A DNA stretch of 64,000 nucleotides from Steromphala cineraria. Taxonomy: Eukaryota > Mollusca > Gastropoda > Trochida > Trochidae. This document shows, piece after piece, positions 1 through 64,000 of this stretch. The stretch's first letter is position 1; each line of letters opens with the position of its first letter. The notes below the pieces were generated by a model. That model saw nothing but the letters and a program-made list of their open reading frames with translations, had not been told where the DNA came from and made no database searches. The stretch spans positions 68,836,471 to 68,900,470 of the forward strand of contig OU744720.1 of assembly GCA_916613615.1 (NCBI GenBank), written 5' to 3'. Position numbers and translations under genes: made by a program.

Positions 1-921
1 GAAGCCAAATCACCACACCTCATCACAACTCCAGTAATATTCCGGGATAACAAAGTGTGGATCTGAAGATGCTAGCTGGTTCATGTATGTATTGTATCGA
101 TTACAAAGTTAATTGTCCTTTGTATAATGCCCCCAGAGAACATACAGTTGTCTACGTTCCCTGTTTTGTTTCAAATTGCTTAAGTTATTTCAAATAATGC
201 AAAAGAACGATCTTACAAATAATATTTATATTAATATTCTGTTCACTGTGGTTTTTAGACAATTACGATTAAAATTAGATCGAAAATAAAACATTTGCCA
301 AATGTAGTGTTATCTCCGTATATTTTCAGGATTAGAAATGTAAGTTGAATGTAAGTAAATGTAAGTGTTTAAACTTGGAAAACCCTTGTTTAGTTTGCAA
401 AGATGCGTGTTTGTAATTGTCTTCATTATTTCTCCATCTCACTGTTGCTTTGTGGAAATAAAATAAAATCTTTTCAATCGGGTGTTGAATAATGCAGTCC
501 TCTGTATGCATAATCACCATGTAGTATAAAACATGTTTCAATGTCTTTTCTACAATATTGTGACCAAACTTCAATTTCAAAATCACAAGGACCAAAAATA
601 CAAATTAACTGTCTATTGTAAGTTTAGTTTATACACCATATATCCTTAAAAAATAGAAAGTATGGTGTAATATTTATACGGACATTATGCATCTTGTGCA
701 GTATTGCTGCAATTGACACAACAAAAGTGCGCAAAAGTTTCATTTAACATGGTACACGCTTCACTCAGTATATTAGTATCCCGCATTTTAAGATAAGTGC
801 GATATTTATATGGATTATTTTCATCATTTCTGTTTAAGAATGACTAGAATAGCATTGTAAAATTATCATAAAAATAGAGTCATTGGCTCTGTGGATCTTT
901 AGGCTTCATATTTAAATTTGC
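1..921. other. AT-rich stretch without recognisable features
   Basis: I see no gene, RNA or clear repeat here. The longest open frame (332-595, minus strand) has no recognisable motif and its composition is that of random AT-rich DNA. Confidence 0.5.
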
Positions 922-925
922 TTAA

Positions 926-1281
926 AGGGGCAGTAGCACGTTTTTAGGGGGAATATAAGGTGATGTCAGGAAAATTAAAATAAATGGTTCCAAATGAAAG
1001 ACAATGTATTTAAACTAAATGGAGCAGTAATAATTCAAATATATAACGTAAGGTTCAGCCATGCGATTCCTTTTTCTTACAAAAATGAATTAAAGGTGTT
1101 CACACAACAATGGCCGCCAATGGATTTTATGTAAATCCTCATACTTTGTCCTCTGATTATGGTTGATTGGCTTGTGTAATGTGATTGTTGACACTGTCAA
1201 TATAATTCAGTAGGCATTTACTTACCATTATAAGTGCAATTTTTAAAATATAAAATTATCAAAAAACGTGCTACTGCCCCT
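926..1281 (+). mobile_element. TTAA-flanked MITE, copy 1 (reference copy)
   Basis: A 356-bp element starts AGGGGCAGTAGCACG and ends with the reverse complement CGTGCTACTGCCCCT. It is flanked on both sides by TTAA (922-925 and 1282-1285). It has no coding capacity. Four other copies in the window (3359, 24820, 25440 and 54170) share the internal sequence, so it is a genuine dispersed family and not a chance palindrome. TTAA duplication is usual for piggyBac-type, Kolobok and some Sola elements. A TA duplication (Tc1/mariner type) with a slightly longer repeat would also fit, so the superfamily is not resolved. Confidence 0.85.
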
Positions 1282-1285
1282 TTAA

Positions 1286-2174
1286 GGCTGAGGCCATTTT
1301 GGTTCCTCGGTAGCAGGAGTCACAGGATCAAGTACATAAATCATAATCCTAACTGGTCAACGACTATGTACACATGGTTTCAGCTGTCTCGGCCTCATGC
1401 TTTTTTTCAGTGGAAGATGAAAATAGATCAGTAGGGAGTAACACGTTTTCATATTTGTCATCTACATACAATCATTACTATCAACAATTATAATTTTGAA
1501 GCTGAATGTAATCCATGTCCAATTATGACTTGAGTCAACAACATTTTTGGCATCGACTTTAGGAAATTTTAAGCCGGAAAGCTTGAACAGAGACAACAAA
1601 GACATTGGCCTTTCAAAGTGATTAATTCACCGATACTTGAACCAAGGACAGAAGGCGCTAATGATGAAACCTCAGCAAATCTTAACAAGAGGACATACTT
1701 TGTTTCCATTAGTCTAAGTGACGCCAGAAGATTAATGAGTGTTCGTTACATGTCCTGGGGAATCACTGAACATCAATAGAATTTTTATCTGTTTTATCTA
1801 AAATTGTGGATATTCATTAGGAAATATTAAATATTGTTCACTCTACATGCAGTTATCACATCCTTTTAAATGTAAAAAGTGCAGGGGTCTACCGGTACAA
1901 ATTCTAATACAGATTTGGCTAACTAACGTCCATTAAGACCATATATTATCACTGAACATATGAATTATACACATACATTAGACACAGTTCAACACAGATG
2001 GACAATAGTATTCAAACACGATTGTAACACCTTGTCAACTATATCTCACACTCTCTTTCTATTCTTTTCCCGCTCACTTTTTGTCCTTATTTTGCATCAT
2101 TCACAAAACGTACTTACATTTTGGCCAATGATGCATTGATTTGAAAAGGTATTACGTTGAGTGTAATTTAAGTC
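1286..2174. other. AT-rich stretch without recognisable features
   Basis: Nothing supportable as a gene or mobile element was seen between the MITE and the hairpin element. Confidence 0.45.
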
Positions 2175-2280
2175 GGTTAATATCCTCGGAACTCTCCATT
2201 CCTAAAAAATAAAGAGCCTCGGGCCCTGGGGTCCTCGGCTCCATTATTTTCAGGAATGGAGAGTTACTCGGACATTAACC
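2175..2280. mobile_element. Long hairpin (foldback) element A
   Basis: This is a 106-bp near-palindrome. The left arm runs GGTTAATATCC, ACTCTCCATTCCT, then AAGAGCC; the right arm is its reverse complement ending GGACATTAACC. The arms are about 48 bp long with only a few mismatches and meet at a GC-rich apex (CTCGGGCCCTGGGGTCCTCGG) that is itself partly self-complementary. I cannot see a clear target duplication. It resembles the hairpins at 23819 and 40231 in architecture but not in sequence. Confidence 0.75.
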
Positions 2281-3354
2281 TATACGTAAGAAGTCGTATG
2301 TCACATAGCAAAACATGTCAATTGCGGCTGTCCAAAACGCCCTTGCACCATGTGGTCCTAGCTGCAAGTGATTGAGCAGAATATGTACCTTTAAAATCAG
2401 TGTGAAAACATAGCATAGGTGAGACCTGCTGACTGTATGATAACACCATACCATAGCACCACAAGGTTGGAACACGAGGAAGCTGCAGGTCCGGATTAGC
2501 TTACCACAGGTTGTCAAACAATGTTTATGTCCACCATGTGGCTCAAAATCTTAACCACAAAGCTTTTCTAACTACTGTTACTAAAAACAATTGACAGTCC
2601 TTGTCTCAATTATATACAGATTGTTTAATCCAATAATTCCAATGTTCATCTTCCACCTGTCGAGCAGTCAAGAGATTATCGGTGCTGCACGGCGTGTTCG
2701 AGAAGTGTGTTTAATCGTTCATTCATATGATATTAGATCCTACAAAATGAACCCGGGGTCGCTTGGCTTTTTTTGTTTGTAATGAATGTAAAACAATAAT
2801 GAAAGAAAGTCAAATAGTAAATGTTAAATACATGTAGTCACAATCAGTTATAGCTATCAAAGATTATGTCATAAACTTGTTTGAAATACATAAACTCTTT
2901 ATACTTGTCCTCCTTGTGTTCTTAATCTAAATTGCACTCTTTACATCAAAGTATACTGGATTCCTCGACAAAAAGCATTTAACAAACTAACGTAAATGGA
3001 ATTGTTACACTTTGAATGTAAACGGACACCTGTGCATTCTTCTTTTTAATTGTGTACGCATATTAAAACAATCAGATAAATTGAAGAAAATGTGCCAATT
3101 TCAGAAATTACAGAATTGAATGTAAATTTGTTATACATATTATGTCTATAAATGTTAGTAGTGGAACATTCCTGGTCGTTGTTTGCATCAGAAACATATA
3201 TTTGAATAATAATCTGAACATATATGTTAATATAATTATGAATATCAACGCGTGTGATAGAAATTGTCACCAGTTTTTAAAAATGTATAATATATTCAAA
3301 TTGCTGTCATCACTACAAAGAATAACAAAGAACGGATCTTACAATTAAATGTCT
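2281..3354. other. AT-rich stretch without recognisable features
   Basis: No gene or repeat recognised. The short frames on both strands around 3046-3348 overlap in antisense and show no motif. Confidence 0.45.
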
Positions 3355-3358
3355 TCAA

Positions 3359-3714
3359 AGGGGCAGTAGCACGTTTTTAGGGGGAATATATAGTGATGTT
3401 AGGAAAATGAAAATTAATGGTTCCCATTGAAAGACAATGTATTAAAACTAAATGGAGCAGTAATAATTCAAATATACAACATAAAGTTTAGCCATGATAT
3501 TCCTTTTTCTTAGACAAAATGAATTAAAGGTGTTCCCACAAAAAGGCCGCCAGTGGATTTTATGTTAATCTTCCTACTTTTTTCTTCTGACTATGGATGA
3601 TTGGTTTGTGTAATGATATTTTTGTCACTGTCAAAATAATTTAGCACTTACTTACAATTATCAGCGAAAAAAATAAAATATAAAATTATAAATAAAAAAC
3701 GTGCTACTGCCCCT
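3359..3714 (+). mobile_element. TTAA-flanked MITE, copy 2
   Basis: This is a full-length copy with both terminal repeats (AGGGGCAGTAGCACG and its complement), in the same orientation as the copy at 926. The right flank is TTAA (3715-3718). The left flank is TCAA, one substitution away from TTAA. Small internal differences from copy 1 show independent ageing. Confidence 0.85.
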
Positions 3715-3718
3715 TTAA

Positions 3719-5250
3719 TGTTTTGTACACTCTTGCTTTTAGATAATTGCGATTATATCTAGATGACAATTAAAACGTAAACATCATTTCATTATTTGTT
3801 CTTAAAAAATCGCATAGCTCAATCATGGTCATTGTATTGATTAAAAAAAAGGATTTCTATTTAAGCAATCATCTCTTCTATGTATAAGTACGAAATACTA
3901 CAGTGCCTTTAACGAATTTCCAAAGGTTATCAGGTGACGTATAAATAAAATTATTTCTTAGGAAAGGTTCAATGATGTTTTTTTGTATATTTCAAAGAGT
4001 TCGTCTCAAAAGTATTCCATAATACTTATGGTTTTTTTTATCACATTTGGACGAATGCGAATTTGACTGTAGAACGTTATTTACTTTTCTTTTTTATCTT
4101 AGAAATCTCTTTTCGGAAATGTTCTTTTTTAAACAATCTAATCTTTGCCAATTACATTTACATTTTGACAGCAAATTTTGTCCTTGGTGCAAACTAATCA
4201 ATATGTAGCATGTCTGGTGAATTGCTAGGGTTCTCCTTACATGTACACCCAGTCTGCCATAGACAAGCTCAACTTATAACGGGGAATTCATATGTATAAA
4301 TCATTATAAACCAATTTGAAAACATACCGACTTATACAAAATCTTGCATCAAATCACGTTAATAATGACAAACTAGCTATAAGACACTTTTAGAATTCAA
4401 CATATATAGATATAGCATGAATGTCTACGCCTACTTCAACTGACATTTTTGGTGTATTATTCAACATCCCCTAGACATCGTAGGCAGCAATACAATATAT
4501 AGTAGAAGCAGTCAGATATAGCCCGAGACGTGGCATCAATCTTTTTGCATTTAATGAGCACTTTGCGTGGCTCACCTCTGTAGGGAATAACAACAGTTTA
4601 GGTGAAACTTATTACAGGCTACAACGGTGTCACATTTTCTGATTTAAAAGAAATTCTATTGGTGTATATTGCTTCAGTCGCTTATATCTGTCAATATATC
4701 TTTGTTATTAGTGTGATAATTCTCAACTATTAATTTGTACCATTTCCATTGAGTATAATGGCGATGCATAAGCAAACTGGAACATGATAATAGATGATAA
4801 TAGTTAATTACTGTAAGTTTAACCATATTTTTCCGGTTTACTTAATTAAAATTTCTGTTCAATTAATTTTGCATTATGAATTATTTCATCAAGAGAAGGA
4901 CACATCCCATATATACATAAGAAAATGAAACCTAGTATATATGAAAGGTATTTCTATTCAAATGTTGTGTCTAATTATTTAAGGAACGTTCCTACGAAGT
5001 GGACAATATTTATAAGTCATCTGTTCTGTATTAGGTTTCCCATCTAAAATAAATTTTAGAATTTTAATTTATTGATTATCACAAACTTATACCATTTGTT
5101 ATTTCATCATACATATGGTAGGATCCAACCACAATGTTTATAGCGCACCATAAAATTCATGCTTATCCTGACTTACCCCCAACTATGTTATGTAATAGGA
5201 CATATATTTTACAAGGATCCGATCATTTACACACAACATGAAAAAGGGAG
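3719..5250. other. AT-rich stretch without recognisable features
   Basis: No gene, RNA or recognisable mobile element was seen. Short runs of A or T and the motif TATATA are frequent, as expected from base composition. Confidence 0.4.
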
Positions 5251-5254
5251 TTCA

Positions 5255-5780
5255 CAGAGCATTTGTTTTCATTTCCCTCTGCTCCAGCTAAATAACCAAG
5301 ACGCAGACCAACGCTTGATTGAAGACTACATGTGTTGTATATAAATGTATGCTGTCAAGTTCAGCATCCATATTTGAGCCCAGAGCATGCTGTGTTATGT
5401 AATATTCCATTCTCTCCCCACAGAGGCAGATCAAGCCAAGACGAATGGGAGATGCCTGATTGGAGGCTATAACAGTTAGTTGTGCAATTAGCGACGTTGT
5501 TCTTAAATCACATTTTCGCTACTGAATCATGGCAAAGGCATTGTGATATAAACCACCCTTTCCATGCGAGAAGCGTTCAACTTGTCATTTGATAAAAGAA
5601 ATTCAAATGGATTGTGGTGCAAATTTTGTCCGCTAGGGAAAACAGCCGGAACCATGGGTTTCGAGGTAATAGAACAGAGGCTGTATCAACAATTCATGAC
5701 TTGATCTGCCTCTGTGTGGAGAGAATGGTAATATTCTTGACGATCAATGTTTTACTTAAGAACCACCACATGTTTATATA
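5255..5780 (+). repeat. Old diverged copy of dispersed segments F and G'
   Basis: Within 5255-5500 there are two diverged matches to the F segment found at 27780 and 44745 (shared words such as CCTGATTGGA and GTGCAATCAGC-like strings). The adjoining 5600-5780 resembles 57130-57300, with the shared order ...TTTTGTCCGCTA/TTTTGCCGCTA..., GCCGGAACC, CAGAGG and GAGGAGAGAATG-like words. This suggests that the arrangement F then G' is ancestral and that pieces of it were kept or lost in the younger copies. The match is by eye and gapped; the boundaries are approximate. Confidence 0.45.
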
Positions 5781-5799
5781 TGGTTATATTTTTATGTTA

Positions 5800-8700
5800 C
5801 CATAGCAATACACTAAGCTATTGCAAGCCATTTGTTGCAGGGAATGTGGTATACATAGATATTACATAACGAGTGAGTGTTGAATATCGAAAAAAGAGTG
5901 AATAGATCAAAACTTTAAAAATATTGAGTTGAAATATTTTCAATATTCAACACAAGATTGTGATCTATTTATTACATACAATAGGGAATGTCTGTTTCTT
6001 TAAAACAACGCTCAAACCATGCGTGACATAATGATACACTGGTGAGGCACCTCTGTGTTCGCAATAACAAAAACATAGTCCCGTTTTCTGTTAGCATCGT
6101 CTTCATCTCTAAATAAAATCCTACAGAATTTCCCAAAACAACGACATTAGCAAATATTCGAACAATATCCACTCTGATTATGTCATGCTTATGTAACTGT
6201 ATTAAACAATTGCTTGAATGAAAATTTAAAAAAACAATTTGAACAATAACATAAGACGCTGTTGTCGGTACTGTAGAGAGTTCGTCAAGCTTGATGACAG
6301 TGCCGTGGATTTTTCACTACGGTTCAACCTTCCTTGCCAAACGACTCGACGAATGCTGATAGTTCAGTGCTTTGCTTGATAATGTAAAGCGGTTGTGATA
6401 TTATTACTAACATTGTTTAGAAACACATCCGTTTCTGAACTCTCGGTTTTCGCTCAAACTTTCAAATTTCCGTGTTGACAAAACACGTCCGTTGAATAGA
6501 GAAGGGAGATAACTCTTTCCAAACTAAATTTAGCAAGAGATAATGTATAATACTCTGTGATGTAAAGCCGAGATCGGAATGCGAATATTAGTTTCATAAT
6601 TCTGCACAGATATCCTTGATGTGATGCAATTATATATCGAGGGAAAATACGAGCATTGATATAAAATATGGTGAATTTAAAATTTGAAGCGGCGGGCGGT
6701 TCGTTTGCACCCGAACAGCTGATTGCAAAATTATTACGACATTATGACGTCACTATCGTTGAATAACCTGTTTTGGTTACACAACACTCGTTGAATAACT
6801 TTCAACTGGTTACACAACACTTGTTTCAAATTACCAAAATTATACTCTAATCGATTTTGAAAAGTAAATATTAAAATCTTCACTATGGCAAAACTCGCTG
6901 ATAAAGAAGACACAAGACTATGATGATATTAGTTTCCAGGTGACGTACCTAAGAAACACAATCGGGTTTCATATGGTAATTGGATGTTACAGCTTAAAAC
7001 CTAATTCAAAATGTTGATACTTTTCCTATTTTTTCCTTTTTCTGATTTCTTACTTTCTCCTTTTTAACCAACCTATTAAACGACACGGATTATTTTTTTT
7101 GCAGCAGTCCATTGTTAAAAGGATATACTGATCGAGTCTTTTAGGATTAAAAACAGCATTTCATTTGTTGAAAATAAACAACGCATATAATCATGGAGAC
7201 CCAGCTGTCAGCAAAACATGGCATATATCGTGATGGTTTTCAGGGCATTTTATGGGTTTCACGGAAACAAGTACGCAAAAGTAGCAAAGAGAATATGAGA
7301 TAATATGTCTGTCGATCGACAAAGATCAATGACTTCTAGGTTGCTATTGATTATAAGAGAGCTGATAGTGAATGATAACTCAATGAATGCAGATATGAAT
7401 TCCCCGATGTAGCAGGATGATGTTTGGCGTACACCTGGTAAAGCAAAAACGTTACAAGTATATTTGTAGAAATCAGGATCAGTAGAGAGAAGAATGAACA
7501 GAAATGTCAGAAGATCAACTTTATGTGTAATGCCACTGGTTGGAGTTATCATCCAGATGATCGGAACTGGTTCAAGAATGGTGATAAACCTTCAATATAG
7601 AAATTAAAATTCATACAAAAACGTGCTTCTTTGGCTACAGGACAATTATTAGTATTCTGGAGATCGAGAATGAGGGCGTGTATATATGTACTTGAAATGT
7701 ATAAATTGTTCGAAAATGACATGGTAAAAAATGAGTGATATGGAGTGTTATCTAAAGCTCTGTTCGAGTTTGTCCAGAACAATAATGTAGAAAATTGAAT
7801 ATACTTATTTCATTGACATCACTGAAATCACAATCTACAGACAGAGAAAAATTCCATATTTTTGTGTAACTTTCATTTTTTAAAAAGAAGTCATCATGCA
7901 ATGCAACAGAAGGTGTCAGGCAATGCAACGGCTATGAACACTTTTGTCATGATCTTCAGGTACAGATCGAGAGACGTGAATAATGATCCTGTTCTTCGAT
8001 GAGTCTTGCCAATTCCTACATGTATATGACCAAAAATGACGTTTTGTGATAGGAGCCGTGTGACATTAGCAATACACTAAATATTTGTCTAAGCAATATT
8101 CAAAATTCTAATGCCAAGAACACGAGCATGTTTTAATGTTTTTATTGGTGTCATTTTGCATTCCTGTTGTATCAATCAACATGAATAGAATACTTACTTG
8201 TCGCACGTTTTGAATGTTCATTATGAAATATCAACCATTTTACTTTCAAAATACATTAAGCACCTTATATATTTACAGCTTTAAATATATGCAACTATGC
8301 TTTAGGTGTACTGTTGCAAAAAGTTAAAATTCCTAATATAGATGTTGCTCAATAGCAACCGTTAAGACCAAACATTATCGCTAAACTTAGTTCCACTCTC
8401 GAACACAGTTCATTATTTTGGAAATACATGCACTTAAAAAAGGTCAATGAAAGTATTAAACAAGATTTTAGCACATTTCTAAGTATATAAGTCATTGCCA
8501 GAATAAAGTAACTAAAGAAAATGGCTGTCACAAGGCGAATTCAAAAATAGAACAGAAAAATCCTATATTCGTTTGTATTTTGCATACAGAATCCACGCTG
8601 TTTAAAAAGGTTATAAAGAAAAATGATAAATGAAAGTGCATATATATGAAAGCAGAGTTGACAACTTCACTTCATGGCCTTGACATTTTACTCCTTGCCC

Positions 8701-9932
8701 TAAATTTCAACTTTTAAAATCATGTGAAGAAGTTTGATATCTCGAAGTCTTATTTGATAATTAAATTCCCTCAGGTATTGATTAAAATAATCTTTTTCAT
8801 CGACCTAATGGCTGTCTATGGTTTCATATGTATATTAACCGCCAACACATTCAACGACGGAATGCAGAATTTATTTTTTGATATACCGAAGGCTACACCT
8901 GAAGACGTTATTGTAGAATGATATTTCTGTCTCGGCCTCTGTCTGTCAGTCACCATATTTCCATCTCTCTCTCTTCTGATTATAATACTTTTTTATACAA
9001 CGACAGCATATCACATATCATATAATGCTAAGAGAGTGCTTAGATTATGGATAGTGTTGTATTGATTAGATGTCATCGTTTTGAAAACAGATTCAGCTTG
9101 ATCCATTTAAACGACCATTGCTGATCCGAATAGTCTATTAAATAAACCACTTCTTCAGAGACAAGTACCCTAGAGGAGTGTGGTTTTATGTCGTTATGTA
9201 GCATTTAACTAGATTAAGTCTGGTGCTTAGAAAGGCCTGTAGGTTTAATCTGTCCCAGACATGTGACTGCCATATATTCTTTGTATTGAACGCCTACGGC
9301 AAACGACACGTTTGTTAACAGACATTAATGACCTAATGCCGTTCATTGTCATTACTTCCTCTCCTCCTTACACAGTAGCTAAAATCATGTCATTTGATAG
9401 TAGCGTTTGTTTTACTTGGAAACTACTCAGCGAATGATAAACACTTTTTTTCAATTGAATGTATGCTTGTTGGCCTATTCAATTATTCAGTCGCCATATG
9501 ACGCAATCCTCTTGCAATAAAACTACCCTGGGCACAGTCAAAGAAGCTTTTCTTTCATTTGCCCTAAGCAAACAGAAAAGCCTTTGGCTTTTTTAAGTGT
9601 AAACTATTAAAACAGCGTCGCTGTTTCCATTGGATCGACTGCATTGAATCACCTCCATTTCTAGCCTGGAAAGTCCATAGCCCTTGACCAATCGTTTTTC
9701 TATCAGTGTGGAATAAACATATCATGAAACCCGTTCAAACCAAGTTGACCTGCCACTTATTTCATTGTAACAAAAGGATATATGTAGATAAGCTTGTGGG
9801 TTAAATGCCCAAATCAGGAACAACTGGATGTCAATTTAAATCATTTTCCACGTAAATTTGTGTAATGAATATTGAGTGACAGGGGGCCAAATAAAAGTAT
9901 ACAAATGTCATCTTTGTCTTGTAATATGTCTC
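5800..9932. other. AT-rich stretch with one small tandem repeat, no gene recognised
   Basis: At 6757-6830 a ~34-bp unit occurs twice in tandem (CGTTGAATAAC...GGTTACACAACACT), next to a GC-rich patch (6690-6715) and the palindrome TGACGTCA near 6745. Two adjoining minus-strand frames at 7259-7782 have no recognisable family signature. The remainder holds nothing I can name. Confidence 0.45.
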
Positions 9933-9935
9933 TTA

Positions 9936-10343
9936 AGCCCCGTTTATATGTGCGGTTACCCCCGGGGGTAAAGGCAATTTTTTGCCCCAGGGGGGTAAAT
10001 TTCGTCATGTAAACGCAATTTTTAAGAGGGGTATACTTACCCCCGGGGGCAAAGTGCGAAATATTTACCCCTGGTCTGGAGGTAGGGCAAATCAGATACC
10101 CTCGGGGGTATAAATACCCCTGGGGGCAAACCTGTCATGTAAACACTTTACTTTGTATACCCCAGGGGGCAAAACTGAATATCCTTATAAAAGTCAAGAT
10201 ATGAAGAGAAAATAATGCCCCTTGGTATTGCAATTTCAATTCATATAAACGCAATGCAATATTTGACTTTTGCCCCTGGGGGCAAATTTACCCCCGGGGG
10301 TATAATACCCCCAGGGGTAAATGTGCGGCATGTAAACCCAGCT
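9936..10343. mobile_element. GC-rich palindrome-filled MITE, possibly PIF/Harbinger-like
   Basis: A 408-bp island of high GC in an AT-rich background. It starts AGCCCCGTTTATATGTGCGG and ends in the imperfect reverse complement (CCGCA...ATGTAAACCCAGCT). It is flanked by TTA at 9933-9935 and 10344-10346, a 3-bp duplication typical of PIF/Harbinger elements. Inside, the words TACCCCCGGGGGTA, GCCCCAGGGGGGTA and TGCCCCTGGGGGCA recur about ten times, each self-palindromic, spaced by AT-rich links that repeat the terminal string ATGTAAAC. There is no ORF. Superfamily assignment rests only on the duplication length. Confidence 0.75.
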
Positions 10344-10346
10344 TTA

Positions 10347-13300
10347 TTCTTACAGTAAAACTTGTGAATTTTCACTACATGAATTGACATGCTATCATCA
10401 GAGGTTCTAATTTTCGGGTTTTTTTCAATTATACATGCAATGATAATTTGATCGAAATGGCCATGGTTACTGATATAAAACAGCTATGGTTGATAACTTT
10501 TAAATCCAGTCACTGCATTATTTTATTTGTTTACACTTGTGGGAAGGCAAGTTAATGTACAAACCACAAGTAAATCATATATTATTAGAATTTAATGTCA
10601 GGACCAAAACGTATACTTGTTAAAGATATCCTGAAGAAATCTAGTGTTCATTGAAAAGTCGTTGACCGAATGTTTTTAACAAAATCAAAGTGTGTGTTTT
10701 ATGTAAACTGGTAAGCATTGTCTAATCTCAAAATGGTTGATGGAATCTTAAAGGGGATTTTTTTATGAAGCAGTATAAACTGGTACCATGAGTTATCAAA
10801 AGTTAAATACATAAAACCATCTATGTTCAAATTACTGTTAGCAGCTGAATTCAAATATGAACCAATTTTTTTCTGCATCGTTAATCAAAACTTGACATAT
10901 TTACTCAAAACATGCAACGATCAAGTACGTTTCAGTATTGAACAGCCATAGATATACTACAAATAAAGGTGTACATCACCTGTTTACAGACATTGTGCGT
11001 ACGTCAAGCTCATAAGCAATGGATTAACAAGAAATAGTAAACCTATTTGCTTAATAGCTTCATTGGAACGTCGAATAACTTCTGCCATGTATGTTTTTGT
11101 TCAACACAGTGAACACAATACAAAAGTACATTATTAATGTGAAATATTGAAAAGGGCACAGGTGAAAACAAGACCTATGCAAATATGTTTATTTAGGGAC
11201 CCATTCATTAAGCTTTGTTTTGTTTTTACTCCAACAAGGTTACAAGCATCTAATCTAAAATTTAAAACCGAGCTTGTTTTATTTGGGGGTAAAAAATCCA
11301 CTACAAACAACCCCAAAATGAAAACATGACTAATTAGTAAAATAGCGAGGAACTGTTTTACTTGCGCAACATTGATGTGATTTGAATAAACCGGTGTTAA
11401 CCGGTTCCACTCACTTGCACAACTACGGCACAATCCAACTTTATATTAAACAATCAAACTGGGCATAACAAACTCAAAAATATATTAAGATACAACTCAT
11501 CTTTATTTCATTGAGCATAATATCAACAGAAGACAGATTTTCAATATCGTCAGAATTACGAATTTTGAAGTAAATACATGGGTGGACCTCTCACCCCTAC
11601 ATTTACCAACAAGGACCGACCCAAAGCAAGGGACGTCACTCTACAAGTAGTTGTTTACTACAATATTCAACTGTTTGAAACTTATTGAAAGCCAGTCAAG
11701 AAAGCTTTATTTCGTGTCATGGTTGAGGACACTGGGCGAGGAAATATGGTCACTTGTTAATAAAAATTAGGGACAGAGGCATCATTCTGCTAAATTAAAG
11801 AATAAGGTCGCTTCTGTTCATTTGACAAATCATTGTCCAGAATGTTGATTTTTTTACATGTGATTTTACATCTCGCAAAGCAGTACTTACTTGTACATGA
11901 AACAGGGGCAAAAAGGTGCTTATTTCATTGAATGTCGACAAGTCTCTGATTCTTAAAAATTATATTGCCGTCCCCTGCAAGTCTATCATACACAGTAAGC
12001 TCAACAAGTGCAGTTGTATACGTGCGCGGAGGAATGTGATGCGGTTGTAAATTTTTAGAGATGATTATCGGTGAAATAATTACTCCATATTTTTCAACCA
12101 TTCAGAAGGCAGTATTTTCAAACTAGTTTTCGTATCATGTTAGAATATTGAATTAACACATACTTAAAGTCACTTTTTTATTTATTGTTATAAAACAAAA
12201 TGAACAAGCAGCTGACATGGTCGAGCTATATCCCCCGCAAATTGCACATAATTTTTAGGTTTTCCTAATCATATTGCCGATAAATTCTTATCACACAAAA
12301 TAACACAATTTTCCCAGCATATGATGGAAACTGTGCTGGTATATCATCAAGGCAATACAGAGCACAAGAAGGCACATCATATTGGCCCATCGAAAGGCAT
12401 TTTTGTGTAACTGAGAAGTAACTGAGTTTGAATATTTAATATGGCTTCAAGTGAACTTCAAAAGAGATTTTGGATTCATTATAGACAGAACAAAGCCAAC
12501 CTAATCACTTTGTATGATTAAATGTCAAGTAAATGAACCACTGAACACGATTTGAGGAATGTGCCTGATCCACTCTTCAAGAAATATCTGACCCGCTAAA
12601 CAGTGGGAATATGAATATATCATTAATTTAAACGAACTGTTAATAATCTATCTATGGAGACAAAATTCTTAAATTATTCTTCATAACAGCAGTCTGAGAG
12701 GCTTGCTGGGATCGCCACTGCTACATATTGAACTCCTCCATTTCGACATGTGAATTGTACTGGCTGAACTTCAGAGATGAAGGGTCGATTCTGATGTAAT
12801 AAGATATTGAAATGTTATATTGAACTTGTTGAACTAAAATTAGAAATTTAAGAAGTGAATGGTTGTTAATTGAATTAAAATGTTACACCATTTAACCTGG
12901 GTTCAAATTCGGGAGCAGCAGACCAGAATTGTCAGAAGGAAGTTTTAGTGACTTGATGAAATACTTGGGCAATATTTGCTGTCACCATGAGCAATATCAT
13001 ATCAAATAAATAGTAACAATAAATATTTTGCAATATGTCCACCATCTGAACATTTGATCTTGAAAATATGAAGGAAAAGGATGAATAAAGAAAATGAAAA
13101 TAGGCAGAACACTTGACTATCACTTATATCATGTCACAAAGTTGAACTTTAAGTACAAAGTTATAGAACTATAAAAAAATAATAAATGATGTGTGATAAA
13201 AAAATTAATATCTTAGAATAAAAGTAAAAGAGTCTCATAGAAAATGTACCTATGCAATAAGAATAAATTCGTCGTTTTCATCAGCATGGTCAATATTGTA

Positions 13301-13450
13301 TAATTTGTATATTTGATTTATTCACATGAACAGGCAACATAACCCGGGTAAATGATGATTCTGTATAAAACCCCTTTAAACATGTCCCTAGTCTATTTTG
13401 ATCTCTGTCTGAATGTAAATTTTTTCACCAGTCTCCTTAATGGCACCAGA
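10347..13450. other. AT-rich stretch without recognisable genes
   Basis: Overlapping antisense frames at 11134-11433 lack motifs. No mobile element boundary was found. Confidence 0.4.
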
Positions 13451-13454
13451 TATC

Positions 13455-13605
13455 ATTAGTATTTAGTTTACTGGTCTTTTTAACTCTAATAGACTGCACT
13501 TAAGATTGAATGGTTGATGAATGTATCTGCTCGGCAACAAATAGGGATTTGTTGCCATTGAGGCACCCATTTCATCTTGGAGATATCATTTATTTGTCTC
13601 TTTTT
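13455..13605 (+). repeat. Dispersed repeat family R, copy 1
   Basis: It contains CTAATAGACTGCACTTAAG, TTGAATGGTTGATG, GGCAACAAATAGGGATT and a trailing GGCACCCAT. The same ordered words occur at 16745-16985, 19030-19225, 30845-31020, 35905-36095, 42120-42350 and 59219-59370. No terminal repeats, tRNA-like box or tail are visible, so the class is unknown. Confidence 0.6.
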
Positions 13606-13609
13606 ATTC

Positions 13610-16600
13610 TGAAGATTCTGGGTTTGAAGGATGTGGTGGATTGAACATTATTTCTCTTTTGCATGTAGTATAGTTCAGTTTCATGAATCCTTGTTCCCTA
13701 TTTCCAGACACACGATGTATATCTTGCATCACATTTAAAAGTTACCAGTCCATAGCAATTTCAGAAATGACCAATTATAACCCAGTAGATTCCATTGAAG
13801 ACAGATAAATTAGATACATTCTCAAAATCATCTGGATGTTTTAAAGAATGTACAATGTACTATAACACGTTATGATTTTTATTATAAACTATTTTGAATA
13901 TGGTCTTGCAAGTATGTATGGCAGTTGTTATTGTATATTGTAATTAACACAAAATTAAGGGGAACCATGTAATCTAATCGTGTTTGCATATTTCATTAAA
14001 AAGACAAATTACCTTGGACAAAAACCGTAAACTAGCTATAGTCCATTTTTTTACAGCAGGGACGGGTGCAAAAACAAATAATATGAAAAGCCAAACCAAG
14101 TCACCATGAAGTGAACTATAAGTCACAGGTGCTTTTATGTAAATCATTATTGAAAGTTTATTTATTTAAGCTATACACATGTGTGTACATTAAATACTTC
14201 TATAAGCTACTGTCAATTACTTATATAGCCCAACACTATCAAGATTATATAATCATCACATTTTCAGTTTCAGATCAAGGTCTCTTTCAACACGTCACGT
14301 ATATATATTAATAGAAGTTGAAGTTGCCTGTTTGTTACACATCAACAATATGGACATGTCAAAAGGTAAAAAATAACTATGCATACTGTTGCCTCAGTAC
14401 GAATGACAGAAGATGATTTTGTACTTAACCACCCCAATGTGTATTATCAGACAGAACAATACTGATAACTATTCATGACACTGTCAAGTGAGGTAACTAC
14501 CGTCTGGGTCATTACATCTCTGTCACGCGTGATTTATAAACCCTTTCCCTCTAAGAGTTTTTGTCACTCCATTTTGAAATCAATATTGTACCCTCTTTTG
14601 TAGGAAACGTATACATAAGTAAACATTTCTAATTCAAATGATATTGGCGTTTGTCAGTATCAACAAACATATATTTATACCAAGATTATTACTTTTATCT
14701 ATTAGTGCTCAGTTCATAAGCCAAAATGTTGACTCTGTAACACATTATAAAATTGGATGTTTTCAAAATCTAATTATTATATTCTCATCACAAAGATCAT
14801 CAAACATATCCAGCAGTTTATTTTTAAAAATAAAAACAAAATGTTTTTTTTTTTACACTTTTAACAAGTGAAATCAGACCATTTCTCTGTGGTCACACAT
14901 AGGCCTCTGAACGATGATTAATTGCAACTGCAATATGACATGAAAACGTTTGATACATAAGGCATTTGACGTGTCACTGATAGGGAAACGCTTGGTCTTT
15001 CAGAAAGATTCAGAAAGATTAAGTCAAATTATAACTTATAACAAACAATCAGACATATAGTGTGTTTCAATCAAAACCTCATACAGCTATATATTCAAAT
15101 TAAGAAAAGGCTTCGATTACGGTTGAACAGGAAAGCTGATGACTTCATAATAGAAGTGCTCAGTCATTTAAGTGTTTTTCCCCGTTTTGTACATATGTCA
15201 GTCTTATGTAAAAATATCTTAGATTTTACAGTGTAGAACATATCAATAGAGAATCTGTGATATGTATTTGGAAAAGAATAAGCAACCAAGCAGAAAAAGT
15301 TGTTGTTGTAGAAATAATCAACCAACTGGTCAAGCATTGGTATCGGCCTTTTAATCATATGTCACTGGCTAGACCACTATTCACCTTCAAAGTTGCAATA
15401 TCTGAAAGAACACAAGCTCCTTTATCATGGCCTATAACAAACAAAATGCCATCGGCGCTAACTGGAATGACCCCTTGAAATCAATGATAAGCCTTGATAA
15501 TGATTGACACTATTGTTGAAAATAGTGACGCCATTTTAACGTGTGACTTCCTTATTTTGCAAGATAAAAGATGATATGATGTGTGAAGGTCAGCATGGTA
15601 ACACAAATGTTGTTTTAGATATCTGCAACCCAATGTTTATTACGCAGTTTGGACACTACAGCCATTCTTATTTTGGTGAACATTCAGTATCAATACAAAT
15701 TAAGTCGGAGTTTTATGCAAAAAAAGGTCAACATGGACGATCTTTATTTGAAGAAATTATTCACGAAATCTACGTTTTTATGCTAAGAGTGATAAATACA
15801 TTAAAAGTATAGTAACTTTGCAATAACATCAACTCTAATTTTGAACTAAGGGGGTGATTATTTTTACCTACATACGAACATTTAATAAACATGACTGGCA
15901 GAGGTTGACATCTGTTTCGCATATAAAGCAGCCCCTTCATTATCATGTTGTCACTTTTGATGACTCAGCACATCATTTGAGTCATGTATAATCATACCAT
16001 GTATATTTAATTACATTTATGGCTTCACAACACTGCAACTGGTATTCACTTTCCGTCAAATATTATTACTGTCTTGCAGCCCTATTTACTTCGATCAATT
16101 GTGGTGAAATCGAACGGTAGTCTACAACCTGCATTCTTGACCCCGATCTGGCGCTGCTAGGACTTATTTGTGTTTGTAAGCGAAAGGTCGATATTCCTTC
16201 CAAGAAAAAGGTCATAATGCCACTGATACATACTTTTCATTATTTCGAAGGGCTTCTGTGTTATGAATGGTATAATTAAGCGCACATTTCATCTGAATTT
16301 ATAATTAGTAAGGTTATGTGTCAAACAACCTGCTAAAAAGATATGAATGTGTTCGCACCCCAGTAAAGATGACCTAGAAAAATAAGCAATATCTCGTTAA
16401 GTGGTAGATTAATTGATTTGAGTATATAAAGTATACAGTTGGCTAGCTGCTCCAATGGCATCATCTTAAGCTGAACTGGTCATGTATGAAACTCTGTAAA
16501 ATTTAGTGATTTCTCAAAGCAACAGCGTATTGTAGTGGTTATGAAATATGGAAAGACGTATTGCATAATATTGTTTCGCTTGGCTTTATGCCAGATTCAA

Positions 16601-16740
16601 TAATATAATAACACATACAAGTGACATGTTAACTCAATGTTTCAGAATTGAATTTATGCTGTGATGATTTTCATATTTCTGCTTGCATATCAATCAATAA
16701 AAAACAAGAAATAAATACCTAACTCCATTAAATTTGCACA
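13610..16740. other. AT-rich stretch without recognisable genes
   Basis: Nothing recognised. The longest frame (15543-15812, plus, 89 codons) has no motif that I can place. Confidence 0.4.
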
Positions 16741-16744
16741 TATG

Positions 16745-16985
16745 AGTACTCTGCAGTCTCCCTGATGCAATTAGCATGTTATTTTCATATGGATGGGTGG
16801 ACATATGGCACCAAATCCCTATTTGTTGTTAAACTGATACAACCATCAGCCATTCAGTCTTAAGAACAGTCCATTAGAGCTCGATAAGGCCGGTAGACAA
16901 AAAGCTATTGGTCCCCGGTGCTATTAAGTACACTGCTTGAGTTATCAATTTCATAGCACTGGTGGACAGATTAAAGAAGCAATGT
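16745..16985 (-). repeat. Dispersed repeat family R, copy 2
   Basis: Reverse-strand copy: on the minus strand it reads ...CTCTAATGGACTGTTCTTAAG, ACTGAATGGCTGATG, CAACAAATAGGGATTTGGTGCC and GTCCACCCAT. An extra upstream part (GTCCACCAGTGCTATGAAA-like) is shared with the copies at 19030 and 42120, suggesting a unit of about 250 bp. Confidence 0.6.
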
Positions 16986-16999
16986 ATGGAGAAGGAGAC

Positions 17000-19025
17000 T
17001 TGATGTCCACAGACACAAAATACACACTTATTATAATTTAAATTATTATTTACTGCGATCATTTGAAAATGAATGACAGCAAAGGATTAATCTTTACTTA
17101 CCACAACTGATGTATAAAATTTGTGCTGTTAATATTCCGGGTGAGTTAATCTGGATATTAGAGGAAGTTGGTCTAAGTCTGTTTCCCTGTTTTGTAATGC
17201 AATAGTTCTAAAACATACACAACATTTTTTTTAATAGATACGCTTGCATGGTGTTCAGTGAGATACAATATTATATAATAATGTAATATATATATAATAA
17301 CACACACAAAAGAAACAAAGAAGTTTGTATTAGCTTAATGATGTATAACCATATCTCATTGAATGGAGAGTTCTTTGCTTTTTTCTGTATCCATTAAAGA
17401 GACCATACGAGCGGGGTATTTTCTGTGGAAACGACTTTCCTGTTCACAAATATATATGATTTTTTACATGATTATTTCAAACTTAATTTCAAATATGTTT
17501 GTGAGGTTAGCATTTCAGTTGTTCAAGATTTAACCATTTGAAAAAGAATAAAGTGTATCGCTCAAAAATAAAAACATCGTGAAATGAAGCCAATCACGGG
17601 AGCTACAATCATGGAATGCATTACTACGGCAAAACGCTGTCGTAACTGATAACTTTTATTATAAGTAATATGTCAACACGCTTCTCTTCTATCAATCAAG
17701 TAGTTCCCTATTTCTTAATTTTGTTAATGGATATGCACAATACAACTTATTTGTTATCTCGCAATGGTAACATTTTAAGATAGCGGATGAAAGCCGATCG
17801 ATGGGTGCCTTTAAGACAACCGGACATGGCCATGGTCAGGTCCCTACAGTCTTTCTTAAAAAGGAGTGAATAGGACTGTTAGTGACATGTGACATGTGAC
17901 ATGTGACATGTGACAACACACCTGAGGAATAGTAACACGGCCTTAGCTAGGTTTCGTCGTTTCCAAACGCTACTGCGCTTCAACCCTCATGAGTTCAATA
18001 TCATTTGGATATTGAATAAAGAAATAAAATATTATGTTGTTGTAAAAATGTTCATTATCTGACGGGTTGGGGACACACATTACACTGTTGACACTGAAAG
18101 TAGCATTGTCAGAGAAGACAAAGAACAATTTGTGACAGCGTCGACTCGTCAATAACCTTGATGTAGCTAGGAAACTTAGATAGGTTTACAAGACAACATC
18201 GTCATGGACTTTTACAAGTATAAGAAGTCCATGCATTACGTGCGTATAGGTTCGACAGTGTATTCAAAGGTTATTCGTTAAAGCGCTGTGGTTCAACATT
18301 TATCACCCCTTCATTCTCTTAAGGGCCATGTTGATACAATTAAAGCCCATTGCAATGAAAGCATGCCAGTCAACAATTTTGACAACCCTTCTCCGCAAAA
18401 GACGTAGAAAAATTCGCGTTTCGTATGGTGTTCAGTATGAAATATCACCTGCATGGAATGTGAGATTAAAATCTATATTCCCTCAGTGCAACACAGTTTT
18501 CTAGATATGCAGTTTATGACACTTATACATGATATGATTGCATTTGGCGTAACATTGAAATATTATGTGGCTTCCAGTGTAATATTTGAAATCGAGGCCA
18601 CCAGATAAACCTAAGATATGTTCCATCTATAACAATAGCAATATAATTTTTCTGTAAATGTCACATTAAGTCATGTGTGCTAATGTTCATGCATTGAAAA
18701 CGGAAAAACAGATTAATGTAATGATATGTATATCTAAACAAGACAGAATCAGTTTCTTTAGGACACTTGCATGACGATGTCATATTACCCCTGTACTCTT
18801 TGGTGCACTAATAAGCCGTAGGCACTTTTCTTTCTATTTTTACTTAAAATTCACAAAAAACATACGTTAAGTTTTAATGCACACCTTTTTAAAATTGTAT
18901 TGCAATGACAGTTTATGAGATTTAGTGGTACAGAAAATGGTAAAACTAATGAGATAATACGAATCCGTATTAATGCCATATAATCATCCGACTGAATAAA
19001 GAGATAAAATAATTATTTATATCTC
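17000..19025. other. AT-rich stretch containing one microsatellite
   Basis: Apart from the heptamer repeat at 17882 no feature was recognised. A short AT dinucleotide-rich run lies near 17275-17300. Confidence 0.4.
17882..17915. repeat. Heptamer microsatellite (GTGACAT)n
   Basis: Nearly five uninterrupted copies of GTGACAT. Perfect repetition of a 7-mer suggests recent slippage expansion. Confidence 0.9.
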
Positions 19026-19029
19026 TCAC

Positions 19030-19225
19030 AGATAAAATGGGTGGACCTATGGCAATGATTCCCTATTTGTTGCCAAGCTGATAGCGTCATCAGGCATTCA
19101 ATCTGAAGTGCAGTATATTACAGCTTTATCAGGCAAGTAAAGCAAATTTTAATTATCTTAAGTACCATATAGCCGACAAGTGAAATGGTCAGTTCTCCGG
19201 CAGTGATGGACATATACCACTGACC
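19030..19225 (-). repeat. Dispersed repeat family R, copy 3
   Basis: On the minus strand it carries the family words AGATTGAATGCCTGATGACG, TTGGCAACAAATAGGGAATC and GTCCACCC. The minus-strand frame starting at 19351 simply reads through this repeat. Confidence 0.55.
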
Positions 19226-19229
19226 TACT

Positions 19230-21825
19230 GAGTAGATCTTTAGAGCTTTTTCAACGTCCACATTTGTTATATGGTGGTGCATTATAAGTGATATGATGAT
19301 ATCATAAGTAATTCTATGTCTTTGTAGTTTTGTTTTTAATGCCCAAAACAATATAACTGAGAGATTAAAAATAACTTTGTGTTGTCAGGATGAATCTAAA
19401 TGAAATAACCAAATGGCATACAACAAACAATAATGTACGTGATCCAATATTGGTGTAAATATATCATTGGAACTAATATACTAAGTTGTTCTTATTTGAC
19501 ATAGCAAATCCTTAAGGTTTTGTTTTAGAGTTGCCAAACACCATGCATAGACTTCTCATTGTACATGTGAAGGTCAAAATTTTTTAGCACTCATTTTATT
19601 CAAAGATTGACAGCTTCAATAACTTTGTAGTTCATGTAGACAGAATTTATTTGAAGGAAAAATTTACTGTAGATTATGTTAATGAATTATCGCTTTCATC
19701 TTCATGTATTAGTTAAAATAAAGCATTGTTGATACTGAAAATCTAGCTAAAGGCGAAACACAAGTTATTTTAGGAAACTTCCAAGCAGCATACAATTCAG
19801 TTTCCTTACAGTTACATATTTGCCCACATATATTTGTCAAGTATTATATTTCAACAAACTGTCCATTATCAATACTAGGCATGACCTTCAACAATGTCAG
19901 GGCGACTAGAGCTGATAATTGATAAAAAATAGTTAGTGTTTACGGAAATTTCTAAATGGTTGTTTGGGAGGCACTTGTAGTACATCTTTAACTGTCAATC
20001 CATACTCTAGAATATCAACATGACACCGTCACAAATATTTTCTGTAGAGTAAGCGGGAGGCATCTAATAATCAGAATCATTATTTTGTTGAAGGTGTTAT
20101 GTTAATAGCTGATGACAAGGTTTGTTATAACATTTAAAAAAATGGAATGATGTATCTACCTAGAGATATCTTGTTTTTCACTCTATTCTATTGACCAAAT
20201 ACAACACTTTGACAGAAAGCTCAAAAGAAGTACATCGTCCTTCCCAAATTAATTAGCTTGAATTGGACACTTGCGAAACATTACGCCAAATGACAAATGA
20301 CATGTTAAAATAGTGTTTTAATTTTCATAAAATATCTGGCGATTTTCATTATTGAAGTATTTAAAAAAAACATTTTAAGATGCAAATAGGAACAATCTCC
20401 TGTACGTTCTTCTAACAATTATAAAAGCCAGTTTATCTGATAGGCTTTCATACAAGTAGTACATGAAATACGTTCAGTATCATAGGTGGGTTACACGTTC
20501 AGTATTATACGCGGGTTACTACAGTCAACTTAAGAAGAAAAAGAAGTGATTGTAAATGGTTTATAGAATGTAATTAGTCATCTGGACAAAATGAAAGAGT
20601 TTCTGCTTAATAGACATAAGGTCGCTTAGAAAAGTGACACAGACGTGTTTGTATGAAAAACTGTTGACAATGGCGGAGCCAGTGAAGATGGAAGAAGTTA
20701 TTGATGTCATTCAATGCAATGACTCGTTTATTTGCAAAGCTCGTTTACATCAAATACAGGTTCAATGAAGTTTCTGTGAAATAAACATTCTAATCTTTGA
20801 CACTCGTAGGGGTATGTAATTATACTAAGGATACAATGTTAGTGCATATGTAAATGCTTAGAATTGGTAACACTTCACCCCGTATTATAGGAAGACTGAA
20901 CCTGTCTGGGGCTCACGATCACCAAGTAGCTGATGTTTACATGTGTATGACATTAGAGAGGTCGATACTGTAGGTTATGATATTAACAGGGTAGCCGAAG
21001 AAGGTAGTGGGAAATGTTGCAAATTGTCAAACGTTAGTTAGATCACGCGTCTGTATGTTCTTGTAATGTCTCACATAAATCTTCTTATATGAAGACGCAT
21101 GTTGATAGTTATCTTGATTTCATTGAGATTGTTGACCTTTCCGCTTTTTGGAGCTGCATGTTAAGCATAAGAGACTTTACCGACAGTGAATTCTCAAAAT
21201 ATAGAATGAGCTACTTATTTAAAACATTATTGTTCATACCATATTGACTCGCTCCTTCTCACTACAAAGGGTTTGTGCCATTGTGCCACTGGTATAGACA
21301 TAATTATATGAATGAACTTCTGAGAAACATATTATTTTCCAACGCGTAACTCATTTTCTCACAATTGTACTAAAATAAAATGTTCATCACATTCATCAAA
21401 ATTCAGATAAGTTGAGTTAGCGTCTATAAAAATATTCAGAAGCACTTTAACATTATGTAGAGAATCATACATGAATGCTTGTCTTGAAAACGAAAGGAAA
21501 TTGTGTTTCGTGCTTCTTTTCACAAGTTAAACGGCTTATTTCAGCTTCAAGTCACATTCAATTTAACAGCTGAACTATATTATTCAGTTGCTGAAGGAAA
21601 ACTATAAAAACAAAATTCTGCTCTATTCTATATCATTCCTCTGACGTAGATGGATCAAAAACAATTGTTCGAGGTGAGAAGAAAGCTGTCTTAAGATTAT
21701 TTATTATCCCCGAGAAAAAAACATACATAACAATTTAAGTAATACTTTAACGTTGATGTCAAGAAATATGTGAATTGTAATTAGAATAAATGTATTTAGC
21801 ATAGTAAAGATTAAATTATAATTTC
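19230..21825. other. AT-rich stretch without recognisable genes
   Basis: The only structure noticed is a two-copy ~28-bp direct repeat at about 20470-20520 (ACGTTCAGTAT...GGGTTAC). Confidence 0.4.
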
Positions 21826-21829
21826 CCAT

Positions 21830-22090
21830 TGACACACACATGGAGTTTCCTATAGTATTATATCAACTGTTCCTTCTGTTTCATCTTCTGACCTTCTCTG
21901 CAGTGTTTCTGTGCCAAGCATGTATCTGATAACTGTAATAACATTGCACACATTTGAACACTTATCATTGTTTATTTTCTTTAAGTGCAAAAACATTCCA
22001 TGGGTTCTTGCTTATGAAATGTATATTTCCCCAAAGCTGTTTTGTCCCTCAATGAATTCAATGATACTGCTCTTGTCTTGGGAACAAAGA
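21830..22090 (+). repeat. Dispersed repeat family D, copy 1
   Basis: It shares ordered words (TCTGCAGTGTT, GTAATAACATTGCACACATTT, TATCATTGTTTATT, GAAATGTATATTTC and GAACAAAGAA-like) with 31600-31870 and 60095-60325, and more weakly with 34245-34475 and 63042-63270. Copies are of different ages. There is no coding signal or terminal structure. D precedes family E in several places, so both may belong to one longer ancestral unit. Confidence 0.55.
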
Positions 22091-22099
22091 ATTTATATC

Positions 22100-23710
22100 A
22101 TGGTTTTGAAGCGTTAACAGTAATATTGATTTCCGAATTTTAAATTTCATTTTCCTCAATGTTTTCCTTTCCTAAACTTTACGATAAATACAACTTGTAT
22201 TCTATATTTCTTGTAAAACTATTCATTATAGATAAACAAAAACTACAACATAAAGATTGGTTAAATATTTATTCAATGACAAAGAGATGAACAGAAGAAG
22301 TACAGTTGAAGATCCTGTCCTCTCAACTTCTGGTCCTCGTTCGTGTTTATGTTGGCAATGAAACTATAAAACATTTGCTTTGACCAATTTGTTTTTCAAT
22401 GAATATACACTATTTGTGTTGATAGACTATGCACACATGTACTAATGATTTGCCTTGTTGTGTCGCAGTAAGGCATTTAGCACTCATAGCGCCGATGAAT
22501 GGGTCATTTCCATTGTTGTTATTTTTTCCGACTGTGTGTTCTTCTATATGATCTAATCAAATATAAATCAACAAAAGTGTTACCTTGTGCTACATGTGTT
22601 GTGGCCATGTTATAACAACATTTTACCCAATAACTGGAGAGGTCTGTCCCTATAAAATGGTTTCACGTCAAAGTTATCCATATCTTTTTATGATCAAATG
22701 CACGTTGAATTTCATGAAATACATTGACTTTCCATTATCTTCATGATTATCATTCACAAAATGCTGTCAATTTTAGTATTGAAATATTCTTTACATAACA
22801 GTAGTGCAAAAAAGATAAAGCTCACTTTCAAAGGTAAAGACTTAATTAAAGCTACAAGATACATAGCTTTTTCAAATGCAAATCCAGCAAAATCTGCCTT
22901 CCTTCTATGCACTATTTCCAAATCTTTGTGAGAGTGTAAACATTATTTAGGTTGAGCAAATATATAAGATTGATGGTAATTTATTTTGTGAACATGTACT
23001 ATTATACCCTTTTGTTAATCATATCTATGTCACAATATCAGTATATAATGATTGACTTTTTTGAATTCGTATAACTTAAAATAATCTTCTAAGCCATATG
23101 ATGATTGACTGTAACAGCGGAGTGTATGTATGCATTTAAATGTTGGATTAAAATAAAATCCATACAGAAAAACTTGCAGATACTCCCTTCAAGAGATATC
23201 TTAAATTTTAAACAGTTTACATTTAGTGTTTTCTTTAACCTAATGATTGTTGGGCTTAAAACATTTATGTCTGTCCTCAGGTAAAATCATAACGGCGATT
23301 AGAGTTTGCATTAACATTGTTCACTTGAAAAATGAATTACTATTCGAAATTTCCAAATCTTTTTAAACCGCAAAACTTATGTTTAAAACATAAGTTAGCA
23401 AAAGAAAGACACTGTTAATTACCTATCCCAGTACGAATCGTTTCATATTTGTACAGAATCAAAACGAATTTAAAACTATGGCGTATTTTAGACACTATTC
23501 TGTAAGAATATATTCATATTCTCTTTATCGTTTAGAAATTCTGGAAATAGTCTTTTAGTATACAGGCGAACAGTAAAATTGTGTGCAATATAATCTGAAT
23601 TAACACTGTTCGTTTATAAAAAACACATAAAACATATTTCTCTAGGTCAATGTTAAACATTTTATAAATATAAAACACATACATATTTGTCAATTTTAAG
23701 TGTAAGTGTT
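22100..23710. other. AT-rich stretch without recognisable genes
   Basis: Nothing recognised. A short perfect palindrome-like string occurs near 23375-23395 (AACTTATGTTTAAAACATAAGTT). Confidence 0.4.
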
Positions 23711-23818
23711 TCATACACTAAAAGTTGCACTACATAGACAATGTTATCTGTTTTACTGTAAATCGTAAATTTTATCTAAATTGATTATATTTATTTGATA
23801 AGAGGCTCTGTCATGTAA

Positions 23819-23927
23819 AGAATAGACTCCGAAAACTCGTCATTAGTTGTGCACGAGGTTTAGTCTGAGGGCGTTAGCCCGAAGACTAAACCTGGTGTAC
23901 AACTAATGATGAGTTTTAGTCTATTCT
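23819..23927. mobile_element. Long hairpin (foldback) element B
   Basis: A 109-bp near-palindrome: the arm AGAATAGACTCCGAAAACTC... through ...GGTTTAGTCT is answered by AGACTAAACC... ending AGTCTATTCT. The arms are about 46 bp with few mismatches and the apex contains GGGCGTTAGCCC. Copy 2 of the segmental duplication lacks it: at about 43540 the sequence passes directly from GAGGCTCTGTTAT into unrelated bases and then into the block matching 26513. It is therefore an insertion in copy 1, alone or as the edge of the larger 2.7-kb insertion. Confidence 0.75.
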
Positions 23928-23929
23928 AC

Positions 23930-24815
23930 TTAAACCTAAATTCGAAACCGGTTTGGGTAAACGCACAACTTGCACGTGGACCTCGCAACACACTTCACTG
24001 TTTACTATTGACGAGTTATTACCTAATGACGACTTATAAAAAGAAGGTACAACACCGTGGCTGAAAATGCCGCCAAGAAAAATCATATGCATGTTATACC
24101 ATAAATGTGACATTTGTAAGTTGATGTTGGGTTCATATTACTTATGTCATGCTGTTGTTTTACTACTATTCACTACTAACAGAATCTATGAAATAGAGGA
24201 CTCTATACGGAATTCTATAAAGTAGTCGTGCAATTACAAACATTCTTATTTCAAAAGAACAAATATTTCTTTTACTAAAAGCAGCTCACCACTTATAAAG
24301 GAATTGTAAGTCATACACTAAATCGTTACGAAAGGTAATCATGGATATACAAAAACATGGTTTTTGGCGTGCATTTTTATGTTACTCAACGAACTAGTTC
24401 AACGGCTGTATGTGTTGAAATAACAAATATTCTTCACAAGGCCTAGATGCATATCATACATCTATATATAAATTCTCCACAAATAAGCATATTTGCCACA
24501 CATTCAGAGACATTATACAGTCCATGTCAATAGAGAATAAAAAAATCTTTAAAGCAATTTGCACGGGATGCACGTGCGTTGTCACAACAACTGTGAAATT
24601 GACGTCAGATTCAACAAACGAACTCGTTAGAAGAGATTTTGTAACAGGCGCTAAATTTAAGGACTGAATAACAAACGTGATTTTTGAAAATCAATTTATG
24701 TTTTAATGTCACCAGATATATAAGTTTTAGGGAACAGATAATGAATAAATAGTGTACATTGAGATTAACAGCTAGTTAACATTATATGTAAAATCCTTAC
24801 AAGGTGTCCAAAAAC
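23930..24815. other. Copy-1-specific stretch, no gene recognised
   Basis: Part of the 2.7-kb segment absent from copy 2. The minus-strand frame at 23916-24113 has no recognisable motif. A weak similarity exists between about 23990-24015 and 26405-26430 (ACTATTGACG, then TAACAACC or TTATTACC). Confidence 0.35.
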
Positions 24816-24819
24816 GCTG

Positions 24820-25113
24820 TTCCAGTTGAACGTCAGTGTATTTAAACTAAATCGAGCAGTAATAATTCAAATATATAAGGTAAAGTTTAGCCATGCGATT
24901 CCTTTTTCTTACATAAAATGAATTAAAGGTGTTCACATAAAATGGCCACCAATGGATTTTATGTGAATCTTCATACTTTGTCCCCTGAGTATTGATGATT
25001 GGCTTGTGAAATAACATTTTTGACACTGTCAAAATAATACATTTAGAATTAACTTACAATCATCAGTGAAAATTTTAAGATATAAAATTATAAAAAAATG
25101 GGCTACTGCCCCT
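24820..25113 (+). mobile_element. TTAA-flanked MITE, copy 3 (5' truncated)
   Basis: The right terminus (GGCTACTGCCCCT followed by TTAA at 25114-25117) and the interior match the full-length copies. The left end is missing: similarity begins at about 24820, in the part equivalent to ~60 bp inside the element. The open frame on the minus strand here is a translation of the MITE, not a gene. Confidence 0.8.
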
Positions 25114-25439
25114 TTAAAACAACCCTACTCAAGTAGGAGAAACGAGGTAAAAAACTTAGAAAGAAACAACAGAATGTGCATGCCATATGTAAAAGAATAA
25201 ACATCAATCATCTGAAAAATTTAATTTTAAGTTCTTGTGTATTTTACAGATTAATACACTCGCTACAAAAGCATGTTGTGTAAATACAGAACTACATGTA
25301 TAGTATTAACCGAAATAGAAAAAAAGCTTTTGTGATTATCTTTTTGTTTAAACAAAGTTGAAATTTGAGTTCTAAATCCTCACTCACAATAACATTTCCC
25401 AAATTTTGTTAACGTCAGTTTTTGCAAAATTCCCTCAAA

Positions 25440-25790
25440 TATATGAGCACGTTTTTATGGGGAATATAAGGTGATGTCAGGAAAAGGAAATTAAATGGTT
25501 CCAATTGAAAGACAATGTATTTGAACTAAATGAAGCGGTAATAATTCAAATACATAACGTAAAGTGTAGCCATGCGATTCATTTTTGTAACACAAAATGA
25601 ATTAAAATGTTCACACAAATGGGCGCCAAATGATTTTAGGTGAATCCTCATACTTTGTTCTCTGACTATGGGTGATTGGCTTGTGTAATGAGGTTGTTGA
25701 CACTGTAAATATAATACACCTAGCATTAACTTACAATTATAATTGAAATATTTAAAATATAAAATTATCAAAAAACGTGCTTCTGTCCCT
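25440..25790 (+). mobile_element. TTAA-flanked MITE, copy 4
   Basis: Nearly full length. The left terminal repeat is degraded to ...GAGCACGTTTTTA, while the right end reads ACGTGCTTCTGTCCCT and is followed by TTAA (25791-25794). It lies only ~330 bp from copy 3 in the same orientation, inside the segment that copy 2 of the segmental duplication lacks. Confidence 0.8.
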
Positions 25791-25799
25791 TTAAGCTAA

Positions 25800-26512
25800 A
25801 GCAAATATGAAATTTGAAGCAATTTTACCTCTAAGAAAGATACATAAATTATATTTTTGCAATGCAATCATGAGGCCTAGTTGAGGAAAATCTTAGTTAT
25901 TTAAACATAAGTAAGAACTACATTTTCAATTCAGTAATAAATAAACGTCATATATCATTTCCTTTCTATTTCATTTCTAAACATTCAAAAGTATAGCCGA
26001 TGTAAGACAATCTGTATAACTAAACTATTTCTATGTATCCCAACGCTTTTATCATTTTATTTGAGGTTGCCATTAATAATTTTACGTGTGCTATCTACCA
26101 AGTTTTCTCCATCATTTCTTCGTTTATACCCGTTGCACTAGTCTGAGAGTGCAACGATGACTATGTTTCAATTGTTTTTTTATAAAAAAATGTTTGAGGG
26201 GGAAACTTTGCTTATAGGTGAAATTTAAAAGAAAATCTGTTATTGGAAAATCCATGCGATTTAAACAGAAATGTTCATTTTCCTTTCCTCTGATAACAAG
26301 TTCTCGCCAAGGGTGTACCAATTCGATTGCAGGCAACCCGTGCCACGTGCAGCACGTATTTCAGTTGAAGTGTAATCTGCATGTACAATTCTGACGGCTG
26401 CTAGGTAATTAACTATTGACGCGTAACAACCAAATATTGATGTTTTATTAAAGATATTGACGATTTTTTTTTTATATTGACGAGTTTTAAGAGCCCAACA
26501 CATGCGACTATT
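25800..26512. other. End of the copy-1-specific segment, with a small hairpin
   Basis: A short hairpin CGTTGCACT...AGTGCAACG is present at about 26130-26155. The minus-strand frame 26261-26524 has no recognisable family match. Similarity to copy 2 resumes at about 26513 (ATTTCTGGTTTGCAATT). Confidence 0.4.
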
Positions 26513-26904
26513 TCTGGTTTGCAATTATCTTAGTGTGAATTCACAAGTTCGTTTTTCTGAAAAATGCAAGGTTTAATTTGATGTAGTCCTATTGCGGTTG
26601 TAGGTAAATCTATCCTGATAAACTAAGACAACTCGGGTAACTATCAATAAAGATAAGAGATTCACATTTAAGCTTGTTATGGAAAGCAATTATGTTTTAA
26701 GACGGAGAATTGCATAACACTGTTTTCAAAGCTTACTGAACTTAAAACTTTTAAAATAATGAAGAAAATCATAAAAATACAGAACTTTAGCAACTAAGTA
26801 CTCACATTCAAAGTTTTAGATTAAGCTGGCTTCACAATATATTCATTGAAAAATAAGTCAATGGTTAAAACCCTCTTATCATGGACATTTCTAACACATC
26901 TAGC

Positions 26905-27130
26905 ACTTCTTACAGCTAATGCGCACCTTGTCAATCAACTGACAAGATAGAGTTACAACACAAACGATAGCTGAAGTATAAACTAGATGATGCACAGCAC
27001 TCTCCTTAACGTGCTATCTCAACTGCTTGTAAAGCAATTACCGGACTATATCAAGCAAAATGTCATGCATATAAAGAGTCCTGGGTAATATATGATTGTT
27101 ATCTGATAAGATATATGATCATTTCGCAAA
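26905..27130 (+). repeat. Dispersed repeat family E, copy 1
   Basis: Shared ordered words are TCAATCAACTGACAAGATAG, AGTTACAACACAA, GCTATCTCAACTGCTTGTAA, GCATATAAAGAGTCCTGG and CTGATAAGATAT. They recur at 32455-32710, more diverged at 34790-34970, and in copy 2 at 43945-44160, 60920-61160 and 63605-63800. The ATATAAAGAG string is TATA-like, but no transcript or coding start can be tied to it. Confidence 0.6.
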
Positions 27131-27278
27131 TAAACATTATATCCAAATTGATATTGTAAAGAATTTGACTTTCATTAAATCCTGAGTAAATTTCATCTTT
27201 ACCTTGAAGTTAATCTTTTCTTACTGATTGATGCTTCAATAAGTATTGACGCATAAGGTCAGATTTTCAAAAAGAGTA

Positions 27279-27327
27279 TTCAATTCAATTTATTTCAATA
27301 CTTAAAGGCCACAGGCCTATAGTACAG
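27279..27327 (-). mobile_element. 49-bp retroposed fragment with 7-bp target duplication
   Basis: The sequence TTCAATTCAATTTATTTCAA followed by CTTAAAGGCCACAGGCCTAT is bounded by AAGAGTA at 27272-27278 and again at 27328-27334. The equivalent place in copy 2 (about 44285-44300) has no such insert. The pentamer-rich edge looks like the reverse complement of a (TTGAA)n 3' tail, so this is probably an extremely 5'-truncated non-LTR or SINE insertion in minus orientation. Confidence 0.65.
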
Positions 27328-27779
27328 AAGAGTAAATTAAACATGTAATTAAAGGGAATATCGCTCTTTTCGGAAGATTTATGACGCAATACTTTAGACG
27401 TTTGGTTAAAAAAAGTATATGTGAGAACATGTTCACAATATTTTATAAAAATATAAGAATGGTACAAGTGGAATTTGTTTCAGATATTTGTTTCTCACAA
27501 TTGCACTTGCTTCTTTGTCCCAATTTGAATATTTATGTGACATTATAGTTCATGACCTTTCCTATATCACAAAACAAATTCAACCATAAATCATTTAACA
27601 ATTTTGAGACGATGTGATATCTATAAAATACATTTGTAGATCCACCATATTAGAAAGACATTAGTATATTAATCAAACAATTTCGTTCTACAATGGTATT
27701 CTTTGACACTCATCAATCACAAGAAGATCTAATAGCAAATATATGTGATCATTAGGAATATCACATAGATGCAGCTCAG

Positions 27780-27925
27780 TCACTTTGATCTAACCTCTGT
27801 TCCAACTAGCCAAATACATGGGCAAGAAAGGTAAAGACCTGATTGGATGCAAGAATAGTTACACGTATTTGTGCAATCAGCAACGCCGTTTCAAAAGTGG
27901 TCATTTACAAAGCCTCGAGCTCGTC
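27780..27925 (+). repeat. Dispersed repeat family F
   Basis: Contains AACCTCTGTTCCAACTAGCC, GACCTGATTGGATGCAAG and GTGCAATCAGCAACGCCG. It is almost identical at 44745-44890 and strongly diverged at 5255-5500. Conservation over this stretch looks somewhat higher than in the neighbouring AT-rich DNA. Function unknown. Confidence 0.55.
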
Positions 27926-27990
27926 ATTTTCGTATGCTTCGGTAAAACGAACATCCAGGTGAGATATTTCTTCCTTTCACAAAACATCGA

Positions 27991-27993
27991 TTA
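27991..27993. other. Empty (pre-insertion) site for the 12-kb element
   Basis: In copy 1 the sequence reads ...CACAAAACATCGA-TTA-GTTCTAAA... without interruption. In copy 2 the same left side ends CACAAAACATCAC-TTA at 44947, and the same right side resumes TTA-GTACTAAA at 57027. This paralogous empty site independently supports both element boundaries and the TTA duplication. Confidence 0.8.
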
Positions 27994-28464
27994 GTTCTAA
28001 AATAAATATCATAAAAAATAAGGATTTCAAAAGTTATAAAACAGTTACGACCTAATAAAAATACAATCCATATTTGCTTTTTTAAATATCTTCTCTCACA
28101 CTGTAAATGCAAAAGAACATAAAGGTAAGGATGCACACACACAAAGTTATCCAAGACGAATTTTTTTCTAATATGAAATATAAATTTATATAAGTTACAG
28201 AATAAAGACATCCTGGACTTGAGGTTCATGTAATCTTAGCGAAACCAAGAGTCAATGACTAGTTGTTATTCACAACACATTTGACCTAGAGACTGTAATA
28301 AAACTTCATACAAGGTATTGATAAAACACGGAATATAGATGATTTGAGTCTTGCTAAATTGAATCATTTCTTTTCGTAAGGCTACTCATGTGATGGTTCG
28401 ATGGAACTGACATGAAATATTCAATAAGATTACACAGCATTGACACCAATACTGAATTTGTTAT

Positions 28465-29345
28465 TTGCTACCCAAGGTTCATCACTGATAGGAAGGGAGA
28501 AAGTTTAAAACAACCTTAAACATCTGCTAAGATGATTTGTGGAGAAACTTAATGCAATAAATTGCAACGCTTCAATTCTTTAGATATATGAGTATCCAAC
28601 ACAGTTATCAAGGACTAAGTTGTTATTTATTTGGTGTTATTCCAGACTTGTTCCAGAGTTGACCATAGTGGACCCGAATGTCTGTTTATGGAACATACAC
28701 TGTAAGGAACACATACAAACAATTGATTCAGATACATGTAGTTCACTCAAGGGCATGATTGACAAACAGCAATCACATCATGTTAATCCATGGAGATGAA
28801 ATCGCTCTATTATCTTTAGGAGTGGATTCTTTTAAATCAATTTCTGATTGACTATCCAAGCCATGAGTAATGTCAGGTTTTGCAGATTTGTTTTCATAAT
28901 TGTGGAGTAACAGTTTTAAACGAATAAGATGACAAAACATATCAAATTTGAAAGTTTAGTTTTTAGAGTGGAAAACATTCAGAATCCTTGGTTAGCGATA
29001 TCATTCATTGAGCTATGGGGGGTATGGGCGAGTATAAGTTTATCAACAGTAATAGTGTTTTGAATTTTTCGCGTATAACGTGAGTATCATATAGCAGATT
29101 GGCGGTTTCACATGCACAGCCGTATCTATTTCAAGCGCTTCTTAAGATGGTATCCGATACCAGAAGAGTAAGCACCAACACGTTAATAATTTGTTGGTAA
29201 AATGAAGGAAATGCTTGTCTTTACAAATAATATAAGATGAATACAGTTTCTAATGCTGTGAAGTCAAGTATTGATTTAGATTGAGAATGCAATCAGAGTC
29301 TTTGACTGAACTTACCCCTCCTCCTCATACATTATCTATTATCTA
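28465..29345. other. Segment present only in copy 1 of the duplication
   Basis: About 870 bp between blocks that are directly joined in copy 2 near 57660. No terminal repeats, duplication or ORF reveal whether this is an insertion in copy 1 or a deletion in copy 2. Confidence 0.5.
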
Positions 29346-29384
29346 AATGTTTTCTGTTTATTATATAAATGAACTTATGATTGA

Positions 29385-29470
29385 TTATTTTATGATTTTA
29401 TACATGTACTGCTCTGTGAAATGTAGACTAGGCCTCCACTGCAAAGAAATAAATATGATAATGATAATTG
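29385..29470 (+). mobile_element. Possible non-LTR retrotransposon 3' end
   Basis: The string GTGAAATGTAGACTAGGCCT followed by CACTGCAAAGAAATAAAT and an ATGATA-rich tail resembles the 3' end of a CR1-like element with a short-repeat tail. A counterpart lies at 57710-57800 with a different tail composition. The call rests only on this end structure. Confidence 0.25.
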
Positions 29471-30844
29471 TGAATATACATGGGATCAACCAAAAAATAA
29501 CCATGTATAATACCATTTTTTAGGTGATAAGCATCTATAAATTAGGTACAAAAATTCAGATACCAAGTCACAAGAAGTGATAATTCTTTAAACATTCATG
29601 AATCATTCATCCTTTTGGTAATGATTGACAGAATCTGCCAAATGTACTATCATATATTTTCCGGTGCTATGCACTATACTTATGTCAGTAAACAAATAAT
29701 TTCAAATTGATCGACAATCATATTGATATGCTCTTTAGCCGTATATAGCATGTTGGTCTAACACACCAGGTACAAGTAATTATATTTAAGTCTGCACATA
29801 CGTCAACTGCTTTCTACGTTTCAACAGACAGTATTGCATATTGAAGCCCCGTTTACTTTAAACTATCGTAGAGGAAAATATTTCCTGCATTCTCCGACCT
29901 CTACTGACTCTGTTACAAATGGTTTGTAAGTGGAAGGGAGTTATCAATATTATTTTAAATAGGTCAGAACAGTTGTTCCACATTGTTAGCAAAATGTTGA
30001 AACATGACGTTTCATGGAATTGTGATTACTTGTATGATAAAGCATATATGTTCGAACCAAACTACAAGTAAGTAAAAAGGTATTTAAACAAAACGAACAC
30101 TGAATGGGTTTGCTGTCATAAAATAACCAACCAAACTGATGGGTCAATAATAAAGGCTAGTAGAGAAAGAGATTGTAGTAAATCGGTATATAAGCTGAAG
30201 GTTAGTCTGCCGTTCTGATGTAATTTGTTTTTTGGGTTTAGCTTATGCAATCATTAATGATATTTTGTCGAGTACAATATTTTCCTTGAGCAATGGTGTA
30301 AAAGTAATACAAATTTGAAACCATTATTGCATTTAGTGGCATTTCTTGGTTAACGTCAGACTGAATCATTGATTAACACTTGTGTGTGAGCGAGTAGCGA
30401 CATGTTTGGATATTCTGAGAACAGAAAAAGGCAGCCTACCTCTATAGATACATTTGTAACCATAATCTGCAAAAAGTTCATCACTTGCTTATTATGACGT
30501 TTGGTGTGTCAACTCTTTTTCCAAACGTTGCACCCATATTATCCTGAGGTGGGATTTAACGTTTGCAACACGTCAATGGCATTGATCTGTTTTTGATCTT
30601 CTGAGCACATTCATATCGCAATTTATGTTGTTTGAGCTGGCTATATTTGCCAGCTAACAACGCATCAACAACATTGGTCTGTTTTCGAATTCAGCTGCTA
30701 GTTTTCAGAATAGATCTTTGTTTATCTGCAGGTATTTGCTAATCTATCTATGCCTTATTGTATGTCCTGGAATCATCAGACGAAAAAAATGAGGAAGTAA
30801 TTATGTATATCACTAACAGTTTAATGGGTGAAGTAATGTCATTA

Positions 30845-31020
30845 AATTTCTAATGTTGGTGCCAAGCTGATATAATCCTTATCAATTCATTCTTCATTGC
30901 AGTCTATCAGAGCATTATCAGGCCGGTTAACATGGTCAGTTTCATGTTAGTAATAGAAGGACAACGGAACCACTGAATAGTACTTAACAATTGAATATGT
31001 GTCCACAGGTTATAATATGG
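30845..31020 (-). repeat. Dispersed repeat family R, copy 4
   Basis: On the minus strand it carries the family order (CTCTGATAGACTGCAATGAAG, ATGAATTGATAAGG, TTGGCACC). A near-identical copy exists at 59219-59370 because it lies inside the segmental duplication. Confidence 0.5.
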
Positions 31021-31599
31021 TAAACTGACACACAGTATATATCATTATCATAAGTTTAATAATTATATATCACAGTGAACCTAAATGAAGTTCATATTTC
31101 TCATCAAATTAAGATGCAAATGAAATGAAATTCAGCATTGGTCTATATTAAAAGTCATGTTAACTGTTTCAGGAAATATCTCTTGTTGAGCAGTCTACAG
31201 GGAATGGGTATGGTCTGATTCTTATCAAATTGGGAACAACGTAACAAAGGCATATCCTCAGTTATTTTTTGTTACTTTGAACGAGATAATTAATTTTGCT
31301 GTTAGTATGAAAAACGTGCACCTACCCATAGTTTTGTTATTGAAAGTATATTCATTATTTTTAATGATCACAGCCGGATAGGAGAAAACTGAAGCCTACT
31401 CTTTTACATAGCACAAGTTTCCCACCAATCAAATAACTGGATAGTGTTCCAACACAAACAGTTGTTTGAGATGCTGAGAAATTAAATTGAAGCAAGTGTC
31501 TCATGATTCTGAAGATTGTATTTGATGAGTATTACAACAACAGAACACCGTCTTTAAAAATACCACTAAGATTGAAGAATATTTTCCCATGACAAACAC

Positions 31600-31870
31600 A
31601 CGCTCGGATTTCCTACCCTGCTGTCTCTCTATGCCTGCATTATGTTCATTAGTTGAACTTATCTGCAGTGTTGGTGTGCCCTAAAGTATCTCTTAACTGC
31701 AATAACATTGCGCACATTTAACCACTTACCAATGTTTATTGTGTTCAAGTTGGAAAACATTCCAAGGGTTCTTTGTTATGAAATGTATATTTCTGCATAG
31801 CTGTTCACCCTTACTGAATCAAGTGATACTATTCTTCTATTTCAGAACAAAAACATTCACCTATCAACAG
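31600..31870 (+). repeat. Dispersed repeat family D, copy 2
   Basis: Closely matches 60095-60325 through the segmental duplication and 21830-22090 as an older copy (CTGCAATAACATTGCGCACA, AATGTTTATTGTGTTCAAG, GAAATGTATATTTCTGCA). Confidence 0.6.
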
Positions 31871-32454
31871 AAAAATACAATGATAAAACAAACCGATATG
31901 TAAATTGATATGCCTTATTCAGTGCAGGTGTTACATGTGACACTAATTGTATTTCAAAAGAAAAAGTTAAAGTTATCAAGTGCTACTGACTTAATGACTA
32001 AGATTTGATGTCTGATAATATACATAGAGTGACATTTTTAAAGAAGAGGATGTGTTATAGAGAGCAAATGTAGTTCGTTGTTTGCAAGTTACATGTGAAG
32101 TCAAAGTCAAAAGTTAGTGTATTCATACTCGTAATTACAAAAAGCACGTTCTTACAAAAGGCATGTTTAGTAATAAAAAAACATATATAAAATTACAAGA
32201 AACATAGAAAAGATGTAGATATTTGATCTACTTATTTCTACCTTTGTATTCCGCATCAAGTGTGTTTTCATCATGAGCACGGATTTTCACAGTAATTGAA
32301 CTTCAGATTTCCTGAAACTTTAGATATGCACGTTTCTAACATTTCAGTAATTTACTCCCTTTTCTAAATTAGGGTAGCTACAAAAAGTAGTCACTGAACA
32401 ATACATCAATGTTTAACTGACTTTTGACATAGAAACTCTTCACATATCTAGCAT

Positions 32455-32710
32455 TTTGCTCACTTCTTCCATGAGTGCCTCGTCAATCAACTGACAAGAT
32501 AGAGTTACAACACAAGCACCAGCTGAAGTCTGATAAGATGTTACACAGTTTTCCTCCTTCACACGCTATTGGAGAAAATAAACATCTCAACGGCTTGTAA
32601 AGCAATTATTGGAATTTTATCAAGCATAGTGTTATGCATACATGTATAAAGAGTCCTGGTAAATATCCTTCTTAACTGATAAGATATCTGATCGTTTAGC
32701 TAGAAAACAT
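32455..32710 (+). repeat. Dispersed repeat family E, copy 2
   Basis: Carries TCAATCAACTGACAAGATAG, ACACGCTATTGGAGAAAATA, TATAAAGAGTCCTGG and CTGATAAGATATCTGATCG. It follows family D (31600) at about 0.85 kb, the same order seen at 34245/34790 and 63042/63605. Confidence 0.6.
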
Positions 32711-33773
32711 TGCATGATATCGGAATTGATTATTAAATTATGAATGAATGTTGGTTATGTAAACGTTCATCATTATATCATGAGAGGTGCAAGCACACGT
32801 TGAAATTTGATCAGCAATGTAGTAATGTTTTTTCATCCGTAATAATGCAGATTCTTGGCCGATTTCAGAAATACAAAGCAAGTATTGTGGACCTTTAACG
32901 TTAGTTGTTATTAATTTCTTCTTAATTTAATAAAAGTCACATTTTAACAATTGTGATATTGATAGAATTTATCCTTTATGACAATTTCAAATTGTGATAT
33001 GCATTTGGAAGGTATGTGTCGTCTACTATCAATCAGCTCTAGTAATCAAATATACCCAAATGCATGTTTTCATGCTAAAAGAAACTAAAATGGTTACATA
33101 TCTTGTGATTTTCATAAGGACTGTACAATTTGTTGATACATGGCACATTTACTGCTATAGCTTGATTGATTTTAATGGTAACTGATGAAACATTCAACAA
33201 ATTTTAAAGATTCGTCTCACATACAACGTGAGTTCATGAGCAACTGACTGGGCTGTGTTACAAGACAAACACTGGCTTCAGGTGCAGAGAGGAAGCTGCA
33301 CACATTATTCGTACCTCCTTAGCCGATACATAACCAAATAACCAACAGATGGGAACTTTTATTTTACGCGTTGAAGCAAACGATTCTTACAAATATATGG
33401 CCCTGTTTTAGACGAAGCAATGACTATAAAGTCTGTTTCTATGAAAATGCGTTTTAATATCTTTATTGTTGGGTTTAATGAAATTTAAAAAAAAGTATAT
33501 CCAAAAACATTTCTTACTGGATTAACTTATATTTAGAGAAATGAAGTATTGAGTGACGTCGATTTAAATTCTAATTCCTAACATTGAATATGTGCTTAAA
33601 CAGCCAATAAGATGCATTAATCCATGGTGATGACTTCACTCTGTTGTGTTAAACGTGGATTATTTCTCATGAAACCACTGCTATGTGACTGGCTATGAGG
33701 GGTGTTAGGGTGTTAGGTAGTGTCTACTCAAATCCTTCAAGAACGACAATTCTAAAACAGTTTGATTTGAAAA

Positions 33774-34151
33774 TCAACTTTTGAAAGGTTGTAAGTCAAA
33801 AATCGACTCAGCACTATTATCCACAACGCTATGGAGGGCACACCTATTTACAGAGTTTGTGAGTATTTGAAACCGGTGTTGTTCATTTGACTGATGAAAC
33901 AGCAAGTACACGTTGGGAAATGCTAAACACGTGCAATGTACCACGCATGAGTTGTTGTTTGCATCGCCGTCGGGAATGAATTGCAATACACGTGGATGGA
34001 TGAACCATTTGAAGCGTTGCCTAAAGTTGTTTTGCATACATGTATCTAATGAGTGAGCACCGAAAAAATATTCTGTTTTATAGTTAAACGTGACAAATAT
34101 ATGTACAGGTAAAATATGGGGAAAAGACAGTGTTTTGTATGGTGACGTCAA
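33774..34151 (-). CDS. Hypothetical ORF of 125 codons, paralogous to the one at 62159-62548
   Basis: An uninterrupted minus-strand frame is retained in both copies of the segmental duplication. The two indels between them are multiples of three (6 bp and 18 bp), so the frame stays open. However, nearly all base differences change the amino acid, which is not what purifying selection on a protein would leave. No signal peptide, domain or recognisable motif is seen. The stretch between about 33900 and 34030 is GC-richer and unusually similar between the copies, so the conservation could equally be at DNA level. Treat as a candidate only. Confidence 0.15.
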   Translation of the reverse strand: MTSPYKTLSFPHILPVHIFVTFNYKTEYFFGAHSLDTCMQNNFRQRFKWFIHPRVLQFIPDGDANNNSCVVHCTCLAFPNVYLLFHQSNEQHRFQILTNSVNRCALHSVVDNSAESIFDLQPFKS

Positions 34152-34244
34152 ACATGGATTAAGATGTAGTATGCATTCGGTGTCGTGAATTCATGAAAGT
34201 GCTAATGATATATCATTAGTTGTTCTTTGAATGAGTTTTTGAAC

Positions 34245-34475
34245 TGTTTTCTCCATCTCTCACGTTTCTACTGGTTCATCTAGTCTGTGTACTGTTATGA
34301 CATGGCACACATTCGATCATTATGTTTTGCTTGTTCAAAGACGAAACCATTCAATAGACTATCTGTTATGTATTGTTTATTTGAGAATCGCGTTTCTTCC
34401 TCTAGTTAATTCATCAAAGTAATACTCCTGTTTTGTCTACGGAGTAAATAAATCTAGAAGCACTGTCGGTAAAAT
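34245..34475 (+). repeat. Dispersed repeat family D, copy 3
   Basis: A diverged family D copy (ACTGTTATGACATGGCACAC, CATTATGTTTTGCTTGTTCA, TATCTGTTATGTATTG). Matches 63042-63270 closely through the segmental duplication. Confidence 0.5.
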
Positions 34476-34789
34476 TCTGTGTTGATATTTATCTTAATTT
34501 CCTAAAAAAACAATCGTTTTTGTTCTGAATGGCACGCCTCATTAACTGTAAAAACAGTTTCATATTCCCGAAGTAAGTTGGCATACCTTACACCAAGTCT
34601 TGAACTGTAAATAAAGTTCAAAAGTAAAATGTAATGTTGTGATGATCATACTTTATTAAATGACTATTATAAACTAGGAACAAATACTGTCAATTTTTGG
34701 TCTATATTAGTTTGTATTTCAAATTCAAATATAATTTTCAATAATTCTCAAACGCTCTTACTGACATTTGACATTGAAACTCTAGATGT

Positions 34790-34970
34790 ATCTGGTATAT
34801 GTTTAATGAGTCATTGCTTGCCTCGTCAATCAAGATTGATTTACAACACACAAGCGAGCTGAAGTTTCGTAAGATGTAATACATACTTCCTCTTCAATAC
34901 GCTATTGAAGAATGATATAAATCTCAACTACCTGACAAGTAAATAGTTGACTATCATCAACCAATTGATA
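34790..34970 (+). repeat. Dispersed repeat family E, copy 3
   Basis: A diverged E copy (GCCTCGTCAATCAAG, TTACAACACACAAGCGAGCT, ATACGCTATTGAAG). It lies about 0.55 kb after family D and close to the end of the segmental duplication. Confidence 0.5.
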
Positions 34971-34999
34971 TTGGTTATTCAGGGCATTTCCTAGCTATT

Positions 35000-35900
35000 T
35001 TATAATATTCTTTACTTCCTTGTTTGTGGCTGTACTTTTGATTATCTATTAGATACGTTTGCATATCACATGCACAAATTGATGAATTTATGCATGTCAA
35101 TGTTGTAGATAATCAAAAGACTCCAGCTTTGCCAACTTTGCATACAGCTTCCTCTCTCACTTTTTACTTGAATGTCCCTGTGTGGAAACTACATTTATTT
35201 GAGTCCAATGTTCAATCTTCACTCTAATGTAAAATGATAGAATTTGAAATACCATTTTTCCTCAACTTTATTTGACATGCAACATGTAAGATAATATAGA
35301 ACATTTATTCACTCACAAGTTTTCCTTCATTCATGTGTAGAAGCCAGTAAATTTTAAAATTGAAAGGTATTTGGATATTCCTTTAGATTGTAAGGGAATT
35401 TAAGACAACTGTTCCCTTCCAATACAGTCTACACCAATTCCCGTAAGTAATTGTGTGATTGAGTTGAAAAATGCCACTGCTCAAATGGAGATGTCCTGCA
35501 AATGTCAATGTCATGTGTCAATGGACGATTTAAGGTCTAAGAATGGTGTCTGCTTACTCTCAAAAGAATAATTCTTGAGGGTTTTCTATCGAACCCCAGG
35601 GAAAGTCTGCTAAGTGAAATATCAGGAATCATAAATCAAACACGTCAACGGTTAGTCAATTGAACTATTTAGACCACTGTTGATTTGTGAAGCATATTTA
35701 TAACCTGAATGCATACTTGACAGTTAATTTCATGGATGTCAATCTTTAAACAAAACTGTAATGTTGAAAATAAACCCAAAGTGGTAGACTAAAACACAGT
35801 AGAAGGAAACCTAAAATTCGTTTACTATATCATTAAAGTGTTTATATATTTATTGCAACATGACATGTCGATTCTGCTCTATAGATTCAATGGGTCCCGT
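35000..35900. other. Spacer between duplicate copies, no gene recognised
   Basis: Begins where similarity to copy 2 stops. A small inverted repeat TTTTGATTATCT...AGATAATCAAAA spans 35037-35123. Otherwise nothing recognised. Confidence 0.4.
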
Positions 35901-35904
35901 GTAC

Positions 35905-36095
35905 ATATCTGGAAGTTTTAACTTCGATGATCACTAGTTAACTTGCCTGATAGCTCTCATAGAGTGCACTTAAGATTTAATAGTTGATAATGTATAAGCG
36001 AGATGATCACTCCAATCATATCTGTGAGAGACATCACTCGTCATGTTTCTGGTGTCTGCTTCTTTTGAGATAATCAATAGAGAATATATGTTAAT
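35905..36095 (+). repeat. Dispersed repeat family R, copy 5
   Basis: Contains AGAGTGCACTTAAGATTTAA, TAGTTGATAATGTAT and TATCTGTGAGAGACATCAC. The last word is shared with the copy at 42120-42350. Confidence 0.5.
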
Positions 36096-36099
36096 CTAT

Positions 36100-37220
36100 C
36101 TCTTATTGTTTTTCTTTAACCCGCATCCCTGATATATTCTGTTTAACAAACATGAATGATGTTTATTTTGGAAAAAGATAAGTGCACATTTCCAACACAT
36201 TGATGAATGTCCAGCTTACGAGTGCATGTTAAAGACAAAGCTGTGGACAAATCTCTCTTTTTATTATACTTCGGAACTGAGTTAAACGTATCATATGATT
36301 GTAATTTCGACACTATGCTATGTTACTCCTGTGTTCGATATATTGTATTTATACATATACAAATATACAAGTATAAATATCATAGCAATCATTTTTCTGT
36401 CTTTAATTACATTTAAAACATGCCACTTATAAGGACTTGCACATACGATTTTTGTTTGTTAATCATAAAGACCTGCAATTAATATACTTCTGCCTTTTAG
36501 CGTAAATTATATCTTTGATTTTCCACATACTTTCATATGTTCATTTCTTCGTTTGTTATACATGCTTTTTGCTTCAGTTGACTTTCGGTCGCTGAATTGT
36601 CTTGCTTCGTTATTGGCCGATCTGTATGTGTCATAGAAAGTATTGTTAGAATTATTAGTTTTTAATAAAGGCTATTTCATACAGTCAGCAGCGGTTAGAA
36701 TGACAGACAAACATGTATCTACCACGTGCATAGCATCTTCCCGACAAGATCATTAATGTCTCCATTTCAAAGATCATCTAGTGGTTGTACATATATATCA
36801 GCCTTATTATCATTCCAGTTATATAGACATCCGTCTTGATATTGTACTATTATGCAGTTATCGTTATGTCTACTCAACTTTGTATGACACGTTAAGTATA
36901 CACTCACTGGTATATGCTTCAACTCCTGTAAATATGCATATATTTTCATATTGACTGCACATTAACTGAGTGTGTGAAATAGTCAATAACACTGGAACGT
37001 TGATTTGACATATAACGTTAATTGCCTGCTCTATCTCCATTCGTACTTCCATAACAAATGATCAGATTGTCAACAAAGCAGAGATTTGAAAGTGTTCAAC
37101 ATAAATTACAGTGTATGTTGACCGTCTCTGATCAATTAAAACAGGGTTTTCCTCTATTATCAAGCCTCTCGGTGTCCAATGCCTCGGGTGGGTTTTCACC
37201 AATACCTGTTCTGGCATTCA
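36100..37220. other. AT-rich stretch without recognisable genes
   Basis: Short overlapping frames on both strands (36207-37252) show no motif. Nothing else recognised. Confidence 0.4.
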
Positions 37221-37222
37221 GG

Positions 37223-37530
37223 TTCCTAGAGATGATATCTTCCCAGAGATGATAACTTCCTAGAGATGATAACTTCCTAGAGATGATAACTCCCTAGAGA
37301 TGATAACTTCCTAGAGATGATAACTTCCCAGAGATGATAACTTCCAAGAGATTATAACTCCCGAGAGATGATAACTTCCTAGAGATGATAACTTCCCAGA
37401 GGTGATAACTTCCCAGAGATGATAACTTCCTAGAGATGATAACTTCCCAGAGGTGATAACTTCCTAGAGATGATAACTTCTCAGAGATGATAACCTCCCA
37501 GAGGTGATAACTTCCCAGAGATTATCACTC
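37223..37530. repeat. 17-bp minisatellite, about 18 copies
   Basis: Tandem copies of AGAGATGATAACTTCCT with variation mainly at the last two or three positions (CCT, CCC) and at GATG/GGTG. The array starts TCCTAGAGATGATATCT and ends CCCAGAGATTATCACTC. Variant units are interspersed rather than sorted, suggesting repeated unequal exchange or slippage of multi-unit blocks. It is not a CRISPR array: the units are contiguous with no spacers. Confidence 0.95.
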
Positions 37531-37534
37531 CTGT

Positions 37535-39470
37535 GTTCGGATCTTTGCGTTGGGTGAGTCATTCGTCCAGCTTGGTAATTGGGTTAGATTTGTCGACTGC
37601 ATCATAGAAGTTCGAGCTGGAAGGAGGGGCATACATCCCTGTAAAAAAATTATTTAACTTTTAAAACAATATTTTGCTATCTTAAGAAAGAATATAGTTA
37701 ATGTTAGTAGAAACTTGTTTGCAGTGAGACGCTACAGATGAGAGCTCAGATATGGATATAACACTACCTAGAAAGGTTTCCACGAAGCAGATAATATTGA
37801 AGTTCCAATGTACAATGAAGTCCCTGAGAATATCATTTATCATATTGGAATAACTCTGTCACTTTCTTTATGATTGTGTCTGAGATATGAAAAATGATTT
37901 GCCCAGGTTTTTTTATTGCCCTCAACAGTGGACACATATTAGACCTCCATAAAGTAAAATATTTTGTTTGTCAAATGATCGAGTAAACCATTTCACAATA
38001 CATTCATTGTTTAAATACAGGCTTAAATAATGCAATCATATGTGTATATATATAATCATATCTGTAATCATACAGGTCAAAATCGTCACTGTTCGACAAT
38101 CTCGCTTTGATTGTTGATCTTATATCAGTTACACTGTGTCCAACCTATTGAAAAAAATATCGACCACTCACTTGCACATAACAATTCCCAACGGCGTCAG
38201 TAGTGAAGAATGCTGGTTATTGACTCCTGTTCTATTCATCTAAACTTGAATGAAGAAATTGAGCTTAGAGTAGGCAAAAGTGTCTCATAAAAACTGATCA
38301 GCAGATAATGCATCACACAAACAAAAATGTGATTAAATGTACATGGTGTGTTAACTATCTTTCTATAGATGACTAGAGAGCAGTAGAGCATACCATTCTC
38401 AAACCGACTGAAATAATATGCTAAATCACATACTACAGAGCAATAGTTAATAGCACTCAGGTATATGACCGTTCATATTGTCTGAAAAAAACGGAGACAT
38501 TCAATCAGAACTAGGAGGTTTTAATCATCCCTTTTATAGAGCTCAAGTGAGTGTTAAAATCATAATTATTATCTGAGTTTTAAACAATAATTTTACTTGT
38601 GAGTGATATATATTTGATATTGATATGATCCCTTGCTGTTCCAACTTATTATAATCTGAACATTTTTATGGCATGTCTCTAGGTGCAATGGTCGTTTTGA
38701 TGTTATCATTTGGTGTTCTGTTTATTTCAATACACACAGAGCAACACATTGATTATGGTATGATACTTCCCTTAACCCCTTCCATGAATAATAGATAAGT
38801 TCTAACAGTTATAATCATAACTACATTACTACACGATTTGTGCAGTTTGTAATTATCCCCATTTCATTTTATTTGGCAGGGTAGATTTTGTTTCGTCCCA
38901 CACTTTCCCTCTTTATCATCTGAAGTAGACCTGAAGAAGAAAATCTTAAATGTATTTATAACAATGTCATTTCCAAGTTTACGCAAAACATCATAAGAAT
39001 AGCCATCCGAAAAGTAGTTTTTTATTGAGCCAGAGTAAAATCACTTGAAAAACATATATTTCATGATTATCCAGCTTTGATCAATATGTCTAGTAAAGTA
39101 TTAATGCTGTTTGTGCAACACATGTGTTTCTGTTTTGAGTCTATGTTGTTTTTCTTCATAACTCTGTAACACTGTAACTGCATTATATGTGTGTTTTTCA
39201 ATGCAGAACATACAAGAGGGACATTTTACCACCCAAATCGTTTCTTGGCCACTGCTTACAAATGGCATATAATTGTATATGAGCGAGTAAATCTAGTTGC
39301 CAGTTATTACATTTTGTGAGTTCTGTAATGTCCCAAATACAGATCAATTGCAGTTATTGTTTCTTTTTTGTTGCCTGTCAATATTTGACTTGAAATCTTA
39401 GTGCAGCTGATATAATACACGTGAAACACTAAGTTGGAAGATTGTTTTGAAAAATATGGCTATTTAAATT
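37535..39470. other. AT-rich stretch without recognisable genes
   Basis: No gene, RNA or repeat recognised. Confidence 0.4.
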
Positions 39471-39473
39471 AAA

Positions 39474-39620
39474 TATAAGATAAGATAAGATAAATCTTTA
39501 TTGCCCTTGGAAGGGAATTTGGATTGTCATGAATTTAGCACGGTAGTAATACAGACTATATAACAGGATATAAAAAGGCATTATCGACCTTAAAACTCAG
39601 TAAATAATGATTGAACATTA
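39474..39620 (-). mobile_element. Probable 3' end of a non-LTR retrotransposon
   Basis: Starts with four tandem ATAAG-type pentamers and continues AAATCTTTATTGCCCTTGG. Read on the minus strand this is a 3' UTR ending in an AATAAAGATTT signal followed by a (CTTAT)n tail, a common end structure of animal non-LTR elements. The 5' limit is not visible and no coding sequence remains. Confidence 0.45.
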
Positions 39621-39624
39621 CATG

Positions 39625-40230
39625 GTGATAGCTGGGATATGTTGTCAGCACTGTTGCATTGGGTAATCTCAGATTAAGATACATTTTATGAAAGAGAAAA
39701 AAACACCACGTCAGTAATCCATATCAAATGGGGTACTAAATGAGTTTTTCGACTTCGCTTAAAAGTAAGTAGAATTTTGGATGCTTCAAAAAACACTGAG
39801 CCATTCGTGAAGCTAATGGATAGATAAATCCCGTGAGACACAGGGGAATAACCCAGACATTAGTTACTTGAATTATCAGTGTCGTCCTGTCAACTGTCTT
39901 CTGATACTTAACAATGAGAGTAAGTCAGCACATTCTCGTCCTCATGACGTGATTACATGGGTAACGTTGATGTTTCAACATGTGTATCTGAATGTATATC
40001 TATAATATTTAGATTATTTCACCTAAAAGAAAAACCTGGCATTAAAACTAAGTAGATATCAGTGATAAAACAACTTAAATCAGTAGATATCCTCGATGAT
40101 TATATTAAATGAATTTTTTAATTTAATTAGAAATACATTCATTTCAAATTTAAATGTGAATAGCTAAGGAGGGTAAAGTTAAATGTAAAGATGCACTTTT
40201 CTCTGAGACCTCTGACAGTGGATATAGAGA
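39625..40230. other. AT-rich stretch without recognisable genes
   Basis: Nothing recognised between the retroelement tail and the hairpin element. Confidence 0.4.
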
Positions 40231-40370
40231 ATACTAAACGACGTCCCGTTTCATAACATATTTATGAAACGAGTGAATGGGTTGGTATTTAACGAGCGAA
40301 AGCGAGTTAAATACCTATACCATTCACGAGTTTCATAAAAATGTTATGAAACGGGGCCCGAGTTTAGTAT
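40231..40370. mobile_element. Long hairpin (foldback) element C
   Basis: A 140-bp near-palindrome with arms of about 62 bp. ATACTAAAC, CCCGTTTCATAACAT, TATGAAACGAGTGAATGG and GGTATTTAAC are each answered in reverse complement on the other side, ending GTTTAGTAT. The apex is GAGCGAAAGCGAG, itself a short hairpin. It would extrude or fold into a long stem. No clear target duplication is visible. Confidence 0.8.
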
Positions 40371-42110
40371 TTTATTTATTACTTGCTTAATAACATCGTA
40401 AAAATACAAAGAAAGTCGCCAACATGACTGTCGCGGCCGGCCCGCTAACATTATGACGTCATACTTAAAAATTGTGACGTCGTCATTACGTCACGTCATT
40501 CGGTCAGCGCGCGATGTTATGACACATAGTGTAATAACATGGTTGATTTATTAGACAGCAATATCTTCAACGGGAGAGTAATAAATGAGAATATTTTACA
40601 TTGTAACATGAAGGAAAAAATAATTAACTGTGTTTGCGTACATAACATTTTCGCATAACAGCTTATCATGATGATAGGTTGCAGATGACATATTGAGTAA
40701 TGCTGTCTGTTTGTTCACCAAGTACACCTCAAAATAACAAGTGCAGTCAGACAACAGGAATGTTTAATATATCCTTCCTCTCAGTATATATAGCTGTGTT
40801 TAGTTCTATTTGAAGAATAATTGCATTGAATGAATATAGGACATTTACAATGCATCATTATATAGTTTGCAATAACATAAACTGATATAAATTGGAAAAT
40901 GTTGCCAACTTCTGATGTTGAGACACATATATCTTTTAAAAATTAGTTGACAACATCGTCTGTTTGCTCTTTTTATATAGGGTAGAGTAACTAATTTGGT
41001 TAAAATTATCACAAAGTATGTAAATTATATTTCTTTATTGGTAGACCTCATTTGAAATTTGCAAATCTGAATGTGTTCACCATTAATACATATCAATATT
41101 AGAAACGGTTTTGATTATCAGCTACTATTATACTATCTTCATGTAGAAATTGCAAATCGTGTTTTGTCAATATTTAATATCAGTTACAACGAAAGTTACA
41201 ATCAATCATAGAATTATCTATATGTACATGTATATCATTAGATAATTAATACACTTAATATCATGGTGTACAATCGTTTGTCGAAAATGATATAATACAT
41301 CACCAACATACCATTACAGATAAATAGTAGTTCATTTTTCAGAACCGATTAAAGGTTTTATTCTTATTTCAATGATAAGATTTTTCCAGTTATTTTTTCT
41401 TAACTATGTATTTTAGTTTTCAGTCTGATTAAAATCGACTATGTTCCAGAAAACACTGATCGAACGTGTTCTATCAGATACCTTCCCCTCGACGATGTCT
41501 GATTTCAGGCTACCTACTCACACGTTACTGAGATCAGTCTTCACAGACAATACTCATTCATCAGCAATGCAATCACATAGTTGTTCGGCGGTTATGATGT
41601 ATAACAAACGACACACTTGGGTTACTTGCCCCTAGCTGTTAGCAAAAGCTTTTTTCAGTGTCCTCGCTCTTGGCTAAGTGAACTCACGTCAGAACCCCGA
41701 TAGAGTCTTTATTATTAAAATGTTATTCCCCTGAGCATTTTTACAGTTCAATTTCTTTTTTTTGAAGGTTCGTGGTCAAGGGGCACACTTACAGGTGAAT
41801 TCCTGTTGGTACTTGTGCTCAAATTTCATAATTTGGTGTACATGGGACGTTACGGTTCAAACATGTTGATATTTCTTTTGCCAGAAATTTAAAGTAATAT
41901 TCATTTTAACAATCATCTCGTTTTCATGAAAAAATGCAATTCGTGTGTTCTTACACTGAAAACAAGAATACTTGTTTCCTAAATGCGAATTTAATATCAA
42001 ATTTTATGAAATTGTTAAAGCATAATTCATTTTAAAGCTGATTTGTTTGAAAACATTTGTATTGGCATATCACACACAGTGGAAGTCGAATCAAAACTTA
42101 AGCTCTTTTC
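40371..42110. other. AT-rich stretch with a GC-rich patch and clustered ACGTCA motifs
   Basis: Just downstream of hairpin C a GC-rich patch (40420-40445) is followed by four ACGTCA or TGACGT words within 40454-40498, including one full TGACGTCA. Beyond about 40560 nothing is recognised. The frame 41441-41635 has no motif. Confidence 0.4.
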
Positions 42111-42119
42111 CCTTGGGTA

Positions 42120-42350
42120 TCTGTCCATCACTGCATTGAAGATTATTTCAGCAGTCTGCTAAATGGTTCTTGATGACACTCCTGTTTGTTTAACGGTCTG
42201 ATAAAGCTCTAATGGACTATACATAGGATTGAATGGTTCATGATAGTAGCAGCAAAGCAACAAATAAGGATTGGGTGTCATGAATCCATACATTGTATCT
42301 GTGAGAGATTCACATCAATGATTACTCTCTTCCTTAGTCTGGAGTTTCCC
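42120..42350 (+). repeat. Dispersed repeat family R, copy 6
   Basis: A long copy holding GTCCATCACTGCATTGAAGA, CTCTAATGGACTATACATAG, ATTGAATGGTTCATGATAG, AAGCAACAAATAAGGATT and TATCTGTGAGAGATTCACAT. Confidence 0.55.
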
Positions 42351-42354
42351 AGCA

Positions 42355-43420
42355 GAAAAATGTAAGATTGATATTCATTTAGAACATTTGTATATTTTAT
42401 GAATCAATGTATATGTCCCCTGATATTGCACAACACAAAATTAACAAAAGTTTGCAGTGAAACATGAGAAAAGAATTAACCAAAATTAAATACAATTTGG
42501 ACATTATAACAAGAAAGGATGATCATCTGATATGAGTGTGACTGTTCACATGCGATATTCATTACACACAGATGTGTTCAAATATATCATCATGCTAGCG
42601 ATCTGAGTATGTTCATCATAATTGAAATTACAAAAGATTTAACAATTTCAGATCCATTGTATGTTAACATAGTTACTTATCACACCTTTCAGTTTACCAT
42701 AACATTTTATTTCATTGTCCAGGAATAAAAAGTTAGTTGGTCGTGAAAAAACATGATTGGGTTATCTGAAGGTTAAACGAGGGTGCATTCCCGCTTCAGA
42801 TCAAGGTGAATATTTGGAAGAGTGTTGCCTCCCTATCAGTGATCTCGAAGTAAATACGTTACTAGTCAATGTAAACATGTTTGAATAGTAATTAGTCATA
42901 TAGCTGTAAGAGGTTTTGAATAAGTATTGCTTGCTTAAAGATTTAAAGCATCCCAAGCACGGCTACATACGAGTAAATTATAAACTGTTGGCTCTATATA
43001 GAAATATACTCTTGTACAAAGATCTGACTGAATTCACTGACCTTTAAATCCCAAGAAATAACATCTTCTGTATTTACATCAATATGCTGACTAAAAGGCT
43101 TAAGTGGCTATATTTGCGCCAATCTTGGAATTATTTATCATCCGCTTCTTTTTATCATGAGGACAATTCCATATTGAATTAAATTGGATATAATGAAATG
43201 GCTGCCATCTTGGTCGCCATCATGAATTCAACCATTCTGTCCTTACTGTCTACATATTTTATACTCCTCATAAGGGGACATATCTATCACTCGGGACCCC
43301 CATAAACATAGCGTGCTCAAATATACATAGAAAAGGCTAATTGGTAAAAGGATCTGTCTAAATAGAAATAACCTAATCTTTCTGAAATTTTAAAACTTTA
43401 TAAGGGGGCAAGAAATGTAC
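42355..43420. other. AT-rich stretch without recognisable genes
   Basis: Nothing recognised up to the start of duplicate copy 2. Confidence 0.4.
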
Positions 43421-43424
43421 ACAT

Positions 43425-44947
43425 ATAATTAAAAGTTCGTTTTGCACTACAAAATTAAACAGTTTTACTGTAAATTGTAACTCGAATTTTATCTACATTT
43501 ATTATATTTCTTTGATTAGAGGCTCTGTTATAAAAAGAAAGAAAAACAATTTCTGGTTTGCAATTGTCATAGTGTGAATTCACAAGATCGTCCTTCTGGA
43601 ACATGCAAGGTTTAAAGTAATGTAGTCCTATTGCTGTTGTAGGTAAATCTATCCTAAGAAACTAAGAAAACTCGGGTATCTATCAATAAAGATAGGAGAT
43701 TCACGTTTAAGCTTGTTATGGAAAGCAATCATGTTTCAAGACGAAGAATTGGAAAATTTGTTGAATAACATTGTTTTTTTTAAAGCTAAGTGAACTTTAA
43801 ACTTTTAAGATAATGAAGAAAATCATTAAATACACAATTTTAGCAATTAAGTACTCGCATTCCAAGTTTTAGATTAAGCTGGCTCCACAATAATACTTAT
43901 TGAACAACAAATCAATAGTTAATAACCTACTGACATGGACACTCCTAACACATCTAGCACTTCTTACAACTAATGCGCACCTTCTCAATCAACTGACAAG
44001 ATAGAATTACAACACAAACGGTAAATTAGATGATGCACAGCATTATCCTTAACGTGCTATCTCAACTGCTTGTTCAGCAATTACCGGACTATATCAAGAA
44101 AAATGTTATGCATATAAAGAGTCCTGGGTAATATATGATTGTTATCTGATAGCAAATTAACATAATGTCCACATTGATATAGTAAAGAATTTGAATCTTC
44201 TTAACTTTCATTAAATCCTGAGTAAATTTCATCTTTACCTTGAAGTTGTTTTTTTCTTACTGATAACGCATATGGTAAGATTTTCCAAAGGAGAAATTAC
44301 ACATGTTATAAATATGATTACCACTCTTTTCGGAGGATTTATGACGCAATACTTTAAACATTTGCTTAAAGAGGTATATGTGAGAACATGTTCACACTAT
44401 TTTACAAAAGTATAAGGATTTTACAAGTGGAGTCCATACTTTGTTTCAGATATTTCACAATTGCACTTAAAACGCTCCTTTGTCCCAATTTGAATATGTA
44501 CATGTATGTGACATTATAGTTCATGACATGACATCAGAAAACAAATTCGACCATAATTCATTTAACAATTTTGAGATGATGTGATATCTAAAACATACAT
44601 TTGTAGATCCACCATATTAGAAAGACATTTAGTATAATAATCAAAGAATTTCGTTCTAAAATTGTATTCTTTGACACTCATCAATCACAAGAAGATTTAA
44701 CAGCAAAGATATGTGAACATGGAGAATATCCAATAGATGCAGCTCTAACCTCTGTTCCAACTAGCCAAATACATGGGCAAGAAAGTCAAAGACCTGATTG
44801 GATGCAAGAATAGTTACACGTATTTGTGCAATCAGCAACGCCGTTTCAAAAGTGGTCATTTACAAAGCCTCATCATATCCGTATGTTTCGGTAAAACGAA
44901 TTTAACATCCAGGTGAGATAATTCTTCCTTTCACAAAACATCACTTA
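43425..44947 (+). repeat. Segmental duplication, copy 2, left part
   Basis: Matches 23715-23818 then 26513-27993 of copy 1 in the same orientation and includes its own copies of E (43945-44160) and F (44745-44890). It stops abruptly at the TTA (44945-44947) that borders the 12-kb element. Confidence 0.9.
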
Positions 44948-45120
44948 CACTGGGTGAAATGAAGATATTTATTACCTTTACAAGATATTTTTTTTTTTTT
45001 AATATCATCTTTACAATATATTTATTTCTGTGTAAATATCATCTTTAATCCTTTGTAAATTTTTGTAAATATTTGTAAATATTTGTAAATTTTTGTAAAT
45101 ATTTGTTAATATCATCTTTA
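44948..45120 (+). repeat. Left terminal repeat region of the 12-kb element
   Basis: CACTG terminus, then TTTACAAGATATTT at 44977-44990, then a short array of TTTGTAAATAT-type 11-mers (45050-45112) and the word ATATCATCTTTAAT twice. The mirror-image region is 56792-57026. The outermost bases are the likely transposase cleavage site. Confidence 0.75.
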
Positions 45121-46215
45121 ATCTGTAATGTAGACTTTGAAAGTAAAAAAATTGGTAAATGTTGACTTTGAAAGAAATATTTGATGAAATGTTGACTTTG
45201 GATAGAAATTATTTGTGAAAGGATGACTTTGGAAAGAAATAATTTGTGAAATGATATCTTTGAAAGAAATAATTTGATGAAATGTTGATTTTGAAAAGAA
45301 ATTAAGTTGAAATATTGACTTTGAAAGGTATTATTTTGAAGAAATGTTGGCTTTGGAAATTAATGATTTGATTAAATGTTTACTTTCAAAAGTAATAATT
45401 TGGTGAAATGATGACTTTGAAGAGAAACAATTAGTGAAATGATGACTTTGAAAACTAATATGTTTGGTGAAGTGTTGACTTTGAAAAGTGATAATTGGTA
45501 AAATGTTGACTTTAAAAAGAAATAATTTGATGAAATTTTTACTTTAAATATCAACAATTTCATCAAATGGTAACTTTGAAAAGTACAAATTTTATGAGAT
45601 GATCACTTTCAAAAGTGATGATTTCATGAAATGTTGACTTTGAAAAGAAATACAAGATGAATTTGTTGAGTTTGAAGAGAAATATAATTCTTCGAAATGT
45701 TGGCTTTGAAAAGAGATAATTTGTTTAAATGATGACTCTAAATAGGAATAATTTGGTGAAATTATGACTTGAAGAGGAATCATTTGATAAAATGATAAAT
45801 TTGAGGAGAAATAATTAGTGAAATAATGACATTGGAAACTAATAGGTTGGTGAAATAGTAAAAAAATGCTTTGAAAGTAAAAATTTGATGAAATGTTGAA
45901 TTTGAAAAGAAATAATTGGTGAAATGATGACTTTGAAAGGAAATGATTTGATGAAATAGTGACTTTGAAAAGTGATTATTTTATTAGATGTTTACTTTGA
46001 AACGTGAACATTTTATAAGATGTTGACTTATACGTTTTGTTAAATGTTGACTTTGGAAAGTAATAATGAATGATATGAAGACTTTGAAAACGTATAAGTT
46101 TGGTGAAATAATTACTTTGAAAAGTAATAATTTGATGACATTTTGACTTAAAAAAAGAAATATTTTGTGAAATTTGTGAAATGATGACTTAGAAAAGATA
46201 TAATTTGATAATTTC
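45120..46215 (+). repeat. Left subterminal array of ~32-bp units
   Basis: About 30 diverged tandem copies of a unit approximating TGATGAAATGTTGACTTTGA plus AAAGAAATAATT. Unit boundaries are clear from the regular recurrence of GACTTTGAAA and GATGAAATG. The same unit, reverse-complemented, makes up 54531-54835 and 56077-56790 at the other end. The open frames across this stretch are by-products of the period. Confidence 0.9.
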
Positions 46216-46261
46216 CTTATTTTAACTAATATGAATAATAAATACAGTGTTGAAAAATGAA

Positions 46262-46790
46262 AACAGCTTGTTGGAAATTATTTCCACTCATTAGGTTGTA
46301 GCTTAACGAATACACTTGCTTAATAACTCATTAGTCAAGGTGTTGATTGTCTATTGAGTGACTATGCTGTTACATAATCAGTTCGATGTATTCATTACGC
46401 ATTTAATGGGTGTTAATTTTTCAGATGGAATATTAACTTTTAAGGAAAATTTGATAATTTCAAATGTTGACCTTTTGTAAAACATAGACTTATAAAATCC
46501 ATTTTGTTGTTGAATGAAGATTTGTAATGGTGATATCGTTGAAACAATTTTTGATGAAAAATTAATCATGAGATACTGGAAATGTTTACTGTTGTCTTTA
46601 GTTTGTGAAATATTTTCTCATTTTCATAAGAAAAAGAAAAACTAATCACTGATTTGAGGAATCCGAACAGCTTACTAGAAGTAAAATTCCCCTCACTTGT
46701 AGGTAGCTTAACGAATACACCTGTTGGAATATCTCATTAATTAAGATGTTGATTGTGTATTGAATGGCAATGCCGTTAGCTCATGCTTGA
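46262..46790 (+). repeat. Pair of diverged direct repeats of ~115 bp
   Basis: 46262-46380 and 46680-46790 share AACAGCTT, TAGCTTAACGAATACAC, ATCTCATTA-like and GTGTTGATTGTCTATTGA-like words in order. They lie just before the retrotransposon fragment and appear to be part of the body of the 12-kb element. Confidence 0.6.
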
Positions 46791-47910
46791 TATGCTTCAT
46801 GGCTCAACGCCTGGATCAACTCTCAGCGTAAAAGCCTACCCTAGCACTGTTCATTGGGATCGACCATCTTGTATGCCGGGCAAATGTTGTTTTATGTATA
46901 TGGTGCTAATTTTTATGTATACGACATGTCAACATATCGCTGTAAACGCTGCAAGCCGGGCCTTAGGACTACTCATCTCCAAGTTTAAGATCCTCGGAGG
47001 AATGGGATATGACACCTACACCAAGTTATTTGACAGTATGGTTTGGCCAACTATTTCATATGGTGCAGCAATCTGGGGATCCCATGCACTTCCGGCTGTC
47101 AACGCTCTCCAGAAAAGAGCCATGCGCTTTTTCATTGGTCTTTACAAGTACTCTCCAAACTCAGCTGTGGCGGGTGATATGGGTTGGACACCACCCTGTG
47201 TGCGACAATGGGACATTGTCAACAGATTTTATAAACGCCTGTGTAACATCCACTCTGAGAGACTGTTATCCAAGGTATTTATGTGGGCAAACTCGAAGGC
47301 AGAGATTAAGAAGTACAACTGGAATATGAGAGTACACAGGAAGCTTACCAGTCTCAATCTGCAACATTTTATCCCTGTACATAATACTTTCCATGTTAAT
47401 TTTATATCCAGCGAGATCCGAGGCAAAGTGATGGAAGAGTATCTGAAGAAATGGAAGTGTGACCTATCAAGGCAGAACAGTAAACGAGGGGACTCTGGCA
47501 ACAAGCTTAGATTTTATCGAACTTTTAAATCTACTTTTAAACCTGAAGAATACATAACAGGCAATATTCCAAGGAGTCACCGAAGAGCCCTAGGCAGATT
47601 CCGCTGTGGCACCGCCCCGCTACGTATTGAAACTGGACGCTATACCAACACACCGGTTACCGAAAGAACTTGTTTTAACTGCCCCGACAGAATCGAGGAT
47701 GAGTCTCATGTTTTACTTCATTGCCCATTATACCATGATAACCGATCTGTTCTATTCAACCACTGTGATAACGTAAATGAAAATTTTAGTACTTTTACTG
47801 ATGTTCAGATAATATGTTTTATTATGTCATGCCCAGATATTGTCTTTTTAACTGCCAAAACGTGCAAGCTTATTTTACAGAAAAGAAAGTTTTTACTTTT
47901 TAAGAAATGA
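46783..47910 (+). CDS. C-terminal part of a non-LTR retrotransposon ORF2 (reverse transcriptase protein)
   Basis: A 375-codon open frame. Recognisable similarity starts around residue 53 (NAASRALGLLISKFKILGG) and continues through WPTISYGAAIWG (89-99), QKRAMRFFIGL (110-120), GDMGW (131-135) and a zinc-finger-like CX2CX8HX4C motif (C297, C300, H309, C314), the usual layout downstream of the reverse-transcriptase palm in animal non-LTR elements. The endonuclease domain and the catalytic (Y/F)xDD motif are absent, so this is 5' truncated and cannot be active alone. The first ~50 residues look unrelated and probably read through host or rearranged DNA; the annotated start is not a biological one. 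The frame is still intact, suggesting a fairly recent insertion. Clade not resolved. Confidence 0.85.
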   Translation: MLDMLHGSTPGSTLSVKAYPSTVHWDRPSCMPGKCCFMYMVLIFMYTTCQHIAVNAASRALGLLISKFKILGGMGYDTYTKLFDSMVWPTISYGAAIWGSHALPAVNALQKRAMRFFIGLYKYSPNSAVAGDMGWTPPCVRQWDIVNRFYKRLCNIHSERLLSKVFMWANSKAEIKKYNWNMRVHRKLTSLNLQHFIPVHNTFHVNFISSEIRGKVMEEYLKKWKCDLSRQNSKRGDSGNKLRFYRTFKSTFKPEEYITGNIPRSHRRALGRFRCGTAPLRIETGRYTNTPVTERTCFNCPDRIEDESHVLLHCPLYHDNRSVLFNHCDNVNENFSTFTDVQIICFIMSCPDIVFLTAKTCKLILQKRKFLLFKK

Positions 47911-48097
47911 TGTATATATTTGCTATTGCATAATATTTTTATTTGTGTAATCTTGTATATCTTTTAGTCTCTCATAACCCTTTCGGGTGGCTCACTTTTT
48001 ACACTTTTTATATTTGTATCATAATTTTATTGTAATGCTTTTTGTAAAAATGAGGTGAGACTTTAATAAAAAAATCTGTCTGTCTGTCTGTCTGTCA
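46930..48097 (+). mobile_element. 5'-truncated non-LTR retrotransposon with (TCTG)n tail
   Basis: Covers the reverse-transcriptase C-terminal frame, the stop at 47908-47910, a ~155-bp 3' UTR with a small hairpin (ACCCTTTCGGGT, 47978-47989), and ends AATAAAAAAATCTG followed by about five TCTG units (48077-48097). A short-repeat tail instead of poly(A) is normal for several non-LTR clades. It is nested inside the 12-kb element. Target duplications were not identified. Confidence 0.8.
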
Positions 48098-48145
48098 ACA
48101 TTTGCATGACACAATAATACAATAATTAAAAAAACATCTCATTGC

Positions 48146-49003
48146 AGTTTTTAATTTCCTGTCGGTGAGGTGTCCATCAATAGTTTATTGACGTTTACAT
48201 AAACACCTTACACTGCAATAGATCTTTAAAACTTGTTTGATTGTAAATGTGTTTATATGTTAAACATCATATAACCACAAACATATGTTGCTATTTTCTT
48301 TTGAATATAAGTATGTCTGATTAAATATTTTATAGTGTGTCAAAGGTTGATACTCAATTATGTTCAGTTTAGTAACTAAAGCCGTTTTTGAATGCCGACT
48401 TGATGGGCAGCTAGATCTGTCTCGCGACAGACCCCTGAATGCATGACTGGTCACACGCCATTTTTGAGACGTCATATATACAGAATGATTACAACGAGCT
48501 CTATACATCTATCTTAACGAGATCACCAAATAAACCCATTCATTAACGATTTTCAGAAAATGTTAAACACTCAGTTGGATAACACTATTAAGCGTTTGAA
48601 GTAATAAAGATATCAACATCACTTGTAAATAAACAATTATTTAAGGCGGTATTTCAGTTCAATTAATGATGCGCTAATCTATATAGTCTGTTTATTACGT
48701 CACACCCGCGCGAGTTTTATGGCCCCTATCTCAGGTAGGTTTTTTACAGCCGTTAACTACGCAGTCTTAATAAAAAGCTAATTGAAGGTTTTTATTGGAC
48801 AAATTGACAAAAAGCACACCCAGTTCTTATTTAGTTGAAATATCTTTGAAAGTAAATCGAAAAGTGATCGAGGTTAGCGTTAGTTTTTAATTTCCTGTCA
48901 GCGAGGTGTCCATAATTAGTTTCTTGACGGATACATAAAACACCTAATACTGCAATAGATCTTTAAAACTTGTTTTAGTCTAAATGTGTTTAAACGTTAA
49001 ATA
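48146..49003 (+). repeat. Direct repeat pair flanking ~620 bp
   Basis: 48146-48267 and 48881-49003 share TTTTTAATTTCCTGTC, GAGGTGTCCAT, TTGACG, ATAAACACCT-like and CTGCAATAGATCTTTAAAAC in order, ~735 bp apart. The stretch between (48268-48880) has no ORF of note. This could be a tandem duplication or the remains of an element with terminal direct repeats; nothing like LTR ends (TG...CA with primer site) is evident. Confidence 0.65.
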
Positions 49004-49026
49004 TATAGTAGGTATTAGAAATTGTC

Positions 49027-49262
49027 AATTTCAATTCAATTCATTTCAATTCTTTATTAATCTTATTTTACACAACTTATCGGCGGTTACATAAAGTGAT
49101 ACAAAAAGTGATACAGATGGACGGTGATTGCAGCGTAGATACATATGGAGAATGTACATTGTTACTTTAAGTACTTACTAACTAAGTAGTAACTAATGAA
49201 TTAAGATGGTATAGTTGATACGGCGCCGGATACCCCACCGGATCCTCACCCAGGCATAAGAG
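49027..49262 (-). mobile_element. Probable 3' end of a retroelement with (TTGAA)n tail
   Basis: Begins with TTCAATTCAATTCATTTCAA and TCTTTATTAATC, then a GC-richer body ending near CGGCGCCGGATACCCCACCG. Read on the minus strand it is a 3' UTR closing with a pentamer tail. It is similar in style to the 49-bp fragment at 27279. Confidence 0.45.
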
Positions 49263-49264
49263 TA

Positions 49265-50130
49265 GACAATAATGAAAGAATGAAAGGTTTTTCGTCATTT
49301 GGTGCATTCTCTACCTGATGTAGACCTATTGTTAGAAAAACCAAGTATTAAATAGTTAACATGATTTATCTAATGATTTTGAGAAATAGGTTGAATCAAT
49401 GAATTGATGATTTCATTTAATCAAATCATCTACTTAATACAACATATTTGTTAATTAATTAATCAACCATATAATCATAAGAAATAGAATTTCAAGATTT
49501 TATGTTCCAATCAGTTATCCTAAATGTAAAAGGTTTTTACATGTAGCTTTACACTTTTAAATAATATATTTATAACATATTTGCAAAAAAAGCGCAACCC
49601 ATGACCTCACTGACAATGAAAAAAGAAGCAATGGCAATCAAACATTGCCAAGATTCTACATGTCAAGGATTCAGCCAAAGGCTCGTTAAGTCTTCATGCA
49701 TGCATACCACTTTACTACCTAATAAACACAGTGTGTCACTGCACCTGTTATGTTATTGTTAGTGCAATAAACTAAATAATGAGAATCAAATATCTTTACC
49801 CATTAAAGGCTCATCGAATGTATTGTACAAACATCCTTTATGTGCCACACACACAAAAAATGAGGAGATAAATCCTAATTTCGTAAATAATGATTCTATT
49901 GAAATGTTAACTTTGAAAGCAATTAGGTTCAGTTGAATATTAACTTATTGTTTATGTTATTGTTAATCATAGTAAGGGTATTGATTCTGTGTTGTTTAAA
50001 ATTAGTGATCAGCAAGATATACTGTAGTACTTGTCTTTGTCTGGGTGACATATTCACATTGATAGTATATTACACTATATCATGTTACCATGTACATCAT
50101 GGTGTCACTGATATTTTGATTATGAAAGAC
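49265..50130. other. Body of the 12-kb element, no gene recognised
   Basis: Contains a lone ~32-bp-type unit at about 49893-49925 (ATTGAAATGTTAACTTTGAA), which ties this stretch to the 12-kb element. Frame 49933-50148 has no motif. Confidence 0.45.
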
Positions 50131-51600
50131 ATACTGCTTCATGTGTAAAATTTACCAATTCAAATTCAACAATATAATGTTGAGGCCACTTTGTCCCGTC
50201 AATGGGATATCAATGCTCTTAGCATCAATCTATAGTCTGCTACCTGCTCTGACTCCAATACCTGTCTTGTTAAGTTTAACGACATTCAATCAATAGATAA
50301 GATGATAATACATGAATATACAAACAATTTAATGTAACTACTTGACAATCAAGCTTGGAGAGTTTTAATCAATGTTTATCTTGGAGAAGTTAACGCTCAG
50401 ACAAAGTGAAAATTTGAAATTCTGACTTTCCAATATAATTGAATTTGGTGTACATTATTGGCTCTGAAGCTGTCATATTGTTCAAAGGTTATTTCCAAAG
50501 TATAGCCCGTATGAAAAAGGGCTATTTTGAGGGTTTATAATTTTGATGAAGTGTTTACTTTGAAGTATAGTTTGATGTTGTTGACATGCTAGTTCAGAAA
50601 AAAATGTTATTTGTGACGTTTAATCTATTTTTATTATCTATTTTTATTATGTAACCAGCGAGTGCAAGTTGAATAGATATCATTGTCTTTCAGTTTGTCT
50701 GTATTACAATTGTTGTGATAACTACTTTGTGAACATATTGATGATGTATTTTTTAAAGTTCAGCTTCATGGGCAAACGTATTGAGTAATTTTCATTTCAT
50801 GACTGCATATTTTTGAGAAAAATATTCTCAATGAGACTTTTTATTTGCAATGTTTCTGAAAGAAAGTTTACTTTGGATTATTTTATTTTGTAAATATGTA
50901 GCGTCAAAAACATTTCGATTTTGATAGACATATTCATTATTGTGTAAAATCTACCAATTCAAATGTTACCATATACTATTTTAGGCCCCTTCGTCCTGTT
51001 CAAGGGCAATCAATGCTATTTGCATCAATCTATCATCTGCTACATGCTCTGACTCCGATACCCTCCTCGTTAAGTTTAACGACATTCAATTAACAATAAT
51101 CTCAGATGACTATACCTGAATATACAAACAATCAACAAGCAACTACCCGACAATTAAGCTTGGCGAGTTTTCACTAAATGTATATCTTGGATTATAGAGT
51201 AACAATTATCAATCTATCATCTGCTACCTGCTCTGACTCCAATACCCTCCTCCCTAAGTTAAACGACATTCAATTAACATAAAGTTCACATGACTATACC
51301 TGAATATACAAACACTAAACAAGCAAGTACACGACAATTAAGCTTGGCGAGTTTTCACTAAATGTATATCTTGGGGTTTAGAGTAAAAATCAATACTCAT
51401 ACAAAATGAAAATATGAGTTCTGACTTTCAAATATATTAGGAATTAGGAAGTTGTTGACACTGAAGTTGTTATATTGTTCACAAGTGATTTCCAAAGTAG
51501 ATGCATCATAATTATTGGCTATATTAAAAGATGATACTTTTGATGAAATGGTTACTTTGAAATAAATTTGATGTGGTTGACATGCTAATTTTGAAAAATA
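50130..51600 (+). repeat. Left-arm ~180-bp B units and a ~0.8-kb tandem module
   Basis: Three B units at 50223-50385, 51022-51193 and 51208-51374 share TCTATCATCTGCTACCTGCT, CTGACTCCAATACCCTCCTC, AAGTTTAACGACATTCAAT, CTGAATATACAAAC and GCTTGGCGAGTTTTCA. The longer blocks 50130-50600 and 50930-51600 also match, each ending TTTGATGAAnTGnTTACTTTGAA then GTTGACATGCTA, so the module duplicated as a whole. Same family, opposite orientation, at 53321-54165. Confidence 0.85.
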
Positions 51601-53100
51601 TCTTGTTATATACGAATGCTTGTAAATATATCCTAAATCTGTTTACACGTGATGGGCGTGTTCTATATTTCTGGTGAGTAAGTCCTGTAACTTTACAGAT
51701 TAAACAGATTGACTTATTGTAGTTATATCTATATCCTTTTTAGCCCTGTATGAATTCTGCATATGATGTAAAATATGTATTTTGTATTAGTAATGTCAGA
51801 TCCGAGATGGTGTGAGACATTCAACAAAAGATAAAAACAAAATTTTGCTCTAACTGACCTATTGAAATGTTATTGAACCCACAAACATCTTATTAAACCT
51901 TTTATATAGAATGTCACATTATTAAATACTCAACTTAAAAGGGAATCTTTATGATACATTTTACGTACTTAAATCTCTACTTTGAAAAATAAATTCAGAA
52001 TGCAAAAACAACATTCCACCTTCACATGACAGAATAACAGATGCAAAGAGGATATTGTGCAAAAACGCAAATATTAAGTAAAAAAAGCAAACTGTGGGCA
52101 TGGAATAGACGGTGTTTCAATGGGTATTGAACAGGGGTGTGGCTACATGAAGACTTTTGTCCGATGAAAGCATATGCACGTGTTTGTTCTACGATTGCTA
52201 TGCTTCAATCAGTGGCGTGCATCTTGAGACAGTGTTATTTTAAGGTCAATCTTTTATGATAGTGATTTAATTTTTAGAGCCTGATTAGATATTTATTCGC
52301 GGGAGAATCAAACCCGTAGTAAAATCTAGATTCGACTTTTATTGATGGTTTGTCAAAAGACAATGAATTCATTTGATGACGATGTGGTAAATACATCAAA
52401 CTACATCACCGAAGTGACCTCATTGCAATACAAGTAGAAGCGATAAGACAAGAGGTGCTTTCAAGCGACTTATATATGTGAACTTTCTTATTGAGAGATA
52501 TGTGGCCCTCACGAGGAGGATCACCCTAATTTGCCACATATATTTCGGAGGTAAATAGTAAATTAATGAATATTGACGGATGCATTGTTATTATTTGTTC
52601 ATTCAGAAAAAGTCATCTAAGACTATGCTAACTGCATGTTGTTTAGGTATTGGAGAAGGAGAGGGTGAATAACAATCCATAGATTGATGAAAATAGCATT
52701 GTTTGCTCGCTAACAAGACAAAGTGGCTCATCTTATTATGGTTTGTCCATCTTATAGCAATGTATAATATTCATTACTTCCATCTTTAGATACGTTTATA
52801 TCACTGATATCATAAGAACATAAACAACTGCAGTGGATATTTTGAAAGAGTGTCAAAACCTGTCTACGCATGCTCCCATAATCAAACATGTTTATTTGTT
52901 TGGTTTTTTTTCTATGTAATTTTTTGTGTGATCTTCATGGTAATAAAACATTCATTCACTAATCAGTATAGCGTATTGTTTAACTGTACTCTTACAATAA
53001 TGTACTCAATGAAGGATTATTTTTCATTGGGAATGTTAACTGAATTCGAATATCTTTAAATATATTCTAAAAACATTAAAAAGAGACAACATACTTTTCA
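51600..53100. other. Central unique part of the 12-kb element
   Basis: Lies between the opposed arms and would be the loop of a giant foldback. It has no recognisable transposase or captured gene. A small hairpin ATATGTGGC...GCCACATAT lies at 52498-52546. The frame 52850-53059 is hydrophobic but unassignable. Confidence 0.5.
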
Positions 53101-53320
53101 TATTTATCAAAGTTAACTTTTAAACAACATCAAACTAAACTTCAAACTAAATATTTCATGAAAGTTATCATCTCCCAAAATAGCCAATAATTCAATAATA
53201 ATTTGATATTAGAATAAATTGAAAATAAACTTTGATCAATTTCAGAACATTTTAAGAATTTAAAAAAAAAATGAAAGTCGGAATTTCATATTGTCATTCT
53301 GTATGAGTGTTAACTTCTAC

Positions 53321-54165
53321 TCAATGCTCCAAGATAAACATTTATTGAAAACTCGCCAAGTTAAATTGTTTGGTAGATGCTTGTTAAGTGTTTGTATATT
53401 CAGGTTAGTCATCTGAGAGTTATGTTAATTGGATGTAGTTTAACTTAACGAAGAGGGTATTGGAGTCAGAGCAGGTAGCAGATGATAGATTGATGATTTC
53501 TATTTTATGCTCCAATTAAACTTTTATTGAAAACTCTCCAAGTTTAATTGTCGGGAAGCTGCTTTTTAAATATTTGTATATTCAGGTATAGTCTTTGAGA
53601 TTAATGTTACTTGGATGTAGTTTAACTTAACGAGGAGGGTATTGGAGTCAGAGCATGTAGCAGACGATGGATTGATGATTTCTATTTTATGCTCCAATTA
53701 AACATTTATTGAAAACTCGCCAAGCTTAATTGTCGGGTAAATGCTTGTTGATTGTTTGTATATTCAGGTAAAGTCATCTGAGATAATTGTTAATTGAATG
53801 TCGTTAAACTTAACGAGGAGGGTATTGGAATCAGAGCAGGTAGCAGACGATGGATTGATGATTTCTTCTCTATGCTCCAAGATAAACATTTATTGAAAAC
53901 TCGCCAAGTTTAATTGTCGGGTAGATGCTTGTTAAGTGTTCGTATATTCAGGTTAGTCATCTGAGATTTATGTTAATTGGATGTAGTTTAACTTAACGAG
54001 GAGGGTATTGGAGTCAGAGCAGGTAGCAGATGATAGATTGATGATTTCTATTTTATGCTCCAAGATAAACATTTTTTGAAAACTTGCCAAGTTTATTTGT
54101 CGGGTAGTTGCTTTATAAATGTTTGTTTATTCAGGTATATTCTTTGAGATTAATGTTATTTCTTT
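53321..54165 (-). repeat. Right-arm B units, five in tandem
   Basis: Reverse-complement copies of the B unit at 53321-53500, 53507-53681, 53687-53866, 53875-54049 and a truncated one at 54057-54165. Each holds GAAAACTCGCCAAG, TATTCAGG, TTAACTTAACGAGGAGGGTA and TTGGAGTCAGAGCAGGTAGC in order with a period near 183 bp. The last one stops at the MITE at 54170. Confidence 0.9.
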
Positions 54166-54169
54166 TTAA

Positions 54170-54526
54170 AGGGGCAGTAGCACGTTTTTTAATAATTTCT
54201 TATTTAAGATATTTCACTGATAATTGTGAGTTATTGCTAAATGTATTATATTGACAGTGCCAAAAATCTCATTACAAAAGCCAGTCATCCATAGTCAGAG
54301 GACAAAGTATGAAGATTCATATAAAATCCATTGGCGGCCATTTTTGTGTGAACACCTTTAATTCATTTTGTGTAAGAAAATGTCATCGCATGGCTAAACT
54401 TTACCTTATACATTTGAATTATTACTACTTCATTTAGTTTAAATACATTGTTTTTCAATTGGAACCATTAATTTTCATTTTCGTGACATCACCTTTTATT
54501 CCCCCTAAAAACGTGCTACTGCCCCT
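54170..54526 (-). mobile_element. TTAA-flanked MITE, copy 5 (inside the 12-kb element)
   Basis: Full length, minus orientation relative to the other four copies, with intact terminal repeats (AGGGGCAGTAGCACG and complement) and TTAA at 54166-54169 and 54527-54530. It sits exactly between the B-unit array and the ~32-bp array. It is nested, so younger than the 12-kb element. Confidence 0.9.
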
Positions 54527-54530
54527 TTAA

Positions 54531-54835
54531 AGTCAACATTTCATCAAATTATATATTTCAAAGTCAACATTTCACCGAACTATTACTTATCAAAGTAACA
54601 TTTCACCATTATTTCTTTTCAAAATCAACATTCAATCAAATTATTAATTTTCAAAGTCAACATTTCATCAAATTATTACATATCAAAGTAAACATTTCAC
54701 CATTATTTCTTTTGAAAGTCAACATTTCAAAAAAAATATTTATTTCAAAGTCACCATTTCATAATTTTTTCTCTTCAAACTCAATATATTTCATCAACTA
54801 ATAACTTTTTTAAATCAACATTTCATCAAATTATT
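54531..54835 (-). repeat. Right subterminal ~32-bp array, inner part
   Basis: Reverse-complement units (AAAGTCAACATTTCATCAAA plus TTATTTCTTTT) matching the left array at 45120-46215. Interrupted at 54836 by the 1.24-kb element and continued at 56077. Confidence 0.9.
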
Positions 54836-56076
54836 GGCCTAAGAGTAATTGAAGGGTCCGTATGACGGGGTGTCAAAAAGGACTGTTAACTGCAACCTAG
54901 CTCTTGAAAAAGACTCAATTTGGAATATTCTGAAAGCTGAGATACTTATCTATACCATGATATATGGAATGACACCATTGAATTTGGTTGCAGAAAGATT
55001 AATCACAATGAAATCACATAGTTTTCGAGTTTGGTTGCAGTCCCCTTTAGGCACCTGCAACCAAAATATTTTTCCAAGAAAATACATGTTTTTATCAAAC
55101 AGAAGAGCCTGGGCTTGAAGAAATTTGGTTGCAGATGGAATATATGATGATTTGACAACTGTTGATCACTTACCTGGCTTTTTATTTACATTTCAATGAC
55201 ACATAAGTCACTTACCGATCGCTATCGAGTCCGGTTTTCGATCATGTCACATCATGTTTTGAAAGTGTTTCTGACATTATGGATAGAAATATTTCACTGA
55301 CCTTGATTATTTTAACAGTTTCTATCATAAAGCATGTCATGGTAGGTACTTTTGACATTATTTGACCAAATTGATCCCTAAATTTCATTTCTGTGTTTCA
55401 ACGTGCTCCCATAGCGAATTCGAATTGTTGTCATATCTCAAAATGATTCTCATTGGCTGTCAGGAATCCCTTTAATTGCAAAATGATTTTGATAGAAAAT
55501 AAACATCATTGAGTAAGTTTAACAAATGGTTTCTATCCAAAAACAGAACAAAATCAATTATAAATCAAAAATTAGGAAATTTGAAAAATTGTTGGAAATG
55601 TTTGAGATTGAATCAACCAATTGTAGGACACGTTACATACCGCATGGCATTACGTCACTCACAGTGCGAGAGGGAATCTGTCAAAATGAAAATCCTGATT
55701 TGTTTTTGTTTTCACATAAAATTAGGTAAATTATAAAACTCCTGCAACCAAACTTGCCTCTTTGCTAATTAACAAGCAACTAAAATCTCTGCAACCAAAT
55801 TAGTGTTTGTCAAGACACGAAAAATGATGGATAATTGCTAGAAAATAATTTGGTTGCAGTTGCCTATAGGGACTGCAACCAAACTCGAAAACCACTCGAT
55901 TTCATTGCGATTGTACGTTCTGCAACCAAACTCAAGGCTTCAAGGAAATGGTTGATTTATAGTAAATCATTTTAGCTGTGAGAATATCTTCATTTCAATC
56001 ATTTTCAAGGAAAATGCCCCATTTTATTGATGTTTTAGATACCCCGTCATCCGGACCCTTCAATTACTCTTAGGCC
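54836..56076. mobile_element. 1,241-bp TIR element with 8-bp target duplication
   Basis: The ends are GGCCTAAGAGTAATTGAAGG followed by GTCCGTATGACGGGGT, answered on the right by the reverse complement with two mismatches over about 38 bp. The 8-bp AAATTATT precedes (54828-54835) and follows (56077-56084) the element; removing it restores one regular ~32-bp array unit, confirming the insertion. An 8-bp duplication fits hAT, P, Merlin or MULE-type elements; the termini do not let me choose. No transposase is present. Nine copies of TTGGTTGCAG or its complement are clustered at 54975-55135 and 55740-55935. Confidence 0.85.
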
Positions 56077-56790
56077 AAATTATTTCTTTTCAAAGTCAAC
56101 ATTTCACCAATTATTACTTTTCAAAGTCAACACTTCTTCAAACATATCAGTTTTCAAAGTCAACATTTCACCAATCATTACTTTTGAAAGTAAACATTTC
56201 ACCATTATTTATTTTGAAAGTCAACATTTCAAAAAAAATATTTATTTCAAAGTCACCATTTCAAAAAAAATTTCTCTTCAAGTTCAACATTTCATCAACT
56301 AATTACTTTTTAAAATCAACATTTCATCAAATTATTTCTTTTGAAAGTCAACATTTCACCAATTATTTCTTTTCAAAGTCAACACTTCTTCAAACATATC
56401 AGTTTTCAAAGTAAACATTTCACCAAATTATTACTTTTGAAAGTAAACACTTCATCAAATCATTAATTTCCAAAACCAACATTTCTTCAAGTTAATACCT
56501 TTCAAAGTCAATATTTCACCTTAATTCTTTTCAAACTCAACATTTCATCAAATTATTTCTTTCAAAAGACATCCTTTCACCAAATCATTTCTTTCAAAGT
56601 CTACATTTCACAAATCATTCATTTACAAAGTCATCATTCACCAAATTATTTCTTTTCAAAGTCAACATTTCTTCAAATTATTACTTTTCGAAGTCAACTT
56701 TTCACCAATTATTACTTTTCAAAGTCAACATTTTTCAAATTATTACTTTTCAAAGTCAACATTTTGCCAATTATCACTTTTCAAAGTAAA
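56077..56790 (-). repeat. Right subterminal ~32-bp array, outer part
   Basis: About 20 further reverse-complement units (CAAAGTCAACATTTC..., AAATTATTACTTTT). The plus-strand frame at 56184-56414 is a by-product of the period. Confidence 0.9.
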
Positions 56791-56791
56791 A

Positions 56792-56920
56792 AATAATCAA
56801 GGTAATAAATATCTATTAAAGATGATATTTACAAAACTTTACAAACCTTTACAAACATTTACAAAATAATAAATATCTTGTAAATATCATCTTTAATAGA
56901 TATTTATTACCTTGATTATT
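56792..56920. repeat. Perfect 43-bp inverted repeat near the right terminus
   Basis: Arms 56792-56834 (AATAATCAAGGTAATAAATA...) and 56878-56920 (...TATTTATTACCTTGATTATT) are perfect reverse complements around a 43-bp spacer rich in TTTACAAAC words. It belongs to the right terminal region of the 12-kb element. Confidence 0.9.
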
Positions 56921-57105
56921 TTTGTAAATAAGTACTTTAATCTTTGTAAATATCTTGTAAATAAGTACTTTACAAGATATTTAATCCTTTGTAAATATCT
57001 TGTAAAGAACTTCTTTTCATGCAGTGTTAGTACTAAATTGAATATATATAAATATATAATGAGTTACATAGTTATAAATCAGTTAATACAAGCAAAGTTA
57101 TCCAA

Positions 57106-57460
57106 AACCCGTTTCATTTGCTTCAAATAAGGGAGATATCTTGTGTTGCAACATTTTGCCGCTATGGGCAATCTGCCGGAACCCACAATTTTTGGATAAT
57201 TTAAACAGAGGGTATGTCGGAGTAATACGGATAAGCTAAGACTGTGAGGAGAGAATGAAAATAAAGCAGCTCCTCACAATTGATCATGTCTTAATGATGT
57301 TTATTTTTTCATATATTAGACGTGAACAGTGGCATTGATACCATATAGCTTTACCTTGCACTGATAATTCGTAGGAACAGTTATTGGCTCATTATTGTAC
57401 AAATATCAAATGACTTGACAATGACCTAAAAACTATGATGTCTAATACATCCCTTCCTTA
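57106..57460 (+). repeat. G' segment, present in copy 2 only
   Basis: Resembles 5600-5780 in ordered words (TTTTGCCGCTA, GCCGGAACC, GAGAGAATG, GATCAATG or GATCATG). Since 5255-5780 has F followed by G', its presence here after F (44745) and the 12-kb insertion suggests the ancestral order was kept and copy 1 lost it. Confidence 0.4.
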
Positions 57461-59874
57461 TTTTTTCTAATATGAAATATATATAAGTTACAGAATAAAG
57501 ACATCATGTGATCTTAGCGAAACCAAGAGTCAATGACTAGTTGTTATTCATAACACATTTGACCTAGAGACTGCAATAAAACTTCATACAAGGTATTGAT
57601 AAAACACGGACTATTGATGATTTGACTCTTGCTTACACACCATTGACACCAAAACTGAATGTTTAATTAGTTTTTGTTTATTATATAAATTTACTTACTA
57701 TTGATTATTTTATGATTTTATACATGTATCGTTTTGTGAAATGTAGGCTGGGCCTCCGCTGCAAAGAAATAAATATTAATTTATTTAGTGATTAATAATT
57801 GTGAATATACAAGGGATAAAATACAAAAATAACCATGTATAATACAATCAGATGTTATTTTTGATAAGCATTTACAAATTAGGTAAATAAAGTTCAGATA
57901 CCAAGTCACAAGAAGTGATAATTCTTTAAACATTCATGAATCATTCATCCTTTTGGTTTTGATTGACGGAATCTGCCAAATGTACAATCATATATTTTCT
58001 GGAGCTAAATGTGTATGTACTATACTTTTGTCATTAAACAAATAATTTCGAACTGTTCGGCAATCATATTGCTATCCTCTTTAGTCATCTATAGTATGTT
58101 GGTCTAACGCACCATGTACAAGTAATAATATTTAAGTCTGCAGGGTACGTCAGCTGCTTTCTACTTTTCAACAGACAGTATTGCCTATTGAAGCCCCATT
58201 TACTTTAAACTATAGTAGAGGAAAAGCAGTGAAGTCAGTAACCTGCATTCTACGACATCTACTGACTCTGTTACAAATTGTTTGTAAGAGGAAGTGAGTT
58301 ATCAATGTTATTTTAAATAGGTCGGAAAAATTGTTTCAAATTGTAAGCAAAATGTTAAAATATGACTTTTCAGGGAATTTTGATTAATTGTATGATAAAG
58401 CATATATGTTCAAACCAAACTACAAGTAAGTAAAAAGGAATTTAAACAAAACGAACAATGAATGGGTTTGCTGTCATAAAATAACCAACCAAAGGTCAAT
58501 AATGAAGGCTAGTAGAAAAAGAGATTGTAGTACATCGATGTATAAGCTGATGGTTAGTCTGATGTAATTTGTTTCTGGGTTTAGCTTATGCAATCATTTA
58601 TGATATGTTGTCGAGTACAATATTTTCCTCGAGCAATGGCGTAAAAGCAATAAAAATTTGAAACCATTATTGCGTTTAGTGGCATTTCTTGGTTAACGTC
58701 AGACTGAATCATTGATTAACACTTGTGAGTGAGCGAGCAGCAACATGTTTGGATATTCTGAGAACATAATAACGCAGCCTACCTCTATACATGTAGATAC
58801 ATTTTTAACCATAATCTGCAAAAGGTTCATCATTTGCTTATTATGACGTTTGGTGTGTCAATTCTTTTTCCAAACGTTCCTCACATATTAACCTGAGGTG
58901 TGATTTAACGTTTGCAACACATCAATGTCATCGATCTGTTTTTGATTTTATGAGCACATTCACATTTATGTTGTTTATGTTGGCTATGTATGCCAGCTAA
59001 CAACGCGTCAATAACATTGGTCTGTTTTCGAATTCAGCTGCTAGTTTTCAGAATAGATCTTTGTTTATCTGTAGCTATTTGCTTCTAATCTATCTATGCC
59101 TTAATGTATGTCCTGGAATCATCAGACGAAAACAATGAGGAAGTAATTATGTATATGTTTATTATATATTATGATATATATCACTAACAGTTTAATGGGT
59201 TAAGTAATGTCATTAAATTTCTAATGTTGGTGCCAAGCTGTTATAATCCTTATAAATTCATTCTTCATTGCAGTCTATCAGAGCATTATCAGGCCGGTTA
59301 ACATGATCAGTTTCAAGTTAGTAATAGAATGACAAAAGAACCACTGAATAGTACTTAACAATTGAATATGTGTTCAGAGTTTATATTATGGTAAAGTGAC
59401 ACACAGAATATAACATAAACATTATCATAAGGTGCAAATAAAATGAAATGAAATTCAGCATTGGGTCTATATATATTAAAAGTCATGTCAACTGTTTCAT
59501 GAAATATCTCTTGTTGAGCAGTCTACACGGGATGTGTATGATCTGATTCTTATCAAATTGGGAACAACGTAACATAGGCATATCTGATTAACAGATCAGT
59601 TATTTATGCATTTCATGTACAATATAACACTTGTTTACTCTTTAAGTAATTGTTACTAATTTTGTAACTTTGAACCAGACCAGGTATTTTTCCGTTAGTT
59701 TAAAAAAACGCGCACCTGCGCATAGTTTTGTTATTCAAAGTAATGTGCAATATTTTTAATGATTACTTCTTGATAAAGAGAAAACTAAAGCCTACCCCTT
59801 TCACATAGAACAAGTTTCCCACCAATCAAATAACTTGACAGGGTTCCAACACAAACACTTGCTTAAGATGCTGA

Positions 59875-59965
59875 GAAACATGTTTTTAATCAATTTCTCC
59901 ATAGCAATTTCTCGATTTCTTCTTAGCAAATATAGGGAATAAATAAATAAATAAATTCTAATAAA
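59875..59965. repeat. Copy-2-specific ~75-bp insertion ending in (AAAT)n
   Basis: In copy 1 GATGCTGAGAAATTAAATTG is uninterrupted at about 31470. Copy 2 has ~75 extra bases ending in ATAAATAAATAAATAAATTC. This may be a tiny retroposed fragment with an AAAT tail or local slippage. No duplication could be defined. Confidence 0.4.
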
Positions 59966-62158
59966 TTGAAGTAAGTGTCTCATGATTCTGAAGATTGTAT
60001 TTGATGAGTATTACAACAAAAGAACACCGTCTGTAAACAAAATGCAAATACCACTAAGATTGAAGAATATTTTCCCATGACACACCCACTCCATTTTCCT
60101 ACCCTGTTGTCTTTCTATGCCTGCATTATGTTCATCAGTTGAATCTATCTGCAGTGTCGGTGTGCCCTACAAGTATTTGTTAACTGCAATAACATTGCGC
60201 ACATTTTACCACTTATCAATGTTTATTGTGTTCAAGTTCGAAAACATTCCAAAGAAATGTATATTTCTGCAAAGCTGTTCTCCCTTACTGAATCAAGTGA
60301 TACTATTCTTCTATTTCAGAACAAAGAAATTCATCTATCAACAGAAAAATACAATGATAAAATAAACCGGTATGTAAATTGATATGCCTTATTCAGTGCA
60401 GGTGTTTCATGTGACACTAATTGTATTACAAAAAGAAAGTTAAAGTTATCAAGTGTTACTGACTTAATGACTAAGATTTGATGTCTGATAATACACATAG
60501 ATTGACATTTTTAAAGAGGAGGATGTGTTATAGAGAGTAAATGTAGTTTGTTGTTTGCAATTTATATGTGAAGTCAAAGTCAAAAGTTAGTGTATTCATA
60601 CTCGTTATTACAAAAAGCATGTTCTTACAAAAGGCATGTTTAGTAATAACAACATATATGACATTACAAGAAACATAGAAAAGATGTAGATATTTGTTCT
60701 ACTTATTTCTACCTTTGTATACCGCATCAAGTGTGTTTTCATCATGAGGACGGATTTTCACAGTAATTGAACTTCAGATTTCCTGAAACTTTAGATATGC
60801 ACGTTTCTAACATTTCAGTAAGTTACTCCCTTTTCTAAATTAGGGTAGCTTCAAAAAGTAGTCACTGAACAATACATCAATGTTTAACTGACTGTTGACA
60901 TAGAAACTCTTCACATATCTAGCATTTTGCTCACTTCTTCCATGAGTGCCTCGTCAATCAACTGACAAGATAGATTTACAACACAAGCACCAGATGAAGT
61001 CTGATAAGATTTTACACAGTTTTCCTCCTTCACACGCTATTGGAGAAAATAAACATCTCAACGGCTTGTAAAGCAATTATTGGACTTTTATCAAGTATAG
61101 TGTTATGCATATAAAGAGGCCTGGTAAATATACTTCTTAACTGATAAGATATCTGATCGTTTAGCTAGAAAACATTGCATGATATCGGAATTGATTATAA
61201 AATTATGAATGATTGATGGTTTTGTAAACGTTCATCATTATATCCTGAGAGGTGCAAACACACGTTGAAATTTGATCAGCAATGTAGTAATGTTTTTTCA
61301 TCCGTAAAATGCAGGTTATTGACTGATTTCAGAAATACAAAGCAAGTATTTGTCAAATTGCTGAAAGTAGCATTCTGGACCTTTAACGTTAGTTGTTATT
61401 AATTTCTTCTTAATTTAATAAAAGTCACATTTTAACAATTGTAACATTGATAGAATTTATCCTTTATGACAATTTAAAATCGTGATATATGCATATGGAA
61501 GGTATTTGTCGTCTACTATCAATCAGCTCTATTAATCAATATACCCAAATGCATGTATTCATGCTAAAAGAAACTAAAATGGTTGTGATTTTCATAAGGA
61601 CTGTACAATTTGTTGATACATGGAACATTTACTGACTGGGCTGTGTTACAAGACAAACACTGGTTCCAGGTGCAGAGAGGAAGCTTCACACATAATTTGT
61701 ACCTCCTTAGCCGATACATAACCAAATAACAAACAGATGGGATCTTTTATTTTACGAGAGGAAGCAAACTATTCTTACAAATATATGGCCCTTTTTAGAC
61801 GAAGCAATGACTATAAAATTGGTTTCTATGGAAATGCGTTTTAATATCTTTTTTGTTTGGTTTAATGAAATTAAAATAAGTATATCCAAAAACATTTCTT
61901 ACTTGAGTAATTTATATTTAGAGAAATGAAGTATTGAGTGACGTCGATTTAAATTCTAATTCCTTACATTGAATATTTGCTTAAACAGCCAATAAGATGC
62001 ATTATTCCATGGTGATGACGTCACTCTGTTGTGTTAAGAGTGGATTATTTCTCATGAAACCACTGCTGTTTGACTGGCTATTGGGGGTGTTAGGGTGTTA
62101 GGTAGTGTCTACTCAAATCCTTCAAGAACGACAATTCTAAAACAGTTTGATTTGAAAA

Positions 62159-62548
62159 TCAACGTTTGAAAGGTTGTAAGTCAAAAATCGAACATGCAAC
62201 CAAATGTAACTCAGCACTATTATCCACAAGGCTATGGAAAGCACACCTATTTAAAGAGTTTGTGAGTATTTGAAACCGGTGTTGTTCATTTGACTGATGA
62301 AACAGCAAGTTCACGTTGGGAAATGCTAAACACGTGCAATGTACCACGCATGAGTTGTTGTTTGCATCGCCGTCGGGAATGAATTGCAATACACGTGGAC
62401 GGATGAACCATTTGAAGCGTTGCCTAAAGTTGTTTCCCATATCTAATGAGTGAGCACCGAAAAAATATTCTGTTTTATAGTGAAACGTGACAAATATATG
62501 TACATGTAAAATATGGGAAAAAGACAGTGTTTTGTATGGTGACGTCAT
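62159..62548 (-). CDS. Hypothetical ORF of 129 codons, paralogous to 33774-34151
   Basis: The same frame as in copy 1, kept open with a net gain of four codons. It contains a short 18-bp insertion (around ACATGCAACCAAATG) and lacks 6 bp near CCCATATCTAATG. Amino-acid-changing differences dominate, so selection on a protein is doubtful. No motif recognised. Confidence 0.15.
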   Translation of the reverse strand: MTSPYKTLSFSHILHVHIFVTFHYKTEYFFGAHSLDMGNNFRQRFKWFIRPRVLQFIPDGDANNNSCVVHCTCLAFPNVNLLFHQSNEQHRFQILTNSLNRCAFHSLVDNSAELHLVACSIFDLQPFKR

Positions 62549-62636
62549 ACATGGATTAAGATGTAGTATGCATTCGGTGTCGTGAATTCATGAAAGTACT
62601 AATGATATATCATTAGTTGTTCTTTGAATGAGTTCA

Positions 62637-63038
62637 TTATCCCGAATGTCGCTGTGTCTTTGAGTTATTTGTTCTCTGTATAATAACCTTAAGTGTTAAA
62701 ATGGCAAACCAAGTACAAATAGTTGTACAAACTATACAACGGCGCATTGACAAACACTGATTAATACTTCTGTTCCGGAAGTCAGTAAAGTGGACACTTT
62801 GTAGCTACTGTGAAGGTCTGTTATTGAGAAAATTATCGGTTGTATACACATGTATTGAAAATAAGACTATTTGTGGAAACAAAAAAAATGTTTATACCTA
62901 ATTATTCAAATTAACTGTTTGAATGTATGAATATGAAATGTATATGTTTGTTACTGTCCTTCGCGTAGTTGTATTATATTATTCGATATATGGTGTTGAT
63001 TTTTGCCAATGACTCACATAAATTGAATTCACCCTAAA
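62637..63038. other. ~400 bp present only in copy 2
   Basis: Copy 1 passes directly from TTGAATGAGTTTTTGAACTG to GTTTTCTCC, whereas copy 2 has ~400 bp between the matching blocks. There are no inverted termini or target duplication, so an insertion in copy 2 and a deletion in copy 1 are equally possible. Confidence 0.5.
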
Positions 63039-63842
63039 CTGTTTTCTCTATTTCTCACGTTTCTACTGGTTCATCTAGTCTGTTAACTGTAATGACATTG
63101 CACACATTCGATCATTATGTTTTGCTTGTTCAAAGACGAAACCATTCAATAGACTATCTGTTATGTATTGTTTATTTGAGAATCGCGTTTCTTCCTCTAG
63201 TTATTTCATCAAAGTAATACTCCTGTTTTGTCTACGGAGTAAATAAATCTAGAAGCACTGTCGGTAAAATTCTGTGTTGATATTTATCTTAATTTCCTAA
63301 AAAAACAATCGTTTTGTTCTGAATGGCACGCCTCATTAATGGTTAAAACAGTTTCATAAACCCGAAGTAAGTTGGCATACCTTACACCAAGGCTTGAACT
63401 GTAAATAAAGTTAAAAAATAAAAAGTAATGTTGTGATGACAATTTAGAAAAATGCCACATCATACTTTATTATATGACTATTATAAACTAGGAACAAATA
63501 CTGTCAATGTTTTGTCTATATAAGTTTGTATTTCAAATTCAAAATATAATTTTCAATAATTCTCAAACGCTCTTACTGACATTTGACATTGAAACTCTAG
63601 ATGTATCTGGTATATGTCTAAGTTCTTTAATAAGTCATTGCTTGCCTCGTCAATCAAGATTGAGTTACAACACACAAGCGAGCTGAAGTTTCGTAAGATG
63701 TTATACATACTTCCTCTTCCATACGCTATTGAAGGATGATATAAATCTCAACTGCCTGAAAAGTAAATAGTTGACTATCAACAACTAATGGATATTGGTT
63801 ATTCAGGGCATTTCCTAACTATTTTGAAATATTCTCTACTTC

Positions 63843-64000
63843 CTCCACCACTGGACTCATTACCTTATCGTGGTGTGGTGGTTTGTGTGCTTCGACGACC
63901 CCGAAAGCTATGCCAGCTGGAGCTTACATGCTCCTGGTAGGGTCACCCAAGCTGGACAGGTCGACGGGTAGAAGCCAGACCAAATTTGAGTCCTTCTAAA
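63843..64000 (+). mobile_element. Probable 5' region of a non-LTR retrotransposon (continues beyond the window)
   Basis: An abrupt change to GC-richer sequence: CCACCACTGGACTCATTACC, then TGGTGGTTTGTGTGCTTCGA, GAAAGCTATGCCAGCTGGAG, GCTCCTGGTAGGGTCACCCA and TAGAAGCCAGACCAAA. I recognise this order of words as the 5' UTR or early region of a widespread group of animal non-LTR elements, recalled from general familiarity and not from a search. No ORF begins before the window ends. It starts exactly where duplicate similarity stops. Confidence 0.5.

Follow-up and report, generated by a model that had tools for sequence, protein, structure and literature searches.

Plant transposons of the CACTA/EnSpm group, such as maize Spm and the 20.5-kb soybean Tgmt*, have, in the passages of the report that describe them, CACT termini, a short terminal inverted repeat (TIR), a 3-bp target-site duplication and many subterminal repeats; the Tgmt* TIR spans 13 bp, with mismatches, and its subterminal repeats number 4 on the left and 24 on the right (PMC2613891). 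Partial accounts of CACTA anatomy likewise give the 3-bp duplication and describe binding of a TNPA-like protein to the subterminal repeats (PMC8978399, PMC2613891). The family described here, from the gastropod Steromphala cineraria, is alike in these features, but its ends read CACTG, each side has an arm of about 1 kb, inner inverted arrays of a 183-bp unit are present, the host is an animal and no transposase was found. Helentrons belong to the rolling-circle class, whereas this family has a cut-and-paste signature with duplications. An oyster Helentron with satellite-like arrays is otherwise comparable, in the sections of its description used here, as a non-autonomous mollusc element with internal tandem arrays (PMC7492417).

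Among the animal CACTA-like elements, the TRC type (SmTRC1 of Schistosoma), the Transposase_21 branch in animals, also contains an internal tandem-repeat region; part of its description suggests a CCC core and a 2-bp duplication, the latter observed in 7 of 14 copies (PMC1636069). TRC membership was considered and rejected, as neither is seen in this family, which has CACTG, 3 bp and no coding sequence. Tetris, a foldback element of Drosophila virilis, and Galileo, of the P superfamily, are similarly foldback-like, with long inverted arms of tandem repeats and varying array length; from the excerpts of their reports, Tetris is apparently non-autonomous and Galileo recently active (PMC4079207, PMC3573991). 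Tetris differs, according to the same excerpts, by 8-9-bp duplications in complete copies and by arms of about 220-bp units (PMC4079207). Chapaev3, as partially described, shares CAC termini and a 3-bp duplication but targets TWA, whereas no strict motif is found here (PMC4079192).

The window, that is, the whole stretch of 64,000 nucleotides analysed, contains an element at 44948-57026 that a sequence-only reading had proposed as a transposon. This proposal is borne out by a paralogous empty site within the window, which has one TTA and no element; the element itself sits within a duplicated region. The features are as follows.

26507-28360, plus strand: paralogous segment lacking the element, its empty site, with one TTA, near 27990
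44945-44947, unstranded: left target-site duplication TTA, a single TTA at the empty site
44948-44964, plus strand: left TIR, CACTGGGTGAAATGAAG, in all 11 copies
44948-45118, plus strand: left terminal zone with TTTGTAAATA / GTAAATATC repeats
45127-46207, minus strand: left arm, tandem 31-32-bp unit, core TTTCAAAGTCAACATTTCA in reverse orientation (Tandem Repeats Finder and motif matches)
46936-48092, plus strand: nested 3' piece of a non-LTR-like retrotransposon with a (TCTG)n tail, boundaries approximate, by eye
51024-51390, minus strand: inner left array, 2 copies of a 183-184-bp unit
53315-54161, plus strand: inner right array, 4.6 copies of a 183-bp unit, inverted relative to the inner left array
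54166-54530, unstranded: MITE-like insert with TTTAAA/TTAA flanks and AGGGGCAGTAGCACG ends, family-wide in the copies examined
54529-54835, plus strand: inner part of the right arm, 31-32-bp unit, forward (array finder)
54836-56077, unstranded: nested 1.24-kb element with GGCCTAAGAG... inverted ends and an 8-bp duplication, AAATTATT, splitting the right arm
56078-56787, plus strand: outer part of the right arm, 31-32-bp unit (array finder and motif matches)
56800-57026, minus strand: right terminal zone with TTTACAAA / GTAAATATC repeats
57010-57026, minus strand: right TIR, reading inward CACTGCATGAAAAGAAG
57027-57029, unstranded: right target-site duplication TTA

The ends lie where they had been placed, with CACTGGGTGAAATGAAG from 44948 and CTTCTTTTCATGCAGTG up to 57026 matching in inverted orientation at 14 of 17 positions, and the claimed TTA is seen on both sides. 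The first 151 bp of the left terminal zone are 97% identical to 39 other scored matches, and the last 160 bp of the right zone are 97.5-100% identical in 9 other copies. Opposed subterminal arrays, also claimed, were found by Tandem Repeats Finder on both sides (45127-46173 with a 32-bp unit; 54529-54835 and 56078-56787 with units of 31-32 bp). The arms pair when inverted, at 74% over 820 bp, and a separate comparison of the left with the right arm gives only 77%. The left arm counts 33 unit copies by the array finder and 28 motif matches at up to four substitutions.

All 11 copies have the MITE-like insert, at 97-99% in the ten besides the window copy, and four further copies of it lie within the window. 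The 1.24-kb element was not found in the 10 other copies (one of which, C39, is incomplete on its right). The non-LTR-like insert has no full match in these 10 copies, and its place is uninterrupted in the three inspected. It holds a 376-codon open frame (46780-47907) whose match to the reverse-transcriptase zinc-binding domain stays below threshold (E 0.5), so that the statement that the element lacks coding sequence stands for a recognised transposase but not for this frame.

Further copies bearing the same ends abound. The end 17-mers occur exactly 324 times in the 1.27-Gb genome (0 for a reversed-pattern control), which gives about 160 family copies by end count, a figure that may take in alternative haplotigs, as the 183-bp arrays on C45 and C48 show the same pattern as those of the C42 copy. 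Pairing of the 100 ends listed leaves 12 orphans, and the other 88 make up 44 opposed left-right pairs spaced 7.9-17.6 kb apart (median 10.7 kb); element length overall is about 8 to 19 kb. Similarity does not run past the ends, since the 12-15 flanking bases inspected differ in each of 30 copies. A perfect 3-bp duplication flanks 26 of these 30 (7/10 in a first set, 19/20 in a second), against 3/380 for mismatched partners; in the second set, it is exactly 3 bp and no longer in 19 copies, the twentieth being without any. Target sites follow no strict motif in the 30 copies, and the TTA duplications expected of further copies are confirmed as 3-bp duplications only, TTA or TAA accounting for 5 of the 26 perfect ones.

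Ten further copies have the left end with its arm, and nine of them also the right end with its arm (the tenth, C39, is longer than the 20 kb examined, its right end lying outside that stretch), so the structure seen in the window is not due to chance. The first 1.6 kb on the left contain 28-33 reverse-motif matches of the 31-bp unit (11 copies), and the last 3 kb on the right 25-40 forward matches (ten complete copies). This orientation is nearly fixed, with a single wrong-way match, in the left arm of the window copy; the middle of the elements has 0-2 forward and 0-7 reverse matches. Core identity among ten copies is 95.5-99.1%, which indicates that the family moved recently. Each copy examined is a unit insertion with an end of the left type, an end of the right type, two oriented arms and no recognisable gene in its core, and the earlier description of a giant, foldback-like element without a recognised transposase holds in all copies read.

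Taken together, the window element is probably a copy of a giant, high-copy, recently active non-autonomous family of the CACTA (EnSpm) cut-and-paste type. Its short inverted termini begin with CACT, its 3-bp duplication is seen in 26 of 30 copies and at the empty site, subterminal repeats are present in both arms (31-bp arrays and AT-rich terminal repeats), and long inverted arms built of tandem repeats give it a foldback-like structure. Several points count against this assignment: the search yielded no autonomous partner bearing such ends, the fifth base is G, not A, and matching duplications are missing from four copies, three in the first set of ten (CTG/TGG, ACA/CTT, TCA/ATG) and one among the 20 later ones. 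G as the fifth terminal base also occurs in the CACTA/EnSpm superfamily. As no transposase was found to go with such ends, the assignment is drawn solely from the termini, the 3-bp duplication and the subterminal repeats.

A DDE transposase encoded elsewhere would cut the CACTG ends and move the family in trans. A transposon-encoded DNA-binding protein might bind the 31-bp units, putative sites that are inverted between the arms, and so pair the ends; TnpA in maize Spm is thought to bring the ends together. The large size could be explained by a possibly long movement signal, with older and private insertions carried along. Short elements are the usual form in which non-coding DNA transposons spread, and the sequence needed for movement is generally taken to occupy the few hundred bases nearest each end. 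No exact-end pair among the 44 is shorter than 7.9 kb, implying either that movement requires the long arms and the core, or that a recent burst arose from large masters. With about 160 copies having distinct left and right ends, the number of oriented binding sites used by a CACTA-type system becomes testable.

The related transposase gene with the same ends that had been anticipated was not found in 11 copies or around the 13 of 60 Transposase_21 matches compared with exact ends, all of which lie about 130 kb or more away. Searching the 11 copies by tblastn with 120 Transposase_21 homologues gave no match (E up to 0.01), while the positive control recovered 13/13 transposase loci. The core of the C6:35.5-Mb copy has 28 frames of at least 45 codons and zero Pfam matches above cut-off, the weak ones being DUF6206 (E 0.0098, the best), IgG_binding_B (0.035), DExH18_N (0.055), DUF6686 (0.064) and Tic22 (0.11). 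Frames of at least 110 codons in the 11 copies mostly fall in the arm arrays; of the remainder, a few are short and of no assigned identity, and several look like nested non-LTR retrotransposons. This is confirmed in C39, where relatives of the nested retrotransposon carry reverse-transcriptase domains; the named ones come from the molluscs Ruditapes, Mytilus, Patella, Pecten and Lottia and from the bacterial bins Sedimenticola and Thiodiazotropha, at no more than 45% identity over full or near-full length. Judged by their translation, those in the C35:5.49-Mb copy resemble a transposase of FLYWCH/MULE type.

Genome-wide, Transposase_21 (PF02992) has 60 matches, 59 of them above cut-off. Thirteen transposase loci (L029-L041) compared by blastn with the ten complete copies have nothing in common with them besides one 37-bp stretch, in L029, which corresponds to sequence near the tail of the window copy's retrotransposon insert. 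The closest named relative of one genome transposase is from Haliotis (49%). A 419-codon Transposase_21 group occupies 19 places and forms a repeat of at least 6.6 kb (99.5% between two copies), its three places on C1 and C2 lying 2.4-5.9 Mb from an exact end. At C4:20,649,141, a lone variant end retains 165 bp of right-end sequence at 95.8%; what follows is unlike the family except for a repeat common to its cores at about 75-85%. This candidate for an autonomous partner was rejected, as no Transposase_21 match occurs over 12 kb; we read it as a truncated relic.

Other readings account for part of these data. A segmental duplication or satellite-like repeat is suggested by the duplicated region around the locus and the satellite-like arrays, but the chance of this is negligible given the empty site, the duplications, the differing flanks, and the fact that the 183-bp units listed on C1-C4 all fall within six elements with paired ends. 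Long repetitive inverted arms, lack of coding sequence and variable arrays are hallmarks of Tetris and Galileo in the portions of their reports available (PMC4079207, PMC3573991), and a foldback element of another superfamily (Galileo/P-like or Mutator-like) with coincidental CACTG would fit them; it is nevertheless largely refuted, and very improbable, as partial data on Tetris give duplications of 8-9 bp, against 3 bp in 19/20 copies here (PMC4079207). It is unlikely, too, that the family is a non-autonomous Chapaev or Chapaev3 rather than CACTA/EnSpm: such elements, in the part of their description cited, also start with CAC and make 3-4-bp duplications, and the window copy has TTA, yet Chapaev3 duplicates TWA, flanked by A and T, with TTA/TAA making up only 5/26 here (PMC4079192). 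Of the group first suggested, CACTA/Mirage/Chapaev, the ends, duplication and subterminal repeats fit CACTA, while Chapaev3 is contradicted.

The alternative with most weight, though still the less probable account, is that older foldback-like arms and core acquired CACTG ends, or that two families exchanged the 31-bp arm module. Exact arm-motif matches on C1 lie outside the CACTG family in 54 of 91 listed cases, in six clusters, and the one cluster opened at its ends (C1:72.6 Mb) has near-identical inverted ends of about 290 bp, unrelated to CACTG, outside the same 31-bp arm repeats (87-90% over about 71 bp). These ends are placed at about C1:72,599,437 and, for the mirror copy, near 72,609.5 kb; the five other clusters are at C1:5.37, 14.67, 18.74, 22.98 and 58.16 Mb. 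The arms had been thought to be expanded by tandem duplication, which their array structure fits; as the 31-bp unit also occurs outside the family, however, the arms may have been acquired, not grown in place. That the unit is common to an element with unrelated ends also counts against the CACTA-type reading, being hard to square with a binding site specific to the family. It is conceivable, and somewhat doubtful, that the oriented 31-bp array is a portable module common to families with CACTG/3-bp ends and with ATATAATGCG/~290-bp inverted repeats. Were this true, the arms would be a mobile recruiting sequence acquired by different cut-and-paste systems, and several families could make use of a single DNA-binding protein, or the enzyme of one family be diverted by another. 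An arm unit common to an element with different ends raises the question of whether transposons trade regulatory arms.

The inner inverted pair of 183-bp-unit arrays is a second pair, additional to those described earlier. Its left array holds 2.5-2.8 unit-equivalents in 9 of 11 copies and zero in two, and its right array 4.0-13.7 over the 11 copies; the lengths of both the 31-bp and 183-bp arrays may vary by unequal exchange.

The CACTG ends, the flanking TTA and the opposed arrays that the sequence-only reading placed at window positions 44948-57026 are all present as it had them. The window also contains a direct duplication of approximately 8-9 kb (26507-35020 versus 43546-63844, about 83-93% identity, in pieces), and the alignment of the duplicate is interrupted at 44942, immediately left of the element. 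When the flanks of the element are joined and aligned to the duplicate, which lacks the element, a single TTA is found there; the duplicate therefore constitutes a natural empty site, which fixes both the element boundaries and the 3-bp duplication. One of the two duplicated segments was struck by the element afterwards. Within 27988-29351, only 28162-28355 retains similarity to the other duplicate.

The window occupies C1:68836471-68900470 in a genome of 1.27 Gb, and protein neighbours suggest a molluscan host, probably a bivalve. A genome search with the first 151 bases of the element returned 40 scored matches out of 219 candidates, the 39 others at 97%. The window copy and ten further copies extracted from the genome were used for comparison. 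Both ends lie inside 20 kb in nine of these ten, the copy on contig C39 exceeding that span, and lengths, window copy included, are 7.9, 9.5, 10.7, 11.2, 11.7, 12.1, 12.2, 13.7, 13.9, and 19.1 kb. Over the final 160 bases, the nine further copies with both ends share 97.5-100% identity with the window copy, and a 1.1-kb core segment shows 95.5-99.1% identity among ten copies (C39 excluded). A pattern covering both end types occurs at 324 places genome-wide (reversed control, 0). The first 100 listed ends, which run from C1 into C4, comprise 88 that form 44 correctly oriented pairs, each consisting of one GG-type and one CA-type end and spanning 7,916-17,634 bp (median 10,737), and 12 orphan ends. 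Perfect 3-bp duplications flank 7/10 copies of the comparison set, and in a further sample of 20 copies, with 60 bases taken at each end, 19 carry a 3-bp duplication, against 3/380 mismatched end pairings in the control; the trinucleotide is highly varied over 26 perfect duplications (TTA or TAA in 5/26). The family moves as a unit, inserts with a 3-bp stagger, has asymmetric ends, and has been recently active. Two same-orientation right ends, 814 bp apart (C1:32219211 and C1:32220025), lie behind a single left end.

The order inward from either end is as follows:
17-bp inverted repeat, then TTTGTAAATA-type repeats extending for about 150-220 bases, then an arm of 31-bp units

The arm unit has a consensus near ATTACTTTTCAAAGTCAACATTTCACCAA, obtained with a script that detected part of the units and served for the consensus only, not for counts. 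Counting with a tolerance of four substitutions gave 28-33 reverse-orientation matches in left arms (11 copies) and 25-40 forward matches in right arms (ten complete copies), the sole wrong-way match being in the window copy's left arm. With C39 excluded from both arm sets, and the interrupted right arm of the window copy excluded as well, best local matches between different copies are 92.7% alike for left arms (45 pairs) and 90.1% for right arms (36 pairs), while left and right arms are 76.8% alike within one copy (9) and 76.9% across copies (72). Since left-right likeness is no closer within than between copies, the two arms look, on sequence comparison, like old separate lineages without mutual correction.

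Interior to the arms lies a second mirrored array pair with a 183-bp unit, amounting to 2.5-2.8 unit-equivalents on the left side in nine copies (zero in two) and 4.0-13.7 on the right. Copies differ chiefly through nested insertions, deletions within the element, and changes in array length. All 11 copies carry a 365-bp MITE-like insert, which is therefore probably ancestral; a non-LTR piece and a 1.24-kb element have a full-length match in the window copy only, among the copy set. On C32, like-patterned 183-bp arrays in the same orientation, 9.4 kb apart (515651-517662 and 525068-527079), are tandem or duplicated copies of the CACTG family. The window holds the following MITE family, with TTAA-like flanks as read at 54166-54530:
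912-1285, 3345-3718, 24819-25117, 25446-25795, 54166-54530: MITE family with AGGGGCAGTAGCACG ends, 82-88% between copies

At 37223-37529, the window also has a short tandem array with approximately 51-bp spacing and multiples, 85-91% alike.

The arm motif extends beyond the family. Its exact 24-base form occurs at 1,037 genome places (control, 0); among the 91 listed on C1, 37 are inside CACTG-family copies, orphan-end copies included, and the other 54 form six clusters outside it. Three of these are mirror-image clusters extending over 8-16 kb, and another is mirrored within 1.1 kb. At C1:22983966-23000241, mirrored clusters, one side being 6.6 kb long, have no exact CACTG ends. The single cluster opened, with 800 bases examined per side, is a second transposon-like structure:
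C1:72599200-72609799 (extracted loci L085-L087): about 290-bp near-identical inverted ends around 31-bp arm repeats

These inverted repeats lie outside the arms, differ little between sides, begin with ATATAATGCGTTCCGCG, and then pass into ATTCCGACGGAATTTTTCCAATGG arrays. The CACTG-family 17-mers were not found in the 800 bases per side, a chance CACTG in the left flank being without right-side counterpart, and the terminal region has no match in the window or the 11 copies. The arm repeats are 87-90% alike to CACTG-family arms over about 71 bases. At this one of the six clusters, a single arm repeat is found within two kinds of ends. With ATAT at either junction, a target duplication is unreadable there. 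Two kilobases of its interior contain apparent retrotransposon remnants and no Transposase_21 (PF02992) match.

Nested elements aside, the CACTG-family copies read carry no recognised genes: Transposase_21 had no match in any copy of the set (positive control 13/13), and none of the 28 frames with 45 or more codons in the core of one copy had a Pfam match that passed the cut-off. Transposase_21 matches number 60 genome-wide, and the 13 in the part with listed ends are separated from the nearest exact end by about 130 kb to 13 Mb. The partner may carry ends that have diverged, be located on a different contig, or come from a family outside the search. A CACTA-type transposase would act on the family in trans, the arms would be oriented protein-binding arrays, and unequal exchange could alter array length. 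Soybean Tgmt*, one side of which bears 24 subterminal repeats, illustrates that CACTA elements can be large (PMC2613891), and Tetris exemplifies repeat arms in foldback elements that are non-autonomous (PMC4079207). No counterpart combining arms of about 30 units, an absence of coding content, and the lack of short derivatives seen in these 44 pairs was found in the open-access literature searched, which is no claim of its absence from print. Elsewhere on C1, two loci (L041, 10.17 Mb; L084, 25.54 Mb) share a repeat of at least 6.6 kb at 99.5% identity, carrying a 419-codon Transposase_21 frame; that frame length occurs at 19 genome places, and the repeat is a very recently amplified family.
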